In this document: positions 1-64,000 of the stretch, piece after piece | Layout of the letters: every line of letters starts with the position of its first letter | Position numbering within the stretch: position 1 is the stretch's first letter | From: Pseudomonas fluorescens | GTDB taxonomy: Bacteria; Pseudomonadota; Gammaproteobacteria; Pseudomonadales; Pseudomonadaceae | Length of the DNA: 64,000 nucleotides | Assembly (NCBI RefSeq): GCF_902497775.2 | Contig: NZ_OZ024668.1 | Location: 2,379,826-2,443,825, forward strand | Reading direction: 5' to 3' | Program-made: the position numbers and the translations under genes | The notes under the pieces: model-generated | Databases searched by the model: none | Seen by the model: the letters and a program-made list of their open reading frames with translations, nothing else | What the model was told of the DNA's origin: nothing

Positions 1-2
1 AG

Positions 3-212
3 ATCAGCGCCGACACCATCGAAGAAGACACCCCGCGCGGCAAGGAGTCCTATTACCAGGTGTTGATCAAGACCGATGGCAGCCAGCTGAAGAAGGGCGA
101 CGAAGTGCTGCCGATCATTCCCGGCATGGTGGCCGAGGTGGATATCCTCAGTGGCAAGCGCACGGTGCTCAACTACCTGATCCGGCCGCTGGTCAAGGCA
201 CGGTTGTACTAG
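3..212 (+). CDS. C-terminal end of a HlyD-family type I secretion adaptor (LapC-like), partial
   Basis: Only the last 69 codons are inside the window; the frame is open from the left edge to a TAG stop. The translation has the beta-rich tail of periplasmic adaptor proteins of type I secretion systems, including a run of the form VLPIIPGMVAEVDILSGKR followed by the LIRPLVKARLY ending that is usual in this family. In Pseudomonas such adaptors work with an inner-membrane ABC transporter and a TolC-like porin to export giant adhesins such as LapA. The LapC assignment rests on this short tail and the presumed genus, so the family is fairly sure and the exact substrate is inference. No other lap gene is visible here. 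Confidence 0.75.
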   Translation: MSADTIEEDTPRGKESYYQVLIKTDGSQLKKGDEVLPIIPGMVAEVDILSGKRTVLNYLIRPLVKARLY

Positions 213-250
213 CGACCGCTTCACGCTCGATCGCCGGCCTTGCCGGCGAC

Positions 251-278
251 GGGCTGCAAAGCAGCCCCCAGTTTTTTA
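251..278 (+). terminator. Rho-independent terminator after the secretion adaptor gene
   Basis: A 7-bp perfect stem (GGGCTGC / GCAGCCC) with an AAA loop is followed a few bases later by a run of six T. A second GC-rich palindrome (TCGCCGGCCTTGCCGGCGA, about 231-249) lies just before it. The position, about 40 nt after the adaptor stop and before the next operon, fits a factor-independent terminator. Confidence 0.75.
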
Positions 279-388
279 CTCTCTAGCAACTACAAAAATC
301 ATAATTTCGCGTTTCCCCGCGCGCTCCCAGAATGCGACCTACACCCTCCCACGGCCACCCGCGTGGGACAACTCAGTAGGGCGCAGAC

Positions 389-1705
389 ATGACAACCCAT
401 AAAACCAAAATCGATACGCTTGTAGTGGGCGCCGGGCAAGCCGGCGTCGCCATGAGTGAACACCTGAGCCGCCTGGGCGTGCCGCACCTGGTGCTGGAGC
501 GCAACCGTATCGCCGAAGCCTGGCGCACCGGCCGCTGGGATTCGCTGGTCGCCAACGGCCCGGCCTGGCACGACCGCTTCCCGGGCCTGGAATTCGAGGG
601 CCTGGACGCGGACGCCTTCGCCGCCAAGGAGCAGGTTGCCGACTACTTCGAAGCCTACGCGCGAAAATTCAACGCACCGATCCGCACCGGCGTCGACGTC
701 ACCCAGGTCGTGCGCAACAGCGATCGCCCAGGCTTCACCGTGCACACCAGCGACGGGGTGATCGAGGCCCAGCAGGTGGTGGTCGCCACGGGCCCGTTCC
801 AACGCCCGGTGATCCCGCCGATTGCCCCGCAGGCCTCGAACGTGCTGCAGATACACTCGGCCGCCTACCGCAACCCGCAGCAGTTGCCTGAAGGCGCGGT
901 GCTGGTGGTCGGCGCCGGCTCGTCGGGCGTGCAGATCGCCGATGAGCTGCAGCGTGCCGGCAAGCAGGTGTACCTCTCGGTCGGCGCCCACGACCGGCCA
1001 CCACGGGCCTATCGCAACCGTGATTTTTGCTGGTGGCTGGGCGTGCTCGGCGAGTGGGATGCCGAGACCATGCAGCCAGGCAAGGAACACGTGACCATCG
1101 CCGTCAGCGGCGCGCGCGGCGGCCACACCGTCGATTTTCGCCGGCTGGCCCAGCAGGGCATGACCCTGGTCGGCCTGACCAAGGGCTTTGACAACGGCGT
1201 GGTCAGCTTTGAAGCCAACCTGGCCGAGAACATCGCCCGCGGCGACGAAAACTACCTGGCGCTGCTCGATGCCGCCGACGCCTACATTGCCCGCAATGGC
1301 CTGGACCTGCCGCAAGAGCCGCAAGCGCGGGAGATCCTGCCCGACCCGCTGTGCCTGACCCAGCCGCTGCTGGAACTCGACCTGGCCAAGGCCGGGGTCA
1401 GCACCATCATCTGGGCCACCGGCTATTCGGTGGACTACAGCTGGCTGCAGGTCGATGCCTTCAAAGACAACGGCAAGCCCAAGCACCAGCGCGGCGTGTC
1501 CAGCGAGCCGGGGGTCTACTTCGTCGGCCTGCCATGGCTGTCGCGGCGCGGCTCGGCGTTTATCTGGGGCGTGTGGCACGACGCCAAGCACATTGCCGAT
1601 CACATCGTTAAACAGCGTACCTACTTCAACTATCGCGACGCTTCGCAGCGCCAAGCCGAACAGCAAGCGTCCAGCCAGCCAGTCAGCCTCATGGGAGCCC
1701 GTTGA
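389..1705 (+). CDS. FAD/NAD(P)-dependent monooxygenase, CzcO/FMO-like
   Basis: A 438-residue flavoprotein. The N-terminus carries an FAD-binding GxGxxG (Gly14, Gly16, Gly19), a second dinucleotide motif VGAGSSG lies at about 174-180 for NADPH, and an ATGY motif at about 344-347 marks the flavin monooxygenase/CzcO group. The classical FMO/Baeyer-Villiger fingerprint is only weakly present near residue 155. Family members hydroxylate amines or insert oxygen into ketones. The ATG at 389 follows an AGGGCG ribosome site. It is the first gene of an operon with Rid, DUF1028, M20 deacylase, aldehyde dehydrogenase and aminotransferase genes, so oxidative attack on a nitrogenous substrate is a reasonable but unproven role. 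The next gene starts on its last base. Confidence 0.8.
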   Translation: MTTHKTKIDTLVVGAGQAGVAMSEHLSRLGVPHLVLERNRIAEAWRTGRWDSLVANGPAWHDRFPGLEFEGLDADAFAAKEQVADYFEAYARKFNAPIRTGVDVTQVVRNSDRPGFTVHTSDGVIEAQQVVVATGPFQRPVIPPIAPQASNVLQIHSAAYRNPQQLPEGAVLVVGAGSSGVQIADELQRAGKQVYLSVGAHDRPPRAYRNRDFCWWLGVLGEWDAETMQPGKEHVTIAVSGARGGHTVDFRRLAQQGMTLVGLTKGFDNGVVSFEANLAENIARGDENYLALLDAADAYIARNGLDLPQEPQAREILPDPLCLTQPLLELDLAKAGVSTIIWATGYSVDYSWLQVDAFKDNGKPKHQRGVSSEPGVYFVGLPWLSRRGSAFIWGVWHDAKHIADHIVKQRTYFNYRDASQRQAEQQASSQPVSLMGAR

Positions 1706-2115
1706 TGCCTACTCATACCCGTATTCGCATGTTCAACACCAAAGACACCTACCCGAACCAGACCCTGGACAACGACCTGTGCCAGGCCGTGCGTGCCGGC
1801 AACACCGTGTATGTACGCGGCCAGGTGGGCACCGATTTCAATGGCCAACTGGTTGGCCTGGGTGATCCGCGGGCGCAAGCCGAGCAGGCCATGCGCAACG
1901 TCAAGCAACTGCTGGGGGAGGCCGGCAGCGACCTCAGCCACATCGTCAAGACCACCACCTACCTGATCGACCCGCGCTACCGCGAGCCGGTGTACCAGGA
2001 AGTCGGCAAGTGGCTCAAGGGCGTGTTCCCGATCTCCACGGGCCTGGTGGTCAGCGCCCTCGGCCAGCCGCAGTGGCTGATGGAAATCGACGTGATCGCG
2101 GTCATCCCCGAATAA
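1705..2115 (+). CDS. Rid (YjgF/YER057c/UK114) family protein lacking the canonical arginine
   Basis: A 136-residue protein with the Rid fold signature (an early VYVRGQVGTD strand, a long helix AQAEQAMRNVKQLLGEAG, then KTTTYLIDPRY). RidA proteins hydrolyse reactive enamine/imine intermediates. Archetypal RidA has PARS with a catalytic arginine near the C-terminal strand; here the equivalent stretch reads PISTGLVVSAL, so this is one of the other Rid subgroups and may not be an enamine deaminase. Translation is probably coupled to the monooxygenase (TGATG overlap). ATG at 1705 is preferred; a later ATG at 1729 is possible. Its place beside a monooxygenase and an aminotransferase suggests removal or hydrolysis of an unstable imine product. 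Confidence 0.88.
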   Translation: MPTHTRIRMFNTKDTYPNQTLDNDLCQAVRAGNTVYVRGQVGTDFNGQLVGLGDPRAQAEQAMRNVKQLLGEAGSDLSHIVKTTTYLIDPRYREPVYQEVGKWLKGVFPISTGLVVSALGQPQWLMEIDVIAVIPE

Positions 2116-2125
2116 GGAGCCTGCC

Positions 2126-2800
2126 ATGACCTTCTCCATCGTTGGGCGCTGCGCCGAAACCGGCCAGCTGGGCATTGCCATCAGTTCCTCGAGCATCGCC
2201 GTCGGCGCCCGCTGCCCGTGGTTGCGCACCGGTGTGGGAGCGGTGTCGAGCCAGAACATCACCTTGCCGACCCTCGGCCCGCAGATCCTCGACGGCCTGG
2301 ACGAAGGCCTGGCGCCGCACCAGGCGCTGGACCGCGCCTTGACCCGCAACGGCTACAGCCAGTATCGCCAGGTGGCGGTGGTCGATGCCCAGGGCCGTAC
2401 CGCGCTGTTCAGCGGCAACCATGCGCTGGGCATCAACAACGCCGTGGCCGGTGAGCAATGCGTGGCCGCCGGTAACCTGCTGGCCAACAGCGCGGTGATC
2501 GAGCGCATGGTCGAGGCCTTCGAGAAGAGCGAAGGCTGCCTGGCCGCGCGCTTGCTGAGCGCCCTGCAGGCGGGTCAGGACGCCGGTGGCGAAGCCGGGG
2601 CGGTGCACTCGGCGGCGCTGTCGGTGGTCGGCGAGCTGGTCTGGCCGATCGTTGACCTGCGCGTGGACTGGGCCGACGAGAACCCCATTGGCGAACTGGG
2701 CAAACTGTGGAACGCCTATGAACCCCAGTTGCAGGATTACCTGACCCGCGCTCTCAACCCGACCCTGGCGCCGAGCTATGGAGTGCCGGGCGATGAGTGA
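2126..2800 (+). CDS. DUF1028 domain protein (putative Ntn-hydrolase-like)
   Basis: A 224-residue soluble protein that matches the DUF1028 family from end to end: it begins TFSIVGRCAETGQLGIAISS, has the SQNITLPTLGPQ segment near residue 45 and the GNHALGINN segment near residue 95. DUF1028 proteins are thought to adopt an Ntn-hydrolase-like fold, and they recur beside M20 peptidases and Rid proteins in amino-compound catabolic operons; their reaction is not established. A good ribosome site (AAGGAG) precedes the ATG. Its end overlaps the start of the downstream M20 gene by 8 bp, implying co-translation. I infer a hydrolytic or accessory step on an N-acyl or ureido intermediate, without direct evidence. 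Confidence 0.85.
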   Translation: MTFSIVGRCAETGQLGIAISSSSIAVGARCPWLRTGVGAVSSQNITLPTLGPQILDGLDEGLAPHQALDRALTRNGYSQYRQVAVVDAQGRTALFSGNHALGINNAVAGEQCVAAGNLLANSAVIERMVEAFEKSEGCLAARLLSALQAGQDAGGEAGAVHSAALSVVGELVWPIVDLRVDWADENPIGELGKLWNAYEPQLQDYLTRALNPTLAPSYGVPGDE

Positions 2801-3956
2801 GCTGCGCAGCCGTGCACTGCTGGCCAGGCTGATTGGCTTTGCCACGGTCAGCCGCGACTCGAACCTGGCCCTGATCTTGTTCGTCCGCGACTACCTGCAC
2901 GACCTGGGCGTGAGCTGCGAGCTGATCTACAACCGCGAGCGGACCAAGGCCAACCTGCTGGCCAGCATCGGCCCGGCGGTGGCCGGCGGCGTGGTGCTGT
3001 CGGGTCATACCGACGTGGTGCCGGTCGACGGTCAGCCGTGGACGCTGGAGCCGTTCAGCCTCACCGAGCGCGACGGCAAATTGTACGGCCGTGGCGCCGC
3101 CGACATGAAAGGCTACCTGGCCTCGGTGCTGGCGGCGGTGCCGGTGTTCCTCGCAAGCCCCCTGCGCAAGCCGGTGCACCTGGCGTTCTCTTATGACGAG
3201 GAGGTCGGTTGCCTGGGCGTGCGCAGCCTGCTGGAAGTGCTGCCCCAGCGCATCCCGCAACCGGCCTTGTGCCTGATTGGCGAACCCACCGAGCTCAAGC
3301 CGGTGCTCGGCCACAAGGGCAAGCTGGCCATGCGTTGCCATGTCCACGGCGCGCCGTGTCATTCGGCCTATGCGCCTTATGGCGTCAATGCCATCGAACA
3401 GGCGGCGCGGTTGATCGGCCGCCTGGGCGAAATCGGCCAGCGCCTGGCAGCGCCGGAGCATCACGATGCGCGTTTTGACCCGGCGTTTTCCACCGTGCAA
3501 GTCGGGGTGGTCCACGGCGGCACGGCGCTGAACATCGTCCCGGCCGATTGCCGTTTTGACTTCGAAGTGCGCGCTTTGCCGGCCTTCGCGCCGCAAACGG
3601 TGGTGGACGAGCTGCAAAGCTACGCGGAGCAAACGCTGTTGCCGGCCATGCAAGCAGTCAAGGCCGACACGGCGATTCGCTTCGAAGCGATTTCCGCCTA
3701 TCCGGGCCTGGCCACTGCGCCTGAAAGCGCAGCGGCGCAACTGGTCGCGCAGCTGTGCGGCAGCGACGCCTTCAGCACCGTGGCCTTTGGCACCGAAGGC
3801 GGCCTGTTCGACCAGGCCGGGATCCCGGCGGTGGTGTGCGGGCCGGGCAGCATGGACCAGGGCCACAAGCCGGATGAATTTGTCAGCGTCGAGCAGATGG
3901 CGGCCTGTGACCGTCTGATGGATCGCCTGGCCGAGTACCTCTCCAACAACCGATAA
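2793..3956 (+). CDS. argE: Acetylornithine deacetylase-like M20 metallohydrolase (ArgE family)
   Basis: A 387-residue M20A metallohydrolase of usual ArgE length. Metal and catalytic residues are visible: His72 and Asp74 in GHTDVVPVDG, Asp104 in ADMKG, and the Glu136-Glu137 pair in YDEEVG. The middle holds the dimerisation domain (HSAYAPYGVNAIE). ArgE removes the acetyl group from N-acetylornithine, but in this catabolic operon the protein more likely deacylates an N-acyl amino compound, so the symbol describes family rather than proven role. ATG 2793 is chosen because it overlaps the end of the DUF1028 gene (8 bp) and matches family N-termini; an in-frame ATG at 2778 would add five residues. 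The aldehyde dehydrogenase gene follows 16 bp downstream. Confidence 0.85.
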   Translation: MSELRSRALLARLIGFATVSRDSNLALILFVRDYLHDLGVSCELIYNRERTKANLLASIGPAVAGGVVLSGHTDVVPVDGQPWTLEPFSLTERDGKLYGRGAADMKGYLASVLAAVPVFLASPLRKPVHLAFSYDEEVGCLGVRSLLEVLPQRIPQPALCLIGEPTELKPVLGHKGKLAMRCHVHGAPCHSAYAPYGVNAIEQAARLIGRLGEIGQRLAAPEHHDARFDPAFSTVQVGVVHGGTALNIVPADCRFDFEVRALPAFAPQTVVDELQSYAEQTLLPAMQAVKADTAIRFEAISAYPGLATAPESAAAQLVAQLCGSDAFSTVAFGTEGGLFDQAGIPAVVCGPGSMDQGHKPDEFVSVEQMAACDRLMDRLAEYLSNNR

Positions 3957-3972
3957 CAACAAGGAGTCTGCG

Positions 3973-5466
3973 GTGAACGATTTCAACCAGTGGAGCACCC
4001 TGGCGCAACAGCAGCGCCTGATCGACAGCGCGTTTATCGAAGGCGAGGCCTGTCAGGCCGCCAGCGGTGCGCGATTCGCGGTAATCAACCCGGCCACCGG
4101 CAAGCCGCTGGCCGAGGTTGCCGCGTGCGGCCAGGCCGAGGTGGACCAGGCGGTACGCAGCGCCCGCCACGCCTTCGAACAAGGCCCCTGGGCAAAAATG
4201 GCGCCCGGCGAGCGTAAAGCGGTGTTGCTGCGCCTTGCCCAACTGATGCGAGAACACCGCGCCGAACTAGCCTTGCTCGACTCGCTGAGCATGGGCAAGC
4301 CGGTGATGGATGCCTGGAACATCGACGTACCGGGCGCGGCCCATGTGTTCGCCTGGTACGGCGAAAGCCTCGACAAGCTCTACGACCAGGTGGCGCCCAC
4401 CGCCAGCAACGTCCTGGCCACCATTAGCCGCGTGCCGCTGGGGGTGATCGGTGCGGTCGTGCCATGGAACTTCCCGCTTGACATGGCCGCCTGGAAGCTG
4501 GCGCCGGCCTTGGCTGCCGGTAACAGCGTGGTGCTCAAGCCGGCCGAACAGTCGCCCTTTTCGGCGCTGCGCCTGGCGGAGCTGGCCATCGAAGCCGGGC
4601 TGCCCAAAGGCGTACTCAACGTCGTCCCGGGCCTGGGCGAGGAGGCCGGTCGCGCCCTGGGCCTGCACATGGACGTCGATGCCCTGGTGTTTACCGGCTC
4701 CACCGAAGTCGGCAAGTACTTCATGCAGTACGCCGCGCAGTCGAACCTCAAGCAAGTGTGGCTTGAGTGCGGCGGCAAGAGCCCGAACCTGGTGTTCGCC
4801 GATTGCCAGGACCTGGACCTGGCGGCCGAGAAGGCGGCGTTCGGCATCTTCTTCAACCAGGGCGAAGTCTGCTCGGCCAACGCGCGCTTGCTGGTGCAGC
4901 GTTCGATTGCCGATGAGTTCATCGAGCGCCTGATCGACAAGGCGCGCCAGTGGCAGCCGGGCAACCCGCTGAACCCGGCGAGCCGGGCCGGGGCCATCGT
5001 CGACAGCCGCCAGGCGCAGCGGATCATGCACTACATCGAGCAGGCCCAGGCCGAAGGCGCGCGATTGGTCTGTGGCGGGCGGCAGTTGAGCTTTGATGGT
5101 TCGAGCAACTTCATCGAACCGACGATTTTCACCGGCGTTACGGCCGAGATGACCCTGGCCCGCGAAGAGGTGTTCGGCCCGGTGCTGGCGGTCAGCGTGT
5201 TCGACGACGAAGACCAGGCAGTGGCCCTGGCCAACGATCACATCTATGGCCTGGCGGCGTCGCTGTGGACTGACGACCTCAACCGCGCCCACCGCGTTGC
5301 GCGGCGGCTGAATGCCGGCACGGTGTCGGTCAATACCGTCGATGCCCTGGACGTCAGCGTGCCCTTTGGCGGCGGCAAGCAGTCGGGTTTTGGCCGCGAC
5401 CTGTCGCTGCATTCGTTCGACAAGTACACGCAGCTGAAAACGACCTGGATCCAGCTGCGTGGCTGA
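3973..5466 (+). CDS. NAD(P)-dependent aldehyde dehydrogenase, PuuC/KauB-like
   Basis: A 497-residue aldehyde dehydrogenase with all catalytic elements: Asn in PWNFP near 166, the TGSTEVG cofactor loop near 242-248, Glu265 in LECGG and the nucleophile Cys300 in NQGEVCSANARL. Sequence style and length resemble gamma-glutamyl-gamma-aminobutyraldehyde dehydrogenase (PuuC), which oxidises amino aldehydes made from polyamines. The start is GTG with a strong AAGGAG site. It probably oxidises the aldehyde made by the omega-aminotransferase three genes away. The exact substrate cannot be read from sequence. Confidence 0.88.
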   Translation: MNDFNQWSTLAQQQRLIDSAFIEGEACQAASGARFAVINPATGKPLAEVAACGQAEVDQAVRSARHAFEQGPWAKMAPGERKAVLLRLAQLMREHRAELALLDSLSMGKPVMDAWNIDVPGAAHVFAWYGESLDKLYDQVAPTASNVLATISRVPLGVIGAVVPWNFPLDMAAWKLAPALAAGNSVVLKPAEQSPFSALRLAELAIEAGLPKGVLNVVPGLGEEAGRALGLHMDVDALVFTGSTEVGKYFMQYAAQSNLKQVWLECGGKSPNLVFADCQDLDLAAEKAAFGIFFNQGEVCSANARLLVQRSIADEFIERLIDKARQWQPGNPLNPASRAGAIVDSRQAQRIMHYIEQAQAEGARLVCGGRQLSFDGSSNFIEPTIFTGVTAEMTLAREEVFGPVLAVSVFDDEDQAVALANDHIYGLAASLWTDDLNRAHRVARRLNAGTVSVNTVDALDVSVPFGGGKQSGFGRDLSLHSFDKYTQLKTTWIQLRG

Positions 5467-5471
5467 GGGCC

Positions 5472-5502
5472 TGTGGGAGCGGGCTTGACCCGCGATGAAG
5501 CC
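5472..5502. repeat. REP-like palindromic element
   Basis: The sequence TGTGGGAGCGGGCTTGACCC followed by GCGATGAAG is a typical Pseudomonas REP core (GCGGGCTTG / CGCGATG). It lies in the 86-bp gap between the aldehyde dehydrogenase and permease genes. Related elements occur at 9469-9532, 19566-19607 and 44432-44469. It may stabilise or partly terminate the upstream message. Confidence 0.65.
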
Positions 5503-5552
5503 AGTACAGGCAACCAAACTGTTCTTCCAATAAAAACAACTCGGAGCAACCG

Positions 5553-6992
5553 ATGAACAGCAATTCAAGCGTGCAAACCGGCGCCCTGGCGCCGCCTGCA
5601 AGTCGCAAGAAACTCGGCCTCACCGCGCTGTTGGCAGTGGCCATCGGCCTGGTGGTCTCCCAGGGCGTCATGGTGCTGATGCTGCAGGGCGTCGGCATCG
5701 CCGGCCTGGGCTTCATCGTGCCGCTGGGCCTGGCTTACCTGCTGGCCCTGAGTTACGCCTGTTCGTTTTCCGAACTGGCCCTGATGATCCCCCGCGCTGG
5801 CAGCCTGAGCAGTTACACCGAAGTCGCCATCGGCCAGTTCCCGGCGATCCTGGCGACCTTTTCCGGCTACATCGTGGTGGCGATGTTCGCCCTGTCGGCC
5901 GAGCTGTTGCTGATGGAGTTCATCATCGACAAGGTCTACCCGCACTCCATGCCGCCCTTGACCGTGGCTTTGGGGGTACTGGCGCTGTTCACCGTGCTCA
6001 ACCTGTTCAACATCGACATCTTCGCCCGCCTGCAAACGGTACTGGCGGTGGTGATGACCGTGGTGTTGCTGGTGATGGGCCTGAGCGCGATGAACAGCGA
6101 TATCGTCGCGCCCAACCCGGCGCTGTTCGACAGCGCCCACTGGAACCCGCTGGGCCTGGGGGTGATCGCCCTGACGGCAATGGCAGTGTGGGGCTTTGTC
6201 GGCGCCGAGTTCGTCTGCCCGCTGGTAGAAGAAACCCGCCGCCCGGAGCGCAACATCCCGGGGTCGATGATGCTCGGCCTGACCATCATCTTCGTGATCA
6301 TCAGCCTGTATGGCCTGGGCGCCTTGCTCACCGTGCCACAGGCGGAACTGGCCAGCAACGGCCTGCCGCATTACCTGTTCGCCACCACGGTGTTCGGTGA
6401 GGCCGGCAAGGTGTTTTTGGTCACCGCCGCAATCACCGCCACCTGCAGCACCCTCAACAGTTCGCTGGCGGCGATCCCGCGCATGCTCTTCGGCATGGCC
6501 CGCAACGGCCAGGCTTTCGGTGTGTTCAAGCGCCAGGGCAAGCGCAGCGGCGCGCCGTGGGTGGCGGTGCTGTTCATCTCTGCGGTCACCGGCTTGCCGT
6601 TGCTGCTGATGCACGACCATGCCGATGCCATCAACCAGTTGCTGCTGTCGGCCGCCCTGGCCTGGCTGCTGGCCTACATCATCACCCACATCAACGTCAT
6701 TGCCCTGCGCCGGCGCTACCCGCAGGTGGCGCGGCCGTTCCGTACGCCGTTCTACCCGTTGCCGCAGCTGTTCGGCATCGCCGGCATGCTGTTTGCGATC
6801 TGGAACGTCTCGCCGAGCCCGGACATGACCTTCTCGATTTTTGCCTACGCAGGCCTGGTGCTGCTGATCGTCTCGATCATCGCCGTGCTGTGGATCAAGG
6901 GCGTGATGGGCAAGCCACTGTTCAAGCCCGAGCCGCTGCACAGCGTGCTGGGCACTCAAACCGATAACAACCCGCAAGGAGACTCACAATGA
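5553..6992 (+). CDS. APC-superfamily amino acid/polyamine permease
   Basis: A 479-residue, strongly hydrophobic protein with about 12 predicted membrane segments from residue 20 to about 450 and short polar ends. The N-terminal segment (KKLGLTALLAVAIGLVVSQG) and the conserved EE-R-PERNIPGSM loop near residue 228 are typical of APC amino-acid/polyamine permeases such as PuuP. It probably imports the compound degraded by this operon across the inner membrane by cation symport. The ATG follows a CGGAGC site. Its last four bases overlap the aminotransferase start (ATGA), so the two are translationally coupled. Substrate is inferred from neighbours only. Confidence 0.85.
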   Translation: MNSNSSVQTGALAPPASRKKLGLTALLAVAIGLVVSQGVMVLMLQGVGIAGLGFIVPLGLAYLLALSYACSFSELALMIPRAGSLSSYTEVAIGQFPAILATFSGYIVVAMFALSAELLLMEFIIDKVYPHSMPPLTVALGVLALFTVLNLFNIDIFARLQTVLAVVMTVVLLVMGLSAMNSDIVAPNPALFDSAHWNPLGLGVIALTAMAVWGFVGAEFVCPLVEETRRPERNIPGSMMLGLTIIFVIISLYGLGALLTVPQAELASNGLPHYLFATTVFGEAGKVFLVTAAITATCSTLNSSLAAIPRMLFGMARNGQAFGVFKRQGKRSGAPWVAVLFISAVTGLPLLLMHDHADAINQLLLSAALAWLLAYIITHINVIALRRRYPQVARPFRTPFYPLPQLFGIAGMLFAIWNVSPSPDMTFSIFAYAGLVLLIVSIIAVLWIKGVMGKPLFKPEPLHSVLGTQTDNNPQGDSQ

Positions 6993-8371
6993 CCGCTCAC
7001 GTGAAACCAGCCCGTAGCACCGGCGATTACCAGGCAGCGGATGCCGCGCACCACATTCATGCATTTCTCGACCAGAAGGCGCTGAACGCCGAAGGGCCGC
7101 GGGTGATCGTGCGTGGCGAAGGGCTGGCCTTGTGGGACAACGACGGCAAGCGTTACCTGGACGGCATGTCGGGGCTGTGGTGCACCAACCTCGGCTATGG
7201 CCGCAAGGACCTGGCCGCAGCGGCCAGCCAACAGCTTGAGCAACTGCCGTACTACAACATGTTCTTCCACACCACCCACCCGGCGGTGGTCGAGTTGTCG
7301 GAGCTGCTGTTCAGCCTGTTGCCTGCGCACTACAGCCATGCGATCTACACCAACTCCGGCTCCGAAGCCAACGAGGTGCTGATCCGGACCGTGCGCCGCT
7401 ACTGGCAGATCCTCGGCAAGCCACAGAAGAAAATCATGATTGGCCGCTGGAACGGCTACCACGGCTCGACCCTGGGCGCCACGGCGCTGGGCGGGATGAA
7501 GTTCATGCATGACATGGGCGGGGTGATCCCCGATGTCGCGCACATTGACGAGCCGTACTGGTTTGCCCACGAAGGCGACCTGACCCCGGCCGAATTCGGC
7601 CTGCGCGCGGCGCGTCAGCTGGAAGAGAAGATCCTCGAACTGGGCGCCGAGAACGTCGCCGCCTTTGTCGCCGAACCGTTCCAGGGCGCCGGCGGCATGA
7701 TCTTCCCGCCAGAAAGCTACTGGCCGCAAATCCAGCGCATCTGCCGTCAGTACGACGTGCTGCTGTGCGCCGATGAGGTCATCGGCGGCTTTGGCCGTAC
7801 CGGCGAATGGTTCGCCCACCAGCACTTCGGTTTCGAGCCCGATACCCTGTCGATCGCCAAGGGCCTGACCAGCGGCTACATCCCCATGGGCGGCCTGATC
7901 CTGTCCAAACGCATGGCCCAGGTGCTGGTGGAGCAGGGCGGGGTGTTCGCCCACGGCCTGACCTATTCCGGCCACCCGGTGGCGGCAGCGGTGGCGATTG
8001 CCAACCTCAAGGCCCTGCGCGACGAAGGCATCGTCAACCGCGTCAAGCACGAGACTGGCCCGTACCTGCAGCGCTGCCTGCGCGAAGTGTTCGGCAAGCA
8101 CCCGCTGATAGGCGAAGTGCAGGGCGCAGGCTTGGTCGCGGCCTTGCAGTTTGCCGAAGACAAGGCCAGCCGCAAGCGCTTTGCCAACGAAAACGACATG
8201 GCCTGGCGTTGCCGCACCCTCGGTTTTGAAGAGGGCCTGATCATCCGCTCGACCCTGGGCCGGATGATCATGGCCCCGGCGCTGGTGGCCAGCCACGCCG
8301 ACATCGACGAACTGGTCGACAAGACCCGTACCGCTGTAGACCGTACCGCCCGCGAATTCGGTCGCCTGTAA
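6989..8371 (+). CDS. Class III omega-aminotransferase (SpuC-like)
   Basis: A 460-residue PLP-dependent class III aminotransferase. The catalytic lysine is Lys291 in SIAKGLTSGYIPMG, Asp262 in CADEVIGGFGRTG binds the pyridine nitrogen, and TNSGSEANE near 121-129 holds the phosphate. It is closest in appearance to SpuC/polyamine:pyruvate aminotransferases, which turn a terminal amine into an aldehyde with pyruvate as acceptor. The aldehyde dehydrogenase two genes upstream is the natural partner. The start overlaps the permease stop. Substrate could be a diamine, a polyamine derivative or a beta-amino acid. Confidence 0.88.
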   Translation: MTAHVKPARSTGDYQAADAAHHIHAFLDQKALNAEGPRVIVRGEGLALWDNDGKRYLDGMSGLWCTNLGYGRKDLAAAASQQLEQLPYYNMFFHTTHPAVVELSELLFSLLPAHYSHAIYTNSGSEANEVLIRTVRRYWQILGKPQKKIMIGRWNGYHGSTLGATALGGMKFMHDMGGVIPDVAHIDEPYWFAHEGDLTPAEFGLRAARQLEEKILELGAENVAAFVAEPFQGAGGMIFPPESYWPQIQRICRQYDVLLCADEVIGGFGRTGEWFAHQHFGFEPDTLSIAKGLTSGYIPMGGLILSKRMAQVLVEQGGVFAHGLTYSGHPVAAAVAIANLKALRDEGIVNRVKHETGPYLQRCLREVFGKHPLIGEVQGAGLVAALQFAEDKASRKRFANENDMAWRCRTLGFEEGLIIRSTLGRMIMAPALVASHADIDELVDKTRTAVDRTAREFGRL

Positions 8372-8380
8372 GCCCAAAGC

Positions 8381-8406
8381 GGCCGGCGCGCGCGGGCGTG
8401 CCGGCC
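8381..8406 (+). other. Intercistronic hairpin before the binding-protein gene
   Basis: An inverted repeat GGCCGGC / GCCGGCC flanks a GC-rich loop in the 53-bp gap between the aminotransferase and the binding protein. There is no T-tract, so it is more likely an mRNA-stability or partial-termination element than a terminator. A similar hairpin precedes the MFS gene at 28759-28786. Confidence 0.5.
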
Positions 8407-8424
8407 TATTAGAGGAACCGCTTC

Positions 8425-9465
8425 ATGTCCAGATCCTTGCGTTGCTGTGTTCCCTTTGCCCTGGTTCTGCTGTGCAGCGCGGTGTCGGCCACACCGCAGA
8501 ACCTCACCGTCATCTCTTTTGGCGGTGCCACCAAGCAGGCCCAGGACAAGGCCTACTTCCAACCTTTCAACGCCAGCGGCGCAGGACGCGTAGTCGCCGG
8601 CGAGTACAACGGTGAGCTGTCGAAGATCAAGGCCATGGTCGATGTCGGCCATACCAGCTGGGACGTGGTCGAGGTCGAAAGCCCGGAGTTGCTGCGCGGT
8701 TGCGACGAAGGCCTGTTCGAACGCCTGGACCCGGCGCGCTTCGGCGACCCGGCGCAGTTCGTTCCGGGCACCCTGAGCGAGTGCGGGGTAGCGACCTACG
8801 TCTGGTCGATGGTCATGGCCTATGACCACGGCAAGCTGACCAAGGCGCCGAGCTCCTGGGCCGACTTCTGGAATGTCGCCGATTTCCCCGGCAAGCGCGG
8901 CTTGCGCAAGGGCGCCAAGTACACCCTGGAAATCGCCTTGCTGGCCGATGGCGTCAAACCTGAGCAGCTGTACCAAGTGCTCGGTACGCCGCAAGGGGTG
9001 AGCCGCGCCTTTGCCAAACTGGACCAGATCAAGGGCAATATCCAGTGGTGGGAAGCCGGCGCGCAACCGGCGCAGTGGTTGATTGCCGGTGACGTGGTCA
9101 TGAGCGCTGCCTACAACGGCCGGATTGCCTCGGCGCAGAAGGAGGGCATGAAGCTCAGCATCGTCTGGCCGCAGAGCCTGTACGATCCGGAATACTGGGC
9201 GGTGGTCAAGGGCACCCCGAACAAGGCCCTGGCTGAGGACTTCATCGCTTTTGCCAGCCAGCCGCAGACGCAGAAGGTGTTCTCTGAAGAGATCCCCTAC
9301 GGACCGGTGCACCGCGAGGCGCTGAAGCTGCTGCCGGCAAGCGTCCAGCAGCAATTACCAACCGCTGAAGCCAACCTTGCCGGCGCCCGGGCGGTGGATG
9401 CCGAGTTCTGGGTCGACCATGGCGAGGAGCTGGAGCAGCGTTTCAACGCCTGGGCGGCGCGCTGA
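8425..9465 (+). CDS. Periplasmic polyamine/amine-binding protein (PotF/PotD-like) of an ABC importer
   Basis: A 346-residue exported binding protein. Residues 1-23 form a Sec signal (RSLRCC, hydrophobic core, cut near VSA-TPQ), and the mature part starts LTVISFGGATKQAQDKAYFQPF as in family 1 polyamine-type solute-binding proteins. It should bind a positively charged amine in the periplasm. No ABC permease or ATPase gene is adjacent, so it is either an orphan that uses a transporter encoded elsewhere or it acts with the APC permease gene's substrate as a scavenger or sensor. The ribosome site is AGAGGA. It is the last gene of the operon. Confidence 0.82.
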   Translation: MSRSLRCCVPFALVLLCSAVSATPQNLTVISFGGATKQAQDKAYFQPFNASGAGRVVAGEYNGELSKIKAMVDVGHTSWDVVEVESPELLRGCDEGLFERLDPARFGDPAQFVPGTLSECGVATYVWSMVMAYDHGKLTKAPSSWADFWNVADFPGKRGLRKGAKYTLEIALLADGVKPEQLYQVLGTPQGVSRAFAKLDQIKGNIQWWEAGAQPAQWLIAGDVVMSAAYNGRIASAQKEGMKLSIVWPQSLYDPEYWAVVKGTPNKALAEDFIAFASQPQTQKVFSEEIPYGPVHREALKLLPASVQQQLPTAEANLAGARAVDAEFWVDHGEELEQRFNAWAAR

Positions 9466-9468
9466 ATT

Positions 9469-9532
9469 CATCGCGGGGCAAGCCCGCTCCCACAGTGTGG
9501 GAGCGGCGGTGCGACGCCTCGACTTGCCCCGC
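9469..9532. terminator. REP pair (BIME-like) acting as bidirectional terminator
   Basis: Two inverted REP-like units, CATCGCGGGGCAAGCCCGCT... and GGGAGCGGC...CTTGCCCCGC, face each other between the convergent binding-protein and LysR genes. The outer arms (GCGGGGCAAG / CTTGCCCCGC) and the inner GCTCCCACA / TGTGGGAGC arms can form long hairpins on either strand. The place and symmetry suggest a shared terminator for both genes. Confidence 0.6.
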
Positions 9533-9547
9533 AATCTTGTTGAACCG

Positions 9548-10459
9548 TTAGGCCAGCCAGGCCGCAAACTGCTCCTTGCAGTAATCGACAAACAACTGCG
9601 CAGGCTTGGTCAGCTGCGCACGCTTGAGCCAACCGGCCACCAGCGCCGAGCCGGTTACATCCTCGGCAATCTCCACGCAGACCACTTCCTGCCCATCATA
9701 AGTGCTATGGCCATGGGGTTTGGTCACCAGCAGGGCAAAACCAAAACCCTGGCCGACCATGCCGCGCACCATCTCGATCGACGGCGAGCTGAAGACGATG
9801 TTCGGGCTCAGCTGCAACTCTTCGAAAATACTGACGAAATAGGTTCGGCTGGGCTGCACGTCCAGCAGGATCATCGGTTCCAGGGCCAGGTCGCGGATCG
9901 ACACCTGGGCCTGGCCGGCAAAGCGATGGCCGGCCGGCACCAGCGCATAGGGGCGTTGCGGCGCGGTCAGGGCTTCGGTTTCGATGGTGCTGTCCAGGTC
10001 GTGCTCGTAGAAGATCGCCAGGTCAAAGCGCCCACCGGTCAGGCCTTGCACCAGTTCCTGCTGTTCGCCGTCCTGCAGGCGGATCTCCACCCCCGCAAAG
10101 CGCTCGCGAAAACCGGCGATCAGGCGCGGCAGGTAGAGCGGGGCGACGGTCTCGAAGCAGCCGATATCGATCTGGCCACAGACCACGTCGTTGTCGGCCA
10201 GGGCGTTCTGCTCGAACTCGCGGGCCATGCGCAACAGTTCCTGGGCTTTGCGATAGAAGCGCGCGCCACCTGGGGTCAGCGACACGCCCTGGGCGTGATG
10301 GCGGATGAAAAGCTGCACGCCGAAGCTGTCTTCAAGGCCCTTGATCGCCGTGGAAATCGACGGTTGGGCGATGTACAGCTTGCGCGATGCTTCGGCGACG
10401 CTGCCGCATTCAACGGTGGTGACGAAATACTTCAGTTGACGCAAGGTATAGGACGCCAC
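9548..10459 (-). CDS. LysR-family transcriptional regulator
   Basis: A 303-residue LysR-type regulator. The N-terminal winged helix-turn-helix is clear (TLRQLKYFVTTVECGSVAEA then LYIAQPSISTAIKGLEDSFG), and the rest is the periplasmic-binding-like effector domain. The GTG at 10459 is preferred: it is preceded by AGAGGT, and the translation begins ASYTLRQLKYF at the point where LysR proteins normally start, although the frame stays open further upstream. It is convergent with the amine operon and is the likely regulator of it, responding to a pathway intermediate, but the operator near 300-380 was not identified with confidence. Confidence 0.88.
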   Translation of the reverse strand: MASYTLRQLKYFVTTVECGSVAEASRKLYIAQPSISTAIKGLEDSFGVQLFIRHHAQGVSLTPGGARFYRKAQELLRMAREFEQNALADNDVVCGQIDIGCFETVAPLYLPRLIAGFRERFAGVEIRLQDGEQQELVQGLTGGRFDLAIFYEHDLDSTIETEALTAPQRPYALVPAGHRFAGQAQVSIRDLALEPMILLDVQPSRTYFVSIFEELQLSPNIVFSSPSIEMVRGMVGQGFGFALLVTKPHGHSTYDGQEVVCVEIAEDVTGSALVAGWLKRAQLTKPAQLFVDYCKEQFAAWLA

Positions 10460-10651
10460 AGTGCACCTCTGGCTGATTATTTTGCTACACGATACCCCCT
10501 CGGCGGCGCGCTGCTGCAGCGGATTTTGCTCGTCATTGAGCATATTTTCGCGGGCGTGCCGTTGATCGCCTGGGCGGCACTGCTGGCCGCGGTACAGCCT
10601 CGAAACTGTACGGCGCGCATTTGCTTGCGCCGCTCTTGCGAGGTAACTGCC

Positions 10652-10867
10652 ATGAGCCAGCAACGTCCCGAAGATGATCCGCTGTGGAAGGATCCACTGA
10701 ACAACCCGCAGCGTGAGCACGATCCGGTCACCGACCCGAATGTCTCGGGTGACCCGCAGCGGCGCGACCGGCCGCAGGACGTCGAGCGGGTGCCCGACGA
10801 CCCTGATGCCGACGATCGCCTGCCCGAACCCGACCAGCCTACGCCGCTGTCGGACGATCGCCGTTAA
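10652..10867 (+). CDS. Small acidic, proline-rich hypothetical protein
   Basis: A 71-residue protein made almost only of Asp, Glu, Pro, Arg, Gln and Asn, with no hydrophobic core and repeated DP, DR and PD pairs, so it is probably intrinsically disordered and cytoplasmic. ATG 10652 follows a GAGGT site. The frame continues open upstream, but that part lies antisense to LysR and is not believed. Its stop overlaps the stop of the convergent mgtC gene. I do not recognise a function. Confidence 0.6.
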   Translation: MSQQRPEDDPLWKDPLNNPQREHDPVTDPNVSGDPQRRDRPQDVERVPDDPDADDRLPEPDQPTPLSDDRR

Positions 10868-11571
10868 TCGGCGGTCAGCTCCTGCACTTGCCAGCGCACC
10901 GAGCTGACGCCTTTCTCCAGGCTCACCCGGCTGACCAGGCGTTCCAGCTGGGTGGGCGCATCGGGGCTGCCCATCAGCTCGGCGCGCACTTCCAGTTTGG
11001 CCGGGTTGGCCAGGTCTTCGCTGTGCAGCGACTGCAGGCGCAGGCCGTCGTTGCCGAAGCTGTGCAGCATCAGGCTGCGCACCTGGATTTCATCCTCGGC
11101 GCGGCAGGTAATCCGCACCTCGAAACGCTGCTCGGCCTCGTTGGCTGGCAGCACGTCCTGATGATTCAGGCGCTGGGCGATATCGCGCAGCAGGATATTG
11201 GCACAGAGCACCACGCAGCTGCCCAGCGCCGCCTCCAGCAACAGCCCCAGGCTGCACAGCACACCAATGGCGGCGGTGCACCAGAGGGTGGCGGCGGTGT
11301 TCAGGCCGCGTACGTTGAGGCCGTCGCGCATGATCACGCCACCGCCAAGAAAACCAATGCCCGAGACCACATAGGCAGCGACGCGGGAGGCGTCGGTGGC
11401 GGCCATGCCCGGCACCGCCTGGGTCATCAGCACGAACAGGCAGGCGCCGGTGCTGACCAGGGCATTGGTGCGCAGGCCGGTCAGGCGCTGACGCAGTTGA
11501 CGTTCGGCGCCGATCAGCGCTCCGAGTACCAGCGCGACGGTGACGCGCAGCAGAAATACTTTCCAATCCAT
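10864..11571 (-). CDS. mgtC: MgtC/SapB family inner-membrane protein
   Basis: A 235-residue protein with the MgtC family hallmarks: four to five N-terminal membrane segments, the motif GAERQLRQRLTGLRTNALVS near residues 21-40, then GIGFLGGGVIMRDG and TAATLWCTAAIG. The C-terminal 100 residues form a soluble ACT-like domain. MgtC proteins help growth at low magnesium and restrain the F1Fo-ATPase in other bacteria. ATG 11571 follows GAGGT and begins directly at the first membrane helix; upstream in-frame codons exist but lack the family sequence. A long untranslated leader seems to precede it. The stop codon overlaps that of the small acidic protein by 3 bp. Confidence 0.88.
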   Translation of the reverse strand: MDWKVFLLRVTVALVLGALIGAERQLRQRLTGLRTNALVSTGACLFVLMTQAVPGMAATDASRVAAYVVSGIGFLGGGVIMRDGLNVRGLNTAATLWCTAAIGVLCSLGLLLEAALGSCVVLCANILLRDIAQRLNHQDVLPANEAEQRFEVRITCRAEDEIQVRSLMLHSFGNDGLRLQSLHSEDLANPAKLEVRAELMGSPDAPTQLERLVSRVSLEKGVSSVRWQVQELTAD

Positions 11572-12033
11572 AGCAAACCTCGAATCCACGGCAATACGCC
11601 GCTTTGGCATCGACCCTTGGGGGGATGCACGTGAACAAAGAGAATGCGCAGGGCCACGAGCCTTCAACACCCGAGAAGGTGCAAGCTGTGCGGGAAGGAG
11701 AATGAGGATTTGTCATCCGCAAGGGATGCGAATCGCCACTAACCGCCGTGTTCGGCGTGCCAGTGGCAGAAGGAACCTGCTGAACTAGCGCGCCGTGTGG
11801 ACCTGTCGCAATCGACTAGAGCTACTGTCCAATGCAGGACTCCTGTGTAGGCATGCAAAAATGCGGGCGAGAAACTAACCCTCGGGCTGCGCAGGGTCAA
11901 GGGTAAAAAGATGACAATTTTCGCATCAGCCGCGCATCGTTCCAGATTTGCAACGCTGAGGGTCATCGCGTTGTCTTTCCCTGAAGCGCTTGAATAGCTA
12001 CTGTTTCCCTCAAAGGACTTTCGAGAGACCTGC
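11572..12033 (-). promoter_or_regulatory. Long mgtC leader and divergent promoter region
   Basis: This 462-bp gap holds no convincing gene. On the minus strand a sigma70-like promoter, TTGACC (11900-11895), a 17-bp spacer and TAGTTT (11877-11872), would give an mgtC leader of about 290 nt. The leader contains three hairpins: CAGGA-G-TCCTG (about 11836-11846), a two-part stem GCCACT...AGTGGC enclosing CGCCG-CGGCG (11735-11767), and CATCC...GGATG (11714-11728). Long structured leaders control mgtC in Salmonella; whether this one senses Mg, ATP or proline is unknown. The right part must hold the promoter of the divergent efflux operon. I saw no match to the M-box consensus. Confidence 0.45.
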
Positions 12034-14178
12034 GTGCAACCTTTGATCAATTACTGGCGGCTGGTGCGCCACCCCGGCGCCGACACCCTGCGCTTCGCCC
12101 TGCGGACCATCGTGGCCTGCCTGTTGACCCTGTACCTGGCGTTCATCTTTGACCTGGACCAACCGAAGTGGTCGGTCATGGCGGTGTTCATCGTCAGCCA
12201 GCCGCTGGGCGGCATGGCCCTGCAACGCAGCTTCGCCCAGGTGCTCGGCACCACCCTTGGCGCCGCGGTGGCGGTGCTGATCATGGCCCTGTTCCCGCAG
12301 GCGCCGTTGCCGTTCATCATCACCCTGGCCCTGTGGCTGGCCCTGTGTACCGCAGGCGGTACCTTGCTGCGCTACACCAGCTCGCATGCCTTTGTGCTCA
12401 GCGGCTTTACCGCCGTGGTGGTGGCGATGCTGGCGATCCCCGAGCAGGACAACACCCTGATGCTGGCGATTACCCGGGTCACCGAAACCCTGCTGGCAGT
12501 GGCCTGCGTGTGTGTGGTCAGCCTGCTCAGTGCGCGGCCGCAGGCGGTGGCCAGCGGCTACTTTGCCAAGGTCGACAACCTGATCAAACTGATGGCCAGC
12601 CATGCTGCGGCGGCCATTCGCGGTGAAGAGAGCGCAGCCGAGTTCAGCAAGCGGCAGATGCAGATCCTCGGCGAGATCAGCGCCCTGGAAGGTCTGCGTC
12701 GGCACCTGTACTTCGACGCCCCGCATTTGCGCGGGGCCAACGGCCTGGTGCAACTGCTGGGCAACCAATTGGTGTTGCTCAGCTCGCGGCTGACGGTGCT
12801 GCGCAACCAGAAGCTGATGATCGCCGAGCGTTGGCAGGGCAGCTACCCGGAATTCATCAGCCGCCTGCTGGCCGACGAACTGGCTTTTCTCGACCTGCTG
12901 GCGCAACAGGGCCGGGCCTTGCCAGCGCACGCCCGCGAACATTTCAGCGCCTTGCAGCGGCGTTTCGATCAGGCGGCGCTGCTGGCCGAACAACTGAGCG
13001 ACCTGCCGACCCCGCTGCGCTCGCTGGCCTGGGCCTTGCGCTGGGAGCAGGCACGCCTGCTCGAACAGTTAAGTGAAATGCTCGAACTCAGCGATGCCAT
13101 CCAGGAAGGCCGTGCCGGTGATTGCCTGTACCGCCAAGGGCGCAGCAACCCCCTGCACCTGGACTGGCGCCTGGCGGCGATGAACGCCAGCCGCGCCTTT
13201 ATCGCCCTGGTCGCGGCCGGGCTGATCTGGATCGAAACCGCCTGGGACGGCGCCCGTGCCGGCATGATCCTGGTAGGGATTCTGTGCTCGTTGATGGCGA
13301 CTTTTCCGCGCCCGCTCATGGCCGCGCAAAACTACGCCCGTGGCCTGGGCCTGGCGCTGGTGGTGTCGGCGTTGTACCAGTTCTGGTTGATACCGCAGGT
13401 GGTCGACTTCGAAATGCTCGCGTTGCTGCTGTTGCCACTGCTCTATGTAGTGGCGGTGGGGCTGTCCGGGCCGATGACTGCCGGGATTGGCATGGGCCTG
13501 GGCCTGTCGAGCTTTTTGCTGTTCGGCCCGCAGAACATCGGCGCCTGGCAGAACACCGCGATGCAGTGGTTCGAATTCGCCGGTGCCTATGTCTGTGGCG
13601 CGGCGCTGTCGTTGATGGTGTATGCGTGGATTTTCCCGTTCAACCCGCAACTGCGTATCGAACGGCTGTTTCGCGAAACCCGCGAACAGGTGTATGCCTT
13701 GCTCAAGGGCCCGGCCTCGGACGAGCGCCAGTTCGCCTTCGAAAGCCGCATGGTCGATCGCCTGACCCTGATTATCGGGCTGCTGCCAGCCACCAACGAC
13801 CAGCGCTCACGGGGGTTGTTCGAGGTCAACCTGGCGTGCATGGCCCTGGGCGTGGCCTTGCGTCAGTTGCAGGAGCAGGGCAGGGCCAACCCGTTGCTGC
13901 CCGAGGCCATACGCGCGCAGCTCGAACAGGTGCTGCGCAATACCGGCCGTTACATTGCCGGGCGCACCTCGGTAGTGCTGCCAGACTTGCTGCAGACCCT
14001 GCAGGCGCTGGGTGAAAGCCTCGACAACCTGCACGGTGAACAGCTGCAGGCGCCGGCCGAACAGTTGCGCTCGCTGTTCCGGATCCGCGTCGCCTTGCTG
14101 GTGATCGCCGGTTTCCTGCGCCACTACAGCCCCTACCTTGAACCCGTTAGCGAAGGAGCCCCGGCCCTTGCCCATTGA
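12034..14178 (+). CDS. aaeB: FUSC/AaeB-like inner-membrane efflux protein
   Basis: A 714-residue protein with the FUSC layout: a block of five to six membrane helices (about residues 15-165), a long soluble region (about 170-365), a second membrane block (about 370-510) and a soluble C-terminus. It carries the family sequence PKWSVMAVFIVSQPLGG near residue 48. AaeB-type proteins export aromatic acids with the help of an adaptor and a small DUF1656 protein, both encoded directly downstream. The start is GTG. The DUF1656 gene begins inside its last codons, implying coupling. Substrate is not predictable here. Confidence 0.85.
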   Translation: MQPLINYWRLVRHPGADTLRFALRTIVACLLTLYLAFIFDLDQPKWSVMAVFIVSQPLGGMALQRSFAQVLGTTLGAAVAVLIMALFPQAPLPFIITLALWLALCTAGGTLLRYTSSHAFVLSGFTAVVVAMLAIPEQDNTLMLAITRVTETLLAVACVCVVSLLSARPQAVASGYFAKVDNLIKLMASHAAAAIRGEESAAEFSKRQMQILGEISALEGLRRHLYFDAPHLRGANGLVQLLGNQLVLLSSRLTVLRNQKLMIAERWQGSYPEFISRLLADELAFLDLLAQQGRALPAHAREHFSALQRRFDQAALLAEQLSDLPTPLRSLAWALRWEQARLLEQLSEMLELSDAIQEGRAGDCLYRQGRSNPLHLDWRLAAMNASRAFIALVAAGLIWIETAWDGARAGMILVGILCSLMATFPRPLMAAQNYARGLGLALVVSALYQFWLIPQVVDFEMLALLLLPLLYVVAVGLSGPMTAGIGMGLGLSSFLLFGPQNIGAWQNTAMQWFEFAGAYVCGAALSLMVYAWIFPFNPQLRIERLFRETREQVYALLKGPASDERQFAFESRMVDRLTLIIGLLPATNDQRSRGLFEVNLACMALGVALRQLQEQGRANPLLPEAIRAQLEQVLRNTGRYIAGRTSVVLPDLLQTLQALGESLDNLHGEQLQAPAEQLRSLFRIRVALLVIAGFLRHYSPYLEPVSEGAPALAH

Positions 14179-14368
14179 TTTCGAGATTGGCGGCGTCTAC
14201 CTGCCGCCGATTGCCCAGGCGTTGCTGCTGGCCCTACCGTTGTTGATTGCCATGCTCTGGCTGTTGCAAAAGCTCGGGGTCATGCAGCGGGTGTGGCATC
14301 CGGCGTTGTTTGAAGGCGCGCTGTACGCCTGCCTGTGCGCGTTGATTATCCTGTACATGGGGAGCTGA
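14168..14368 (+). CDS. aaeX: DUF1656 small membrane protein (AaeX-like)
   Basis: A 66-residue protein starting PIDFEIGGVYLPP, the usual DUF1656 opening, with two membrane helices. It matches AaeX, the small partner of AaeA/AaeB efflux pumps. The TTG at 14168 is chosen because AAGGAG lies the right distance upstream and the family sequence starts there. It overlaps the FUSC gene by 11 bp and precedes the adaptor gene by 3 bp. Confidence 0.82.
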   Translation: MPIDFEIGGVYLPPIAQALLLALPLLIAMLWLLQKLGVMQRVWHPALFEGALYACLCALIILYMGS

Positions 14369-14371
14369 ACC

Positions 14372-15313
14372 TTGAACAAACTTGTGGCCCAGGTTTCGAC
14401 CCTGGTTGTGGTGGTGCTGGCACTGGTGCTGGGCTGGTTTGCCTGGGAGCATTACACCCGCGCGCCCTGGACCCGCGATGCACGGGTGCGCGCCGACGTG
14501 GTGACACTGTCGGCGGATGTCGCCGGGCGCATCGTCAGCCTCAAGGTGGCGGACAACCAGCACGTCGATAAAGGCGCGCTGCTGCTGGAAATCGACCCCG
14601 AGCGTTACGCCCTGGCGGTCGAGCATGCGCGCCGCGCCATCGAGGTGGCGCGGGCCAGCGAAGGCCTGGCCCAGGCGGCGATCATCTCCAGCCAGGCCCT
14701 GCTCAAGCAGCGCCAGAGCGAAGAACAACGCCGGCGTACCCTGAAGCAGGGCTTTGCCATCTCCGGTGAAGAATGGGAAAAATCCAGCACTGACGTGGCC
14801 GTGGCCCAGGCCGAACTGATGCGCGGCCAGGCCAACCTGAGCCTGGCCACCGCCAACGTGCAACTGGCCACGGCCGCCTTGACCCAGGCCGAGCTGGACC
14901 TGCAGCGCACGCGGATCTTCGCCCCGGTCAGCGGCTATGTGACCAACCTGCTGACCCGCCAGGGCGATTACGCCACAGCCGGCGGGCCATTGCTGGCATT
15001 GGTCGATAGCAGCTCGTTCCATATCAGCGGCTATTTCGAGGAAACCAAATTGCCGCGCATCCACCAGGGCAGCAAGGTCGACATTGCCCTGATGAGCGGC
15101 GAACGCTTCCAGGGCACGGTGCAGAGCATCGCCTATGCCATCACCGACCGCGAAAACGCCCCCGGCAACCGCCTGCTGGCCAATATCAACCCCAGTTATA
15201 CCTGGGTGAAACTGGCCCAGCGCATTCCGGTACGCATTGAGATCGACCCCGACTATGCCGGCAAGGCCAACCTGCGGGCCGGCACCACGGCCACGGTGAC
15301 GGTGCGCGAATAA
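14372..15313 (+). CDS. aaeA: HlyD-family membrane fusion protein (AaeA-like)
   Basis: A 313-residue adaptor: one N-terminal membrane helix (residues 8-25), a biotinyl-lipoyl half motif (ADVAGRIVSLKVADNQHVDKG near 49-69), a coiled-coil hairpin (about 85-170), and a second lipoyl half (TRIFAPVSGYVTNLL). It should bridge the FUSC pump to an outer-membrane channel. The start codon is TTG after GGGGAG. Together with the two genes upstream it forms an AaeB-AaeX-AaeA type pump. No outer-membrane factor gene is nearby. Confidence 0.87.
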   Translation: MNKLVAQVSTLVVVVLALVLGWFAWEHYTRAPWTRDARVRADVVTLSADVAGRIVSLKVADNQHVDKGALLLEIDPERYALAVEHARRAIEVARASEGLAQAAIISSQALLKQRQSEEQRRRTLKQGFAISGEEWEKSSTDVAVAQAELMRGQANLSLATANVQLATAALTQAELDLQRTRIFAPVSGYVTNLLTRQGDYATAGGPLLALVDSSSFHISGYFEETKLPRIHQGSKVDIALMSGERFQGTVQSIAYAITDRENAPGNRLLANINPSYTWVKLAQRIPVRIEIDPDYAGKANLRAGTTATVTVRE

Positions 15314-15368
15314 GGTCGAGGTGGTAGGCTTTGTGGCGTTTCTGCCCAGCCACGCGAAGCTCGACCGC

Positions 15369-15833
15369 ATGATCCTCAACCTCGCTGTATTTCTCTGCAC
15401 CCTGACGGCCATGGAGGGCATCGGCTACCTGGCGCATCGATACATCATGCACGGCTGGGGCTGGTTCCTGCATCGCTCGCACCATGAACCGCATCTTGGC
15501 GCGCTGGAAACCAACGACGTCTACCTGCTGGCCCTGGCCCTGATCGCCTTTGCCCTGGTCGGCCTGGGCCGGGCCGGGCATGCGCCGTTGCAGTGGGTGG
15601 GGGCGGGTGTGGCGGCCTTCGGGGTAATCTATGTGATCGTCCATGACGGCATCGTCCATCGGCACTGGCCGTTCCGGCCACGGCCACGCAACCGTTACCT
15701 CAAGCGTTTGTACCGCGCGCATATGCTTCACCATGCCTTGAAGGGGCGGGATAACAATGTGTCGTTCGGGTTCCTGTATGCACCGCCCATGCACAAGATC
15801 AAGCAGCAATTGCGCGCGCGGCGCCGGGGTTGA
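15369..15833 (+). CDS. CrtZ-like beta-carotene hydroxylase / fatty acid hydroxylase superfamily protein
   Basis: A 154-residue di-iron membrane hydroxylase. The histidine clusters are all visible: HRYIMH (His23 and His28), HRSHH (His35, His38, His39), HDGIVH, and RAHMLHH. The layout and length match CrtZ, which hydroxylates the beta rings of carotenoids. ATG 15369 matches CrtZ N-termini; a GTG at 15321 would add 16 residues. No carotenoid genes (crtE, crtB, crtI, crtY) occur in the window, so the true substrate may be another lipid. It sits 55 bp after the efflux adaptor with no obvious promoter between. Confidence 0.8.
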   Translation: MILNLAVFLCTLTAMEGIGYLAHRYIMHGWGWFLHRSHHEPHLGALETNDVYLLALALIAFALVGLGRAGHAPLQWVGAGVAAFGVIYVIVHDGIVHRHWPFRPRPRNRYLKRLYRAHMLHHALKGRDNNVSFGFLYAPPMHKIKQQLRARRRG

Positions 15834-15912
15834 CCCGCAGGCGCGCAATTTCATACAAGATTGTCCGGTGCCGCATGCGTAAGGTGGTAGTGTTCTGCAC
15901 ATGGAGAAACGT

Positions 15913-16830
15913 ATGAGCCTGCACATCGAAACCCCGTTGATCGCCTCGCGTCCGTTGAGCCTGGCCAGTGGCCTGGATATCTGGCTCAAACTCGACGCGC
16001 TGCAGCCGTCCGGCTCGTTCAAGCTGCGCGGCGTCGGTGCGGCCTGTGAAGCCTATGCCAAACAGGGCAAGCGCCGCTTCGTGTCGTCGTCGGGTGGCAA
16101 TGCCGGTATCGCCGTGGCCGTTGCCGGGCGCATTCTGGGCCTGCCGGTGACCGTGGTGGTGCCAGAGACCACCACTGAGCGGGCCAAGCAACTGATTCGC
16201 CAGGAACAAGCCGAGGTGATCGTGCATGGCAAGGCCTGGCACGAGGCCAATGCCCTGGCGCTGTCGCTGATGAGCGACGATGCCGCCTATATCCATCCCT
16301 TCGATGACCCGCTGCTGTGGCAGGGCCACGCGAGCATGATCGATGAAGTTGCCGCCTGCGCTTTCATTCCGGATGCAGTGGTGGTCGCGGTCGGCGGCGG
16401 TGGTTTGTTGTCCGGGGTGTGTGAAGGCCTGGCGCGCAACGGCTGGGGCCAGGTGCCGGTGTTTGCCGTGGAGACCACCGGCGCCGCGTCGCTGGCTGCT
16501 GCCATGGCGCAAAAGCAGCTGGTGGCGCTGGACAGCGTCAATACCGTGGCCACTTCGCTGGCGGCCAAGCAGGTGTGCCAGCGGGCCTTCGAGTGGAGCC
16601 AGGAGCGGCCGGTGTACAGCCATGTGGTCAGCGATCAGGCGGCGCTGGATGCCTGTGAGCAGTTCCTGCTCGATCATCGCCTCCTGGTCGAGCCCGCCTG
16701 CGGCGCGGCCCTGGCCCTGGCCTACGCGCCCACGGCCGAGCTCAAGCGTCACCAGAAGGTGCTGGTTATCGTCTGTGGTGGCGTCACCGCGACCCACGAC
16801 CAGATCCGCCAATGGCGGGTGGCCTGCTAG
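15913..16830 (+). CDS. PLP-dependent L-serine/threonine dehydratase
   Basis: A 305-residue fold-type II PLP enzyme. The Schiff-base lysine is Lys37 in SGSFKLRG, the phosphate loop SSGGNAG follows near 62-68, and a tetraglycine loop (VGGGGLLSG) lies near 165. Members deaminate serine or threonine to the 2-oxo acid and ammonia. ATG 15913 is chosen over ATG 15901 because GGAG sits seven bases upstream. The next gene, an AraC regulator, begins at the base right after its stop. Specificity (serine rather than threonine) is inferred from the short single-domain form. Confidence 0.85.
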   Translation: MSLHIETPLIASRPLSLASGLDIWLKLDALQPSGSFKLRGVGAACEAYAKQGKRRFVSSSGGNAGIAVAVAGRILGLPVTVVVPETTTERAKQLIRQEQAEVIVHGKAWHEANALALSLMSDDAAYIHPFDDPLLWQGHASMIDEVAACAFIPDAVVVAVGGGGLLSGVCEGLARNGWGQVPVFAVETTGAASLAAAMAQKQLVALDSVNTVATSLAAKQVCQRAFEWSQERPVYSHVVSDQAALDACEQFLLDHRLLVEPACGAALALAYAPTAELKRHQKVLVIVCGGVTATHDQIRQWRVAC

Positions 16831-17637
16831 TTGGATAGCGTTGTGCACCAGGCCCCCGGGCATCCAGGCGTGCGCCTGATCGATGCCCGTTACCAGCAAT
16901 TTGCCTTTCCCCGGCATTTTCACCTGGAGTACCACATCGGCCTGATTGTCACCGGCCAGCAGCGTTACGCTGCCGGTGGCACGCGCCAACTGGCCGGGGC
17001 AGGGGACATCCTGCTGATGGCCCCGGAGCATGTGCACGACGGTGCCAGTGCCGATGACCAGGGCTACGGCATCCGCATCCTGACCCTCGACCCGGCCTGG
17101 CTGGCCGAGGTCAGCCGTGACCTGAGCGACGGCCGCCAAGGCCTGCCCAACCTCAATGCCTTGCAACTGCGCCACCCGCAGCTGCAGCAGTTGCTCGACG
17201 GCCTGCACCAACAACGCGACCCGTTGGCGTTCCAGAGCCAATTGTGGGAAACCCTGGCGCTGCTGCTCGGGCTGGGCTCGACCCTCAGGGTGAGCGAGCA
17301 CAGCAATGGCTTTGATCCTCTGCGTTGGCGGCGCTTGCGCGACTGGCTTGAGTCACGCTTGGATCAGCCGCCGAGCCTGGAAGAAATGGCTGCATTCGTC
17401 GACCTGAGCCCTTGGCAACTACTGCGCCGCTTTCGCAATCACTGCGGCTTGCCACCCCAGCAATGGTTGACCCAACTACGTTTGGAACGGGCCTTGCCCC
17501 GGGTGCTGGCAGGGCAGCCCTTGAGTGCGGTTGCCCTGGATCTGGGGTTCTACGATCAGGCCCATTTCAGCCGCCTGTTTCGCCGCACCTATGGCGCGCC
17601 ACCGCGCGGCCTGGCGCAGGGCAAAGTCCCCGGCTGA
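16831..17637 (+). CDS. AraC-family transcriptional regulator with N-terminal cupin
   Basis: A 268-residue regulator. Residues 15-150 form an AraC-type cupin (FPRHFHLEYHIGLIVTGQQRY, then GDILLMAPEHVHDG), and the C-terminal 100 residues hold two helix-turn-helix units (SLEEMAAFVDLSPWQLLRRF and PLSAVALDLGFYDQAHFSRLFRR). It starts with TTG immediately after the dehydratase stop, so it is co-transcribed with that gene and may regulate it and the convergent transporter. Effector is unknown, probably an amino acid. Confidence 0.87.
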   Translation: MDSVVHQAPGHPGVRLIDARYQQFAFPRHFHLEYHIGLIVTGQQRYAAGGTRQLAGAGDILLMAPEHVHDGASADDQGYGIRILTLDPAWLAEVSRDLSDGRQGLPNLNALQLRHPQLQQLLDGLHQQRDPLAFQSQLWETLALLLGLGSTLRVSEHSNGFDPLRWRRLRDWLESRLDQPPSLEEMAAFVDLSPWQLLRRFRNHCGLPPQQWLTQLRLERALPRVLAGQPLSAVALDLGFYDQAHFSRLFRRTYGAPPRGLAQGKVPG

Positions 17638-17645
17638 TAGCTTTG

Positions 17646-18530
17646 TCACTGCGCTCCTACTGTGACGGGCTCGCGCCCCCGACTCACCCACCAACCAAAC
17701 CCCGCCGCCGTAAAGAACATGATCAAACTGTAGATCGCCGCCGGTATCGCCATGGTCGAGTTGTTCAGCAGGGTAGGGCTCAGCGCCAGGGCAATCGCCA
17801 GGGTGCCGTTGTGGATGCCAATCTCCATGCCGATGGCAATCGCCTGGCGCTTGGGGATTTTCAGCAGACGCGGCAGCCAGTAGCCAATGCACAGGCTCAA
17901 CAGGTTGAACAACAGCGCCGCGCCGCCTACCACCGGGGCATAGTCCACGACCGTCTGCCAGTCCTTGACCATGGCCAGGACGATCGTGAACACCAGAAAC
18001 AGCGCGGCGATAATCTTCATCGGCCGCTCCATGCGCGCCGCAAAACCCGGAGCGAAATAGCGAATCAGCATGCCCAGGGCCACCGGCACCAATACGATGG
18101 CAAACACCTGCAGCACCTTGGCAAATTGCAGCGGGATGGCCTGGTCGGCGGCCATGAAATGCGCCAGCGACAGGTTGACCAGCAGCGGCATGGTCAGGAT
18201 CGCAATCAGTGAGTTGACCGCCGTAAGGGTCACGTTCAAGGCCACGTCACCATGGGCCAGGTGGCTGAACAGGTTGGCGGTGGTGCCGCCCGGCGAGGCG
18301 GCCAGCAGCATCAGGCCGACCGCCAGCGCCGGCGCCAGCGCAAAGCCCTTGGCGATCAGAAAGCAGATAAAGGGCAGCAGCAGGATCTGGCAGGCCAGGC
18401 CAATCAGCACGGGCCTGGGAAATTTCACCACCCGGGCAAAATCGGCCAGGGTCAGGGTCAGCCCCAGACCGAGCATAATGAAACCCAGGGCAATGGGCAG
18501 GAAGGCACTGAGCAAGGGCGATGCAGTCAT
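17646..18530 (-). CDS. Bile acid:sodium symporter (BASS) family transporter
   Basis: A 294-residue membrane protein with about nine to ten helices. It shows BASS signatures such as MLLAASPGGTTANLFSHLA near residue 80 and GIHNGTLAIALA near 235. Such proteins carry organic acids or other anions with sodium. ATG 18530 is used because it starts just before the first helix; a TTG 51 bp upstream is possible but less typical. It converges on the AraC gene. The gene and the DyP peroxidase gene are divergent and share 126 bp. Confidence 0.85.
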   Translation of the reverse strand: MTASPLLSAFLPIALGFIMLGLGLTLTLADFARVVKFPRPVLIGLACQILLLPFICFLIAKGFALAPALAVGLMLLAASPGGTTANLFSHLAHGDVALNVTLTAVNSLIAILTMPLLVNLSLAHFMAADQAIPLQFAKVLQVFAIVLVPVALGMLIRYFAPGFAARMERPMKIIAALFLVFTIVLAMVKDWQTVVDYAPVVGGAALLFNLLSLCIGYWLPRLLKIPKRQAIAIGMEIGIHNGTLAIALALSPTLLNNSTMAIPAAIYSLIMFFTAAGFGWWVSRGREPVTVGAQ

Positions 18531-18656
18531 GGCACGGACTCGTAAGAAGGCGATGTCCGCCAGTGTAGGCAAGGATTTCAAGTTCCATTACAGATATTGC
18601 GGTTTATACCCGGCAAACAGTAGCATCGCCGCTTTTGCCCCAGGACCCGATTCCCG

Positions 18657-19538
18657 ATGCAGTTTCAGCCAGGCATTCTTGCCGCCCCCGTTCCCGCCCA
18701 GGCCCGCCACCTGTTCTTCACCTTGCACTCGCCCGCTGCACTGCCAGGCGTGCTCGATGCGCTGCTGCAACAGGTCGATGGCAGCCGTGTGGTAGCCGGT
18801 TTCGGTGCGCCGCTGGTGCAGGCCCTGGGTGGCAGCATCGATGGCCTGCGCGGGTTTCCCCAATTGACCGCGGCAGTCGACAACCCCTGTACCCAGCACG
18901 ACCTGTGGCTGTGGCTGCGCGGGGAAGACCGCGGTGACCTGTGGCTGCTCAGCCAGGCGCTGGAGCAACTGCTGGCCCCGGCTTTCAAACTCGCCGAGGC
19001 CACCGATGCCTTCCGCCACAAGAGCGGCCACGACCTGACCGGCTACGAAGATGGCACCGAGAACCCGGTGGAAGACGCCGCCGTTGAAGCGGCGATCCTC
19101 GCCAGCGACGTGCCGGGCCTGAACGGCTCGAGCTTTGCGGCGTTCCAGCTGTGGCGCCATGACCTGAGTTGTTTCAAGGCGTTGCCGCAGGCCGAACAGG
19201 ACGACATCATCGGCCGACGCAAGGCCGACAACGAAGAACTCGACGACGCGCCGGAGTCGGCCCACGTCAAGCGCACCGCCCAGGAAAGCTTCGCCCCTGA
19301 GGCCTTTATCGTCCGTCGCTCGATGCCCTGGGCCGACGATCGTGGTGCTGGCCTGGCGTTCCTCGCCTTCGGGCATTCGTTTGATGCGTTTGAAGTGCAA
19401 CTGCGGCGCATGAGCGGGCTGGAAGACGGCGTGGTCGATGCCCTGTACCGCTTCAGCCGGCCGCTGACCGGCGGCTACTACTGGTGCCCGCCGATGGGCG
19501 AGCATGGGCTGGACCTGAGCGCTGTGCTGAGGGGATAA
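18657..19538 (+). CDS. DyP-type heme peroxidase
   Basis: A 293-residue dye-decolorizing peroxidase (class P/B size). The GxxDG motif is GYEDG at residues 129-133 with the catalytic Asp132; a proximal histidine is likely in SAHVKR near 203 and an arginine in VRRSMPW near 219. DyP enzymes oxidise phenolic and dye substrates with hydrogen peroxide, and some are encapsulin cargo. No encapsulin gene is next to it. There is no signal peptide, so it is cytoplasmic unless packaged. Confidence 0.9.
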   Translation: MQFQPGILAAPVPAQARHLFFTLHSPAALPGVLDALLQQVDGSRVVAGFGAPLVQALGGSIDGLRGFPQLTAAVDNPCTQHDLWLWLRGEDRGDLWLLSQALEQLLAPAFKLAEATDAFRHKSGHDLTGYEDGTENPVEDAAVEAAILASDVPGLNGSSFAAFQLWRHDLSCFKALPQAEQDDIIGRRKADNEELDDAPESAHVKRTAQESFAPEAFIVRRSMPWADDRGAGLAFLAFGHSFDAFEVQLRRMSGLEDGVVDALYRFSRPLTGGYYWCPPMGEHGLDLSAVLRG

Positions 19539-19565
19539 CCAGCATCAACGTGTCGGCCGGGTTAC

Positions 19566-19607
19566 GAGCGCTGCGCGCTCGATCGCCGGCAAAGCCGGCT
19601 CCCACAG
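19566..19607. repeat. REP-like double hairpin
   Basis: Two adjacent hairpins, GAGCGC-TGC-GCGCTC (19566-19580) and GCCGGC-AAA-GCCGGC (19585-19599), are followed by CTCCCACAG, the common tail of Pseudomonas REP units. The element lies between the peroxidase gene and the kup promoter and may end the peroxidase message, although no T-tract follows. Confidence 0.55.
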
Positions 19608-19753
19608 AATCGGCGGAATTCTCAGGGATGGTGGGAGACCCGCGATGAGGCCAGTGCGGCCTGAACAAATGTAAGAAAATTTTACGGACTTTTTACGATG
19701 AGGCGTTACGCACAAAGGGATACTGCCTGCGCATTTCTTCGAGACGTCTGATC

Positions 19754-21655
19754 GTGAGCCAAGCCGCTACTTCCGCAAGCGCCCATTCCCCCGTAAAAAC
19801 CTCGTCACTTGGCCTGTTGATCGCCGCCGCCGGCGTGGTCTATGGCGATATTGGCACCAGCCCGTTGTACACCCTCAAGGAGGTCTTCGCCGGTCACTAC
19901 GGCGTGCAGGCCAATCATGACGGTGTGCTCGGCATCCTCTCGCTGGTGTTCTGGTCGCTGATCTGGGTGGTGACCATCAAGTACGTGCTGTTCGTGCTGC
20001 GCGCCGACAACCAGGGCGAGGGCGGCATCATGGCCCTGACCGCCCTGGCCCGGCGTGCGGCGGCGCCGTATCCACGCTTGAGCCGGGTGCTGGTGCTGCT
20101 CGGCTTGTTTGGCGCTGCGCTGTTTTACGGCGACAGCATGATCACCCCGGCGATTTCGGTGCTGTCGGCGGTAGAGGGGCTGCAACTGGCCTTTGATGGC
20201 ATCGACCATTGGGTCGTGCCCTTGGCTGTGGTGGTGCTGGTGGCGCTGTTTCTGATCCAGAAGCATGGCACCGCACGCATCGGTATCATTTTCGGCCCGG
20301 TCATGGTGCTGTGGTTCACCGTGCTTGGCGCACTGGGGGTATACGGCATCGTCCAACGCCCGGAAGTGCTGCTGGCGATGAACCCGGCCTGGGCGGTGAA
20401 CTTCTTTATCGTGCACCCCGGTATGGGCGTGGCGATTCTCGGGGCGGTGGTGCTGGCCTTGACCGGCGCCGAGGCGCTGTATGCCGACATGGGCCATTTT
20501 GGTCGCAAGCCGATCGCCCGCGCCTGGATCCTGCTGGTGCTGCCGGGCCTGGTGCTCAACTATTTCGGCCAGGGTGCGCTGATCCTCGGCAACCCCGAGG
20601 CGGTGCGCAACCCGTTCTACCTGCTGGCCCCGGACTGGGCGCTGCTGCCGATGATCGCCCTGGCCACCCTGGCGACCATCATTGCCTCCCAGGCGGTGAT
20701 TTCCGGCGCGTTTTCGCTGACCCGCCAGGCGATTCAGCTGGGTTACGTGCCGCGCATGTTCATCCAGCACACCTCAAGCCAAGAGCAAGGGCAGATTTAC
20801 ATCGGCACGGTGAACTGGGCGCTGATGGTCGGCGTGGTGCTGCTGGTGATCGGTTTCGAGTCGTCCGGCGCCCTGGCCGCAGCCTATGGTGTAGCGGTGA
20901 CCGGCACCATGCTGATCACCACCTTGCTGTCGTCGGCGGTGGTGTTGCTGCTGTGGAAGGCCCCGCGCTGGCTGGCGGTGCCGTTGCTGCTGGGCTTTTT
21001 GCTGGTCGACAGCCTGTACTTTGCCGCCAACGCGCCGAAGATCTTCCAGGGCGGGGCCTTCCCGGTCATTGCCGGTATCGCCTTGTTCATCCTCATGACC
21101 ACCTGGAAACGCGGACGCAAGATCATCGTCGAGCGCCTCGACGAGTCGGCCTTGCCGCTGCCGCTGTTCATCAGCAGCCTCGCCGCGCAACCGCCGCACC
21201 GGGTACAGGGCACTGCAGTGTTCCTCACCGCCCGCGCCGATGCCGTGCCCCATGCCTTGCTGCACAACCTGTTGCACAACCAGGTGCTGCATGAGCGGGT
21301 GGTGCTGCTGACCGTGGTGTCCCAGGATCGGCCACGGGTGCCGGTGGCCCAGCGTTTCGAGGTACAGGCGTTTGGCGAAGGCTTCTACCGGGTCAATCTC
21401 AACTTCGGTTTTATCGAAGAGCCCGATGTTCCAGCCGCGCTGCAGCTGTGTCCGCTCAAGGACCTGGACTTCAGCCCAATGGCCACCACCTACTTCCTCA
21501 GCCGCGAAACCGTGATCCCCACCAAGCGCATCGGCATGGCGCGCTGGCGTGAGGCGCTGTTCGCGTTCCTGCTCAAGAACGCCAACAGCAACCTCAAGTA
21601 CTTCAACCTGCCGCTGAACCGGGTGATCGAGCTGGGGACCCAGGTGGAAATGTAA
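19754..21655 (+). CDS. kup: Low-affinity potassium transporter Kup
   Basis: A 633-residue potassium uptake permease of normal family length. The start of the first helix carries the diagnostic [18 protein letters not shown] at about residues 28-45, followed by about 12 membrane helices to residue 450 and a cytoplasmic C-terminal domain. Kup moves potassium with protons across the inner membrane. The start is GTG; the first helix follows at the usual distance. It is flanked by unrelated genes and probably forms its own unit. The stop lies 8 bp from the convergent MFS gene. Confidence 0.93.
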
Positions 21656-21663
21656 CCCTGGCG

Positions 21664-22920
21664 CTACGCCGTGGCCGCTGTGCCGACAGGAGCGGCTTTG
21701 CGCACCAGGCGCTGCAGCCGGCTGGCGACGACAAAACCGATCAGCGCCAGCAACATCATGGCGATGAACACAGAGTTGTAGCCTTGCTGGCCGGGGAAAT
21801 GATCAAGGATCGCGCCGTAGCCGACATAGGCGAACATCCCCGGCGCATAGCCGATCAGGCAGCCGATGCCGAACGCGGAACCGGTGATGTGCGGGGCAAT
21901 CCCGACTTCACCCATCGGCGCCCAGAACACCCCGCGCATGGAGAACACGATAAAGGCGAACGACAGCGTCGCGGCCATGCCGGCGTAGATGAAGCCCGGG
22001 CTTTTGGGCACCAGCAAGATGATCGCCATCATTGGCAGTAGCGCCAGAAACGCCCATTTCAGGTAACGGCTGGGGCTCTTGAAGTGTTTGTCGGCGATGA
22101 ACCCGCCCGCCGGCCCGCCGAAGATCTTCAGCATGTACTGGTTGATGATGCCGTAGGCACCGACCAGCGCCACCGGCAGACCATAGACTTCCTTCAGGTA
22201 AGGGATGAAATAGGTCAGGCCGCAGTAGACGATGTACACCATGAACACGTTGAAGCTGACCAGCCAGATCGCCGGGACCTTGATCGCTTCCATGAGGTTG
22301 GCCAGCGGGTTCTTGCTGGTGGTCTGGGCTTGCGCCTGATTGCCTTTGAGCAAAAACCAGGTCAGCACTCCAGCGCCGATGTCGATCAGCGCGTAGAACA
22401 GGATAGCGGCTTTCAGGCCGTGCTCGCCGCTGCCCAGGGCAATGAACACGCCCAGCGCAGAAAACGCCACCAGGGTGTCGACCACGCCGCGGCCGCCTTC
22501 GAGCAAGCCGAACATGCGCCCTTGTTCCTGGTCATTGCCCAGGCCGCGAATGGCCTTGAGCAGCGCTGGCCAGTAGATGCAGTCGGCACACACCGCCAGC
22601 AGGCAGAACACCAGCATCAGGCTGCTGAACGGCGGGAAGGTGGCCAGGTACAGGCCCAGGGCGCCGGTGCCGATCAGGCCCAGCGGGATCAGCTTGCGGG
22701 TATCGTAACGGTCGGCCAGCATGCCGCCGACCACGAACAAACCGGTGGCGATGATGGCGTTGGCGCTGAGCAGCAAGCCGATTTGTGTATGCGAAAGCCC
22801 CATGAACTCCTGCATGGGTACATAAAACGCGTCTTTAAGGTTGGCCAGCTTGTAGACGGTGCCGCCACCCAGAATCAGTATCAGGAACTTGAACCATTTG
22901 GCCTTGTTGTGTGCAGTCAT
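21664..22920 (-). CDS. Major facilitator superfamily transporter
   Basis: A 418-residue MFS permease with 12 predicted helices. The loop 2-3 motif ADRYDTRK near residue 69 and a DQEQGRMFGLLEGGRG segment near 130 are visible, the second of a kind found in sugar-phosphate/organic anion porters. The ATG at 22920 lies 31 bp after the TIM-barrel gene, so both form one operon read leftward. It probably imports the substrate of that enzyme. The substrate is unknown. Confidence 0.83.
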   Translation of the reverse strand: MTAHNKAKWFKFLILILGGGTVYKLANLKDAFYVPMQEFMGLSHTQIGLLLSANAIIATGLFVVGGMLADRYDTRKLIPLGLIGTGALGLYLATFPPFSSLMLVFCLLAVCADCIYWPALLKAIRGLGNDQEQGRMFGLLEGGRGVVDTLVAFSALGVFIALGSGEHGLKAAILFYALIDIGAGVLTWFLLKGNQAQAQTTSKNPLANLMEAIKVPAIWLVSFNVFMVYIVYCGLTYFIPYLKEVYGLPVALVGAYGIINQYMLKIFGGPAGGFIADKHFKSPSRYLKWAFLALLPMMAIILLVPKSPGFIYAGMAATLSFAFIVFSMRGVFWAPMGEVGIAPHITGSAFGIGCLIGYAPGMFAYVGYGAILDHFPGQQGYNSVFIAMMLLALIGFVVASRLQRLVRKAAPVGTAATA

Positions 22921-22951
22921 TGTTATTCTCCAGGCGTAGTGGGGTAGGGGC

Positions 22952-24016
22952 TCAAAGGCTGGCGGGGCTGGCGAGCGCCAACTCGGCGAGGGTGCGAAAC
23001 TCGGCCAGCAAGGTTTTCACGTAGCTCACCTGGTTGTTGGCCCAGCGCTGTTCACCGGCCAGCATTTGTTCGAGGGTCAAGCCTGCGGGCAGGGGCGTAT
23101 CGCTCATTTCCCGGTAGGCAATGAACGGATCGGCCGGCTCGTTGCGTTGGCGGAAGGCCGGAGCGACGTAGTGGTTTTCCTGTTCGAGGATGAAGGCGAT
23201 CACTTGCGGCTGCTGCTCACCGAGCATCAGCAGCTCGAACAGCATGCGCGCGCCGGGCAGGTCGTCCTCGGCGCTGCCTTGCAGTACGCCGTAGTGACCA
23301 AAGCCCTGGTCTTCGGCCACCACCCGCACGCCCTTGAGGTGGCTCTGGCGGATATGCGGGGCCAGGTTGCGCAGAGCCTGCAGCGGTTGTTCGCAGGCAT
23401 TGATCATGTTGCCGAAATCGAACAGGGCATTGAGCCGCGGATGGTTGGCCTGGCGCAGCAGTTGGGCGATCTCGTCGCTCTTGAGCTCCTCGTGCTGCTC
23501 GAAATCAAAATGCAGGTCATGGGCGTCGGCCAGTCGAGCCAGGTACAGCAGGTCACCACCGATCTGGTCCATCACCTGCGACAGCAAGCCTTCATAGCGT
23601 GAATACACACGAATATTGCGGCTGCCGATGACCTTGGCCACGGCAACCACCGCATCGACGTCGACCTTGCGCGTGCTGCTGATCTCCAGGTGCACGTCCA
23701 GTTGCAGGGTTCGGGCCTTGTCAGCAAAGGCGCACAGTTGCGTGGTGTTCATTTGCCCCAGGCTGTTGTGCTCACCGTCGAGCATGTGCAGGCTCAGGCC
23801 GGCCAGTTCATGGCGATAGGCGAAGTCGAGCAGGTCAAATGGCGTCACGCGGCCGTGGGTGAGGTTGCTCAGCAGCGGGTAGGCGTGGGCAAACAGCCGC
23901 GCCTGGTCGAGGCGGGCAAGCAAGCGGGTGGCCAGCTCGCGGGTCAGCAGCGGTGCCTCGGCACCTTGCGCATTGTGGTTCAGTAACGTAGCGAAGCGTT
24001 CTTGTAGGGTATTCAT
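22952..24016 (-). CDS. Xylose-isomerase-like TIM-barrel protein (sugar phosphate isomerase/epimerase family)
   Basis: A 354-residue protein of the AP endonuclease 2/xylose isomerase-like TIM-barrel family. Metal-binding strand ends can be seen: LHMLDGEH, HLEIS, DFEQHEE, LFDFGNM and QSHLKGVR. Family members epimerise or isomerise sugars, hydroxypyruvate or inosose. ATG 24016 follows AGGAAC and gives the conserved start; codons upstream in frame are not family-like. It is the first gene of a two-gene operon with the MFS transporter and is preceded by a possible operator. Confidence 0.78.
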   Translation of the reverse strand: MNTLQERFATLLNHNAQGAEAPLLTRELATRLLARLDQARLFAHAYPLLSNLTHGRVTPFDLLDFAYRHELAGLSLHMLDGEHNSLGQMNTTQLCAFADKARTLQLDVHLEISSTRKVDVDAVVAVAKVIGSRNIRVYSRYEGLLSQVMDQIGGDLLYLARLADAHDLHFDFEQHEELKSDEIAQLLRQANHPRLNALFDFGNMINACEQPLQALRNLAPHIRQSHLKGVRVVAEDQGFGHYGVLQGSAEDDLPGARMLFELLMLGEQQPQVIAFILEQENHYVAPAFRQRNEPADPFIAYREMSDTPLPAGLTLEQMLAGEQRWANNQVSYVKTLLAEFRTLAELALASPASL

Positions 24017-24088
24017 TCGAGTCGTTCCTGGTGCGGGCACCGGTTCTACCGGCGCCTTCTTTATCGCGCCGGCAAGGAACACTCGATA

Positions 24089-24110
24089 GATCCATTACGG
24101 ATCATTTGAT
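24089..24110. promoter_or_regulatory. Palindromic operator candidate upstream of the TIM-barrel/MFS operon
   Basis: Two overlapping palindromes, GATCC-ATTAC-GGATC (24089-24103) and ATCA-TT-TGAT (24101-24110), lie in the 105-bp gap between the MocR gene and the TIM-barrel gene, 73-94 bp upstream of the latter's ATG. MocR or another local regulator could bind here. This is a pattern observation only. Confidence 0.35.
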
Positions 24111-24121
24111 AAGGCCACTGC

Positions 24122-25621
24122 TCAGCCGCGTAGATGGCCACACGCCCTGAGCGCCAGGACCAGCGCCTGGACCTTGGTTTCAGCCTGCTCCTGGGGCGTG
24201 CCGGCAAAACCGATCAGCAGCGCCGGCGGCAGGTAGCGCTCAAGGCAGTAGTCGCTCAAGGCATAGGTGTGCACGCCCTGTTCCGCCAGTTGCCGGGCCA
24301 GCGCCTGGTCGTCCAGGTGCGGCGCCAGCCAGGCAATCAGGTGCATGCCGGCCTCAACCGCTTCGACCTTGAAAAAGCCCCCCAGGCGCCGCTCGAGCAC
24401 TTGCAGCAGGCACTGCTGACGGGCCTGATACAACGCGCGCATACGGCGGATGTGCCCAATGAAGTGGCCCTCGCTCATGAAGTCGGCGGTCACTGCCTGG
24501 AGCAGGGTCGGCGGGCTGCGGTCGAGCACCGCGCGCAGGGTACAAAAGGGCTCGACCAGGGCTTGGGGCAGAATCACATAGCCCAGGCGCAAGGACGGGA
24601 ACAACACCTTGCTGAAGGTGCCGACGTAGATCACCCGTTCGCTCTGGTCCATGGCATACAAGGCCGGCAGCTGCCGACCGGCGTAGCGCAGTTCGCTGTC
24701 GCAGTCGTCCTCGATGATCCAGCTGCCGCGCGTTGTCGCCCAGTCGATCAACTCCAGGCGCCGGTTGTGGCTTAAGGTCATGCCCAGCGGGTGCTGGCGT
24801 GAAGGGGTGGTGAAGGCCAGGCGTGCTTCGGGGCAGTCACGGATGCCTTGCTGCACGTCGATACCCTGGTCATCGATGCGCACCGGCACCACCCGGCAGC
24901 CGTGGGCCTGGAAGGCGATGCGCGCGGCGATATGCCCGGGGTCTTCCATCCACACCGGCTCGTCCGGGTTGAGCAACAGCATCGCCAGCAGGTTGAAGGC
25001 TTGTTGGGCGCCGGAGACGATCACCACCTGTTGTGCGCTGCAATCGATGCCGCGGGCATCGAAGACGTACTCGGCGATGGCCTGGCGCAGCTCACCCAGG
25101 CCTTGCAATTCGCCGTAGCCGAGCAGGGCCTTGCTCGGCTTTTGCGTATGGCGATTGAGCAGACGCTTCCAGACGGTCAGGGGAAACGCCTCGAAAGCGC
25201 CATGGCTGGGCAGGAACGAAGTAGGGGTTTGATCGCCGCAATGGGCGTAGGACACCCCGCGAAAATGGTCGCTGCGCAGCGACAGCATCGTCTGGCTCAA
25301 CTGCGACAGCGTCGGTGGCGTCGCTGCTGGCGGCTCGATACTGGTGCTGCGCTCCCACTCGTCACCGACAAAGGTGCCGGCACCGGTGCGCGAGACCAGA
25401 AAGCCTTCGGCGATCAGCTGGTCGAAGGCGTTGAGCAGGGTGATGCGCGAAACCTGCAATTCCTGGCTCAAGGTGCGCGTCGACGGCAGGCGAATGCCCC
25501 CTTGCAGGCGGCCGGTGAGGATCTGCTTGCGGATCTGCAGGTACAGCTGGCGATAGAGCGGGGTAGCACTGTCGCGATTGAGGTCGATACCTGCAAACAG
25601 CAAACCGGCGGGGGACTTCAT
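24122..25621 (-). CDS. MocR-family (GntR-type HTH plus aminotransferase domain) regulator
   Basis: A 499-residue PdxR/MocR regulator. Residues 15-85 are a GntR winged helix (LYRQLYLQIRKQILTGRL, SRITLLNAFDQLIAEGFL). Residues 130-495 are a fold-type I aminotransferase domain with a probable PLP lysine in GTFSKVLFPSLRLGY. These proteins use PLP as a sensor and often control a neighbouring gene. It reads in the same direction as the TIM-barrel/MFS operon, 105 bp upstream of it, and is divergent from the quinone oxidoreductase operon. It could regulate either; the first seems simpler because an AraC motif serves the second. Confidence 0.88.
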   Translation of the reverse strand: MKSPAGLLFAGIDLNRDSATPLYRQLYLQIRKQILTGRLQGGIRLPSTRTLSQELQVSRITLLNAFDQLIAEGFLVSRTGAGTFVGDEWERSTSIEPPAATPPTLSQLSQTMLSLRSDHFRGVSYAHCGDQTPTSFLPSHGAFEAFPLTVWKRLLNRHTQKPSKALLGYGELQGLGELRQAIAEYVFDARGIDCSAQQVVIVSGAQQAFNLLAMLLLNPDEPVWMEDPGHIAARIAFQAHGCRVVPVRIDDQGIDVQQGIRDCPEARLAFTTPSRQHPLGMTLSHNRRLELIDWATTRGSWIIEDDCDSELRYAGRQLPALYAMDQSERVIYVGTFSKVLFPSLRLGYVILPQALVEPFCTLRAVLDRSPPTLLQAVTADFMSEGHFIGHIRRMRALYQARQQCLLQVLERRLGGFFKVEAVEAGMHLIAWLAPHLDDQALARQLAEQGVHTYALSDYCLERYLPPALLIGFAGTPQEQAETKVQALVLALRACGHLRG

Positions 25622-25696
25622 CGAGGGCTCGCAGACACGGAGGAGGGCCTGGATATGCTACGAGAAAGCCCGCCAGGCGGCCAGCCCGGGGGCTTT

Positions 25697-25734
25697 TGTC
25701 ATCAAATGAAAACAGCGTGTCGTCCGATGCGAAG
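25697..25734 (+). promoter_or_regulatory. Paired 17-bp AraC-type operator and promoter of the quinone oxidoreductase operon
   Basis: Two direct repeats start exactly 21 bp apart: TGTCATCAAATGAAAAC (25697-25713) and TGTCGTCCGATGCGAAG (25718-25734). The same arrangement occurs at 33278-33315. The last four bases of the second repeat begin a possible -35 (GAAGCA), and CATAGA at 25753-25758 is a possible -10 at 16-bp spacing; the ATG is at 25811. Helical phasing and overlap with the -35 are as expected for class II activation by an AraC protein. The AraC gene at 32149-33165 is the proposed regulator. Confidence 0.6.
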
Positions 25735-25810
25735 CACCCGGCAAGCGTTGGGCATAGAGTCCAGTCAACAAGAATTGACGCACTGCGTCAGGATAACTGG
25801 AGTGACATGC

Positions 25811-26791
25811 ATGGCCAAAGTCGTACGCTTCTATGAAACCGGTGGCCCCGAGGTACTGCGCTACGAGGAGGCCGAGGTCGGCGAGCCGGGCCCGGGCCAG
25901 GTGCGCCTGCGCCAGGTGGCGGTGGGCCTGAACTACGCCGACACCTACTTTCGCAACGGCACCTACCCGATCCCGATGCCCAACGGCATGGGCGTCGAAG
26001 CCGCCGGGGTGGTGGAGGCGCTGGGTGAGGGCGTAACCCAGGTCGCGGTCGGCGACCGGGTGACCTACACCGGTTTTCTCAACACCCTCGGCGCTTACTG
26101 CACCGAGCGTCTGATCCCGGCAGCGGCGTTGATCAGGCTGCCGGAAACCATCGCCTTCGAGACCGCCGCGGCGATGACCATGCGCGGCCTGACCTCGGCC
26201 TACCTGATGCGCCGCCTGTATGCCTTCAAGCCCGGTGACACGGTATTGCTGCATGCCGCTGCCGGCGGCGTCGGCCTGATCGTTGCGCAATGGGCACGCC
26301 TGCTCGGCCTGAGGGTGATCGGCACCGTGTCCACCGAGGCCAAGGCCGAAGTGGCGTTGGCCCATGGTTGCAGCCACATCATCAACTACAGCCATGAAGA
26401 CGTCGCCAAGCGCGTGCGTGAGCTCACCGATGGCGTCGGCGTCAACGTGGTGTTCGACAGCGTTGGCAAGAGCACCTTCATGGCCTCGCTGGACTCACTC
26501 AAACGCCGCGGGCTGATGGTCTGCGTGGGCACCGCCTCCGGCGGCATCACGCCGTTCGACCCGCAGATTTTGGCGATCAAAGGCTCGTTGCAGCTGACCC
26601 GTCCGGCGTTGGCCGACTTCATCGCCGATCCGGCCGAGAAGGCCGATCTTGCCGGCGAGCTGTTCGAGCACGTCAGCAGCGGGCGAATCAAGATCGAGAT
26701 CAACCAGCACTACGCATTGCAGGATGCCGTCCAGGCCCACCGTGACCTGGAAGCGCGCAAAACCACCGGCTCGTCGATCTTCGTCATCTGA
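25811..26791 (+). CDS. qor: NADPH:quinone oxidoreductase (MDR family, Qor-like)
   Basis: A 326-residue zinc-free medium-chain dehydrogenase/reductase. It begins AKVVRFYETGGPEVLRYEE as Qor proteins do, has the LNYADTYFRNG segment near residue 41 and the NADPH motif AAAGGVGLIVAQWA near residue 150. It lacks the catalytic and structural zinc ligands of alcohol dehydrogenases. Qor reduces quinones or conjugated enones. It is the first gene of the 25811-32130 operon, so it may act on an unsaturated or quinoid intermediate, or be a detoxifying enzyme. ATG 25811 is chosen by match to family N-termini. Confidence 0.86.
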   Translation: MAKVVRFYETGGPEVLRYEEAEVGEPGPGQVRLRQVAVGLNYADTYFRNGTYPIPMPNGMGVEAAGVVEALGEGVTQVAVGDRVTYTGFLNTLGAYCTERLIPAAALIRLPETIAFETAAAMTMRGLTSAYLMRRLYAFKPGDTVLLHAAAGGVGLIVAQWARLLGLRVIGTVSTEAKAEVALAHGCSHIINYSHEDVAKRVRELTDGVGVNVVFDSVGKSTFMASLDSLKRRGLMVCVGTASGGITPFDPQILAIKGSLQLTRPALADFIADPAEKADLAGELFEHVSSGRIKIEINQHYALQDAVQAHRDLEARKTTGSSIFVI

Positions 26792-26804
26792 AGAGGGCAA
26801 CAGC

Positions 26805-27653
26805 ATGCACATCGAACAACTGACCTGCGCCATCGGTGCGCAAATCACCGGGGTCAATCTGGCAGATGCGATTCATGACGACGACCTGTTCGAGCAACTG
26901 CGTGCGCAGTTGCTCAAGCACCGTGTGCTGTTTTTGCGCGATCAGACCTTCAGCCGCGCCGAGCACGTGGCCTTCGCCCGGCGCTTCGGCGAGTTGGAAG
27001 ACCACCCGGTGGCCGGCAGCGATCCCGAGCACCCGGGCCTGGTGCAGATCTACAAGCGCCCGGACCAGCCCGTCGACCGCTACGAGAACGCCTGGCACAC
27101 CGACGCCACCTGGCGCGAGACGCCACCCATGGGCTGCGTGTTGCGCTGTGTCGAATGCCCGCCGGTAGGCGGTGACACCCTGTGGGCGAACATGGTCCTG
27201 GCGTACCAGAACCTGCCGGAAGACGTAAAAGCCAAGATCGAGGGCCTGCGCGCCCGGCACAGCATCGAGGCCAGTTTTGGCGCCGCCATGCCGATGGAAA
27301 AGCGCCTGGCGCTCAAGGCGCAGTTCCCCGACGCCGAACACCCGGTGGTGCGTACCCATCCGCACACCGGTGAGCAGGTGCTGTTCGTCAACGCTTTTAC
27401 CACCCACTTCAGCAACTACCACACGCCGCAGCGGGTGCGTTTCGGCCAGGACGCCAACCCCGGTGCCAGTGACTTGCTGCGCTACCTGATCAGCCAGGCC
27501 TACCTGCCCGAGTACCAGGTGCGCTGGCGCTGGAAGCCCAACAGCGTGGCGATCTGGGACAACCGCAGCACCCAGCACTACGCGGTGATGGACTACCCGC
27601 CTTGCCACCGCAAGATGGAGCGGGCCGGGATCAAGGGCGACCGCACCTTCTGA
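26805..27653 (+). CDS. TauD/TfdA-family Fe(II)/2-oxoglutarate-dependent dioxygenase
   Basis: A 282-residue dioxygenase of normal TauD length. The iron ligands are visible: His98 and Asp100 in AWHTDATW, and His258 in STQHYAVMDY; Arg273 in ERAGIKGD should bind 2-oxoglutarate. Family members hydroxylate carbon next to a sulfonate, sulfate ester, ether or amine, releasing sulfite, sulfate or an aldehyde. The YeiH gene in the same operon makes a sulfur-containing substrate attractive, but this is inference. ATG 26805 lies 13 bp after qor and is preceded by AGAGGG. Confidence 0.88.
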   Translation: MHIEQLTCAIGAQITGVNLADAIHDDDLFEQLRAQLLKHRVLFLRDQTFSRAEHVAFARRFGELEDHPVAGSDPEHPGLVQIYKRPDQPVDRYENAWHTDATWRETPPMGCVLRCVECPPVGGDTLWANMVLAYQNLPEDVKAKIEGLRARHSIEASFGAAMPMEKRLALKAQFPDAEHPVVRTHPHTGEQVLFVNAFTTHFSNYHTPQRVRFGQDANPGASDLLRYLISQAYLPEYQVRWRWKPNSVAIWDNRSTQHYAVMDYPPCHRKMERAGIKGDRTF

Positions 27654-27698
27654 AGGCCCGCAACACCCCAGGACAATAACAAGACCGAGGACTACAGC

Positions 27699-28751
27699 AT
27701 GCAATTCTTCGACGATTCATTGCACCCGGAAAACATGGAAAAGGTGGTGATCACCGTCGCCCCGTATGGCCCGGAATGGATGCCAGAGGACTTTCCCGAA
27801 GACATTCCGCTGACCATGGACGAACAGGTGCAAAAGGCAGTCGACTGCTATGAAGCCGGCGCCACCGTACTCCACCTGCACGTGCGCGAACTGGACGGCA
27901 AGGGCTCCAAGCGCCTGTCGAAATTCAACGAACTGATTGCCGGCGTGCGCGAAGCGGTGCCGGAGATGATCATCCAGGTCGGCGGCTCGATTTCGTTCGC
28001 CCCGGAGAGCGATGGCGAAGCGGCCAAGTGGCTGTCCGATGACACCCGGCACATGCTCGCCGAGCTTACGCCCAAGCCAGACCAGGTCACCGTGGCGATC
28101 AACACCACGCAGATGAACATCATGGAGCTGCTGTATCCGCAGTATCTAGAAGGCACTTCCCTGGCCAATCCGGCGATCCAGGCCGCCTACAGCGAAATGA
28201 CCGTGCCGGCAGGCCCGGCCTGGGTTCGCGAACACCTGCGCCGCCTGCAGGCAAGCAACATCCAGCCGCACTTCCAACTGACCGGCATGCACGCCCTGGA
28301 AACCCTCGAACGCATCGTGCGCAAGGGTGACTACATGGGCCCGCTGAACCTGACCTGGATCGGCATTGGTGGCGGCTTCGATGGCCCCAACCCGTTCAAC
28401 TTCTTCAACTTCATTCACCGTGCGCCCAACGGCTGCACCCTGACCGCTGAATCGCTGCTGAAAAACGTGCTGCCGTTCAACACCATGGCCCTGGCCATGG
28501 GCTTGCACCCACGTTGCGGCAACGAAGACACCATCATCGACCAGCACGGCAAGCGCTTCGGTTCGGTGCAGCAGATCCAGCAGACCGTGCGCGTGGCCCA
28601 TGAACTGGGCCGTGAGATCGCCAACGGCAAGCAAGCGAGGGCCATCTACCGTATCGGCGAGCAGTACAGCAGCATCGAGCAGACCCTCAAGGCCAACGGC
28701 ATGGCGCCTAACCGCCAGCCGGGCCAGAAGGGTGTGCCGCAGCGCGCCTGA
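27699..28751 (+). CDS. BKACE (beta-keto acid cleavage enzyme, DUF849) protein
   Basis: A 350-residue TIM-barrel enzyme of the BKACE/3-keto-5-aminohexanoate cleavage family. Zinc ligands His59 and His61 are in VLHLHVRE; the family sequences MIIQVGGS, QFLTG-like HFQLTGMHAL, and the GLHPRCGNEDTI loop near 265-276 are present. These enzymes condense a beta-keto acid with acetyl-CoA and split it into acetoacetate and a new acyl-CoA. In this operon it would process a keto acid produced after dioxygenation. The N-terminal 12 residues look like an extra extension. Substrate (for example dehydrocarnitine-like) is open. Confidence 0.86.
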   Translation: MQFFDDSLHPENMEKVVITVAPYGPEWMPEDFPEDIPLTMDEQVQKAVDCYEAGATVLHLHVRELDGKGSKRLSKFNELIAGVREAVPEMIIQVGGSISFAPESDGEAAKWLSDDTRHMLAELTPKPDQVTVAINTTQMNIMELLYPQYLEGTSLANPAIQAAYSEMTVPAGPAWVREHLRRLQASNIQPHFQLTGMHALETLERIVRKGDYMGPLNLTWIGIGGGFDGPNPFNFFNFIHRAPNGCTLTAESLLKNVLPFNTMALAMGLHPRCGNEDTIIDQHGKRFGSVQQIQQTVRVAHELGREIANGKQARAIYRIGEQYSSIEQTLKANGMAPNRQPGQKGVPQRA

Positions 28752-28758
28752 TTGGCCA

Positions 28759-28786
28759 GGCCCGGTACGCCAAGGCGTGCCGGGCC
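28759..28786 (+). other. Strong intercistronic hairpin
   Basis: A 13-bp stem GGCCCGGTACGCC / GGCGTGCCGGGCC with an AA loop (one G-U pair) follows the BKACE stop by 7 bp. No T-tract follows directly; a T-rich then A-rich stretch comes about 40 bp later (TTTTCAGCTTTTATAAAAAA). It may protect the 3' end of the upstream message and lower expression of the genes that follow. Confidence 0.55.
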
Positions 28787-28869
28787 GCCAATGCGCAGCG
28801 CTGACCGTCGGGCTTTTCAGCTTTTATAAAAAAAACAAGACTCATGCCAGACAATCCCAAGGAGGCAGC

Positions 28870-30150
28870 ATGGCCGCCTATCTCGCCAGCGCCACAGACG
28901 ATGGTGCCAATACTTCACAGGGCATTCCACGGCGCTATGCCTGGATTGTCTTTGCCTTGACCTTCGGCCTGCTGATTTCCGACTACATGTCGCGGCAGGT
29001 CCTCAATGCAGTATTCCCGCTGCTCAAGGCCGAATGGGCGTTGAGCGACAGCCAGTTGGGCCTGCTCAGCGGCATTGTCGCGCTGATGGTCGGGCTGCTG
29101 ACCTTTCCCTTGTCGCTGCTGGCCGACCGCTTCGGGCGGATCAGGAGCCTGGTGCTGATGGCCGTACTGTGGAGCCTGGCCACCCTCGGCTGCGCGCTTG
29201 CCGACAACTACCCGCAGATGTTCGCCGCGCGCTTTCTGGTCGGCGTCGGTGAAGCGGCCTACGGCAGCGTCGGGATTGCCGTGGTGGTCGCGGTGTTCCC
29301 CCGTGACATGCGCGCCACCCTGGCCGGGGCCTTCATGGCCGGCGGCATGTTCGGCTCGGTGCTGGGCATGGCCCTGGGCGGCTTGATGGCCCAGCACTTT
29401 GGCTGGCGCTGGGCGTTTGCCGGCATGGCCCTGTTCGGCCTGTTGCTGGCGCTGCTGTACCCGCTGATTGTCAAAGAGGCGAAGATTGCTCCGCAACGCG
29501 TCAACGCCACCGCCTGCAAGATCGCCCGGCCACTGCACACCTTATACGCCAGCCCCTCGGTGATCGCCGCTTACGTCGGCAGCGGCTTGCAGTTGTTCGT
29601 TGGCGGTACGGTGATCGTCTGGATGCCCAGCTACTTGAACCGCTACTACGCCATGAGCACCGACCAGGCCGGTGTTGTAGCGGCAATCATCGTACTGTGC
29701 AGCGGTATCGGCATGATTCTCTGCGCCATGCTCTGTGATCGCCTCGGCCGCCAGCGCCCGGACCGCAAGATCAGCCTGGCCATCGGCTATTGCCTGGGCA
29801 GCTGCCTGTTGCTGTCGATTGCCTTTGCGCTGCCTGCAGGCACCGCGCAACTGGTGCTGATCTGCCTGGGGATGATGGTCGCCGCCGGCACCAACGGACC
29901 GTCCAGCGCCATGGTCGCCAACCTCACCCATTACTCGGTGCATGGCACCGCGTTTGCCACCCTGACCTTGGCCAACAACCTGCTCGGGCTGGCTACCGGG
30001 CCTTTGATTACCGGCCGTGTCTCCGACCTGATCGGCCTGCACGCTGCCTTCCAACTGGTGCCGCTGATCAGCATCGCTGCGGCGGCGGTGTTTTGCATTG
30101 CCAAGCGTCATTACCACCGTGACATCGCCCGCCTGGAGTTGAAACCGTGA
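28870..30150 (+). CDS. MFS transporter (anion/aromatic acid type)
   Basis: A 426-residue permease with 12 helices. Loop 2-3 carries the MFS motif LADRFGRIRS and helix 4 has RFLVGVGEAAYGS, as in acid:proton symporters. ATG 28870 follows AAGGAGGCAGC, an excellent ribosome site, and is the natural start. It probably imports the operon's substrate. The last four bases overlap the start of the DsbA-like gene (GTGA). Confidence 0.85.
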   Translation: MAAYLASATDDGANTSQGIPRRYAWIVFALTFGLLISDYMSRQVLNAVFPLLKAEWALSDSQLGLLSGIVALMVGLLTFPLSLLADRFGRIRSLVLMAVLWSLATLGCALADNYPQMFAARFLVGVGEAAYGSVGIAVVVAVFPRDMRATLAGAFMAGGMFGSVLGMALGGLMAQHFGWRWAFAGMALFGLLLALLYPLIVKEAKIAPQRVNATACKIARPLHTLYASPSVIAAYVGSGLQLFVGGTVIVWMPSYLNRYYAMSTDQAGVVAAIIVLCSGIGMILCAMLCDRLGRQRPDRKISLAIGYCLGSCLLLSIAFALPAGTAQLVLICLGMMVAAGTNGPSSAMVANLTHYSVHGTAFATLTLANNLLGLATGPLITGRVSDLIGLHAAFQLVPLISIAAAAVFCIAKRHYHRDIARLELKP

Positions 30151-30800
30151 AGCACGTGTTGTCGATCGAAGTGTTCTTTGACTTTATCTGCCCCTGGTGC
30201 CTGATCGGCCAGGCTCATCTGCAGCGGGCCCTGGAGCAACTGCGCCGCGAACAGCCCGAGGTCGAGGTCAAGCTCCACTTACGCGGCGTGCAACTGCTGC
30301 CGCAGATGGCCAGGACCGGCCAGCCGTTCGAGGCGTTCTACCGCAAGCGCCTGGGCAGTGATGAGGCAGTACGCCTGCGCCAGGCGCAGGTTCACGCCGC
30401 TGCCGAGGCTGCCGGGGTGAGTATTGATTTTGCCCGCATCAGTCGCATGCCCAATACCGCCGACGCCCATCGTCTGCTGCAGCGCGCCGTGGCGTTGGGC
30501 ACGGCAGAGCAGGGTGAAGCCCTGTTGGCCAAGCTGTTTTGCGCCTACTTTCAGCAGGGCAAGGATCTGGGCGATCCGATCACTTTACTGCACATCGCCC
30601 GCGCCTGTGGCCTGGAGCCGGCACAGGTTGCCGATTGCCTGCGCGGTGATGCCAGCCCGTTCATTGGCGCAAATGACCAGGCTGCCGATGGCGTGCCTTG
30701 CTTTCGTCTCAATCAGCGCTTGCGAGTGTCGGGAGCGCAGCCGGTCGAGGTGCTGCTGCAGGCCATGGCTGAGGCCCTGCAAGAGCGGGTCCCGGCATGA
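30147..30800 (+). CDS. DsbA-family thiol oxidoreductase (FrnE-like)
   Basis: A 217-residue cytoplasmic thioredoxin-fold protein without signal peptide. The redox motif is Cys15-Pro-Trp-Cys18 in FFDFICPWCLIG, and the family sequence continues with the inserted helical domain and a cis-proline region VPCFRLN near 190. FrnE-like proteins act as disulfide isomerases or glutathione-dependent isomerases in aromatic and polyketide pathways. The start is GTG, overlapping the MFS gene by 4 bp; its own stop overlaps the Rieske gene by 4 bp. The tight coupling suggests a direct role in this pathway. Confidence 0.85.
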   Translation: MKHVLSIEVFFDFICPWCLIGQAHLQRALEQLRREQPEVEVKLHLRGVQLLPQMARTGQPFEAFYRKRLGSDEAVRLRQAQVHAAAEAAGVSIDFARISRMPNTADAHRLLQRAVALGTAEQGEALLAKLFCAYFQQGKDLGDPITLLHIARACGLEPAQVADCLRGDASPFIGANDQAADGVPCFRLNQRLRVSGAQPVEVLLQAMAEALQERVPA

Positions 30801-31123
30801 GTCAGCGCTATCGGGTTGCGGCCGACAAAGTGCCGGCGCGTGGCGGGCGGGTGTTGCTCGAATGGCAGGGCAAGAGCGTGGCGCTGTTCAACGTCGCTGA
30901 CACCTATTACGCCATCGACGACAGCTGCCCCCACCAGGGCGCCTCGCTGTGCGGCGGGCGCCTGGACGGGCGGGTCATCCAGTGCTGCGCCCATGGCCTG
31001 CGCTTTGATCTGGCCAGCGGCTACTTGCTCAACTCCAATCAACTCAAGGTTGCCAGCTACCCGGTCGAGCGCCAGGGCGAGCAACTGTTCATTGTTTTAG
31101 CGTGCAAGGAACCGGGCCAATGA
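30797..31123 (+). CDS. Small Rieske [2Fe-2S] ferredoxin-like protein
   Basis: A 108-residue stand-alone Rieske protein. Cluster ligands are Cys44 and His46 in CPHQGASL and Cys62 and His65 in CCAHGLRF. It resembles the ferredoxin subunits of ring-hydroxylating dioxygenases and NirD-like proteins. No Rieske oxygenase large subunit or ferredoxin reductase is encoded near, so its redox partner is unknown; the flavin-free Qor and the DsbA-like protein are candidates only by position. ATGA overlaps on both sides show co-translation with DsbA and YeiH. Confidence 0.87.
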   Translation: MSQRYRVAADKVPARGGRVLLEWQGKSVALFNVADTYYAIDDSCPHQGASLCGGRLDGRVIQCCAHGLRFDLASGYLLNSNQLKVASYPVERQGEQLFIVLACKEPGQ

Positions 31124-32130
31124 GCGTGATCGCAATTGCCGCCGTCAACCACCGCACCCGGGAACTGGCACCGGGCTTTATCGTCAGCCTGATCGCGGCG
31201 GCGGCGGCCAGCTTTCTCAGTGAGCACTACGATGCCCCGGTGATGCTGTTTGCCTTGTTGCTCGGCATGGCCTTGAACTTTCTTGCCAGCGATGGCCGTT
31301 GCAAAGCAGGTATCGAATTCACCGCACGTACGGTGCTGCGCCTGGGTGTCGCGCTGCTGGGCATGCGCATTACCCTGAGCCAGATCGTGAGCCTGGGCTG
31401 GAAGCCGGTGGCGCTGGTGGTGATTCTGGTGGTAGTGACCATCCTGGTCTCGGTGGTGGCAGCCCGGGCCCTGGGTTTTCAGCGTTTGTTCGGCATGCTC
31501 ACCGGCGGTGCCACGGCCATTTGCGGTGCTTCAGCGGCCCTGGCGCTGGCCGCGGCCTTGCCCCATCACCCGCAAAAAGAGCGCGCCACCTTGTTTACCG
31601 TGATTGGCGTGTCGGCGTTGTCGACCCTGGCGATGATCGTCTACCCGATGATTGCCAGCTGGCTGCAATTGTCGCCGCAACAGGCCGGGGTGTTTCTGGG
31701 GGCGACCATTCATGACGTGGCGCAAGTGGTGGGCGCGGGGTACAGCATGTCCACCGAGACCGGCGATGTAGCCACCGTGGTCAAGCTGATGCGCGTGGCC
31801 ATGTTGCTGCCGGTGATTGTCTGTGCGGCGATGATTACCCGCCGGGCCGGCGGTGATGCCAGCGGGCAGCGGCCGCCATTGCTGCCGTGGTTTGCCGTCG
31901 GTTTCGTATTGCTGGCGTGCATCAACAGTACCGGCTGGGTGTCGGCGGCCGTGCAGGGCGGGGTCAACGACCTGTCGCGCTGGTGCCTGGTGGTGGCGAT
32001 CAGTGCCCTGGGCATGAAGACTCAGCTCAAGGAACTGGCGGCGGTGGGCTTCAAGCCGATTGCGCTGATGGTGGGTGAGACGGTGTTCCTGGTGCTGCTG
32101 GTGTTGGCGTTGATGCACTGGGGGTTGTAG
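31120..32130 (+). CDS. YeiH/UPF0324-family putative sulfate exporter
   Basis: A 336-residue membrane protein with about 10 helices. It has the YeiH family sequences LLGMALNFLA, RLGVALLGMRITLSQI and ATIHDVAQVVGAGYSMS. Proteins of this family (COG2855) have been proposed to export sulfate or sulfite in bacteria that degrade sulfonates. Its place in one operon with a TauD-type dioxygenase supports release of an inorganic sulfur anion, but this remains inference. ATG 31120 overlaps the Rieske stop (ATGA). It is the last gene of the operon. Confidence 0.85.
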   Translation: MSVIAIAAVNHRTRELAPGFIVSLIAAAAASFLSEHYDAPVMLFALLLGMALNFLASDGRCKAGIEFTARTVLRLGVALLGMRITLSQIVSLGWKPVALVVILVVVTILVSVVAARALGFQRLFGMLTGGATAICGASAALALAAALPHHPQKERATLFTVIGVSALSTLAMIVYPMIASWLQLSPQQAGVFLGATIHDVAQVVGAGYSMSTETGDVATVVKLMRVAMLLPVIVCAAMITRRAGGDASGQRPPLLPWFAVGFVLLACINSTGWVSAAVQGGVNDLSRWCLVVAISALGMKTQLKELAAVGFKPIALMVGETVFLVLLVLALMHWGL

Positions 32131-32148
32131 TTGCAGCTCCCACAAAGG

Positions 32149-33165
32149 TCAGTGTTGACTGTCGCGCCGGTCATGCTGCGTCCGCCAACTCGCCGGTGGC
32201 ATGCCGAATTGGGCAATGAACCAGCGGGTAAATGAGCTGGGCATCGAGTAACCCAACATGTCGGCAATCCGCCCCAGTGAATAGCTGGGGTTTTCCAGGT
32301 AGCGGATCACCAGGTCACGGCGCACGCCGTTGATCAGGTCGCTGAACGTCACCCCACATTCCTCCAGGCGCCGCTGCAAGGTGCGCACGTTCATGCCCTG
32401 GGTCTGCGCCACTTGCTCGATGGTCGCCCGGCCCATGGGCAGCAGCAGGTAGATGGTCTTGCGCATTTCCAGCTCCAGCGACAACTTGCCACCGGCCTGC
32501 AAGGTGTCCAGGTAACGCTGCGCCAGACGCGCCATGGCCTCGTTGGCCAAGGGGTTGGCGGTGTCGAGGTCGGTCGCCGGGCAGACGATGCCATTGAATT
32601 CGCTACCAAACACCAGTTTGCAGCCAAAAATGCGCCGATGAATCGCCAGGTCCGCCGGGGCGGCGTGGGTGAAATTGGCGCTGATCGGGTGCCAGTGAGC
32701 CCCCAGTAGCGCGGCGCACAGGCGCAGCATCACGCCAATGGCCAGTTCCGTGGCTTGGCGGCCGCGGTGGGGCAGGTCGGTGACCACTTCTTCACGAATG
32801 ATTACAGTCTTGCCGGCTTCTTCGATATGGATGGCCAGGGCGTCGTTGAGTAAGTGCCGGTACTGGACGATCACCTGCAGGGCATCGCGCAGGGTGCGCT
32901 GATGGCTGAGCAGCAGGCTGATCTCGCCAAAGTCCGAGAGTTGGCGCAGCTCGGCCATGCGCAGGCCGAAGGTTTCACAGCCACTGACCCGCGCCGACTC
33001 TTCCAGCAAGGCCACCACACTGGACACCGCAATACGCTGATTGGGGTCGTCGAGCAGGGCGGCGCTGAGGCCGGCCTGGGCCAACAAGGCATGGGGGTTG
33101 AGCCCAAGGTGGCGAGACACCTCAAGGTAGTTGGTCAGGCTTGCAGCACGTACGAGGGCGGTCAT
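32149..33165 (-). CDS. AraC-family regulator with arabinose-binding-like N-terminal domain (OruR type)
   Basis: A 338-residue regulator. Residues 20-200 match the PF12625-type ligand domain (LRTLRDAL-like LSHQRTLRDALQVIVQYRHLLNDAL). The C-terminus has AraC helix-turn-helix units (TIEQVAQTQGMNVRTLQRRL and SLGRIADMLGYSMPSSFTRWF). It is convergent with the catabolic operon to its left and divergent from the hydrolase operon to its right. Direct repeats of the same type lie upstream of both operons, so it is proposed as their shared activator and possibly its own regulator, since one repeat (33235) lies nearest its own start. Confidence 0.88.
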   Translation of the reverse strand: MTALVRAASLTNYLEVSRHLGLNPHALLAQAGLSAALLDDPNQRIAVSSVVALLEESARVSGCETFGLRMAELRQLSDFGEISLLLSHQRTLRDALQVIVQYRHLLNDALAIHIEEAGKTVIIREEVVTDLPHRGRQATELAIGVMLRLCAALLGAHWHPISANFTHAAPADLAIHRRIFGCKLVFGSEFNGIVCPATDLDTANPLANEAMARLAQRYLDTLQAGGKLSLELEMRKTIYLLLPMGRATIEQVAQTQGMNVRTLQRRLEECGVTFSDLINGVRRDLVIRYLENPSYSLGRIADMLGYSMPSSFTRWFIAQFGMPPASWRTQHDRRDSQH

Positions 33166-33234
33166 TTTTGTTGTTTTCCACGCGGGGTCATCGGGCGTCC
33201 CGCTTCTGTGGCGGGTCGTTTCTTATAGCCTGTG

Positions 33235-33315
33235 TGTCGTCAAATGAGAAGCTGCCGGAAAAGACCGCTTGCAGCCTTGTCATCAAATGAGAAGTCACTG
33301 ACGCGCAATGTGAAG
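33235..33315 (+). promoter_or_regulatory. Triple AraC-type operator and promoter of the hydrolase-DUF1302 operon
   Basis: Three direct copies occur: TGTCGTCAAATGAGAAG (33235-33251), TGTCATCAAATGAGAAG (33278-33294) and a weaker TGACGCGCAATGTGAAG (33299-33315). The last two start 21 bp apart, as in the pair at 25697-25734, and the outer one is 43 bp away, about two more 21-bp units. A possible -35 (GAAGCG) starts in the weak copy and ATTACT at 33334 is a possible -10; from the GAAG to the -10 is 22 bp, the same as at the other promoter. The hydrolase GTG is at 33400. Confidence 0.6.
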
Positions 33316-33399
33316 CGTGGCCGCAGACGGGTGATTACTGTGGCTGTGCAAGCGCTCGAGATTACCTGCGAGCGGACTGTCTTGAGCATAGGTGCCGAC

Positions 33400-33966
33400 G
33401 TGGAAAAACTGCAGACCCGCGCAACTGTCCTGATCGTCCCCGGCCTGCGCGAGCACGTTGCCGAACACTGGCAGACCCTGCTGGCGGCGCGCCTGGCCAA
33501 GGTCCATACGGTGCCACCGTTGCAGCGCAACGGCCTGGACTGCAATGCCCGGGTCGAGGCCATCGAGCAGGCGCTGCAGCAGATCGACGGCGAGGTGGTG
33601 CTGGTGGCGCACAGCGCCGGGGTGCTGATGGTGGCCCATTGGGCCGCGTGCTATCAGCGGCCGATCAAAGGCGCGCTGCTGGCGGCGCCGCCAGACCTGC
33701 AAGCGCCGTGGCCCGCCGCCTACCCAAGCCCTGACAGCCTGCGCGCCAACGGCTGGAGCCCGCTGCCGATCACACCGCTGCCGTTCCCAAGCATCGTTGC
33801 CGCCAGCAGCAATGATCACCTGGCCAGCCTTGAGGCGGTGAGCAGCATGGCCCGCGGCTGGGGCAGCCAGTTGCTCGAACTTGGCGCCGTCGGCCACCTC
33901 AACCCGGCGGCAGGCTTTGGCCCCTGGCCCGAGGCCGAAACCCTGATCCAGGCCCTGGATCGCTAA
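33400..33966 (+). CDS. RBBP9/YdeN-family serine hydrolase
   Basis: A 188-residue alpha/beta hydrolase. The catalytic triad is Ser72 in VAHSAGV, Asp139 in SSNDH and His166 in VGHLN. RBBP9/YdeN proteins are small serine hydrolases without a lid domain; substrates are poorly known, probably esters or peptides. The GTG at 33400 is preferred: AGGTG lies six bases upstream and the translation then begins like the family (TVLIVPGLREH). A longer frame reaches up to 33232 but would run through the operator repeats. It is probably the first gene of the long rightward operon and may release an acid from an ester. Confidence 0.83.
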   Translation: MEKLQTRATVLIVPGLREHVAEHWQTLLAARLAKVHTVPPLQRNGLDCNARVEAIEQALQQIDGEVVLVAHSAGVLMVAHWAACYQRPIKGALLAAPPDLQAPWPAAYPSPDSLRANGWSPLPITPLPFPSIVAASSNDHLASLEAVSSMARGWGSQLLELGAVGHLNPAAGFGPWPEAETLIQALDR

Positions 33967-34052
33967 TGCCGCAGTAGCGCACGGACGCTTGAGCAAAGCC
34001 CGTAACCGACGGGCAGCGAAAAAAAACAATAACAATAAGTGGAGTCATCGCG

Positions 34053-36008
34053 ATGCCAAACCCTCGCATTCACCGTGCTGTGAAGCCACAGCGCTGCCTG
34101 TTGGCCTGCGCCATCGGTCTCTTGGCGCTACCCGGCGCCCAGGCCTTTGAGGTCGATACCGGCAGTGAAGACTGGGCCGTGCGCCTGGATAACACGGTCA
34201 AGTACAACTACGGCGTGCGCACCGAAAGCGCCGACAAGCGCCTGCTGGCGACCCCCAACAACAACGACGGCAACTACAACTTCCGCAAGGCCGGGACCAC
34301 GGTGACCAACCGTGTCGACCTGCTCACCGAGCTGGATGTGATCTACCAGGGCAACATGGGCTTTCGGGTCAGCGCCGCCAGTTGGTACGACAAGGCCTAC
34401 GACAACACCGGCTCCAACGCCAACCCGTTCGTCAACGGCAACGGCGGCCAGTCGGGTATCAACCCCAGCCTCAACGGTTTGCCCGGCACCGGCGTGCCCC
34501 TGGGCAGTTCGCACCTGAGTAACTACGCCCAGCGCTACTACAGCGGCCCGTCCGGGGAAGTGCTCGACGCCTTTGTGTTCATGCGCCGGGAAGTGGGCGA
34601 TTCCTCGGAAATCAGCGGCAAGCTCGGCCAGCACAACCTGTTCTGGGGCGAGACCCTGCTCAACCCGGTGCATTCGCTGAGCTACGGCCAGTCCGGCCTG
34701 GACCTGGCCAAACTGGCCGCCTCGCCGGGCACCGAAGCCAAAGAACTGTTCGTGCCGCGCAATCAGCTCTCGACCTCGTTTCTGGTCAATCCCGAGCTCA
34801 CCGTCGGCGCGCAGTACTTCCTCGACTGGGACGCCGCACGGTTACCGGAAGCGGGCACTTATTACGGTGGCTCGGACCTGGTGGGCGAGGGCGCGCAAAG
34901 CTTTCTGCTCGGCCATACCGGCACCCCCGGGCTGATCCCGGTGCGCGGCGCGCTGACCAATATCCGCCGCGGCCACGACCTGACCCCGGACAAGCGCGGT
35001 GACTGGGGCGTCATGGCCAAGTGGTCGCCGGATTGGCTGGGCGGCACCCTTGGTTTTTACTACCGTAAGACCTCGGAGATCATGCCCCAGGCCTGGCTTG
35101 ATACCCGCGGCCTGACCGTCGCCAACGGCCCGTTCGGCAGCCCGCCGGGCAGTGCCCAGGGCGCGGTAGGCAACCTCTACAACTCGCTGCAAAGCACCAC
35201 CTACCAGTTTGCCTACGCCGACAACATCGATATCTACGGCCTGAGCCTGTCCAAGGACGTCGGCGGCATCAGCGTCGGCAGCGACCTGAACATCCGCCAC
35301 AACATGCCCCTGGCGAGTATCCCGGCGATCCTCAGTGCGCCGGGGCAGGCGGGCCTGGGTGGAGGTTTTGGCCTGTTGCCGACGCGTTCGCCGAGCAGTG
35401 GCGTGGTTTACCAAGTGCCATCCGACGGCGACAGCATGAGCGCCACCGGCGATACCCTGCACTGGACCCTCAACGGCCTGATGACCATTGGCGATACGCC
35501 GCTGTTCGATTCGGCGACCCTGCTTGGCGAGCTGTTCTACAGCAACCTGCTCAAGCTCGATAGCCACAACGAGGCCCTGTACAAGGGCAAGAGCAGCTAC
35601 CGCGGCATTGACCAGCCGACCCGCGACAACTGGGGGATCGCGGTCAACTTCACCCCGACCTGGTATCAGGTGTTTGCGGGCATGGACCTGAGCATGCCGC
35701 TGTCGATCAACCTCGGCCTGGACGGCGTATCGCCGGTGCAGGGCGGTGGTGCCGAGAACACCGGCAACTACGCCGTGGGCCTGAGCGCGGCGATCTACAA
35801 CCAGTACTTCGTCGACCTCAAGTACGTCGATGGCTTCGGCAAGACCCAGTCCTGCAACGACGGCCAGACCGACGGCAGCACCCCCAACGCCCTGGACGGC
35901 GAACAGGACTACACCTGCTACGGCGGCGGCTACGCCGCGTTCTCTGGCGGCGCCGCCACCACCGAGGACCGTGGCGCGCTGTACCTGACCCTGAAAACCA
36001 CCTTCTGA
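34053..36008 (+). CDS. DUF1302 outer-membrane protein
   Basis: A 651-residue exported protein. A Sec signal (CLLACAIGLLALPGAQA) is cut near residue 32. The mature part is rich in aromatic-ended beta strands and Gly/Asn loops, and ends in TLKTTF with a terminal Phe, as in outer-membrane beta barrels. DUF1302 proteins occur with DUF1329, a YCF48 protein and an MMPL permease in clusters for uptake or turnover of hydrophobic compounds. Here it should form the outer-membrane channel or receptor. The start ATG follows GTGGAG. An 86-bp gap from the hydrolase contains an inverted repeat GCCCGT...ACGGGC. Confidence 0.87.
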   Translation: MPNPRIHRAVKPQRCLLACAIGLLALPGAQAFEVDTGSEDWAVRLDNTVKYNYGVRTESADKRLLATPNNNDGNYNFRKAGTTVTNRVDLLTELDVIYQGNMGFRVSAASWYDKAYDNTGSNANPFVNGNGGQSGINPSLNGLPGTGVPLGSSHLSNYAQRYYSGPSGEVLDAFVFMRREVGDSSEISGKLGQHNLFWGETLLNPVHSLSYGQSGLDLAKLAASPGTEAKELFVPRNQLSTSFLVNPELTVGAQYFLDWDAARLPEAGTYYGGSDLVGEGAQSFLLGHTGTPGLIPVRGALTNIRRGHDLTPDKRGDWGVMAKWSPDWLGGTLGFYYRKTSEIMPQAWLDTRGLTVANGPFGSPPGSAQGAVGNLYNSLQSTTYQFAYADNIDIYGLSLSKDVGGISVGSDLNIRHNMPLASIPAILSAPGQAGLGGGFGLLPTRSPSSGVVYQVPSDGDSMSATGDTLHWTLNGLMTIGDTPLFDSATLLGELFYSNLLKLDSHNEALYKGKSSYRGIDQPTRDNWGIAVNFTPTWYQVFAGMDLSMPLSINLGLDGVSPVQGGGAENTGNYAVGLSAAIYNQYFVDLKYVDGFGKTQSCNDGQTDGSTPNALDGEQDYTCYGGGYAAFSGGAATTEDRGALYLTLKTTF

Positions 36009-36030
36009 GTCACACAGGAAAACAACCATC

Positions 36031-37389
36031 ATGAACTACGTGCACACCCTGTTGGCCACGTGCCTGTCGCTGGCTGCCCTGAACCCGGCTCACGCCGCTG
36101 TCTCCAGCGAACAGGCCGCGCGCCTGGGCACCAGCCTGACGCCGATTGGCGCAGAAAAGGCCGCCAACGCCGACGGTTCTATCCCCGCCTACCAGGGCGG
36201 CCTGCTGACCCCGCCGGCGGCGTTCAAGAGCGGCGCGAGCATGCGCCCGGACCCGTTCGCCGAAGAAAAACCGCTGCTGCTCATCGATGGCAAGAACGCC
36301 GACCAGTACAAGGGGCAACTGACCGCCACCACCCAGGAACTGCTCAAGCGCTTCCCCAGCTATCGCGTCGATGTCTACCCCACCCATCGCACCGTGGCGC
36401 TGCCGCAGCCGGTGCTCGACAACACCCTGAAGAACGCCGTGGGGGCCCGCAGCCAGGAAGGCGGTAGTGCGCTCGACAACGTACTGCCGGGTATTCCGTT
36501 CCCGATCCCGCAGACCGGCGCCGAGGCCATGTGGAACTTCCTCCTGCGTTACCAGGGCGTGAGCATGACCGCCAAGTACGACTCGTGGAACGTCGATGCC
36601 GCTGGCAACGCGACCTTGAGCACCACCGGCCAGGCCAACATCAGCTACCCGATCTACGAGGACATGGCCAAGCCGATTGGCGCCAAGGACACCTACTACC
36701 AGATGAAGCTCACCTACACCGCGCCGGCCCGGCGCGCCGGTGAGGCAATGATGCTGCGCGATGCCGCCAACCCACTGGTGCAGCCGCGCAGCGCCTGGCA
36801 GTACCTGCCGGGCCAGCGCCGGGTCAAGCTGGCGCCGAACCTGGCCTACGACACGCCCAACCCCGGTACTTCCGGCTCGGGCACCTACGATGACGTGTTC
36901 GTCTTCAACGGCGCCCTGGACCGCTACGACTGGACCCTGGTCGGCAAGCAGGAAATGTACGTGCCGTACAACACCTACCGCCTGACCTACAACACCGACG
37001 TCAAGCAACTGACCACAGCCAATCACCTCGCGCCGCAATTCGTGCGCTGGGAAAAACACCGGGTCTGGGTAGTGGAAGGCAAGCTCAAGGACGGCGCCCG
37101 GCACATCTATCACAAGCGCCGCTTCTACCTCGACGAAGACAGCTGGATTGCCCTGGCGTCGGATCAGTATGACGCCCGTGGCCAACTGTACCGCGGCTCG
37201 TTCGCCTTCCTCAGCCAGAGCTACGACAAACAGACCCCGGATGCCACGCCGTTCATGATCTACGACCTGATCGGCGGCACCTACAACCTCAATGGCGTGG
37301 TCGGAGCCTACGGCGGTATTCGCTATATCGAGCCACTGTCGCGCACCCAATGGTCGCCCGAGTCCCTGGCCGGGGCTGGCATTCGCTGA
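36031..37389 (+). CDS. DUF1329 periplasmic/outer-membrane lipid-handling protein
   Basis: A 452-residue exported protein: the signal peptide ends AHA before VSSEQAARLG, which is the standard DUF1329 beginning, and the family sequence AEKAANADGSIPAYQGG follows. The fold is thought to be related to LolA/LolB lipoprotein carriers, so it may ferry a hydrophobic ligand between membranes. It is 22 bp after DUF1302 and always pairs with it in such clusters. There is no lipobox, so it is soluble in the periplasm or peripheral. Role as carrier is inferred. Confidence 0.88.
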   Translation: MNYVHTLLATCLSLAALNPAHAAVSSEQAARLGTSLTPIGAEKAANADGSIPAYQGGLLTPPAAFKSGASMRPDPFAEEKPLLLIDGKNADQYKGQLTATTQELLKRFPSYRVDVYPTHRTVALPQPVLDNTLKNAVGARSQEGGSALDNVLPGIPFPIPQTGAEAMWNFLLRYQGVSMTAKYDSWNVDAAGNATLSTTGQANISYPIYEDMAKPIGAKDTYYQMKLTYTAPARRAGEAMMLRDAANPLVQPRSAWQYLPGQRRVKLAPNLAYDTPNPGTSGSGTYDDVFVFNGALDRYDWTLVGKQEMYVPYNTYRLTYNTDVKQLTTANHLAPQFVRWEKHRVWVVEGKLKDGARHIYHKRRFYLDEDSWIALASDQYDARGQLYRGSFAFLSQSYDKQTPDATPFMIYDLIGGTYNLNGVVGAYGGIRYIEPLSRTQWSPESLAGAGIR

Positions 37390-37421
37390 GCCCGTTGAGC
37401 ACGCATCGAGGAGGATCAGGG

Positions 37422-38504
37422 ATGGATGTTTTCAAACGCTGCAGCCTGACGCTGCTGGCCTGGGCCGCGCTGCACAGCGCGGTGCAGGCCGAGCCCTATG
37501 TCGACGTGCTCGACCTGCCAGCGCTGCCCAGCGCGCTGGCAGCGAGCAGCGCCTTGCGCGATGTCAGCCGCGCCGGCGCGCGGATGGTCGCGGTGGGGCC
37601 ACGCGGGCACATCCTGTACTCGGATGACCATGGCCGTCACTGGCAACAGGCCCGGGTGCCGGTCAGCGCCGACCTCAATGCGTTGAGCTTCGCGACGCCG
37701 GAGCTGGGGTGGGCGGTGGGTAACGACGGGGTGATCCTGCACAGCCGCGATGGCGGCCTGAGCTGGGAAAAGCAACTGGACGGCCGGGTGCTGGGCGATC
37801 AGGTGCTGGCGTATTACCAGGCCAAAGCCCAGGCCGCGCCCACCGACCCGGCCTGGGCGAACTGGGTCGGCGAGGGCCAGCGCCTGGTGGCAGAGGGCGC
37901 CGACAAGCCGTTGCTCGACGTGTGGTTCGCCGATGCCCGCCACGGCTATGCGGTAGGGGTGTTCAACCTGCTGCTGCACACCGTGGATGGCGGCCAGCAC
38001 TGGACGCCGTGGCTGGAGCGCAGCGACAACCCGCAGGGCCTGCACCTGACCGGCCTGGCCAGCGTCGACGGCGCGCTGTACATCAGCGGCGAGCAGGGCC
38101 TGCTGCTCAAGCTGAGCGCCGATGGCCAACGCTTCCAACGCCTGAGCACGCCGTATGCCGGCACGTTTTTCGGTGTTATCGGCAAACCGGGGGTGCTGCT
38201 GGCCTATGGGCTGCGCGGCCATGTATTGCGCAGCACCGACGGCGGTAGCCAGTGGCAGACGATCAAGACTGACCTGAACACCAGCATCACCGCCGCCAGC
38301 CTCGACGCCAGCGGGCGTTTCTGGCTGTCGAGCCAGGCCGGCGATCTGCTGCAAAGCGCTGATGACGGCGCCAGCTTCAGCGCCGTGGCCCAAGCCCAGC
38401 GTGCGCCGGTCAGTGGCGCCGCCTTTGATAGCGGCACCGACCTGGTGCTGGTCGGTGAGCGCGGCATTCGCACCCTGGCCCTCGAACAACCGCAGCAGCC
38501 ATAA
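37422..38504 (+). CDS. YCF48/HCF136-like beta-propeller protein
   Basis: A 360-residue exported beta-propeller. Signal peptide residues 1-23 end VQA. At least five Asp-box-like repeats of the form SxDxGxxW are visible (SDDHGRHW, SRDGGLSW, TVDGGQHW, STDGGSQW, SADDGASF). In plastids YCF48/HCF136 helps assemble photosystem II; bacterial relatives beside DUF1329 and MMPL genes probably serve as assembly or adaptor factors of the transport complex. ATG 37422 follows GAGGAGG. It lies 32 bp after DUF1329 and 15 bp before the permease gene. Confidence 0.85.
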   Translation: MDVFKRCSLTLLAWAALHSAVQAEPYVDVLDLPALPSALAASSALRDVSRAGARMVAVGPRGHILYSDDHGRHWQQARVPVSADLNALSFATPELGWAVGNDGVILHSRDGGLSWEKQLDGRVLGDQVLAYYQAKAQAAPTDPAWANWVGEGQRLVAEGADKPLLDVWFADARHGYAVGVFNLLLHTVDGGQHWTPWLERSDNPQGLHLTGLASVDGALYISGEQGLLLKLSADGQRFQRLSTPYAGTFFGVIGKPGVLLAYGLRGHVLRSTDGGSQWQTIKTDLNTSITAASLDASGRFWLSSQAGDLLQSADDGASFSAVAQAQRAPVSGAAFDSGTDLVLVGERGIRTLALEQPQQP

Positions 38505-38519
38505 CAAGAGAAAACCCTG

Positions 38520-40994
38520 ATGGCCGACATCCAACAAGACACTTTGCCGGTGATCCGCAACCTCAGCGACTTCGATGCGCGCTCCGGCAATCGCCTCGAA
38601 CGCCTGGTGTTCAACCATCGGCTGGCATTCATGCTGTGCATGCTGCTGGTGACCCTGGTGCTTGGCCACATGGCCCTGACCCGCCTGGAGCTGCGCCCCA
38701 GCTTCGAGAAAATGATCCCGCAGAGCCATCCCTATATCCAGAACTACCTGGACAACCGCCAGTCGCTGCGCGGCCTGGGCAATTCCTTGCGGGTGGTGGT
38801 GGAAAACACCCAGGGCGATATCTTCGACCCGGCCTATCTGCAGACCCTGCGCCAGATCAACGACGAGCTGTTCCTTAGCCAGGGCGTCGATCGCGCCTGG
38901 ATGAAATCGCTGTGGAGCCCGGCGGTGCGCTGGACCGAAGTCACCGAAGAGGGCTTCCAGGGCGGGCCGGTGATGCCCGATGCCTACCAGGGTTCGGCCG
39001 CCAATATCCAGCAACTACGGCAGAACATCGAGCGCGCCAATATCGTCGGCAGCCTGGTGGCCCGTGACTTCACGTCGAGCATGCTCATCGTGCCGTTGCT
39101 CGACCAGGCTTCGGCGACCGGGGCCGGCATCGACTATCACGGGTTCTCGGTCAAGCTTGAGCAGTTGCGCGAGCACTACGAGGCGGGCGGCGTCTACAAA
39201 TTGCACGTAATCGGCTTTGCCAAGCTGATGGGCGACCTGATCGACGGGCTGCTGCAGGTGATGTTGTTCTTCGCCCTGGCGGTGCTGACCACGCTGCTGA
39301 TCATCTACCTCTACACCCGCTGCGTGCGCAGTACCTTGCTGGTGGTGCTGTGCTCGTTGACGGCGGTGGTCTGGCAGTTGGGCATCGTCGCCTGGCTGGG
39401 CTATGCCATCGACCCGTATTCGATCCTGGTGCCGTTTCTGATCTTTGCCATTGGTGTATCCCACGCAGCGCAGAAGATGAACGGCATCATGCAGGACATC
39501 GGCCGCGGCACCCACCGGCAGATCGCCGCGCGCTATACCTTTCGGCGCCTGTTCGTCGCAGGCGTTACCGCCTTGCTGGCCGATGCGGTGGGCTTTGCCG
39601 TGCTGATGCTGATCGATATCCCGGTGATCCAGGACCTGGCGATTACCGCCAGTATCGGCGTCGCGGTGCTGATCTTCACCTCGCTGCTGCTGATGCCGGT
39701 GGCGCTGTCGTATGTAGGCGTCGGTCGCAAGGCGGCGCAACGGGCCTTGTGTATCGACTTGCGCGCAGCCGAGCATCGCGGTTTTGGCAAGCTCTGGGAC
39801 GTGCTCGATCGCTTCACCGAACGCAAATGGGCCACTGGCGCGGTGCTGGTGGCGGCACTGCTCGGTGCCGGCGGCTTCTGGCTGAGCCTGCAACTGAAGA
39901 TCGGCGACCTCGACAGCGGCGCCCCGGAGCTGCACGCCGACTCGCGCTACAACCGCGACAACGCCTACATCACTGGCCATTACGCGCTGTCCAGCGACAC
40001 CTTTGCAGTGATGATCAAGACCGCCCCGGAGGGCTGCCTGCGCTACCAGACCCTGGTGCTCGCCGACCGCCTGGCCTGGGCGCTGCAACAAAACCCGGGG
40101 GTGCAGACCACCTTGTCGCTGACCAATGCGGTGCGCCAGATCACCGCCGGCACCTATGAGGGCAACCCCAAGCTGAGCAGCATCCAGCGCAACCAGGACG
40201 TGCTCAACTACGCCGCCCAGCAAGCCTCGGTGAACGCCCCGGAGCTGTTCAACAACGACTGCTCACTGATGCCGGTCATCGCCTACCTCAAGGATCACAA
40301 GGCCGACACCCTCGAACAGGTGGTGGCGATTGCCGAACGCTTTGCCCAGGCCAACAGCAGCGAAGATCGCCAGTTCCTCCTGGCTGCCGGCAGCGCCGGG
40401 ATCGAAGCAGCGACCAATATCGTGGTGCGCGACGCCAACCGCACCATGCTGTTGCTGGTGTACCTGGCGGTAACGCTATTCTGCCTGATCACCTTTCGCA
40501 GCTGGCGCGCGACCCTGGTGGCGGTACTGCCGTTGATGCTCACCTCAGTGTTGTGCGAGGCGCTGATGGTGATGATGGGGATTGGCGTCAAGGTCGCCAC
40601 CTTGCCGGTGATCGCCCTGGGCGTGGGCATTGGCGTGGATTACGCGTTGTACCTGCTCAGCGTGCAGCTGCATTACCAGCGCCAGGGCCTGACGCTGGCG
40701 CAGTCTTACAACAACGCCGTGGCCTTTACCGGCCGGGTGGTCGGCCTGGTCGGCATCACCCTGGCCGCCGGTGTGGTGGGCTGGGCCTGGTCGCCGATCA
40801 AGTTCCAGGCCGACATGGGCATCCTGCTCACCTTCATGTTCCTCTGGAACATGCTCGGCGCACTGATCCTGATCCCGGCGCTGTCGCACTTCCTCCTGCC
40901 CGCCAGCAAGGCGCGAGCACCTTCACCCAGCCCCACAAGCGTCGAGGGGCTGCACCTCAACAGCCAAAAAGCAGAGTGTTCATCGCATGTCTGA
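38520..40994 (+). CDS. RND/MMPL-family inner-membrane permease
   Basis: An 824-residue permease with the RND half-repeat pattern: helix 1 near residues 42-60, a large periplasmic domain (about 65-235), helices 2-6 (about 240-400), a second helix near 440, a second periplasmic domain (about 460-640) and a final helix bundle (about 640-800). The sequence FLIFAIGVSHAAQKMNG and its repeat VIALGVGIGVDYALYLL mark the SSD-like helices. MMPL-like permeases without adaptor genes move lipids or hopanoids. With DUF1302, DUF1329 and YCF48 it likely forms an envelope-spanning route for a hydrophobic substrate. It overlaps the next gene by 8 bp. Confidence 0.88.
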   Translation: MADIQQDTLPVIRNLSDFDARSGNRLERLVFNHRLAFMLCMLLVTLVLGHMALTRLELRPSFEKMIPQSHPYIQNYLDNRQSLRGLGNSLRVVVENTQGDIFDPAYLQTLRQINDELFLSQGVDRAWMKSLWSPAVRWTEVTEEGFQGGPVMPDAYQGSAANIQQLRQNIERANIVGSLVARDFTSSMLIVPLLDQASATGAGIDYHGFSVKLEQLREHYEAGGVYKLHVIGFAKLMGDLIDGLLQVMLFFALAVLTTLLIIYLYTRCVRSTLLVVLCSLTAVVWQLGIVAWLGYAIDPYSILVPFLIFAIGVSHAAQKMNGIMQDIGRGTHRQIAARYTFRRLFVAGVTALLADAVGFAVLMLIDIPVIQDLAITASIGVAVLIFTSLLLMPVALSYVGVGRKAAQRALCIDLRAAEHRGFGKLWDVLDRFTERKWATGAVLVAALLGAGGFWLSLQLKIGDLDSGAPELHADSRYNRDNAYITGHYALSSDTFAVMIKTAPEGCLRYQTLVLADRLAWALQQNPGVQTTLSLTNAVRQITAGTYEGNPKLSSIQRNQDVLNYAAQQASVNAPELFNNDCSLMPVIAYLKDHKADTLEQVVAIAERFAQANSSEDRQFLLAAGSAGIEAATNIVVRDANRTMLLLVYLAVTLFCLITFRSWRATLVAVLPLMLTSVLCEALMVMMGIGVKVATLPVIALGVGIGVDYALYLLSVQLHYQRQGLTLAQSYNNAVAFTGRVVGLVGITLAAGVVGWAWSPIKFQADMGILLTFMFLWNMLGALILIPALSHFLLPASKARAPSPSPTSVEGLHLNSQKAECSSHV

Positions 40995-42759
40995 TTACCT
41001 ACCGCCGTTGCGCGACATGGATTTTCTGTTCAACGAAGTCTTCGACATTCCTGGCCAGTGGGCACGGATTCCGGCTTTGGCCGAGCAGGTCGATGCCGAC
41101 ACCGCACGGGCGATTCTCGAGCAGGCCGGCAAGCTCATCGCCCAGCAGGTGGCACCGCTCAACCGCAGTGGCGACGAGCAGGGCTGCCAGTGGCATGCCG
41201 GCCGAGTGACGACTCCGGACGGCTTTGCCCAGGCCTACCGCAATTACGCCGAAGATGGCTGGGTGGGCGTGGCCGGGGCCAGCGAGTATGGCGGCATGGG
41301 CATGCCCAAGGTCATCGCCGCCCAGGTTGAAGAGATGCTCAACGCCGCCAACCTGTCATTCGCCCTGTACCCGATGCTCACCGCCGGCGCTTGCCTGTCG
41401 CTGCTCAACCATGCCAGCAAGACGCTCAAGGCGCGCTACCTGCCGCCCATGTATGAAGGGCGCTGGTCAGGCTCGATGTGCCTGACCGAACCCCATGCCG
41501 GCACTGACCTGGGGCTGATCCGTACCCGTGCCGAACCCCAGGCCGATGGCAGCTTTAGGGTCAGCGGCACGAAGATCTTCATCACCGGTGGCGAGCAGGA
41601 CCTGACCGAGAACATCATTCACCTGGTGCTGGCCAAACTGCCGGATGCACCGGCCGGCGCCAAGGGCATCTCGTTGTTCCTGGTGCCCAAGGTGCTGGTG
41701 GAGGAAGACGGCGCGCTGGGCGAAGCCAACGCGGTGAGTTGTGGCTCGATCGAACACAAGATGGGCATCAAGGCTTCGGCCACTTGCGTGATGAACTTCG
41801 ACGGCGCGGTGGGTTACCTGGTGGGCGAGGCCAACAAAGGCCTCAATGCCATGTTCACCATGATGAACTACGAACGCCTGGGCGTGGGCATCCAGGGCCT
41901 GGCCTTGGGCGAGCGCTCGTACCAGAACGCAGTGGCCTACGCCCGCGAACGCCGGCAGAGCCGTGCCCCCAGTGGCCCGGTAAACCCGCAGCAGGTGGCT
42001 GACCCGATCGTTGAGCACCCGGATGTACGGCGCATGCTGCTGAGCATGAAGGCACTGAACGAAGGCGGGCGGGCGTTCTCCACCTATGTGGCGCTGCAAC
42101 TGGACCTGGCCAAGTACAGCGAAAATGCCGATGAGCGCAGCCAGGCCGAGGCGCGGGTGGCGCTGCTGACCCCGGTGGCCAAGGCATTCTTGACCGATAT
42201 GGGCCTGGAAACCACCGTGCACGGCCAACAGGTGTTCGGCGGCCACGGTTACATTCGTGAATGGGGCCAGGAACAGCTGATTCGCGATTGCCGCATCACC
42301 CAGATCTACGAAGGCACCAACGGCATCCAGGCCCTGGACCTGCTCGGGCGCAAGCTGGTCGCCGACGGTGGCCGTAGCTACGCGGCGCTGGCGCAGGAGA
42401 TCAAGGCCTATGCCCAGGCCCTGGCGGCCTCGCGCGCCGAGTTCAAGACGCCGTTGTTGCTGGCGCTGGCCAATCTCGATGACCTGACGGCCTGGGTGCT
42501 CGATCGCGCCCAGGGCAACCCCCAGGAAATCGGTGCGGCGGCAGTGGAGTACCTGCAGGTGTTCGGTTACACCCTGTATGCCTACCTGTGGGTACGCATG
42601 GCCGATGTCGCCCTGGAGCAGGATGGCGCGTTCTACCAGAGCAAACTGGGCACCGCGCGCTTCTATTTCGCACGCCTGCTGCCACGTATCCATTCGCTCA
42701 GCGCCAGCGTCAAGGCCGGCAGCCACAGCCTCTATCTGCTGGAGGCCGAGCAACTGTGA
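40987..42759 (+). CDS. Acyl-CoA dehydrogenase, long DmdC-like type
   Basis: A 590-residue acyl-CoA dehydrogenase, longer than ordinary ones, with the extra C-terminal domain seen in DmdC and related enzymes. The FAD motifs CLTEPHAGTD and KIFITGGEQDLTENI are present, and the catalytic glutamate should be in IYEGTNGIQALDL. It forms an alpha,beta double bond in an acyl-CoA. Its start lies within the permease gene end and its stop overlaps a GTG of the ligase frame, so the three genes are tightly coupled. The acyl group is probably the one activated by the ligase; DMSP-type substrates are possible but unproven. Confidence 0.88.
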   Translation: MSDYLPPLRDMDFLFNEVFDIPGQWARIPALAEQVDADTARAILEQAGKLIAQQVAPLNRSGDEQGCQWHAGRVTTPDGFAQAYRNYAEDGWVGVAGASEYGGMGMPKVIAAQVEEMLNAANLSFALYPMLTAGACLSLLNHASKTLKARYLPPMYEGRWSGSMCLTEPHAGTDLGLIRTRAEPQADGSFRVSGTKIFITGGEQDLTENIIHLVLAKLPDAPAGAKGISLFLVPKVLVEEDGALGEANAVSCGSIEHKMGIKASATCVMNFDGAVGYLVGEANKGLNAMFTMMNYERLGVGIQGLALGERSYQNAVAYARERRQSRAPSGPVNPQQVADPIVEHPDVRRMLLSMKALNEGGRAFSTYVALQLDLAKYSENADERSQAEARVALLTPVAKAFLTDMGLETTVHGQQVFGGHGYIREWGQEQLIRDCRITQIYEGTNGIQALDLLGRKLVADGGRSYAALAQEIKAYAQALAASRAEFKTPLLLALANLDDLTAWVLDRAQGNPQEIGAAAVEYLQVFGYTLYAYLWVRMADVALEQDGAFYQSKLGTARFYFARLLPRIHSLSASVKAGSHSLYLLEAEQL

Positions 42760-42770
42760 AGGACGCCCAC

Positions 42771-44417
42771 GTGACCACCACCCGCATCATGCCGCCGGCC
42801 CCCGGCGCCTACGGCTACCCGCTGCTGATCAAGCGCCTGCTGCTGTCTGGCGTGCGCTATCAACCCGGCCAGGAAATCGTCTACGCCGACAAGCTGCGTT
42901 ACAGCTACACCACCTTGCTTGAGCGCATTCAGCGCCTGGCCAATGTGTTGAGCGCAGCCGGGGTGAAACCCGGCGATACCGTGGCCTTGCTCGACTGGGA
43001 CAGCCACCGGGCGCTGGAGTGCTTCTTTGCCGTGCCGATGCTCGGCGCGGTGCTGCATACCGTCAACGTGCGGCTGTCGCCCGAGCAGGTGCGCTACACC
43101 ATGAACCATGCTGAAGACCACCTGGTGCTGGTGCATGACGACTTCGTGCCGCTGATGGCCCAGTTGCGCGACCAGTTGCCGACGGTGAAGGGTTACCTGC
43201 GCCTGAGCGACGGCGCTGATGCCCGCAACGAACTGCCGCTGCTGGGCGAGTACGAAACGCTGCTGGCCGGCGCTGCTACGCACTTCGACTTCGCCGATTT
43301 CGATGAAAACTCGATGGCGACGCTGTTCTACACCACCGGCACCACCGGCAACCCCAAGGGCGTGTACTTCAGCCACCGCCAACTGGTGCTGCACACCCTC
43401 AACGAACTTGGCACCTTCGCCGCTTGCGGGGGCGAGCCGTTGTTGCGCTCGGGGGATGTCTACATGCCCATTACGCCGATGTTCCATGTGCATGCCTGGG
43501 GTGTGCCCTACGTGGCCACGGCCCTGGGTATCAAACAGGTTTACCCCGGCCGCTACGAGCCCAACCAGCTGGTGCGGCTGATGCGTGAAGAGCACGTGAG
43601 CTTCTCGCACTGCGTGCCGACCCTGTTGCAGATGATGCTCGACTGCGACGAAGGCCAGCGCACCGACCTCAGCGGCTGGAAGATGCTGCTGGGTGGCAGC
43701 GCCCTGACCCAGGGCCTGGCGGCGCGGGCCAGTGCCAGGGGCATTCGCGTGCACTGCGGCTATGGCATGTCCGAAACCTGCCCGCTGCTCAGCGTCACCC
43801 ACCTCAGCGTTGAGGACCTGGCGCTGCCCATGCACGCGCAACTGCCGCTGCGTATCAACGCTGGGGTACCGATCCCGCTGGTGGACCTGCGCATTGTCGA
43901 CGAACAGGGCGAGGAGGTGAGCCATGACGGCGAAAGCCTCGGTGAAATCGTCGTGCGCGCGCCATGGCTGACCCAGGGCTACCTCAAGGAGCCGGAGCAG
44001 GGCGCGGCACTCTGGGCCGGCGGCTGGCTGCACACCGGCGACATGGCCTGCATCAATGAGCGCGGCGTGGTGCAGATCCGCGACCGGATCAAGGATGTGA
44101 TCAAGACCGGCGGCGAGTGGATCAGTTCGGTGGAGCTGGAGAACCTGATCAGCCAGCACCGCGGGGTCGACTCGGTAGCAGTGGTCGGCGTCGCCGATGC
44201 ACAGTGGGGCGAGCAACCACTGGCGCTGGTGGTCTGCGTGGCCGGTGTCGAACTGGATCAGCCCACGCTGGCCCGGCACCTGCAGCCGTTCGTCGACAGC
44301 GGCCAGCTGAACAAATGGGCGATCCCGCGGCTGGTGCGGTTTGTCAGCGAGATTCCGAAAACCAGCGTCGGCAAGATCAACAAGAAGCTGATTCGCGAGA
44401 ACCACTGCAACGCCTGA
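42771..44417 (+). CDS. AMP-dependent acyl-CoA synthetase, AlkK-like medium-chain type
   Basis: A 548-residue adenylate-forming ligase. The P-loop is YTTGTTGNPKGVYFSH, followed by the A5 motif GYGMSETCP and the A8 region WLHTGDMACINERG, with the C-terminal lysine in KTSVGKINKK. The N-terminus (TRIMPPAPGAYGYPLLIKRLL) resembles AlkK, which activates medium-chain fatty acids. GTG 42771 is chosen because GAAGGA lies eight bases upstream; GTG 42756, overlapping the dehydrogenase stop, is the alternative and adds five residues. Last gene of the operon before a terminator. Confidence 0.87.
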   Translation: MTTTRIMPPAPGAYGYPLLIKRLLLSGVRYQPGQEIVYADKLRYSYTTLLERIQRLANVLSAAGVKPGDTVALLDWDSHRALECFFAVPMLGAVLHTVNVRLSPEQVRYTMNHAEDHLVLVHDDFVPLMAQLRDQLPTVKGYLRLSDGADARNELPLLGEYETLLAGAATHFDFADFDENSMATLFYTTGTTGNPKGVYFSHRQLVLHTLNELGTFAACGGEPLLRSGDVYMPITPMFHVHAWGVPYVATALGIKQVYPGRYEPNQLVRLMREEHVSFSHCVPTLLQMMLDCDEGQRTDLSGWKMLLGGSALTQGLAARASARGIRVHCGYGMSETCPLLSVTHLSVEDLALPMHAQLPLRINAGVPIPLVDLRIVDEQGEEVSHDGESLGEIVVRAPWLTQGYLKEPEQGAALWAGGWLHTGDMACINERGVVQIRDRIKDVIKTGGEWISSVELENLISQHRGVDSVAVVGVADAQWGEQPLALVVCVAGVELDQPTLARHLQPFVDSGQLNKWAIPRLVRFVSEIPKTSVGKINKKLIRENHCNA

Positions 44418-44431
44418 CGGCGATGACTCGT

Positions 44432-44469
44432 CTTGCCCCGCGATGAAGACAACCCAATCGTGGGGCAAG
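44432..44469. terminator. REP-like bidirectional terminator
   Basis: Inverted arms CTTGCCCC (44432-44439) and GGGGCAAG (44462-44469) enclose a loop that keeps REP core sequences (CGCGATGAAG). It sits between the convergent ligase and GMC oxidoreductase genes and probably ends both transcripts. Confidence 0.6.
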
Positions 44470-44494
44470 TCGAGCCGTAGCGCAGCCTCTACAG

Positions 44495-46261
44495 TCAAAC
44501 TTCAGTCAGGTCCGAGGTGGGCGGGTTGGCGGCGTTGACGCTGTCCAGTTGCTGGTCCGCCAGGTCCTGGGCCAGCGCCACCATGGTCATGGTCGGGTTC
44601 CACGAACCGCTGGCCGGCCACAGCGCACCGCCGGTGACGTAGACGTTGTGCACGCCATGGGGACGGTAATCAAGGCCCACCACGCCTTCGTCCTTGTCAC
44701 CGATCCACAGGGTCGAGCCTTCATGCACCAGCCCGGCCACCCGGCGCTCAGCAATGCTTGGCCGTTGGCTGTTCCAGTGGCCCAGGTTCGGGTCGCCGTG
44801 CCAGTACTCGACCTTGCCTTCGGGGGCGAAGACCCGTTCCATCATCTGGAAGGTGCCTTCATCCATGGTGTCCCAGGTTTGCCGGTCGGTTTCGCTGGCC
44901 AGCACCTGCAGGTTGACGTTGGTGGTCGGGTCGTCCAGGCCGTTGAGGTGAAAGTGGTTTTCCGGGTTGCGAAAGTCAATCTCGCCGAGCACGGCGCAGA
45001 CGAACACCAGGTAGTCCTTCGACGACTCCAGTTGCGCCATTGATGCGGTCGCCACCACATCAGGCATATAGCGCGCAGCTTTCTGCGCATTCTTCGCCGG
45101 TTCCCGGTCTGACAGCACTGACAGTTGCACGTGGTACTGCATACCGTTCTGCTTGTTCTTGCCGGCCAGGTAGATGGCCGCAAGCTCCAGCTCCGCCAGT
45201 TTGCCGGCGAACGGGTAGTCCTTGCGCGGCACCCGCGCGACCACCGAGGTGATGAAGTGGGCGGTGAAGCGATCGCCGGCACGCTTGATTTGCGGGAACG
45301 AGTTCATCAGCAAAGTCGCCGGCGGCAGGGTGCCCATGGCCAGGATCAGCTTGGCGTTACCAATATTGACTACACCGCGCGAGGTTTGCAGCGCCGTGGC
45401 CGCGCCATCTTGCTGGTGGATGCGCTCGACGATGCACTCGGTGATGATCCGCAGCGGGCTGCCAGCACCGGCAGCGGCCAGGTCGGCCTGTTTGCCGGCC
45501 AGCTCCATGATTGACGCCGGAGTCGAGAACTTGGCAAAGTCCACGCCACCGGCACGATCGGCGGCAGCGGCGAGTGGCGCTGGCAACCAGCGGGTGGCCG
45601 AGTCGATCTTGCCGATGTTGTGATCGAGCATTTTCTGCAGCTCAAGCTGCATGGCGCCATAGACCGGGCGTTGCTCGGTGACATGGGCGCGCACTTGCGG
45701 GTCGAGCTGGGTATCGATCTTGTCGGCCGGGATCACGTTGAGCAGCCTCTCGGCCGACTCGAACCGGGCTTCGGCAGCGGCGATGGTCTGCTCGGGCCAG
45801 AAGGCCATTTCATCCTTGGTCGGCCGCGGGCACCAGGCGCTCCACATGATGCTGCGGCCACCAAAGAACGGCACCATGCCGTGCTGCCAGCCGATGTTTC
45901 CGGGTGGCTGGTTGGCAGTACGCGCCGAGAGGGTCCAGGGGAAGGTTTCGGAGAAGCCGCCGAGGGTCTTCTGGTAAGGGATCGGCAGGTTCTGGAAGTG
46001 TTCGGGGAGGAAGAACGGCCCGCGCTCGACCATCAGGATCCGCGCCTTGGGGTTGCTGCTCAGGATGCGCTCGGCGAAGGCCAGGGAGCAGAAGCCGGTA
46101 CCGATAATGATGAAATCGAACTGCTCCTCTTCGCGGACCTGTTTCCAGGCCGATTCAGAGAGAAAGAACACGTGGTCCAGTACCTTCTGGGCGTTGGGTG
46201 TTTGTGGACCGGGAGTAGGGTAGCCGTGACCGAAGTTGGTCGAACTGGTGACTGCGCTCAT
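44495..46261 (-). CDS. GMC-family FAD oxidoreductase
   Basis: A 588-residue GMC oxidoreductase. The FAD-binding beta-alpha-beta unit is at about residues 48-75 (FDFIIIGTGFCSLAFAERIL, where the third glycine of GxGxxG is replaced by Ser). A GMC signature is seen in FFGGRSIMWSAW, and the C-terminal active-site part in GGALWPASGSWNPTMTMVALA. The enzyme should oxidise an alcohol or sugar; cholesterol-oxidase- and glucose-dehydrogenase-like enzymes are relatives. There is no signal peptide. ATG 46261 follows GGAGG. It lies beside a two-component system rather than a cytochrome subunit gene. Substrate is unknown. Confidence 0.85.
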   Translation of the reverse strand: MSAVTSSTNFGHGYPTPGPQTPNAQKVLDHVFFLSESAWKQVREEEQFDFIIIGTGFCSLAFAERILSSNPKARILMVERGPFFLPEHFQNLPIPYQKTLGGFSETFPWTLSARTANQPPGNIGWQHGMVPFFGGRSIMWSAWCPRPTKDEMAFWPEQTIAAAEARFESAERLLNVIPADKIDTQLDPQVRAHVTEQRPVYGAMQLELQKMLDHNIGKIDSATRWLPAPLAAAADRAGGVDFAKFSTPASIMELAGKQADLAAAGAGSPLRIITECIVERIHQQDGAATALQTSRGVVNIGNAKLILAMGTLPPATLLMNSFPQIKRAGDRFTAHFITSVVARVPRKDYPFAGKLAELELAAIYLAGKNKQNGMQYHVQLSVLSDREPAKNAQKAARYMPDVVATASMAQLESSKDYLVFVCAVLGEIDFRNPENHFHLNGLDDPTTNVNLQVLASETDRQTWDTMDEGTFQMMERVFAPEGKVEYWHGDPNLGHWNSQRPSIAERRVAGLVHEGSTLWIGDKDEGVVGLDYRPHGVHNVYVTGGALWPASGSWNPTMTMVALAQDLADQQLDSVNAANPPTSDLTEV

Positions 46262-46338
46262 TGTTGCCTCCAATCATTGTTGGCAGAGGGTCTATCGTCC
46301 TTGTGCAGCGGTTGCAGCCCCGTGAACACGGCGCTGCG

Positions 46339-46354
46339 CTGCTAACGCTAGCAG
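46339..46354. promoter_or_regulatory. Inverted repeat in the promoter region of the GMC gene
   Basis: CTGCTA-ACGC-TAGCAG, a 6-bp inverted repeat, lies about 80 bp upstream of the GMC start, in the 149-bp gap between it and the response-regulator gene. LuxR-type regulators often bind such dyads, so it may be the site of the adjacent regulator. Observation only. Confidence 0.35.
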
Positions 46355-46410
46355 AGCGAAGTGGCAATTCAAGATCACTTGGTCGGGGGCTAGGGGCCCC
46401 ATCGTTGTAT

Positions 46411-47025
46411 TCAGGCAACCCCTGAATACTTCACCGCAGCCGCCGCCCGCGATGGCACATTGAGGGTACGCAACAACGACGACACATGGATGCGCACGGT
46501 AAACGGCGATATATCCAGCGCGCGGGCGATTTCCTTGTTGGTCTTGCCCTGGGCAATCAGGCGCAACACTTCTTGCTGGCGCGCGGTCAGGGTGCTGGCG
46601 ACGGCGCTGGTATCCAGCGGCAGCAACCCGGAGGGGGCAAAGCGCACCAGCACTTCACCTTCACGAATAGCCAGAATCGCCTGGCCAATCTCGTCCGGGG
46701 CGATGTTCTTGCCGATGAAACCGTCGATGCCAGCGGCCATCACCTCGCCAATCAGCTCCTCGTCATCGACCATCGACACCACGATCAAGGTGGTGCGGCG
46801 CAATTGCTGGCGCAGGTCGACCAACTGGCTGATACAGGTCAGCCCCGGGAAGCGTAAATCAAGGATCAGGGTGTCCGGCTCCGGGCCGCTTGCTATCAGG
46901 CTTAGTACGCGGTCGAAATCACCGGCCTCTTCGCTCAGGGCATCAGGCAACAGGCGCTGGACAGTACGTACCATTGCTTCGCGGAACAACGGATGGTCGT
47001 CGGCTATGATTATCCGGTATGCCAT
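46411..47025 (-). CDS. NarL/LuxR-family response regulator
   Basis: A 204-residue response regulator. The receiver holds the acidic pair Asp9-Asp10 and the phosphoacceptor Asp56 in [10 protein letters not shown]; the C-terminus has a LuxR helix-turn-helix ([20 protein letters not shown], then [16 protein letters not shown]). It resembles the AgmR/ErbR-type regulators of alcohol oxidation in Pseudomonas. It is divergent from the hybrid kinase gene at 47140 and upstream of the GMC gene in the same direction, so the kinase probably phosphorylates it and the GMC gene is the likely target. Confidence 0.88.
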
Positions 47026-47139
47026 GGTGAGTGCCTCCCTGGGCCTGGCGTTCCTTACGGGCGTGCTACTTTACCACCGGGTACGGTCGCCGCCCGGTGT
47101 TCATGCTGGATATGACGACTGTCGCACAAGGATGTTCCG

Positions 47140-48756
47140 ATGAAGTTCGAGAAAAACTCCGAGCTCGACCAGGCTAACCTGCGCATCATTGTCGCCTGCA
47201 TTGCCGTGGTCTATATCAGCGCGCTGGGCTTTCTGCCCGGGCAGCGCTTTGCAACCTACCTGCCGATCGTGATCTACATCATCCTGTTCCTGCTGCTGTC
47301 GGTGGTCCTGCGCCAAGTCATCGTGCGCTGGCCGGGGGTGTATCCGGCGAGGCGTATTTTCAGCATGGTCCAGGACTACACCGGCACCTGTTTCGGCCTG
47401 GTGGTGGGCGGCGAGGCGGCGCTGCCGCTGTACGCGGTGATGGTCTGGGTCAACCTGGGCAACGGCATGCGTTTCGGCTCGCGCTACCTGGCGATCGCCA
47501 CCGTCCTGGCCTTGGTGGCGCTGCTGTGCGTCTACCGGCTGACACCGTATTGGCAAGCGCAACCGTTCATGGTGCTGATGCTGATGATCACCAGCACGGT
47601 GATCCCGATGTACGCGCACCTGTTGCTCGAACGCACGCGCAAGGCTTCAGAACAAGCCACCGCCGCCAACCTGGAAAAGTCGCGGTTTCTGGCCCAGGCC
47701 AGCCACGACCTGCGCCAGCCCATTCACTCCATCGGCCTGTTCACCGCCTGCTTGCGCGAAGCGCACCTGGGTGAAGAAGAGCGCCGGCTGGTCGACAACA
47801 TCGACCGCTCACTGCTCAACGTTTCGCAACTGTTTCGCTCGATTCTCGACCTCTACACCCTCGACAACGGACGCTTGCAGCCACGCTTGCAGAGCGTGCA
47901 ACTGGGCGAGTTTCTTCAAGACCTGCTGCGCCAGAACGCCGAAGCGGCGCGCTGGGCCGGCGTGAAATTGCGCCTGCGCGCCGCTGAGCACTGGGTACAG
48001 GTCGACCCGGCGCTGCTGGCGACCATGGTCCAGAACGTGCTGTCCAACTGCTTCAAATACGCGCCGCAGCGGCCGGTACTGATCGGCGTACGCAAGCGTG
48101 GGGACGGGCTGGCCATTGTCATCTATGACCAGGGGCGTGGCATCGAAGCCGACGAGCTGCCCAAGGTGTTCGAGGAGTTCTACCGTGTGCGCCAGTTGCG
48201 CGACAAGGACGTCGAGGGCGTTGGCCTGGGCCTGTCGATCGTCAGGCGCCTGGGGCAGATGATGGCCATGCAGGTGGCGATACGTTCTCGGGTTGGCCAC
48301 GGTACCGCCTTGAGTCTTGAGGGTTTGCGCGAGGTTGGCGCGCCCAAGCACCAGGTCTACCGCGAAGACGCGAGCCAGGTCGGCCTGCTGACTGGCTTGA
48401 AAGTGTGCCTGGTGGAGGACGATCGCAACGTGCTGCTGGCCACCAAGGCCTTGCTCGAACGCTGGGGCTGTGAGGTACAGGCCGAGCTGAATGGCAAGGA
48501 CCTGGCCAGCGACTGCGACATCATCGTCGCCGACTATGACCTGGGCAACCACGCCACCGGCATCGAGTGCATCGACCAGTTGCGCGCGCAACGGGGCAGG
48601 GCGGTGCCGGCGCTGATCCTCACCGGGCATGAAGTGGAGAAGATCCAGGCGGCCCTGCACGACCGCCAGATCGCCATTTTGTCCAAACCGGTGCGCCCGG
48701 CGGAATTGCGCGCCACCCTGCGGGCATTGCGTGAGGTTGCTACAGAGCCGGTTTGA
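47140..48756 (+). CDS. Hybrid sensor histidine kinase/response regulator
   Basis: A 538-residue hybrid kinase. About five membrane helices fill residues 15-160 without a periplasmic sensor domain. The phosphorylated histidine is His189 in QASHDLRQPIHSIG; the ATPase N-box VQNVLSNCFKYAP lies near 298 and the G-boxes DQGRGIE and GVGLGLSI follow. A C-terminal receiver has Asp465 as probable phosphoacceptor (IIVADYDLG) and a KPVRP motif. It belongs to the ASHDLRQPxH group that includes NahK and ErcS-type kinases. It is divergent from the NarL-type gene, its likely partner. The signal is not known. Confidence 0.88.
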   Translation: MKFEKNSELDQANLRIIVACIAVVYISALGFLPGQRFATYLPIVIYIILFLLLSVVLRQVIVRWPGVYPARRIFSMVQDYTGTCFGLVVGGEAALPLYAVMVWVNLGNGMRFGSRYLAIATVLALVALLCVYRLTPYWQAQPFMVLMLMITSTVIPMYAHLLLERTRKASEQATAANLEKSRFLAQASHDLRQPIHSIGLFTACLREAHLGEEERRLVDNIDRSLLNVSQLFRSILDLYTLDNGRLQPRLQSVQLGEFLQDLLRQNAEAARWAGVKLRLRAAEHWVQVDPALLATMVQNVLSNCFKYAPQRPVLIGVRKRGDGLAIVIYDQGRGIEADELPKVFEEFYRVRQLRDKDVEGVGLGLSIVRRLGQMMAMQVAIRSRVGHGTALSLEGLREVGAPKHQVYREDASQVGLLTGLKVCLVEDDRNVLLATKALLERWGCEVQAELNGKDLASDCDIIVADYDLGNHATGIECIDQLRAQRGRAVPALILTGHEVEKIQAALHDRQIAILSKPVRPAELRATLRALREVATEPV

Positions 48757-48763
48757 CTCCGGA

Positions 48764-49081
48764 TCAATAGCGCTGCAACGGATTCTGCGGCCGGCCACTG
48801 TTCTTGTTGTAGCATTGCGCCCCCATGCCCATGCCCATGGAGGCGATGCCGACCATGACGCCGCTTGGCAGCTCGCAGTTGTAATCCCCCGAAGCGGTAC
48901 TGGCGATGTAATAGGTGGAGCTGTGGTCGCTGCGCACGTTGGAAATCTTGGTTACCGGCTCGCCGATGGTGGTCTGCGCAGTGGACTTGAGACGGTCTTC
49001 GTTGGGTTTCATGGTCTGGCAGCCGGCAATGGCGACCAGCAGGGCGCTGAGCAGGGTGATCTTGATGAATGCTGGTTTCAT
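48764..49081 (-). CDS. Small lipoprotein of unknown function
   Basis: A 105-residue protein with a type II signal peptide: LLSALLVAIAGC with the lipidated cysteine at about residue 20. The mature part is short, contains two more cysteines, and a glycine-methionine stretch (SMGMGMGAQC). It is predicted to be membrane-anchored in the periplasm. ATG 49081 follows AAGGAAG. It converges on the hybrid kinase gene 7 bp away. Function is not recognised. Confidence 0.72.
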   Translation of the reverse strand: MKPAFIKITLLSALLVAIAGCQTMKPNEDRLKSTAQTTIGEPVTKISNVRSDHSSTYYIASTASGDYNCELPSGVMVGIASMGMGMGAQCYNKNSGRPQNPLQRY

Positions 49082-49240
49082 GGCGCTTCTTCCTTGGTGT
49101 TGTTGTGTTTTTGCAGACACGGTGATCCCTCGCGCCGCAACGCTGCGGCACTGGGGAACACTGGGGGTGAAGAGGAATATAGCGCCGGGAAAGTGCGGGG
49201 TCGATTAGCACAAACGGGCTAATGGCGCGTAGCCATCTCG

Positions 49241-50116
49241 TCAGCCTTTGGCACCCAGTCGCAGGCTTTCGACGACCTCCGAGAGCTCTTCCGTTGATGA
49301 CGATTCTGCCCCGGAGCTTTCAGCTCGAGGCAGCTGGCGATACTCGCTAGGTGTACACCCGACGAATTGCTTGAAGGCACGAGCAAAATAAGAAGGGTCC
49401 TTGAATCCGACTTCGTAACCGATGCTGGTGATGGGCATCTGGCTGTTGTCGAGCAGCTCCCTGGCATAGTCCATCCGTTTGCTCAGGATGTACTCCATGA
49501 ACCCCAGGCCATTCACTTCCTTGAACAGGCGGCTGAAGCGAAAGGTGGTCATGCCACAGCGCTTGGCCAATTCTTTCTGGTCGATGCTGTCGCGTAAATG
49601 CTGGTCGATGTAGAGCAATATGTTACTGAGTGCCTGGTGCTTGTGGTGTTCTGCGGTCAGCCGGATGCTGTCCGGCAGCGACGGGCCATGTTCGATCAGT
49701 GGCTTCTTGCTGGGGAAGTGAGTGCTGCGGCGCAGTTCGCAGAGTTGCTGCAGTGCGTGCAGAAAGCGGCTTTTTTCGCTGTTGCACAGGGGCAGCACGA
49801 TGTACTCCCAGACCCGTGAGCGCATGGCCCATACGGCAAGCTCTTCAGAGTGCTGTACGGTGAACATGGCGATCGGTATCGAGGGGGACTTGTGCTTGAT
49901 CTCCAGCAGCAGGTTGAGGCCTGGCATGTCGGGGCGGTCATAGTGGAGGCAGACCATGTCTGGCTGGCGCTCACCGGCAAGCTCGGACAACGCGGCTTTC
50001 TTGGCGATACGACATTCACAGGTCGGGCGAAAATGCGCGACCAACGCCTCGGCCGATCGATCCCGGGTGAGATCGAACCACAGCAGAAATGGCAAGTTGG
50101 CCGATTCAGGTTTCAT
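49241..50116 (-). CDS. AraC-family regulator with degenerate receiver domain, likely Tad pilus regulator
   Basis: A 291-residue protein. Residues 9-125 have receiver-domain character, but the phosphoacceptor position appears to be His58 (CLHYDRPDMPG) and the conserved Lys is Leu108 (YIVLPL), so ordinary phosphorylation is unlikely, although Asp60 is close. Residues 165-275 form an AraC DNA-binding domain (DQKELAKRCGMTTFRFSRLF and ITSIGYEVGFKDPSYFARAF). It is divergent from flp1. Tandem repeats with a 21-bp spacing precede both flp genes, as an AraC target would. It probably activates the pilus operon; the signal could be a bound ligand or protein. Confidence 0.85.
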   Translation of the reverse strand: MKPESANLPFLLWFDLTRDRSAEALVAHFRPTCECRIAKKAALSELAGERQPDMVCLHYDRPDMPGLNLLLEIKHKSPSIPIAMFTVQHSEELAVWAMRSRVWEYIVLPLCNSEKSRFLHALQQLCELRRSTHFPSKKPLIEHGPSLPDSIRLTAEHHKHQALSNILLYIDQHLRDSIDQKELAKRCGMTTFRFSRLFKEVNGLGFMEYILSKRMDYARELLDNSQMPITSIGYEVGFKDPSYFARAFKQFVGCTPSEYRQLPRAESSGAESSSTEELSEVVESLRLGAKG

Positions 50117-50178
50117 CTTCTCATTCCTTCCTTGTTTCTCGTTCTCTCAACCTCGCCGGGCAGGCAGTGCTGCAAAAT

Positions 50179-50234
50179 ACTCCTAGTAATCAATAAAAAA
50201 CTCCTAACCCCTCGTTAGGTCTCCTGACTAGGAT
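50179..50234 (+). promoter_or_regulatory. flp1 promoter with tandem ACTCCTA repeats
   Basis: Two ACTCCTA boxes, each preceded by an A-rich run, start at 50179 and 50200 (21 bp apart). The second continues ACTCCTAACCCCT. TAGGAT at 50229-50234 is a possible -10, 29 bp after the second box starts; a -35 would then fall inside the second box. The same arrangement is found before flp2. It is the likely binding site of the divergent AraC-type regulator. Confidence 0.6.
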
Positions 50235-50295
50235 TCAAACAGGCGGCACACTAAGTCTCCGCCTCGGTCAATAGAACTTAGATGAGGTGAGTAAA

Positions 50296-50487
50296 ATGAA
50301 TCTGCAATCGATCAAAACGTCGGTGCTGAAATTCATCAAGGACGAAGAAGGCCTGACTATTGTGGAATATGCGGTAGCGGGTGGTTTGATTACACTGGGT
50401 GCCGTGGCCGCTTTCGTGACACTGGGGGGGAACGTGAGTACCGCCATTACCAGTTTGGGTTGTGCCGTCAAAGGCACCACCTGCTAG
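50296..50487 (+). CDS. flp: Flp-type pilin 1
   Basis: A 63-residue Flp prepilin. The processing site is after Gly19 (KDEEG-LTIVEYAVAGG); the +5 glutamate and the following tyrosine are the Flp signature. The mature 44-residue pilin has one hydrophobic helix and ends GCAVKGTTC with two cysteines six residues apart, which could form a disulfide loop. ATG 50296 follows GAGGTGAG. It shares 54 of 63 residues with flp2. Assembly is by the Tad machinery encoded downstream. Confidence 0.93.
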   Translation: MNLQSIKTSVLKFIKDEEGLTIVEYAVAGGLITLGAVAAFVTLGGNVSTAITSLGCAVKGTTC

Positions 50488-51138
50488 TGCCCCAACCCCC
50501 ATCGTCAGCCCCGACCAGAGCGCTAGCGGCATGCTTGCCTCTGGGTCGTGGCGGGTGAGGGACGTGGCGCGAGGATAAAAACGCATCATATGGACTCTGC
50601 CTGGTTGGTTAACCATGATCCCGTTCGGACAAGGTGGAGTCTTCTCAGCCGCGGCGCCGCGGGCTAAAGCCCTGGGTGCCGAGCCACCCCCAACAATCCA
50701 GTCTCGTGGTGCGTCAGACTTCACTGTCCTGGCCCCGCTCCTGATATTTCTTCCTCGTTGACCAGTATCGTCGTTGTGTTGCCTGCGCGCAGATCAAATC
50801 CTGATAAGAAAACCCTTGCTTAGACCGCATTGGCGAGATTTGTTTTCCGGTGCATTGGCGCTGTTTCGGCTCTTTGCAGGGTAACGGGATGCGACTGAGT
50901 TTCGCCTGCGATAAGGTCACAATGTTATGTAAGTTATTCACTATTGATCGCGTGCGTTAGTTTCAGCACGGGGGCGCTTTGTATTTTTTCTTGCGCGAGT
51001 AATACCGCAAAAAACGCGCAAAAAACTCCTAGCGTTGAGCAAAAAACTCCTAACCCCTGTGTTGTGCTTCTGACTAATGTTCACCCAGGCAGTACGAGAA
51101 GTGCTGCTCTAAAAAACAAACTGAATGAGGTGAGCAAA
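50488..51138 (+). other. Gap between the two flp genes, relatively AT-rich on the right
   Basis: This 651-bp stretch holds no convincing gene; the open frames present lack a good ribosome site or family likeness. It contains a 14-bp perfect palindrome CCGCGGCGCCGCGG (50649-50662) joined to GGGCT-AA-AGCCC (50661-50672), which may end the flp1 message, and the flp2 promoter at the right end (51025-51080). A small non-coding RNA cannot be excluded. Confidence 0.5.
51025..51080 (+). promoter_or_regulatory. flp2 promoter with tandem ACTCCTA repeats
   Basis: ACTCCTA boxes start at 51025 and 51046, again 21 bp apart and each after a run of A. The second is followed by ACCCCT as at flp1. TAATGT at 51075-51080 is a possible -10, 29 bp after the start of the second box, the same distance as at flp1. 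Both promoters therefore look like duplicated copies under the same regulator. Confidence 0.6.
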
Positions 51139-51330
51139 ATGAATCTGCAATCGATCAAGACGTCGGTAGTGAAGTTCCTCAAAGACGAAGATGGCCTGAC
51201 CATTGTGGAATATGCGGTGGCGGGTGGGTTGATCACCTTGGGTGCGGTCACCGCATTCACCACGCTGGGAACTAACGTAAAAACAGCCATTACCAGCCTG
51301 GGCTGTGCAGTCACCGGTAAAACTTGCTAA
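51139..51330 (+). CDS. flp: Flp-type pilin 2
   Basis: A 63-residue Flp prepilin with processing site after Gly19 (KDEDG-LTIVEYAVAGG). It differs from flp1 at nine positions, mostly in the mature half (for example Thr38, Thr41, Thr45, Lys48), and keeps the C-terminal cysteine pair (GCAVTGKTC). ATG 51139 has the same GAGGTGAG ribosome site as flp1. It is 29 bp upstream of the prepilin peptidase gene and probably leads the main tad transcript. Confidence 0.93.
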   Translation: MNLQSIKTSVVKFLKDEDGLTIVEYAVAGGLITLGAVTAFTTLGTNVKTAITSLGCAVTGKTC

Positions 51331-51359
51331 CACCCCACCGTCCACAGAGGGTTGCAGTC

Positions 51360-51878
51360 ATGAGCATGGAGCAATCAGTCGCTATTGCATCGTTGCTGGG
51401 GCTGCTGGGTATAGCGGTGCTGAGCGATCTTCGCCGTCACCGCATTCCCAACCTCTTGGTCTTGCTGGGCTTGGGTCTGGGCTTGGCCGGCCAGGTTTAC
51501 ACCTTGGGTGTTATCGGGTTCGGTTATGGGGCGCTGGGCATGCTGATCGGTTTTGCCGTTTTTCTCCCGATGTATGCCTTGGGGGGGATGGCGGCCGGCG
51601 ATGTCAAGTTAATGGCCATGGTTGGCGCCTTTCTTACTCCGCTTGACGCCCTGTGGGCTGCGCTGTTCAGCCTGATAGCCGGCGGTCTATGCGGAATATT
51701 GATTGTCCTCGTGCGTGGTCAAGTACAGCAGACCATGGGGCGCTACTGGCTGATGTTGAGAGCCAGGGCCTATTTCTCGCCAGCGGTTGATGAAGTGGCA
51801 GGCAAACCCTTTCCCTATTCAGTCGCAGTCCTGCTCGGCACTTTGACCAGTGTCTTCTGGCTGCCCTTCGGCCAGTAG
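51360..51878 (+). CDS. tadV: Type IV prepilin peptidase, TadV/CpaA type
   Basis: A 172-residue aspartic membrane protease. The two catalytic aspartates are Asp23 (LSDLRRHRIPN) and Asp81 in the GxGD-type motif GMAAGDVKLM. It lacks the N-terminal methylase part of PilD, as TadV/CpaA/FppA enzymes do. It cuts the Flp leader and probably those of the TadE/TadF pseudopilins. ATG 51360 follows GAGGG. About six helices are predicted. Confidence 0.9.
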   Translation: MSMEQSVAIASLLGLLGIAVLSDLRRHRIPNLLVLLGLGLGLAGQVYTLGVIGFGYGALGMLIGFAVFLPMYALGGMAAGDVKLMAMVGAFLTPLDALWAALFSLIAGGLCGILIVLVRGQVQQTMGRYWLMLRARAYFSPAVDEVAGKPFPYSVAVLLGTLTSVFWLPFGQ

Positions 51879-51892
51879 GTCAGGAGAACACT

Positions 51893-53221
51893 ATGTACGC
51901 CATCAGCAACAGCAGCGTTTCTCACGATGAGCGCGAACAAGTTGTGCAGCGGCTGGCTCCACAGCCACGCACCATCCGTGAAACCGGGTTGGCGGACAAC
52001 TTGCTCGGTGATCTGGTCTGCAAGCATCTGCACGATGCCGGTGTGCTGGACATGCCGCGGCTGGTGGAACGCCTGGCACTGACAGGCGCGGTACTCGAAG
52101 AAATACTGACCTTCCTGCGCAAGGACGGTCGGGTCGAAATTCTGGGGCAAAACGGTGGTCAAGCACTGCGCTATGGGCTGACTGAACGCGGTCGCAGCGC
52201 CGCCCGTGATGCATTGGCGCGCAGCGGGTATATCGGTGCGGCACCTTTTCCGGTGAGTCACTATCGTGCGCTGCTCAAAATGCAGACCATTCACCACGGT
52301 CGTATCAACGCCCAAGACATGCAACACGCCTTTGGCGGGGTGGTCCTGGCGCAAAGCATGCTCGACCAACTGGGTGTGGCGCTCAATTCTGGCCGTGCGA
52401 TCATGATCTACGGGCCGGCGGGCACAGGCAAAACCTATATCAGCAGCCGCTTGATACGCCTGTTTGATGAAACCATCTGGGTACCGCATGCCATTGCAAT
52501 CAACGATGCGGTGATCGAGATTTTCGATCCGCAGGTACACCGGCGCCTGGGTGGCGACGATGAACAGCAGAACAGTCTGCTGCTCGATGAAGGGGTCGAT
52601 CGGCGGCTACTGCGCTGTGAACGCCCGATCATCATTACCGGCGGTGAATTGTGCATGGAGCAGCTGGATGTCCGCTACGACCCTTCCACGCGTCAGTACC
52701 AGGCTCCGTTGCAGCTCAAGGCCAGCAATGGCCTGTTTATCATCGATGACATGGGGCGCCAACGCATGTCGCCGGCCGAGCTGCTGAACCGCTGGATCGT
52801 GCCGATGGAAGAGAAGCGCGACTTCCTGAACCTGGGCGGTGGACGGCATTGTGAGCTGCCGTTCGACCTGATCCTGGTGTTTTCCACCAACCTCAATCCG
52901 CTGGAGCTGGCCGACGAAGCGTTTTTACGGCGCATTGGCTACAAGCTGCAGTTCGGTTACCTGAAACCCGAAGAATACGAACGTATCTGGCGCCAGGAGA
53001 CCGAGCGACTGGGTATTTCTCACGACCCGCAGCTACTGCATTACGTGCTGCAGGAACTCTACGGCGTTGAAAACATGCCGCTGGTGCCTTGCCACCCCCG
53101 TGACCTGTTGAACATGGCCCTCGACCGCCAGCGTTACCTGGGCGGCACCGGGCCGTTGTCTGCGCAGGAGTTGGAGTGGGCATGGCACAACTATTTCGTA
53201 CAGCTCGACTTCCTTGGATAG
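51893..53221 (+). CDS. AAA+ ATPase embedded in the tad operon
   Basis: A 442-residue protein with an N-terminal winged-helix-like part (about residues 25-105), then an AAA+ core: Walker A GPAGTGKT (174-181), Walker B LFIIDD (281-286), a sensor-1-like FSTNLNP near 325 and a possible arginine finger in EAFLRRIGYK near 340. It is not TadA, a secretion ATPase, or TadZ, a ParA-like protein; both are encoded downstream. It lies 14 bp after the prepilin peptidase and 16 bp before cpaB, so it is part of the operon. The role may be remodelling or regulation of pilus assembly, but nothing in the sequence proves it. Confidence 0.82.
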   Translation: MYAISNSSVSHDEREQVVQRLAPQPRTIRETGLADNLLGDLVCKHLHDAGVLDMPRLVERLALTGAVLEEILTFLRKDGRVEILGQNGGQALRYGLTERGRSAARDALARSGYIGAAPFPVSHYRALLKMQTIHHGRINAQDMQHAFGGVVLAQSMLDQLGVALNSGRAIMIYGPAGTGKTYISSRLIRLFDETIWVPHAIAINDAVIEIFDPQVHRRLGGDDEQQNSLLLDEGVDRRLLRCERPIIITGGELCMEQLDVRYDPSTRQYQAPLQLKASNGLFIIDDMGRQRMSPAELLNRWIVPMEEKRDFLNLGGGRHCELPFDLILVFSTNLNPLELADEAFLRRIGYKLQFGYLKPEEYERIWRQETERLGISHDPQLLHYVLQELYGVENMPLVPCHPRDLLNMALDRQRYLGGTGPLSAQELEWAWHNYFVQLDFLG

Positions 53222-53237
53222 ATAAGGAGACACCGCC

Positions 53238-54041
53238 ATGAGTTCTCGTACTTTCATCTTGATTGCTTTGTCCGTGATCCTGGGGTTGGGCGCCGCCTGG
53301 ATGGCCAACACCTGGCTCAGTGCCCGACTCAATGCCAGCCCCGACGATAATCAGCAGAACGTGGTGGTGGCCACCGTGGAAATCGCTTTCGGGCAAATGG
53401 TCGAGGCACAGCAGGTGACAGTGGTGCGCATGCCCAAGGACACGGTACCCGACGATGCCTTCGATGCCATCGACAAGGTCGTTGGCAAGATCGCCACATT
53501 CTCCATGTTGAGTGGCGATATCGTGCGCGGTGCACGTGTGGCCGAGCACTTGGGCGGGAGTACGCTGGCCTCGCTGATCGAACCCAACAAACGTGCAATT
53601 TCGGTACGCGTGGATGACGTGGTGGGGGTGGGCGGGTTCCTCTTGCCGGGCAATCGGGTCGATGTCCTGGCGACCAAACAGACAGGTAACAGCGGCAACG
53701 CCGAGTCCCGCACCATTCTGGAGGACTTGCGGGTACTGGCAGTGGACCAGACCGCCAGTACCGACAAGACCCAGCCGGTGGTCGTACGTGCAGTCACCCT
53801 GGAAATGACCCCCGATCAGGCAGAACTGCTGGTCAAGGGCATGACGGACGGGAAGCTGCAACTGGCCCTGCGCAATCCACTGGATAACAACAAACTGCCC
53901 GCGGTCGCCAAGCCGGTGGAGCTGGCCCAGGTTGCGCCAGTGCCACAGGTCAAGCAGATCGTTCAGCGCAAGGGCGGATCTGGCGTAAGTGGTATCACCC
54001 TGATCCGCGGTATCGAAGTCAAACGTGTCAACACCCTGTAG
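53238..54041 (+). CDS. cpaB: Flp pilus assembly protein CpaB/RcpC
   Basis: A 267-residue periplasmic protein with one N-terminal membrane helix (residues 6-25). A SAF domain begins near residue 38 (VVVATVEIAFGQMVEAQQVT) and a second conserved block (KRAISVRVDDVVGVGGFLLPGNRVDVL) lies near 115-141, as in CpaB/RcpC. It is thought to help the secretin and to stabilise Flp pili. The ATG follows AAGGAG. Confidence 0.9.
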   Translation: MSSRTFILIALSVILGLGAAWMANTWLSARLNASPDDNQQNVVVATVEIAFGQMVEAQQVTVVRMPKDTVPDDAFDAIDKVVGKIATFSMLSGDIVRGARVAEHLGGSTLASLIEPNKRAISVRVDDVVGVGGFLLPGNRVDVLATKQTGNSGNAESRTILEDLRVLAVDQTASTDKTQPVVVRAVTLEMTPDQAELLVKGMTDGKLQLALRNPLDNNKLPAVAKPVELAQVAPVPQVKQIVQRKGGSGVSGITLIRGIEVKRVNTL

Positions 54042-54150
54042 CTGACAGGCACAACCGTTGAAGGCATCGCCCGCCAGGTAGCGTCGTCGCTTGGCGGTGG
54101 TGGGCGACGGCACCCTGCAGATCAAGGTCGGCAGAACTCTGGAGGGCTTG

Positions 54151-55494
54151 ATGATGAGAGCGCGTATCCAACAACCACTCAGCGCATTTCCAGGGCAACA
54201 GCGCGGAACGATTCTGGTGCTGGCCGTGATCGCCATGGCCGCCATCTTGTTGATGGGGGCGCTGGCGCTGGACGGCGGCCATATGTTGGTAAACAAGGCC
54301 CGCCTGCAAAATGCTGTCGATGCCGCAGCCCTGAGCGGGGCCAAGACGCTCAGCGAGGTATACGGCACGACCGGCGCCGCCAGCCTCACGCAAGCCGCGG
54401 CCCTGGCCACACTGACGCTTAATGCCAATGCCAGTGGCAACAAGGAACTGGCCAGCGCGATTGGCAATAATCTTTCCGGCTTCGCCACCGTGGAGCTGTC
54501 TGCCAGTGTCTATGGGCCTTTTTCCTTTCCGGGCCCGGCCAATGCGAGCTATGTACGGGTATCGGTCGCCAATTACCCGCTGAGCGGTTTTTTCTGGGGC
54601 ATGTTGAAGGCGATCGGCGACGGCGTAGCCCCGGACAAGGCCGTGGCGGCGTTGGCCACCGCCGGCCCCAGCCCTGCAAGCCCGTGCGATATCACACCGC
54701 TGATGGTGTGTGGCGACCCGAGCAAGAACGACCCTGCTACCGGGATGTTCTGGGGGTTCAAGTACGGTGATTTGCAAGTGTTGAAAACGGCGGCGAACAA
54801 CAGTTCGGCAATCGGCCCCGGCAATTTTCAGCTGCTCGACTTCGGCGCGGGTGGCAACACCGTAAGGCAAGGCCTGGCGGGCGGAATCAATCAGTGCAAT
54901 AGCGTCGGCGACAACGTCCAGACCAAACCGGGCAACACTGTGGGGCCTGCCTCTCAAGGCCTCAATACGCGCTTCAACCAATATTCGGGTGGCCTCAGCG
55001 CTGCGGACTATCCACCGGACCTGGTGATTGCGGTCAACGACAAGTCGTTGACGTACACCGGTACACCGGAACAGATCCAGTACAACAATCAGGCCATCAC
55101 CTCCACCAATGGCAACCTGGTCACGGCCAGTGGTGAAGCCCTGTACGACTACAACGACTGGGTACGGGCCTCTGCCGCGTGTGTTGCCGGCACCGGCGGC
55201 GGCTGCCTGGGCAACGGCGCGTTCGAGCGGCGGATTCTGAAAGTGGTGATCGGTAATTGCTCTGGCAAGAACGACGGGGCGTCGTCGATTCCGGTGTTGA
55301 GTTTCGGCTGCTATTACGTGCTGCAACCGGCAAATCAACAGGGCAGTTCGGCGCAGATATTCGGCCAGTTCGTCAAACAGTGCGAGGGCGACAATGTGCC
55401 CGGCCCTAATCCTGTCAACGACGCAGGCCCGCAGATCATTCAGTTGTACAAAACCTATATCGATAACAGCCAGACACCGAGTACCGACTCTTAG
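54151..55494 (+). CDS. tadG: TadG-like pilus assembly protein
   Basis: A 447-residue protein with the TadE/G-like N-terminus: QRGTILVLAVIAMAAILLMGAL then DGGHMLVNKARLQNAVDAAALSGA, one transmembrane helix followed by a large periplasmic part rich in Asn and Gly. ATG 54151 is chosen because GGAGG is seven bases upstream; ATG 54154 is equally possible. TadG is thought to anchor the pilus apparatus in the envelope. A metal-ion-adhesion motif is not evident, so it may be shorter in function than vWA-containing TadG. A 109-bp gap precedes it. Confidence 0.85.
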   Translation: MMRARIQQPLSAFPGQQRGTILVLAVIAMAAILLMGALALDGGHMLVNKARLQNAVDAAALSGAKTLSEVYGTTGAASLTQAAALATLTLNANASGNKELASAIGNNLSGFATVELSASVYGPFSFPGPANASYVRVSVANYPLSGFFWGMLKAIGDGVAPDKAVAALATAGPSPASPCDITPLMVCGDPSKNDPATGMFWGFKYGDLQVLKTAANNSSAIGPGNFQLLDFGAGGNTVRQGLAGGINQCNSVGDNVQTKPGNTVGPASQGLNTRFNQYSGGLSAADYPPDLVIAVNDKSLTYTGTPEQIQYNNQAITSTNGNLVTASGEALYDYNDWVRASAACVAGTGGGCLGNGAFERRILKVVIGNCSGKNDGASSIPVLSFGCYYVLQPANQQGSSAQIFGQFVKQCEGDNVPGPNPVNDAGPQIIQLYKTYIDNSQTPSTDS

Positions 55495-55502
55495 GAGGCC
55501 TT

Positions 55503-55973
55503 ATGGGACACCGTGGACGCAAGACGCCGCAGGCCCAGCGTGGGCTGGCGATGGTGGAAATGGTGATTACGCTGCCACTGCTGTTGCTGATGCTGTTCGC
55601 CTTCGGCGAGTTCGGCCGCATGTTGTTCCAGTACAACAGCCTGATGCAAGCCAGTCGCGATGCCGGACGCTTTGTGGCTGGCCAGGCCTGGAACGCAACC
55701 TTGGGCAAGATCGAACTGAGCGACGCGCTTCGCACCCAGGCCCAAAACGTTGCGGTGTACGGCGTGCCTGCCAACCCCAATGGCTACCCGGCGGTGGTAA
55801 CGGGGCTGACCACGGCAAATGTCTCGGTGGCGGCAGTGGGCACTGATCACGTCCAGGTCAGTATCAACTACACCTTTTTGCCGGTGATCGGTAGCGCACT
55901 ACCTGCGTTCTATGGCCAGAGCGTACCGCTTGGCCTGACGTTGACCTCTACCGTGGTGATGAGGGCCTTATGA
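55503..55973 (+). CDS. tadE: TadE-like minor pseudopilin
   Basis: A 156-residue protein with the TadE signature: QRGLAMVEMVITLPLLLLMLFAFGEFGRM, in which the glycine before LAMVE is the probable prepilin-peptidase site and the glutamate at +5 is conserved. The mature C-terminal part is small and beta-rich. TadE and TadF are pseudopilins needed for Flp pilus assembly. The stop overlaps the next gene's ATG (ATGA). Confidence 0.88.
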   Translation: MGHRGRKTPQAQRGLAMVEMVITLPLLLLMLFAFGEFGRMLFQYNSLMQASRDAGRFVAGQAWNATLGKIELSDALRTQAQNVAVYGVPANPNGYPAVVTGLTTANVSVAAVGTDHVQVSINYTFLPVIGSALPAFYGQSVPLGLTLTSTVVMRAL

Positions 55974-56476
55974 TGAATCTCAAGCGTATGCGCGGTGTGT
56001 ATGTCGTCGAGTTCGCGATTACCAGCCTGGTGTTTTTCATCTTGCTGTTCGGCGTGCTGGAAATGGGCCGGCTGTACTTCACCGTCAACGCGCTGAATGA
56101 AAGCGTTCGCCGCGGTGCTCGCCTGGCGGCGGTGTGCGATATCCATGACCCGGTCATTTTGCGTCGGGCCATTTTCAATGCGGCCAGTAACAGTGGTACG
56201 AGCAGTCTGATCGGCAACCTGGCCACGGCCAACCTGAACCTGGTCTACCTGGACGAAGACGGTGCGGTGGTCGCAAGCCCCGGCGACCTCAGCGGCGCCA
56301 GCGGCTTTCGTGCCATTCGCTACATCCAGTTACAACTGAGCAACTTCACCTTCAAGCTGTTGATCCCCGGGTTCGGTGGGGGGTTCACCCTGCCGGTGTA
56401 CAGGTCGACCGTGCCGCGTGAAAGCCTTGGTCGGCAACCCGAGGCGGGAGTCACCCCGGAGATTACGCCATGCTAA
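55970..56476 (+). CDS. tadF: TadF/TadE-like minor pseudopilin
   Basis: A 168-residue second pseudopilin. The N-terminus RGVYVVEFAITSLVFFILLFGVLEMGR has the processing and glutamate pattern of TadE/TadF, followed by the helix SVRRGARLAAVC. It is coupled to the gene upstream by an ATGA overlap and to tadZ by a 7-bp overlap. Assignment as TadF rather than a second TadE rests on order only. Confidence 0.84.
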   Translation: MMNLKRMRGVYVVEFAITSLVFFILLFGVLEMGRLYFTVNALNESVRRGARLAAVCDIHDPVILRRAIFNAASNSGTSSLIGNLATANLNLVYLDEDGAVVASPGDLSGASGFRAIRYIQLQLSNFTFKLLIPGFGGGFTLPVYRSTVPRESLGRQPEAGVTPEITPC

Positions 56477-57687
56477 ATACCAAAGAAGCTCCCGTCGCCA
56501 GCGTGACTGAAAAAACAGGCATGCGCCTATTGATCAGTGGACGTGACGTGACTGCGTTGAACCATCTGAAAGCGTTGAGCCAGTGCCTGCCCAACCTGAA
56601 CGTCAACACGCGCCTGGTCAGCAACGGTCACACCGACCCGCTGTATGGGCTGGAGCAGATGCCTGATTTGTTGTTGTTGCGGGTCAGCCACTTGTGGCGT
56701 GAAGAGCTGGCAGCCCTGCTGCAGCATCCGCTGAAAGAGCGGCCGCCATTGTTGGTGTGCGGCCCGTTGGATGAGCGTGAAGGCATGCGCCTGGCGATGC
56801 AGGCCGGCGCCCGCGACTTCTTGCCCGAGCCCGTGGCGGCTGACGAGCTGCAGGCGGCAATCAACCGTATGTTGATGGAGGTCCATGCCGAACAGGGCAC
56901 AGGGGGCAAGCTGGTCGCGGTGATGAATGCCAAGGGCGGATCGGGCGCCACCATGTTGGCCTGCAATCTGGCTCATCAGCTCAGCATCCGCGGTGGCAGA
57001 ACCCTGCTGCTGGACCTGGACCTGCAGTTTGGCACGGTGGCCCACTGCCTGGACGTGCTGCCGACACACAGCCACATGGAGGTGTTGAAGCAGGTCGACG
57101 AGCTGGACGGCATCGCCTTGCGCGGTTTCTGCAGCCACTTCAGCCCGACCCTGCATGTCCTCAGCGGCCGTACGGGTGAACTGTGCCTGTCGCAGGATGT
57201 TCGCCTGGAGCAACTGGAAAGCCTGTTGCGCCTGGCGCGCAGTACCTATGACTGGGTGGTGGTGGATTTGCCGCGGCAAATCGACCACCTCACGGGCGTC
57301 ACGCTGGAGCAGGCGGACCGGATCTACATCGTGGTGCAGCAGAGCCTCAGCCATCTGAAAGACGGCACACGCCTGACGCGCATCCTGCGCGACGACCTCG
57401 GTGTGCAGAGCAATCGCTTGCAGGTGGTGGTCAACCGCTACAACAAAAACTCGCCGGTCAGCCTCAAGGACATTACCGAGGCCCTGCGCTGCACCGACGT
57501 GCAGAAGCTCCCCAACGACTATTCGGTGGTCAGTGAAAGCCAGAACAGCGGTATACCGCTGGAGGTCCACGCGCCACGTGCAGCCGTGACTTTAGCCTTG
57601 CGTGAGCTGAACCAGAACCTGATCGGGGTGGTGGCCAGCGAGCGGGGGCTGTTTAAACGTACCTTTAGCCGTTTGTTCGGAGGGTAA
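56470..57687 (+). CDS. tadZ: Pilus assembly protein TadZ/CpaE (ParA/MinD-like ATPase)
   Basis: A 405-residue protein: an atypical receiver-like domain (about 18-135) followed by a ParA/MinD ATPase. The deviant Walker A is KGGSGAT (155-161), and DLDLQFG follows as in TadZ; a ParA-like switch is in VVVDLPRQIDH. TadZ localises the Tad machine, usually at the pole. The overlap with tadF and the 3-bp gap to tadA show co-translation. Confidence 0.9.
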   Translation: MLNTKEAPVASVTEKTGMRLLISGRDVTALNHLKALSQCLPNLNVNTRLVSNGHTDPLYGLEQMPDLLLLRVSHLWREELAALLQHPLKERPPLLVCGPLDEREGMRLAMQAGARDFLPEPVAADELQAAINRMLMEVHAEQGTGGKLVAVMNAKGGSGATMLACNLAHQLSIRGGRTLLLDLDLQFGTVAHCLDVLPTHSHMEVLKQVDELDGIALRGFCSHFSPTLHVLSGRTGELCLSQDVRLEQLESLLRLARSTYDWVVVDLPRQIDHLTGVTLEQADRIYIVVQQSLSHLKDGTRLTRILRDDLGVQSNRLQVVVNRYNKNSPVSLKDITEALRCTDVQKLPNDYSVVSESQNSGIPLEVHAPRAAVTLALRELNQNLIGVVASERGLFKRTFSRLFGG

Positions 57688-57690
57688 GCC

Positions 57691-59124
57691 ATGCTCAGCG
57701 ACTTTCGTAATCGCCTGCGTCAGCATTCCGGCAAAAATGCTCCGGCGCACGCAGAGGATGTACAGACCGGCAGTGAAAACAGCGTCAGTGTGCTCATGGC
57801 CTGGGAGGCCGCCATACCGGACGTGCTCTACGAAACCCGGACCAAGCTCAATCAGGTGGAGACCGAGTGGCGGGAGAAGATCTACCAATTGCTGCTCAAG
57901 GTCATGGACCTGTCATTGCTCGATTCCCTGGAGCCTGCCGAAGCGACGCGGCAGATCCGCGAGATCTGTCTGCGCCTGCTCGACGAGCACTCGGCGCCGG
58001 TCAGTGCCAGCAGCCGTCAATTGATCATCAAGCAGATCACTGACGAAGTGCTTGGCCTTGGCCCCCTCGAACCGCTGTTGGCCGACCACAGCGTGTCCGA
58101 CATCCTGGTCAACGGGTTCGACTCGGTGTATGTCGAGCGGTTTGGCAAGTTGCAGAGAACCGATGTGCATTTTCGCGACAATCACCACCTGTTGAACATC
58201 ATTGACCGTATCGTCTCCAGCCTGGGCCGGCGCATTGATGAGTCATCACCGCTGGTGGACGCCCGGCTGAAGGACGGTTCTCGGGTCAATGCCATCATCC
58301 CGCCCCTGGCCATCGACGGGCCGAGCATGTCGATCCGGCGCTTTGCCGTGGACCTGCTCAACACTGAAAGCCTGGTGAAAATGGGCACCCTGACCCCCTC
58401 CATTGCCCTGATGCTCAAGGCAATCGTGCGTGGGCGAATGAATGTGCTGATTTCGGGCGGTACCGGCAGTGGCAAGACCACCATGCTCAACGTGCTGTCC
58501 AGCTTCATCCCGCACAACGAGCGGATTGTTACCATCGAAGACTCGGCCGAGTTGCAATTACAACAGCCCCATGTGGTACGCCTTGAAACCCGTCCGGCAA
58601 ATATCGAGGGCAGGGGCGAGGTGAGCCAGCGCGAACTGGTGCGTAACAGCCTGCGTATGCGGCCTGACCGTATCGTGATCGGTGAGGTGCGTGGCGCCGA
58701 AGCGCTGGATATGTTGACGGCGATGAACACCGGACACGACGGTTCGCTCACCACCATCCATGCCAACACCGCGCGCGACGCCCTGGGCCGGATCGAGAAC
58801 ATGGTCTCGATGACCGGTGCGACCTTTCCGATCAAGGCCATGCGTCAGCAGATCGCCTCGGCCCTCAGCGTCGTCGTCCAGCTGGAGCGTCAGGAGGATG
58901 GCACACGGCGCCTGGTCAGCGTCCAGGAGATCAACGGCATGGAAGGAGAAATCATCACCATGACCGAGATTTTCGCCTTCGTGCGCAACGGTATCGGTGA
59001 GCACGGTGAAGTCCTCGGCGAATTTCGCCCCACCGGCATGGTGCCGGCGTTTCGCGATGTGCTCGCCAGGCGCGGTATCGAACTGCCGCTCAGCCTGTTT
59101 CGGCCTGACTGGATGGAGGGATAG
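57691..59124 (+). CDS. tadA: Secretion ATPase TadA/CpaF
   Basis: A 477-residue type II/IV secretion ATPase. Walker A is GGTGSGKT (256-263); the Asp box is [13 protein letters not shown], Walker B is in [13 protein letters not shown] and the His box in [13 protein letters not shown]. The N-terminal 230 residues match CpaF. It powers pilus extension and possibly retraction at the inner membrane with TadB and TadC. The gap to tadB is 2 bp. Confidence 0.93.
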
Positions 59125-59126
59125 AC

Positions 59127-60113
59127 ATGAGCCAAATCCCCGGTGAATTTATTCTGGCGTTCCTCGGCATGGTGTTCACCGCCATGTTTCTGCTCAGTCA
59201 GGGCTTGGCGGTTCCAGTGTTTGGAGAAGCCAGCAAGGTGCGCAAACGTATCCGCAGCCGTCTGAACCTGCTGGAGACCGCCAACAACCAGGCGAACATG
59301 CAATCGGTGCTGCGCCAGAAATACCTGCGCCGCTTGTCACCGTTGGAAGCCCGTCTGGAGCAGTTGCCGGCGATGGAGGCGCTGGCACAGATGATTGAAC
59401 AAGCCGGGCATGACTATCGCGCCTACCGGGTACTGCTGCTTGGGTTGGTCCTGGCGGTGGCAACCGGAATCGTGGTTTGGCTGTTCAGCCAACTCTGGTG
59501 GTTGGCTGTCCCTGCGGCCATCCTGGCGTTCTGGCTGCCGGTGCTGAAGATATCCCGCGACCGTGGCAAACGCTTCGCCCAGTTCGAGGAAGGCCTGCCC
59601 GATGCACTGGATGCGATGTGCCGGGCGTTGCGTGCCGGTCATCCGTTCAACGAAACCCTACAGCTGGTGGCCGAGGAGCATAAGGGGCCGGTCGCCCATG
59701 AGTTCGGCCTGACGTTCGCCGACATCAACTACGGCAACGATGTGCGTCGGGCCATGCTGGGCCTGCTCGAACGCATGCCGAGCATGACCGTGATGATGCT
59801 GGTGACAACGGTGCTGATCCACCGCGAAACCGGCGGCAACCTGACGGAGGTGCTGGAACGGTTGAGCAGCCTGATTCGTGGGCGCTTTCGTTTTCAACGC
59901 AAGATCAAGACATTGTCGGCCGAAGGGCGCATGTCGGGTTGGATTTTGGTCTCCGTGCCTTTTGTATTGTCTGCGGCGATTGTACTGTCCAGCCCGACCT
60001 ACCTGCCCATGCTGCTCAACGAGCCCCTGGGCCAGAAAATGGTGATCGGGGCATTTGTGGCGATGCTGATCGGGATTTTCTGGATCCGCAAAATTATCCG
60101 CATCCAGGTTTGA
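59127..60113 (+). CDS. tadB: Tad platform protein TadB
   Basis: A 328-residue inner-membrane protein with helices near residues 8-28, 95-135 and 270-325, and a GspF/T2SF domain (about 160-290). The conserved sequence GLPDALDAMCRALRAGHPFNETL near 155-177 is typical of TadB. With TadC it forms the membrane platform used by TadA. Confidence 0.92.
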   Translation: MSQIPGEFILAFLGMVFTAMFLLSQGLAVPVFGEASKVRKRIRSRLNLLETANNQANMQSVLRQKYLRRLSPLEARLEQLPAMEALAQMIEQAGHDYRAYRVLLLGLVLAVATGIVVWLFSQLWWLAVPAAILAFWLPVLKISRDRGKRFAQFEEGLPDALDAMCRALRAGHPFNETLQLVAEEHKGPVAHEFGLTFADINYGNDVRRAMLGLLERMPSMTVMMLVTTVLIHRETGGNLTEVLERLSSLIRGRFRFQRKIKTLSAEGRMSGWILVSVPFVLSAAIVLSSPTYLPMLLNEPLGQKMVIGAFVAMLIGIFWIRKIIRIQV

Positions 60114-60140
60114 ACATCGCCAGGTGTCAAGGAGGGGGTC

Positions 60141-61109
60141 ATGAACTATCTGCTGAGTCTGATCAACAGTGTGGTGGGCGACGAGCAGTTGGCGCGCCTG
60201 TTGTTCGCAGGGGCCATCGGCCTGAGCGTAGTGCTCGCGCTGGCAACGGTGGTGTTGCTGGTGCAGGGGTTGCAAGACCCGGTACAGCGCCGTCTTTTGC
60301 TGATTAAACGCAGTCATGGCGGGGAGAGTTACGGGAAAAGCACGCCCAGCAACCTGCAGCTGTTGCTGGAGAACGTCGGCCAGCGCTTTTCTTCGGTAGA
60401 GGAGGGCCAGCCTTCGGCGACCCGAACGCTGCTGACCCATGCCGGCTATCGTTCGCACGCAGCGGTGCAGATGTACTGGGCGATTCGCCTGTTGCTGCCA
60501 TTGGCCATGGTGGGCCTTACGGTGCTGGCATTGCCGCTGATTCCGAAATTGTCGCTACTCCTCGGTATGGTCGTGCTGTTAGTGACGCTGGGTGTGGCAT
60601 GGCTGTTGCCGTCCATTTATGTCAACGCGCGCAAACAGGCACGGATGACCCGTTTGCTCGTCGCCTTCCCGGATGCCCTGGACCTGATGGTGGTGTGTGT
60701 CGAGTCGGGCCTGGCCTTGCCCCAGGCGATCGAGCGGGTATCCGAGGAAATGGCGGTCAGCCAACCCGATCTGGCCGTGGAGCTGGCGCTGGTCAATTCC
60801 GAAGTCCGCGCGGGGATCCCCAGTACCGAAGCGCTCAAGCGCCTGGCCGAACGGACTGGCCTGGAAGACATTCGCGGGCTGGTCAGCTTGCTCGCGCAGA
60901 GCATTCGCTTTGGTACCAGTGTCGGGGCGACCTTGCGCATCTACGCTGAAGAGTTTCGTGACCGGCGTACCCAGTTGGCGGAAGAGAAAGCGGCAAAAAT
61001 CGGCACAAAACTGATGTTCCCGTTGATTTTCTGCCTATGGCCGAGCTTTTTCCTGGTGGCTATCGGCCCAGCAATCATTGGCGTGTTCAAGGTCTTCGGG
61101 AAGTTGTAG
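60141..61109 (+). CDS. tadC: Tad platform protein TadC
   Basis: A 322-residue inner-membrane protein with GspF/T2SF domain; the family sequence AFPDALDLMVVCVESGLALPQAIERV lies near 178-203. Helices are predicted near residues 20-43, 115-160 and 295-320. It is the last gene of the rightward tad operon and is followed by a very strong hairpin. Confidence 0.92.
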   Translation: MNYLLSLINSVVGDEQLARLLFAGAIGLSVVLALATVVLLVQGLQDPVQRRLLLIKRSHGGESYGKSTPSNLQLLLENVGQRFSSVEEGQPSATRTLLTHAGYRSHAAVQMYWAIRLLLPLAMVGLTVLALPLIPKLSLLLGMVVLLVTLGVAWLLPSIYVNARKQARMTRLLVAFPDALDLMVVCVESGLALPQAIERVSEEMAVSQPDLAVELALVNSEVRAGIPSTEALKRLAERTGLEDIRGLVSLLAQSIRFGTSVGATLRIYAEEFRDRRTQLAEEKAAKIGTKLMFPLIFCLWPSFFLVAIGPAIIGVFKVFGKL

Positions 61110-61134
61110 GCAGAGGCGGGTAAGCATCAGCGAC

Positions 61135-61184
61135 TTGGGGCCTCTGCCCCCAGCGGGCAAACCCGCTGGGGGCAGAGGCCCCAA
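61135..61184. terminator. Perfect 23-bp inverted repeat between convergent tadC and DUF3613 genes
   Basis: The arms at 61135-61157 and 61162-61184 are exact reverse complements over 23 bp, with a CAAA loop. The stem starts TTGGGGCC and ends CAGCGGG. It lies 26 bp after tadC and 12 bp before the stop of the DUF3613 gene, so it can serve as a terminator for both operons. Only short T or A runs flank it, so the stem itself must be the main signal. Confidence 0.8.
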
Positions 61185-61196
61185 TGCTGTTATGGG

Positions 61197-61457
61197 TTAC
61201 TTGCGATTTGAGCTGGAGTATTCCTTGTAGAATTGCGGGATGACATGTTTGTAACTCTCCAGCCAGCGTTGCAGGCTCAGGTCCCGCTCGATGGCCGCCG
61301 CTGTTTGCGGGATAGGCGAAACGACCTGACCGCGAGACTGCAGCAGTAACCAGGCTTCGGTTTCCTGCTGTTGTGGCGATGAAGGGCCGGGTTCGATGGC
61401 TTGGGCTGCGAGGGGAAGAAGCAACAGTCCCAGGCAGCTGAGTATGTTCTGTTTCAT
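61197..61457 (-). CDS. DUF3613-like small exported protein of the tad locus
   Basis: An 86-residue protein with a Sec signal peptide (residues 1-20, cut after AQA) and a short helical mature part with the sequence ETEAWLLLQSRGQVVSPIPQT, which fits DUF3613. Such proteins are encoded in many Tad loci, function unknown. ATG 61457 has GAGGT upstream; a GTG three bases earlier is also possible. It starts 3 bp beyond the tadD stop and is the last gene of the leftward arm. Confidence 0.75.
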   Translation of the reverse strand: MKQNILSCLGLLLLPLAAQAIEPGPSSPQQQETEAWLLLQSRGQVVSPIPQTAAAIERDLSLQRWLESYKHVIPQFYKEYSSSNRK

Positions 61458-61459
61458 CA

Positions 61460-62197
61460 CTACCTCTGCGTTGTTGGCGGATTGACACCGGATGGCGCCG
61501 GATCGAGCGCCGTTGCTACCCGATCACTGGGCACTGCTACGGCCTTGGCCGAGCTTTTGAGTTTTTCGGCGCGTACCTGGGCTTCGCTGACTTGTTCGGG
61601 GCTCAAGCCCATACGACTGACCAATTCCGAGGCTTGCTTCCAGTTACCTTGATAAATCAGCAAGGTCACCAGATTGACCGCCGCCAACTGATCGGACTGC
61701 TTCAATTCCATGGCGGTGATGAACTCAAAACGTGCCTCTTTAAGCTTCAGTTGCTTGAGGTAGACCACGCCCAGGTCGTTGCGAATCTTCTCGTCAGTGG
61801 GGGAGAGTTGAGCGGCCCGCTGCAAATGCTTTAGCGCCTGCTCGGTGTCGGTGTGCGCGGCGGCCAATTGGCCCAGGCCGTGTTCCCCTTCGGCGGCGAG
61901 ACAAGTGCCCAGTAAACTGCGATACAACGGCTCGGCCTCGTTTTGCCCAAGCATGCGGTAGATCTTGGCCTTGCGCAGGCGCACGGCCGCGAGGTCAGGC
62001 GGCAGGTTTTGCAGATTGGCCAAGCCTGCGTGCAACTTGCCGTCACTGATCATGTCATCCGCCATACTCAACGACAGCTCCTGATCCGGGCTTGGCTTGG
62101 CGCACGAGGCCGAACCCAGTCCGGACCATTGTGCGCCACCCTCTGTGGCACAGCCGCTGAGCATCAGCAGTCCCAACGCAGCAATCATTGTCTTCAT
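61460..62197 (-). CDS. tadD: TPR lipoprotein TadD
   Basis: A 245-residue lipoprotein. The lipobox is LMLSGC, with the cysteine near residue 16. Three tetratricopeptide-like repeats can be seen between residues 75 and 190 (for example ALKHLQRAAQLSPTDEKIRNDLGVVYLKQ). TadD acts as a pilotin or assembly factor for the secretin. ATG 62197 follows AGGAGC. It lies 26 bp after the secretin gene. Confidence 0.88.
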   Translation of the reverse strand: MKTMIAALGLLMLSGCATEGGAQWSGLGSASCAKPSPDQELSLSMADDMISDGKLHAGLANLQNLPPDLAAVRLRKAKIYRMLGQNEAEPLYRSLLGTCLAAEGEHGLGQLAAAHTDTEQALKHLQRAAQLSPTDEKIRNDLGVVYLKQLKLKEARFEFITAMELKQSDQLAAVNLVTLLIYQGNWKQASELVSRMGLSPEQVSEAQVRAEKLKSSAKAVAVPSDRVATALDPAPSGVNPPTTQR

Positions 62198-62223
62198 TCT
62201 GTGCTCCTGCAATGTCCTGATGC

Positions 62224-63465
62224 TCATTTCGACAAGCCGCTGAGCTTGTCGAAGTTACCGTCTTCGAGGAAATACATACGGAACCAGTTCGGGTCGTAAT
62301 TACGCAGTTTTTCACCCGGTAACGAAGGCAGTCGGGCGTTCGCCGCCAGCGGTTGAACCAGGCGCGGGGTCACGATCATCAGCAGCTCCTTTTCCTCGCG
62401 GCTGATAGTGGAATCGCGAAAGAACGCCCCGAGGATCGGAACGTCGCCCAGGCCAGGAAACTTGCTCACCGATGAGGTGTTGGTCGAACTGATCAGGCCG
62501 CTGATCACGAAGCTTTCGCCGTCTGCCAGAGAAATACTGGTGTCAGTGCGGCGCACCCTCAACCCGGGAACGATAAAGTCCTGGATCCTCACGCCATTCT
62601 CATAGTCAAGTTCACTGACTTCCGGTGCCACCTTCAAGGCGATTCGATCGCGCCCAATGATGGTTGGCGTCAGGGTCAGGCGAATCCCGAACTCTTTGTA
62701 CTCAATGGTGACCGTGTCGCTGCCACTGCTGGGCACCGGGATAGGCACCTCGCCGCCGGCAAGGAAACTCGCACTCTGGCCACTCAGCGCCACCAGGCTC
62801 GGACGCGCCAGGGTATAGGCAAAGCCACTGCCTTCGAGCGCGTTGATCAAGCCAAGCACGTTGCCGCCACCAAAGCCGATATTGAAACTGCCATTATCCA
62901 GCGGGATACGGGCTGCCGTGTTGCCAAGCTGGCCGGGCGACACGGTCACCAGGGGGACAGTGCCGGGGGAGCCAAACAGAAAGCTGCCGCCTTTGCCGAA
63001 GATCGACGTGCTGGCCTCTTTCAACTTGGTACGACTGACTTCGACAAAGCGGATATCGGTCTGTACCTGGCTGGGTAGCATTGGGTCTTCCGAGGGCGGC
63101 AACACCGTGCTCACCAGCGAACCGGCGCCTTTGCCCTGGACAAACACCATGCTCTGGCGAGGTGAGCTGGAGCATGCGGTCCAGACCATCAGGCTGGTAG
63201 CGCCGGGGGCAACACCGGTCACCAGGAAGTCCTTATTGTTATTGAGGTGCACGTCGGCGATTTTCGGATCGCCGACAGCCAATCGAGTGATGGCCACCTC
63301 CGACCCCATCACCGTTTGCATGCCTTCACCGACTTCGAGTACGGCGGGTAGGGGGGCCAATGTTGAACAATTGCCGGGGGCTGCCAGGGCCATACTGGCA
63401 GGTAATCCAGTGAAAACCAAAGTCCACGCAACTCGCTTGAGTACTTGCACGTAATCATTGTTCAT
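62224..63465 (-). CDS. rcpA: Tad pilus secretin RcpA/CpaC
   Basis: A 413-residue outer-membrane secretin. Signal peptide residues 1-29 end ALA. The N-domain (GSEVAITRLAVGDPKIADVHLNNNKDFLVTG) is the CpaC-type pilus/BON region, and the C-terminal secretin domain holds VPIPVPSSGS, EFGIRLTLTPTI and the GLGDVPILGAFFR signature. It forms the channel for the Flp pilus. ATG 63465 follows AAGGAAG. In many tad loci it is in the same operon as cpaB; here it is on the opposite strand with tadD. Confidence 0.92.
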   Translation of the reverse strand: MNNDYVQVLKRVAWTLVFTGLPASMALAAPGNCSTLAPLPAVLEVGEGMQTVMGSEVAITRLAVGDPKIADVHLNNNKDFLVTGVAPGATSLMVWTACSSSPRQSMVFVQGKGAGSLVSTVLPPSEDPMLPSQVQTDIRFVEVSRTKLKEASTSIFGKGGSFLFGSPGTVPLVTVSPGQLGNTAARIPLDNGSFNIGFGGGNVLGLINALEGSGFAYTLARPSLVALSGQSASFLAGGEVPIPVPSSGSDTVTIEYKEFGIRLTLTPTIIGRDRIALKVAPEVSELDYENGVRIQDFIVPGLRVRRTDTSISLADGESFVISGLISSTNTSSVSKFPGLGDVPILGAFFRDSTISREEKELLMIVTPRLVQPLAANARLPSLPGEKLRNYDPNWFRMYFLEDGNFDKLSGLSK

Positions 63466-63888
63466 TCACTGCTTCCTTGTCTGGTTCAGGTCTGGTTGTT
63501 ACGGATTGCTTACACCTGTTGTTTGTCTGGCGATCCCGAGCGGGGACTGCACTTCTGGTTTGAATAACCGTCCTTGATATTTGACGTTAGCGTAGAAAGG
63601 TCAAAATGCTATGAATTGTAAAAAAACGATTCCCAGCCGGACTACCTTCAACAGCCCCTGAATCCCGCAAACGATCAACCTCACGGGGAGAGGGACGCCG
63701 AATTCACCAACAAGATCGGTAGCGCGCGCCCAGATCATCTCGTTGGCCCTCCCAGGTAGGCTGAAACTCCCATTCGGCCTGGGAGAATCGGCCGATGCGC
63801 AATTCCCGACGCTTGTTCACAGTGGTGGCATGTAGCAGTAAAGGTCCACGCTCCGGCCCCTATGGCTGGGATTGTTCGGGAGAACGTT
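63466..63888. other. Intergenic region between rcpA and the next gene
   Basis: This 423-bp gap shows no convincing gene. It holds the leftward rcpA promoter (see 63576-63604), an AT-rich patch near 63605-63632, and an inverted repeat CTCCCAGG (63749-63756) / CCTGGGAG (63778-63785). The right part should hold the promoter of the gene at 63889. No ACTCCTA repeat like that at flp1/flp2 was seen. Confidence 0.5.
63576..63604 (-). promoter_or_regulatory. Probable sigma70 promoter of rcpA-tadD-DUF3613
   Basis: On the minus strand, TTGACC (63604-63599) is followed after 17 bp by AATATC (63581-63576). The -35 matches five of six consensus bases; the -10 is weak. Transcription would start near 63570, giving a leader of about 105 nt before the rcpA ATG. 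Confidence 0.4.
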
Positions 63889-64000
63889 ATGACTATCCGC
63901 AAAAAAATCGCATCGCCGACGAGCGATCTTACCGATGACACGGATGCCAACCTGCTTCCCATCACGGCCGTCACCGCCGACCAGACACATTCCGCCCCCG
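63889..64000 (+). CDS. Start of an unidentified gene, cut by the window edge
   Basis: An ATG at 63889 follows GGGAGA and opens a frame that runs to the window end (37 codons). The visible N-terminus begins TIRKKIASPTSDLTDDTDAN, a polar, acidic segment with no signal peptide or membrane helix yet. I do not recognise the family. Confidence 0.5.
   Translation, partial: MTIRKKIASPTSDLTDDTDANLLPITAVTADQTHSAP

Follow-up and report, generated by a model that had tools for sequence, protein, structure and literature searches.

The region described here raises the question of whether two neighbouring operons of Pseudomonas fluorescens, between which lies a gene for an AraC-family regulator, are governed by this one protein, as an original prediction made from the nucleotide sequence had proposed. 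The analysed stretch of DNA (the window) comprises 64,000 nucleotides of contig NZ_OZ024668.1. Comparison across the genus supports the proposal that both operons belong to one AraC regulon and to one pathway: a single AraC, using one operator code, very probably drives them as one catabolic regulon of 18.6 kb (predicted at about 19 kb), with the AraC gene (32149-33165) located between them as described.

Operon 1 contains the following predicted genes:

25811..26791, + strand, NADPH:quinone reductase (QOR), first gene of the operon
26649..27653, + strand, TauD/TfdA-family 2-oxoglutarate dioxygenase (the ORF overlaps QOR at its beginning; translation probably starts further inside)
27699..28751, + strand, beta-keto acid cleavage enzyme (BKACE)
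28600..30150, + strand, MFS transporter
30147..30800, + strand, DsbA-like thioredoxin-fold protein
30797..31123, + strand, Rieske [2Fe-2S] ferredoxin
31102..32130, + strand, YeiH-like (PF03601) putative sulfate/sulfite exporter, last gene of the operon

The TauD-type protein carries the PF02668 domain (221.3 bits), which places it in the TauD/TfdA superfamily, and the residues of its iron-binding HxD...H motif (WHTD and TQHYA) align with those of E. coli TauD. It shares this motif and the Fe(II)/2-oxoglutarate dioxygenase fold with TauD and the alkylsulfatase AtsK, but differs from TauD in scoring below the NCBIfam cut-off for taurine dioxygenase (NF007104; 259.6 bits against 313); its closest solved relative is 5VN6 (named taurine dioxygenase). 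The YeiH-like protein scores above the Pfam cut-off, and at 161.5 bits lies under the cut-off of NCBIfam TIGR00698 (232.6).

The genes of operon 2 are as follows:

33400..33966, + strand, serine hydrolase (PF06821), first gene of the operon
34053..36008, + strand, DUF1302 protein (AmeA-like)
36031..37389, + strand, DUF1329 protein (AmeB-like)
37350..38504, + strand, YCF48/BNR-repeat protein (AmeC-like)
38520..40994, + strand, MMPL/HAE3-like RND transporter (AmeD-like)
40987..42759, + strand, acyl-CoA dehydrogenase
42588..44417, + strand, AMP-dependent acyl-CoA ligase, last gene of the operon (ORF; the true start is probably inside)

This operon includes an AmeABCD-type row of genes (DUF1302, DUF1329, COG4447/BNR, HAE3 RND), although its RND protein scores 149.7 bits against TIGR00921 (HAE3), under the cut-off of 351.9. 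AmeABCD is reported to be a monoterpene exporter of Castellaniella defragrans, encoded by DUF1302, DUF1329, COG4447-type and HAE3 RND genes in an order identical to that found here. In the window, however, the cassette is preceded by the serine hydrolase and followed by the acyl-CoA dehydrogenase and ligase, with the AraC gene beside it. Comparative genomics had assigned a similar four-gene cassette to the regulator of a catabolic operon in the AphR/AphS/AphT regulons of Betaproteobacteria, in one case together with a chemotaxis transducer; these regulons differ in having other regulators and aromatic substrates.

The regulator and its presumed target sites are listed below:

32149..33165, - strand, AraC-family regulator with a PF12625 ligand domain and HTH_18
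33235..33251, + strand, lone half-site, probable araC operator, some 70 bp ahead of the araC start
25697..25713, + strand, distal (strong) half-site of the operon 1 operator (pattern search; pair kept in relatives)
25718..25734, + strand, weaker, proximal half-site of operon 1, which starts 21 bp after the distal one and overlaps the -35 region
25755..25760, + strand, -10-like hexamer TAGAGT of operon 1, 20 bp after the proximal half-site
33278..33294, + strand, distal half-site of operon 2 (pattern search; pair kept in relatives)
33299..33315, + strand, proximal half-site of operon 2, starting 21 bp after the distal copy
33336..33341, + strand, -10-like hexamer TACTGT of operon 2, 20 bp after the proximal half-site

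The double HTH of the AraC protein was recognized by PF12833 (63.2 bits, cut-off 33.6) and PF00165 (28.1 bits, cut-off 26.6), which assigns it to the AraC/XylS family. Among solved structures, its best relative along the entire length is VirS of M. tuberculosis (PDB 8RCX; E 2.2e-30). Among the PF12625-type regulators QhpR, GliR and CypR, the best NCBIfam match is QhpR, and all three equivalogs scored below their cut-offs (190.7/250, 131.8/570 and 84.3/500 bits, respectively). VirS, QhpR, GliR and CypR differ from the AraC described here in having other targets.

Half-sites were searched for with the pattern TGTCRTCAAATGARAAG, allowing up to 3 mismatches. Four matches were found in the window, at 25697 (1 mismatch), 25718 (3), 33235 (0) and 33278 (0), far above chance, as 100 shuffles of the window gave a mean of 0.28 matches and a maximum of 2. 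The weak copy that follows 33278 starts at 33299, an exact 21-bp step, and its sequence TGACGCGCAATGTGAAG has 5 mismatches (counted by hand). The pattern search and the shuffles confirm that a strong 17-bp copy is followed, 21 bp later, by a weaker one ahead of both operons, but the distal copy at 25697 ends in AAAAC and not in AAG. The 16-mer TGTCRTCAAATGARAA has three zero-mismatch places in the whole genome, which are the copies at 25697, 33235 and 33278. When both strands of the 5.97-Mb genome were scanned with the pair pattern at 21-bp spacing (up to 3 mismatches), as had been suggested, only the two operon sites, 25697 and 33278, were returned.

The distances from the proximal half-site to the start codon (76 bp to ATG 25811 and 84 bp to GTG 33400) reproduce the predicted values. 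The two promoters also share the proposed -10 geometry, with a -10-like hexamer beginning 20 bp past the end of the proximal half-site; the 22 bp originally given reflects a slightly different count. Of 76 distinct QOR promoter sequences from relatives, 74 have their best TATAAT-like match at offset 20. In the hydrolase promoters it lies at offset 18 (62/91) or 20 (22/91), a division that arises because their consensus TTTACTGT allows two overlapping readings. The sites of relatives had been pre-chosen at 21-bp spacing, so that their spacing count shows only that no second spacing competes; a separate scan of 20 loci was based on single half-sites, without a spacing rule.

The perfect copy at 33235 exists as predicted, but it is better read as the operator of araC than as an extra copy belonging to operon 2. 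A lone half-site near araC was found in 43 of 80 relatives (best 80 of 146) and in 0 of 1600 shuffles. In those 43 loci, 43-78 bp separate it from the araC start, whereas its distance to the pair varies. Since relatives roughly keep the distance to the araC start and not to the pair, its assignment to operon 2 was set aside, and this half-site probably serves the promoter of araC itself, suggesting autoregulation.

The conservation of the operators was analysed in named AraC loci, i.e. the best 80 of 146 relatives, with a pair consensus built from 20 loci, several of which are of the same species as the named loci. All 77 hydrolase/DUF1302 operons in these 80 loci have the pair in front of them, as do 59 of the 60 QOR/TauD/BKACE operons, with 0-7 mismatches as against at least 11 in shuffles, and the direct repeats are oriented towards the genes at both operons. 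The site was not found at the QOR promoter of L154, nor was any half-site with up to 3 mismatches found at the hydrolase promoter of L052. Among 398 genomes of the genus, all 78 AraC-positive ones carry the pair, whereas 314 of the 320 lacking an AraC hit do not; a reversed-pattern control matched 0/398. Two of the six AraC-negative carriers have a split or frame-shifted AraC. The remaining four look like deletion scars: three retain other remnants of the region and one (G228) only the site. In the 199 genomes that lay outside the pattern design, the pair accompanies AraC in 47 of 47 positives. In a comparison of gene content across 199 genomes, AraC and BKACE were found in the identical 31. 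For four sites (L194, L195, L199 and L205), no downstream gene could be clearly assigned. Genome and locus labels were matched across analyses by eye.

One genome (G045; loci L209, L047 and L212) has its QOR-TauD-ACAD group approximately 1.1 Mb from araC, with the operator retained; ACAD is part of this group, and BKACE follows the ligase. The operator here has remained with its genes on relocation.

The link between AraC and the operators is further indicated by a co-change of residue 310, which we take to lie at about the start of the recognition helix of the second HTH, and base 16 of the proximal half-site. This base is C or T at 15 of 15 sites, at both promoters, where AraC has N310, and A at 151 of 152 sites where it has S310, the exception being C16 in L156. 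For two S310 proteins, those of G285 (L298) and G277 (L311), no clear pair was found at the hydrolase or QOR gene. Both types of AraC occur together in six genomes. According to the tree, the N310 version arose once, and the co-change of residue and base therefore represents one evolutionary event at several sites. Residue 250 differs along with residue 310. The base-16 rule is not uniform, since the distal half-site of operon 2 retains A16 in N310 genomes.

Alternatively, the operators might be ARG boxes, the targets of ArgR, which also belongs to the AraC family. As published, the ARG box consists of tandem copies of TGTCGC-N6-GNAA, 5 bp apart, of which the second is weaker (PMC10963909; PMC4997734). 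By analogy, the architecture of the present operators is that of this known box: both consist of tandem copies separated by 5 bp, the second being the weaker, and share a TGTC end, AA at positions 15-16 and a 21-bp period. The half-site sequences, however, disagree, as the strong copies in the window do not fit TGTCGCN6GNAA, having RT instead of GC at positions 5-6 and A instead of G at position 13, and the ARG-box pair pattern (1 mismatch) matches one place in the genome, 722642, and neither operon site. We take ArgR to be general in the genus Pseudomonas, and yet the pair is missing from nearly all genomes without an AraC hit. The N-terminal domain of ArgR is GATase-like, while the system described here has a PF12625 domain, TGTCRTCAAATGARAAG as its half-site and operons without a visible arginine link. 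Binding by ArgR is thus very unlikely. We consider it even less probable that the operons obey different regulators, the case that would speak against the predicted regulon, with the operon 1 site bound by the product of the adjoining gene:

24122-25621, MocR/PdxR-type regulator, divergent from QOR

Proteins of the MocR type bind direct repeats, and in the window this gene is the divergent neighbour of QOR. However, of the 55 QOR loci that offer over 900 bp of space for such a gene, only 9 contain one, as opposed to 59 of 60 for the site (best 80 of 146 AraC loci); moreover, the hydrolase carries the same operator code without a MocR gene there, and the operator co-varies with AraC residue 310. 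Both ArgR and MocR were accordingly rejected as binders.

The sign of regulation is not fixed by sequence alone, and AraC could bind both operators as a repressor, or activate one promoter and repress the other; repression is quite plausible at the lone half-site close to araC. This is improbable, if less so than binding by ArgR. In class II activation, AraC-family proteins occupy a proximal site close upstream of the -10, and at both promoters the proximal half-site ends 20 bp ahead of the -10-like hexamer; the repeats, moreover, face the genes at both operons in relatives (best 80 of 146). According to the preferred reading, AraC would bind the tandem direct-repeat operators at 25697-25734 and 33278-33315 as two monomers placed head to tail, one on each 17-bp half-site. 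Because the promoter-proximal monomer would overlap the -35 region, it probably brings about class II activation of RNA polymerase, in response to an inducer that may be held by the PF12625 domain. The genes so controlled would be QOR-TauD-BKACE-MFS-DsbA-Rieske-YeiH (operon 1) and hydrolase-AmeABCD-like exporter-acyl-CoA dehydrogenase-ligase (operon 2). The identity of the sites, their conservation, the link to AraC and the residue-310 co-change are supported by sequence comparison. That the pathway breaks down a hydrophobic sulfonate is a guess, weaker than the regulon claim; the TauD-type dioxygenase would release sulfite, and the AmeABCD-like pump would protect the envelope.

In some relatives, the operator is also located at genes for (i) SorAB sulfite dehydrogenase, (ii) PHA synthase and (iii) a chemoreceptor. 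SorA and SorB of G151 both score above the NCBIfam cut-offs. Of the 8 AraC-positive genomes in which SorA is intact, 7 have the operator ahead of it (none was found in G015), as against 0 of 2 AraC-negative ones; SorA without AraC occurs in 2/199 genomes, and no SorA was detected in the window genome at E 1e-120. A third type of PhaC (at least 75% identity) is present in 7/199 genomes, all AraC-positive, and is preceded by the operator in G077, G088, G089 and G172. No operator was found directly ahead of it in G027 and G082, where PhaC lies inside the cluster, or in G114; the PhaC controls left out some minus-strand loci of AraC-negative genomes. With 7/199 genomes and the operator ahead in four, PHA synthase was set aside as a universal member of the regulon. 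The PhaC-type operator pattern has no second place in the window genome.

Literature searches for DUF1302, DUF1329, Pseudomonas and AraC, and for AraC direct-repeat TGTC half-sites in Pseudomonas, yielded no reports. Among the matches listed, no title concerned this system for the half-site strings, or the cluster for BKACE/TauD/DUF849/AraC/Pseudomonas. The titles obtained for YeiH/sulfite/TauD/Pseudomonas/SorA did not concern the cluster either, and those for the AraC/MarA recognition helix were unrelated. Within the literature searched, the regulon has not been described before.

It is conceivable, although we would rather doubt than assert it, that a substitution in the second HTH, S310N (perhaps with E250A), changes how one operator base is read and constitutes a natural orthogonal switch. 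Duplicated clusters with two codes would then coexist in one cell, as in the six genomes, because the operators of both operons moved with the regulator. The regulon would represent an undescribed module for a hydrophobic sulfonate, composed of a sulfite-releasing dioxygenase, a sulfite exporter, SorAB, an AmeABCD-like envelope pump, a dedicated PHA synthase and a chemoreceptor. The N310/S310 pairs may serve as a natural test of operator recognition by an AraC-family protein and of the way in which duplicated regulons avoid cross-talk. For two operons of unknown function, one of which carries a DUF1302/DUF1329/MMPL cassette, a type whose substrates are mostly unknown, it becomes possible to propose a regulator together with its operator code and a task that they share. 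The search for the substrate would thereby become concrete, being directed at compounds that induce either promoter.

The same operator code, two tandem sites, lies upstream of the two operons that flank araC in the window. It had been noted that both promoters share a strong half-site followed by a weaker one 21 bp downstream, and this was confirmed. The half-sites and genes lie at the following positions:

24122-25621, MocR/PdxR-type regulator gene, divergent from QOR (quinone reductase)
25697 and 25718, strong and weaker half-sites before operon 1
25811-32130, operon 1: QOR-TauD-BKACE-MFS-DsbA-Rieske-YeiH
33235, lone half-site
33278 and 33299, strong and weaker half-sites before operon 2
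33400-44417, operon 2: serine hydrolase-DUF1302-DUF1329-BNR-MMPL-acyl-CoA dehydrogenase (ACAD)-ligase

Only three zero-mismatch 16-mers occur in the 5.97-Mb genome, all of them within the window, and the 21-bp-spaced pair (≤3 mismatches) matches the two promoters and no other place in the genome. The araC product combines a PF12625 ligand domain with an AraC HTH domain at its C terminus. Its closest solved relative is VirS (8RCX), and the closest named relatives, among the best 80 of 146, are those of P. wadenswilerensis, P. donghuensis and P. arcuscaelestis (97% identity each). The MocR/PdxR-type gene, behind which lie genes for a TIM-barrel protein and an MFS transporter, adjoins QOR in few relatives.

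Twenty relatives were fetched by place and scanned for single half-sites (≤3 mismatches), with no constraint on spacing. QOR was preceded by a strong copy and, 21 bp further along, a second recognisable one in 16/16 stretches holding this promoter, and so was the hydrolase gene in 19/20, the exception at this threshold being L052. The named AraC loci compared were the best 80 of 146. Among these, the pair was found upstream of the hydrolase gene in all 77 loci that contain it (0-6 mismatches over 34 positions) and upstream of QOR in 59 of 60 (0-7 mismatches); it is absent from the QOR promoter of locus L154 (best fit, 13 mismatches). No shuffled control (20 per upstream region) fell below 11 mismatches. 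The pair lies 58-92 bp from the hydrolase start codon and 74-87 bp from that of QOR in these 80 loci.

The distribution of the operator follows that of the regulator. AraC was identified in 31 of 199 genomes of the genus, BKACE in the same 31 (handles matched by eye), and the pair in these 31 plus G108 and G135. When 199 new genomes were added (398 in total; AraC query from L157, E ≤ 1e-130), AraC was present in 78 and the pair in 84, which by-eye comparison showed to include all 78; the new genomes alone gave 47/47 AraC-positive genomes with the pair. The reversed pattern was found in 0/398. Six genomes carry the pair without an AraC hit. In G232 araC is broken across two contig ends, and in G390 it is in two frames. 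The remaining four look like deletion scars: G135 retains QOR and a piece of TauD, G108 retains MocR and its neighbours next to the operator, the operator is the sole remnant in G228, and in G301 a 71-residue QOR piece abuts the ligase end. What looks like a deletion in G301 (L318, 8402-8936) runs from codon 71 of QOR almost to the ligase end; here the two-operon cluster is missing and its operator persists as a scar.

Regulator and operator also change together. Among 120 loci (102 distinct), sites accompanying an AraC with S310 have A at base 16 of the proximal half-site in 151/152 cases, and those accompanying N310 have C or T there in 10/10 (both counts from the distinct loci). Three more N310 clusters, for which patterns were set by hand, added C or T in 5/5 sites. 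The difference is seen at both promoters. Residue 310 (context GYSMP[S/N]SFTRWF) lies roughly at the expected start of the second recognition helix in AraC proteins. A16 also occurs in one G310 locus and in one locus with a stop-shortened AraC; with the G310/K250 AraC of G204, the proximal half-sites of both promoters have A at base 5 where G is usual. Six genomes (G208, G278, G285, G311, G340 and G367) contain N310 and S310 regulators together, and the operators found beside each match the code of that regulator; no clear pair was seen at the S310 copy L298 of G285. N310 has a single origin on the tree (support 100/98), residue 250 also differs between the two versions, and in N310 genomes operon 2 retains A16 in its distal half-site. 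In three N310 clusters (L300, L304, L306) BKACE is first in the operon and N310-type operators are retained; neither QOR nor the serine hydrolase was seen within these stretches.

The layout suggests how the regulator may act. Two AraC monomers would probably bind the pair head-to-tail, the proximal one probably overlapping the -35 region. At both window promoters a TA(G/C)(A/T)GT hexamer follows the proximal half-site at a distance of 20 bp; at the hydrolase promoter of relatives the top-scoring hexamer in 62/91 is an overlapping reading at offset 18. The 20-bp spacing corresponds to the class II activation geometry of AraC-family proteins. Of the best 80 loci, 43 have a lone half-site 35-95 bp before araC (0/1600 in shuffled controls), which makes autoregulation of araC likely; in 10 more of these loci the main pair itself occupies this position.

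The operator plan is the same as that of the ARG box as described in PMC10963909, but the half-site is different. The sites were rejected as ARG boxes, since the letters of the window strong copies do not match and a genome search for ARG pairs (1 mismatch) does not pick out these two places. A cassette like that of operon 2 has reportedly been assigned to other regulons elsewhere by the same kind of comparison; the arrangement is therefore of a kind already known. The literature searched, mostly titles and abstract beginnings, yielded no description of this regulator, operator code or module.

Genes have moved between the operons. In G045, QOR-TauD-ACAD lies approximately 1.1 Mb from araC with its operator retained (L209, L212, L047), so that ACAD, an operon 2 gene in the window, is grouped with operon 1 genes, and BKACE is downstream of the operon 2 ligase. 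This exchange argues for both operons forming one pathway.

Additional pairs were found upstream of genes elsewhere in the first 199 genomes. The sulfite dehydrogenase gene sorA is preceded by the pair in 7/8 AraC-positive genomes with an intact gene (exception, G015), and in 0/2 AraC-negative genomes. Such genes lie away from the AraC cluster in L193, L198, L200 and L207; SorA and SorB of G151 score above NCBIfam cut-offs, and the window genome has no SorA at E 1e-120. Other genes with an operator encode PHA synthase (L192, L196, L201 and L202, identified by Pfam; also L203 and L204), a PAS-type chemoreceptor (L197; L048, with a weak pair; L206, assigned from likeness of the first residues only), a second TauD (L216; L212, with a weak pair) and DUF1329 (L197). 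The operator-preceded PHA synthases, including those of L320 and L321, are of two types. Good pairs at L194 (7002), L195 (8050), L199 (7013) and L205 (7068) have no clear same-strand gene downstream. A paralogous cluster (L210, 5506; L211, 15767) encodes AraC (43-52% identity), BKACE (62-65%) and DUF1302-MMPL, and has a related tandem site before YeiH that begins TGGC instead of TGTC, probably a further diverged code.

The joint occurrence of sulfite dehydrogenase, a YeiH-like exporter and a TauD-type dioxygenase suggests sulfite release, and the AmeABCD-like cassette together with acyl-CoA enzymes suggests a hydrophobic carbon part. The substrate of the pathway may be a sulfite-releasing compound with a hydrophobic carbon part.
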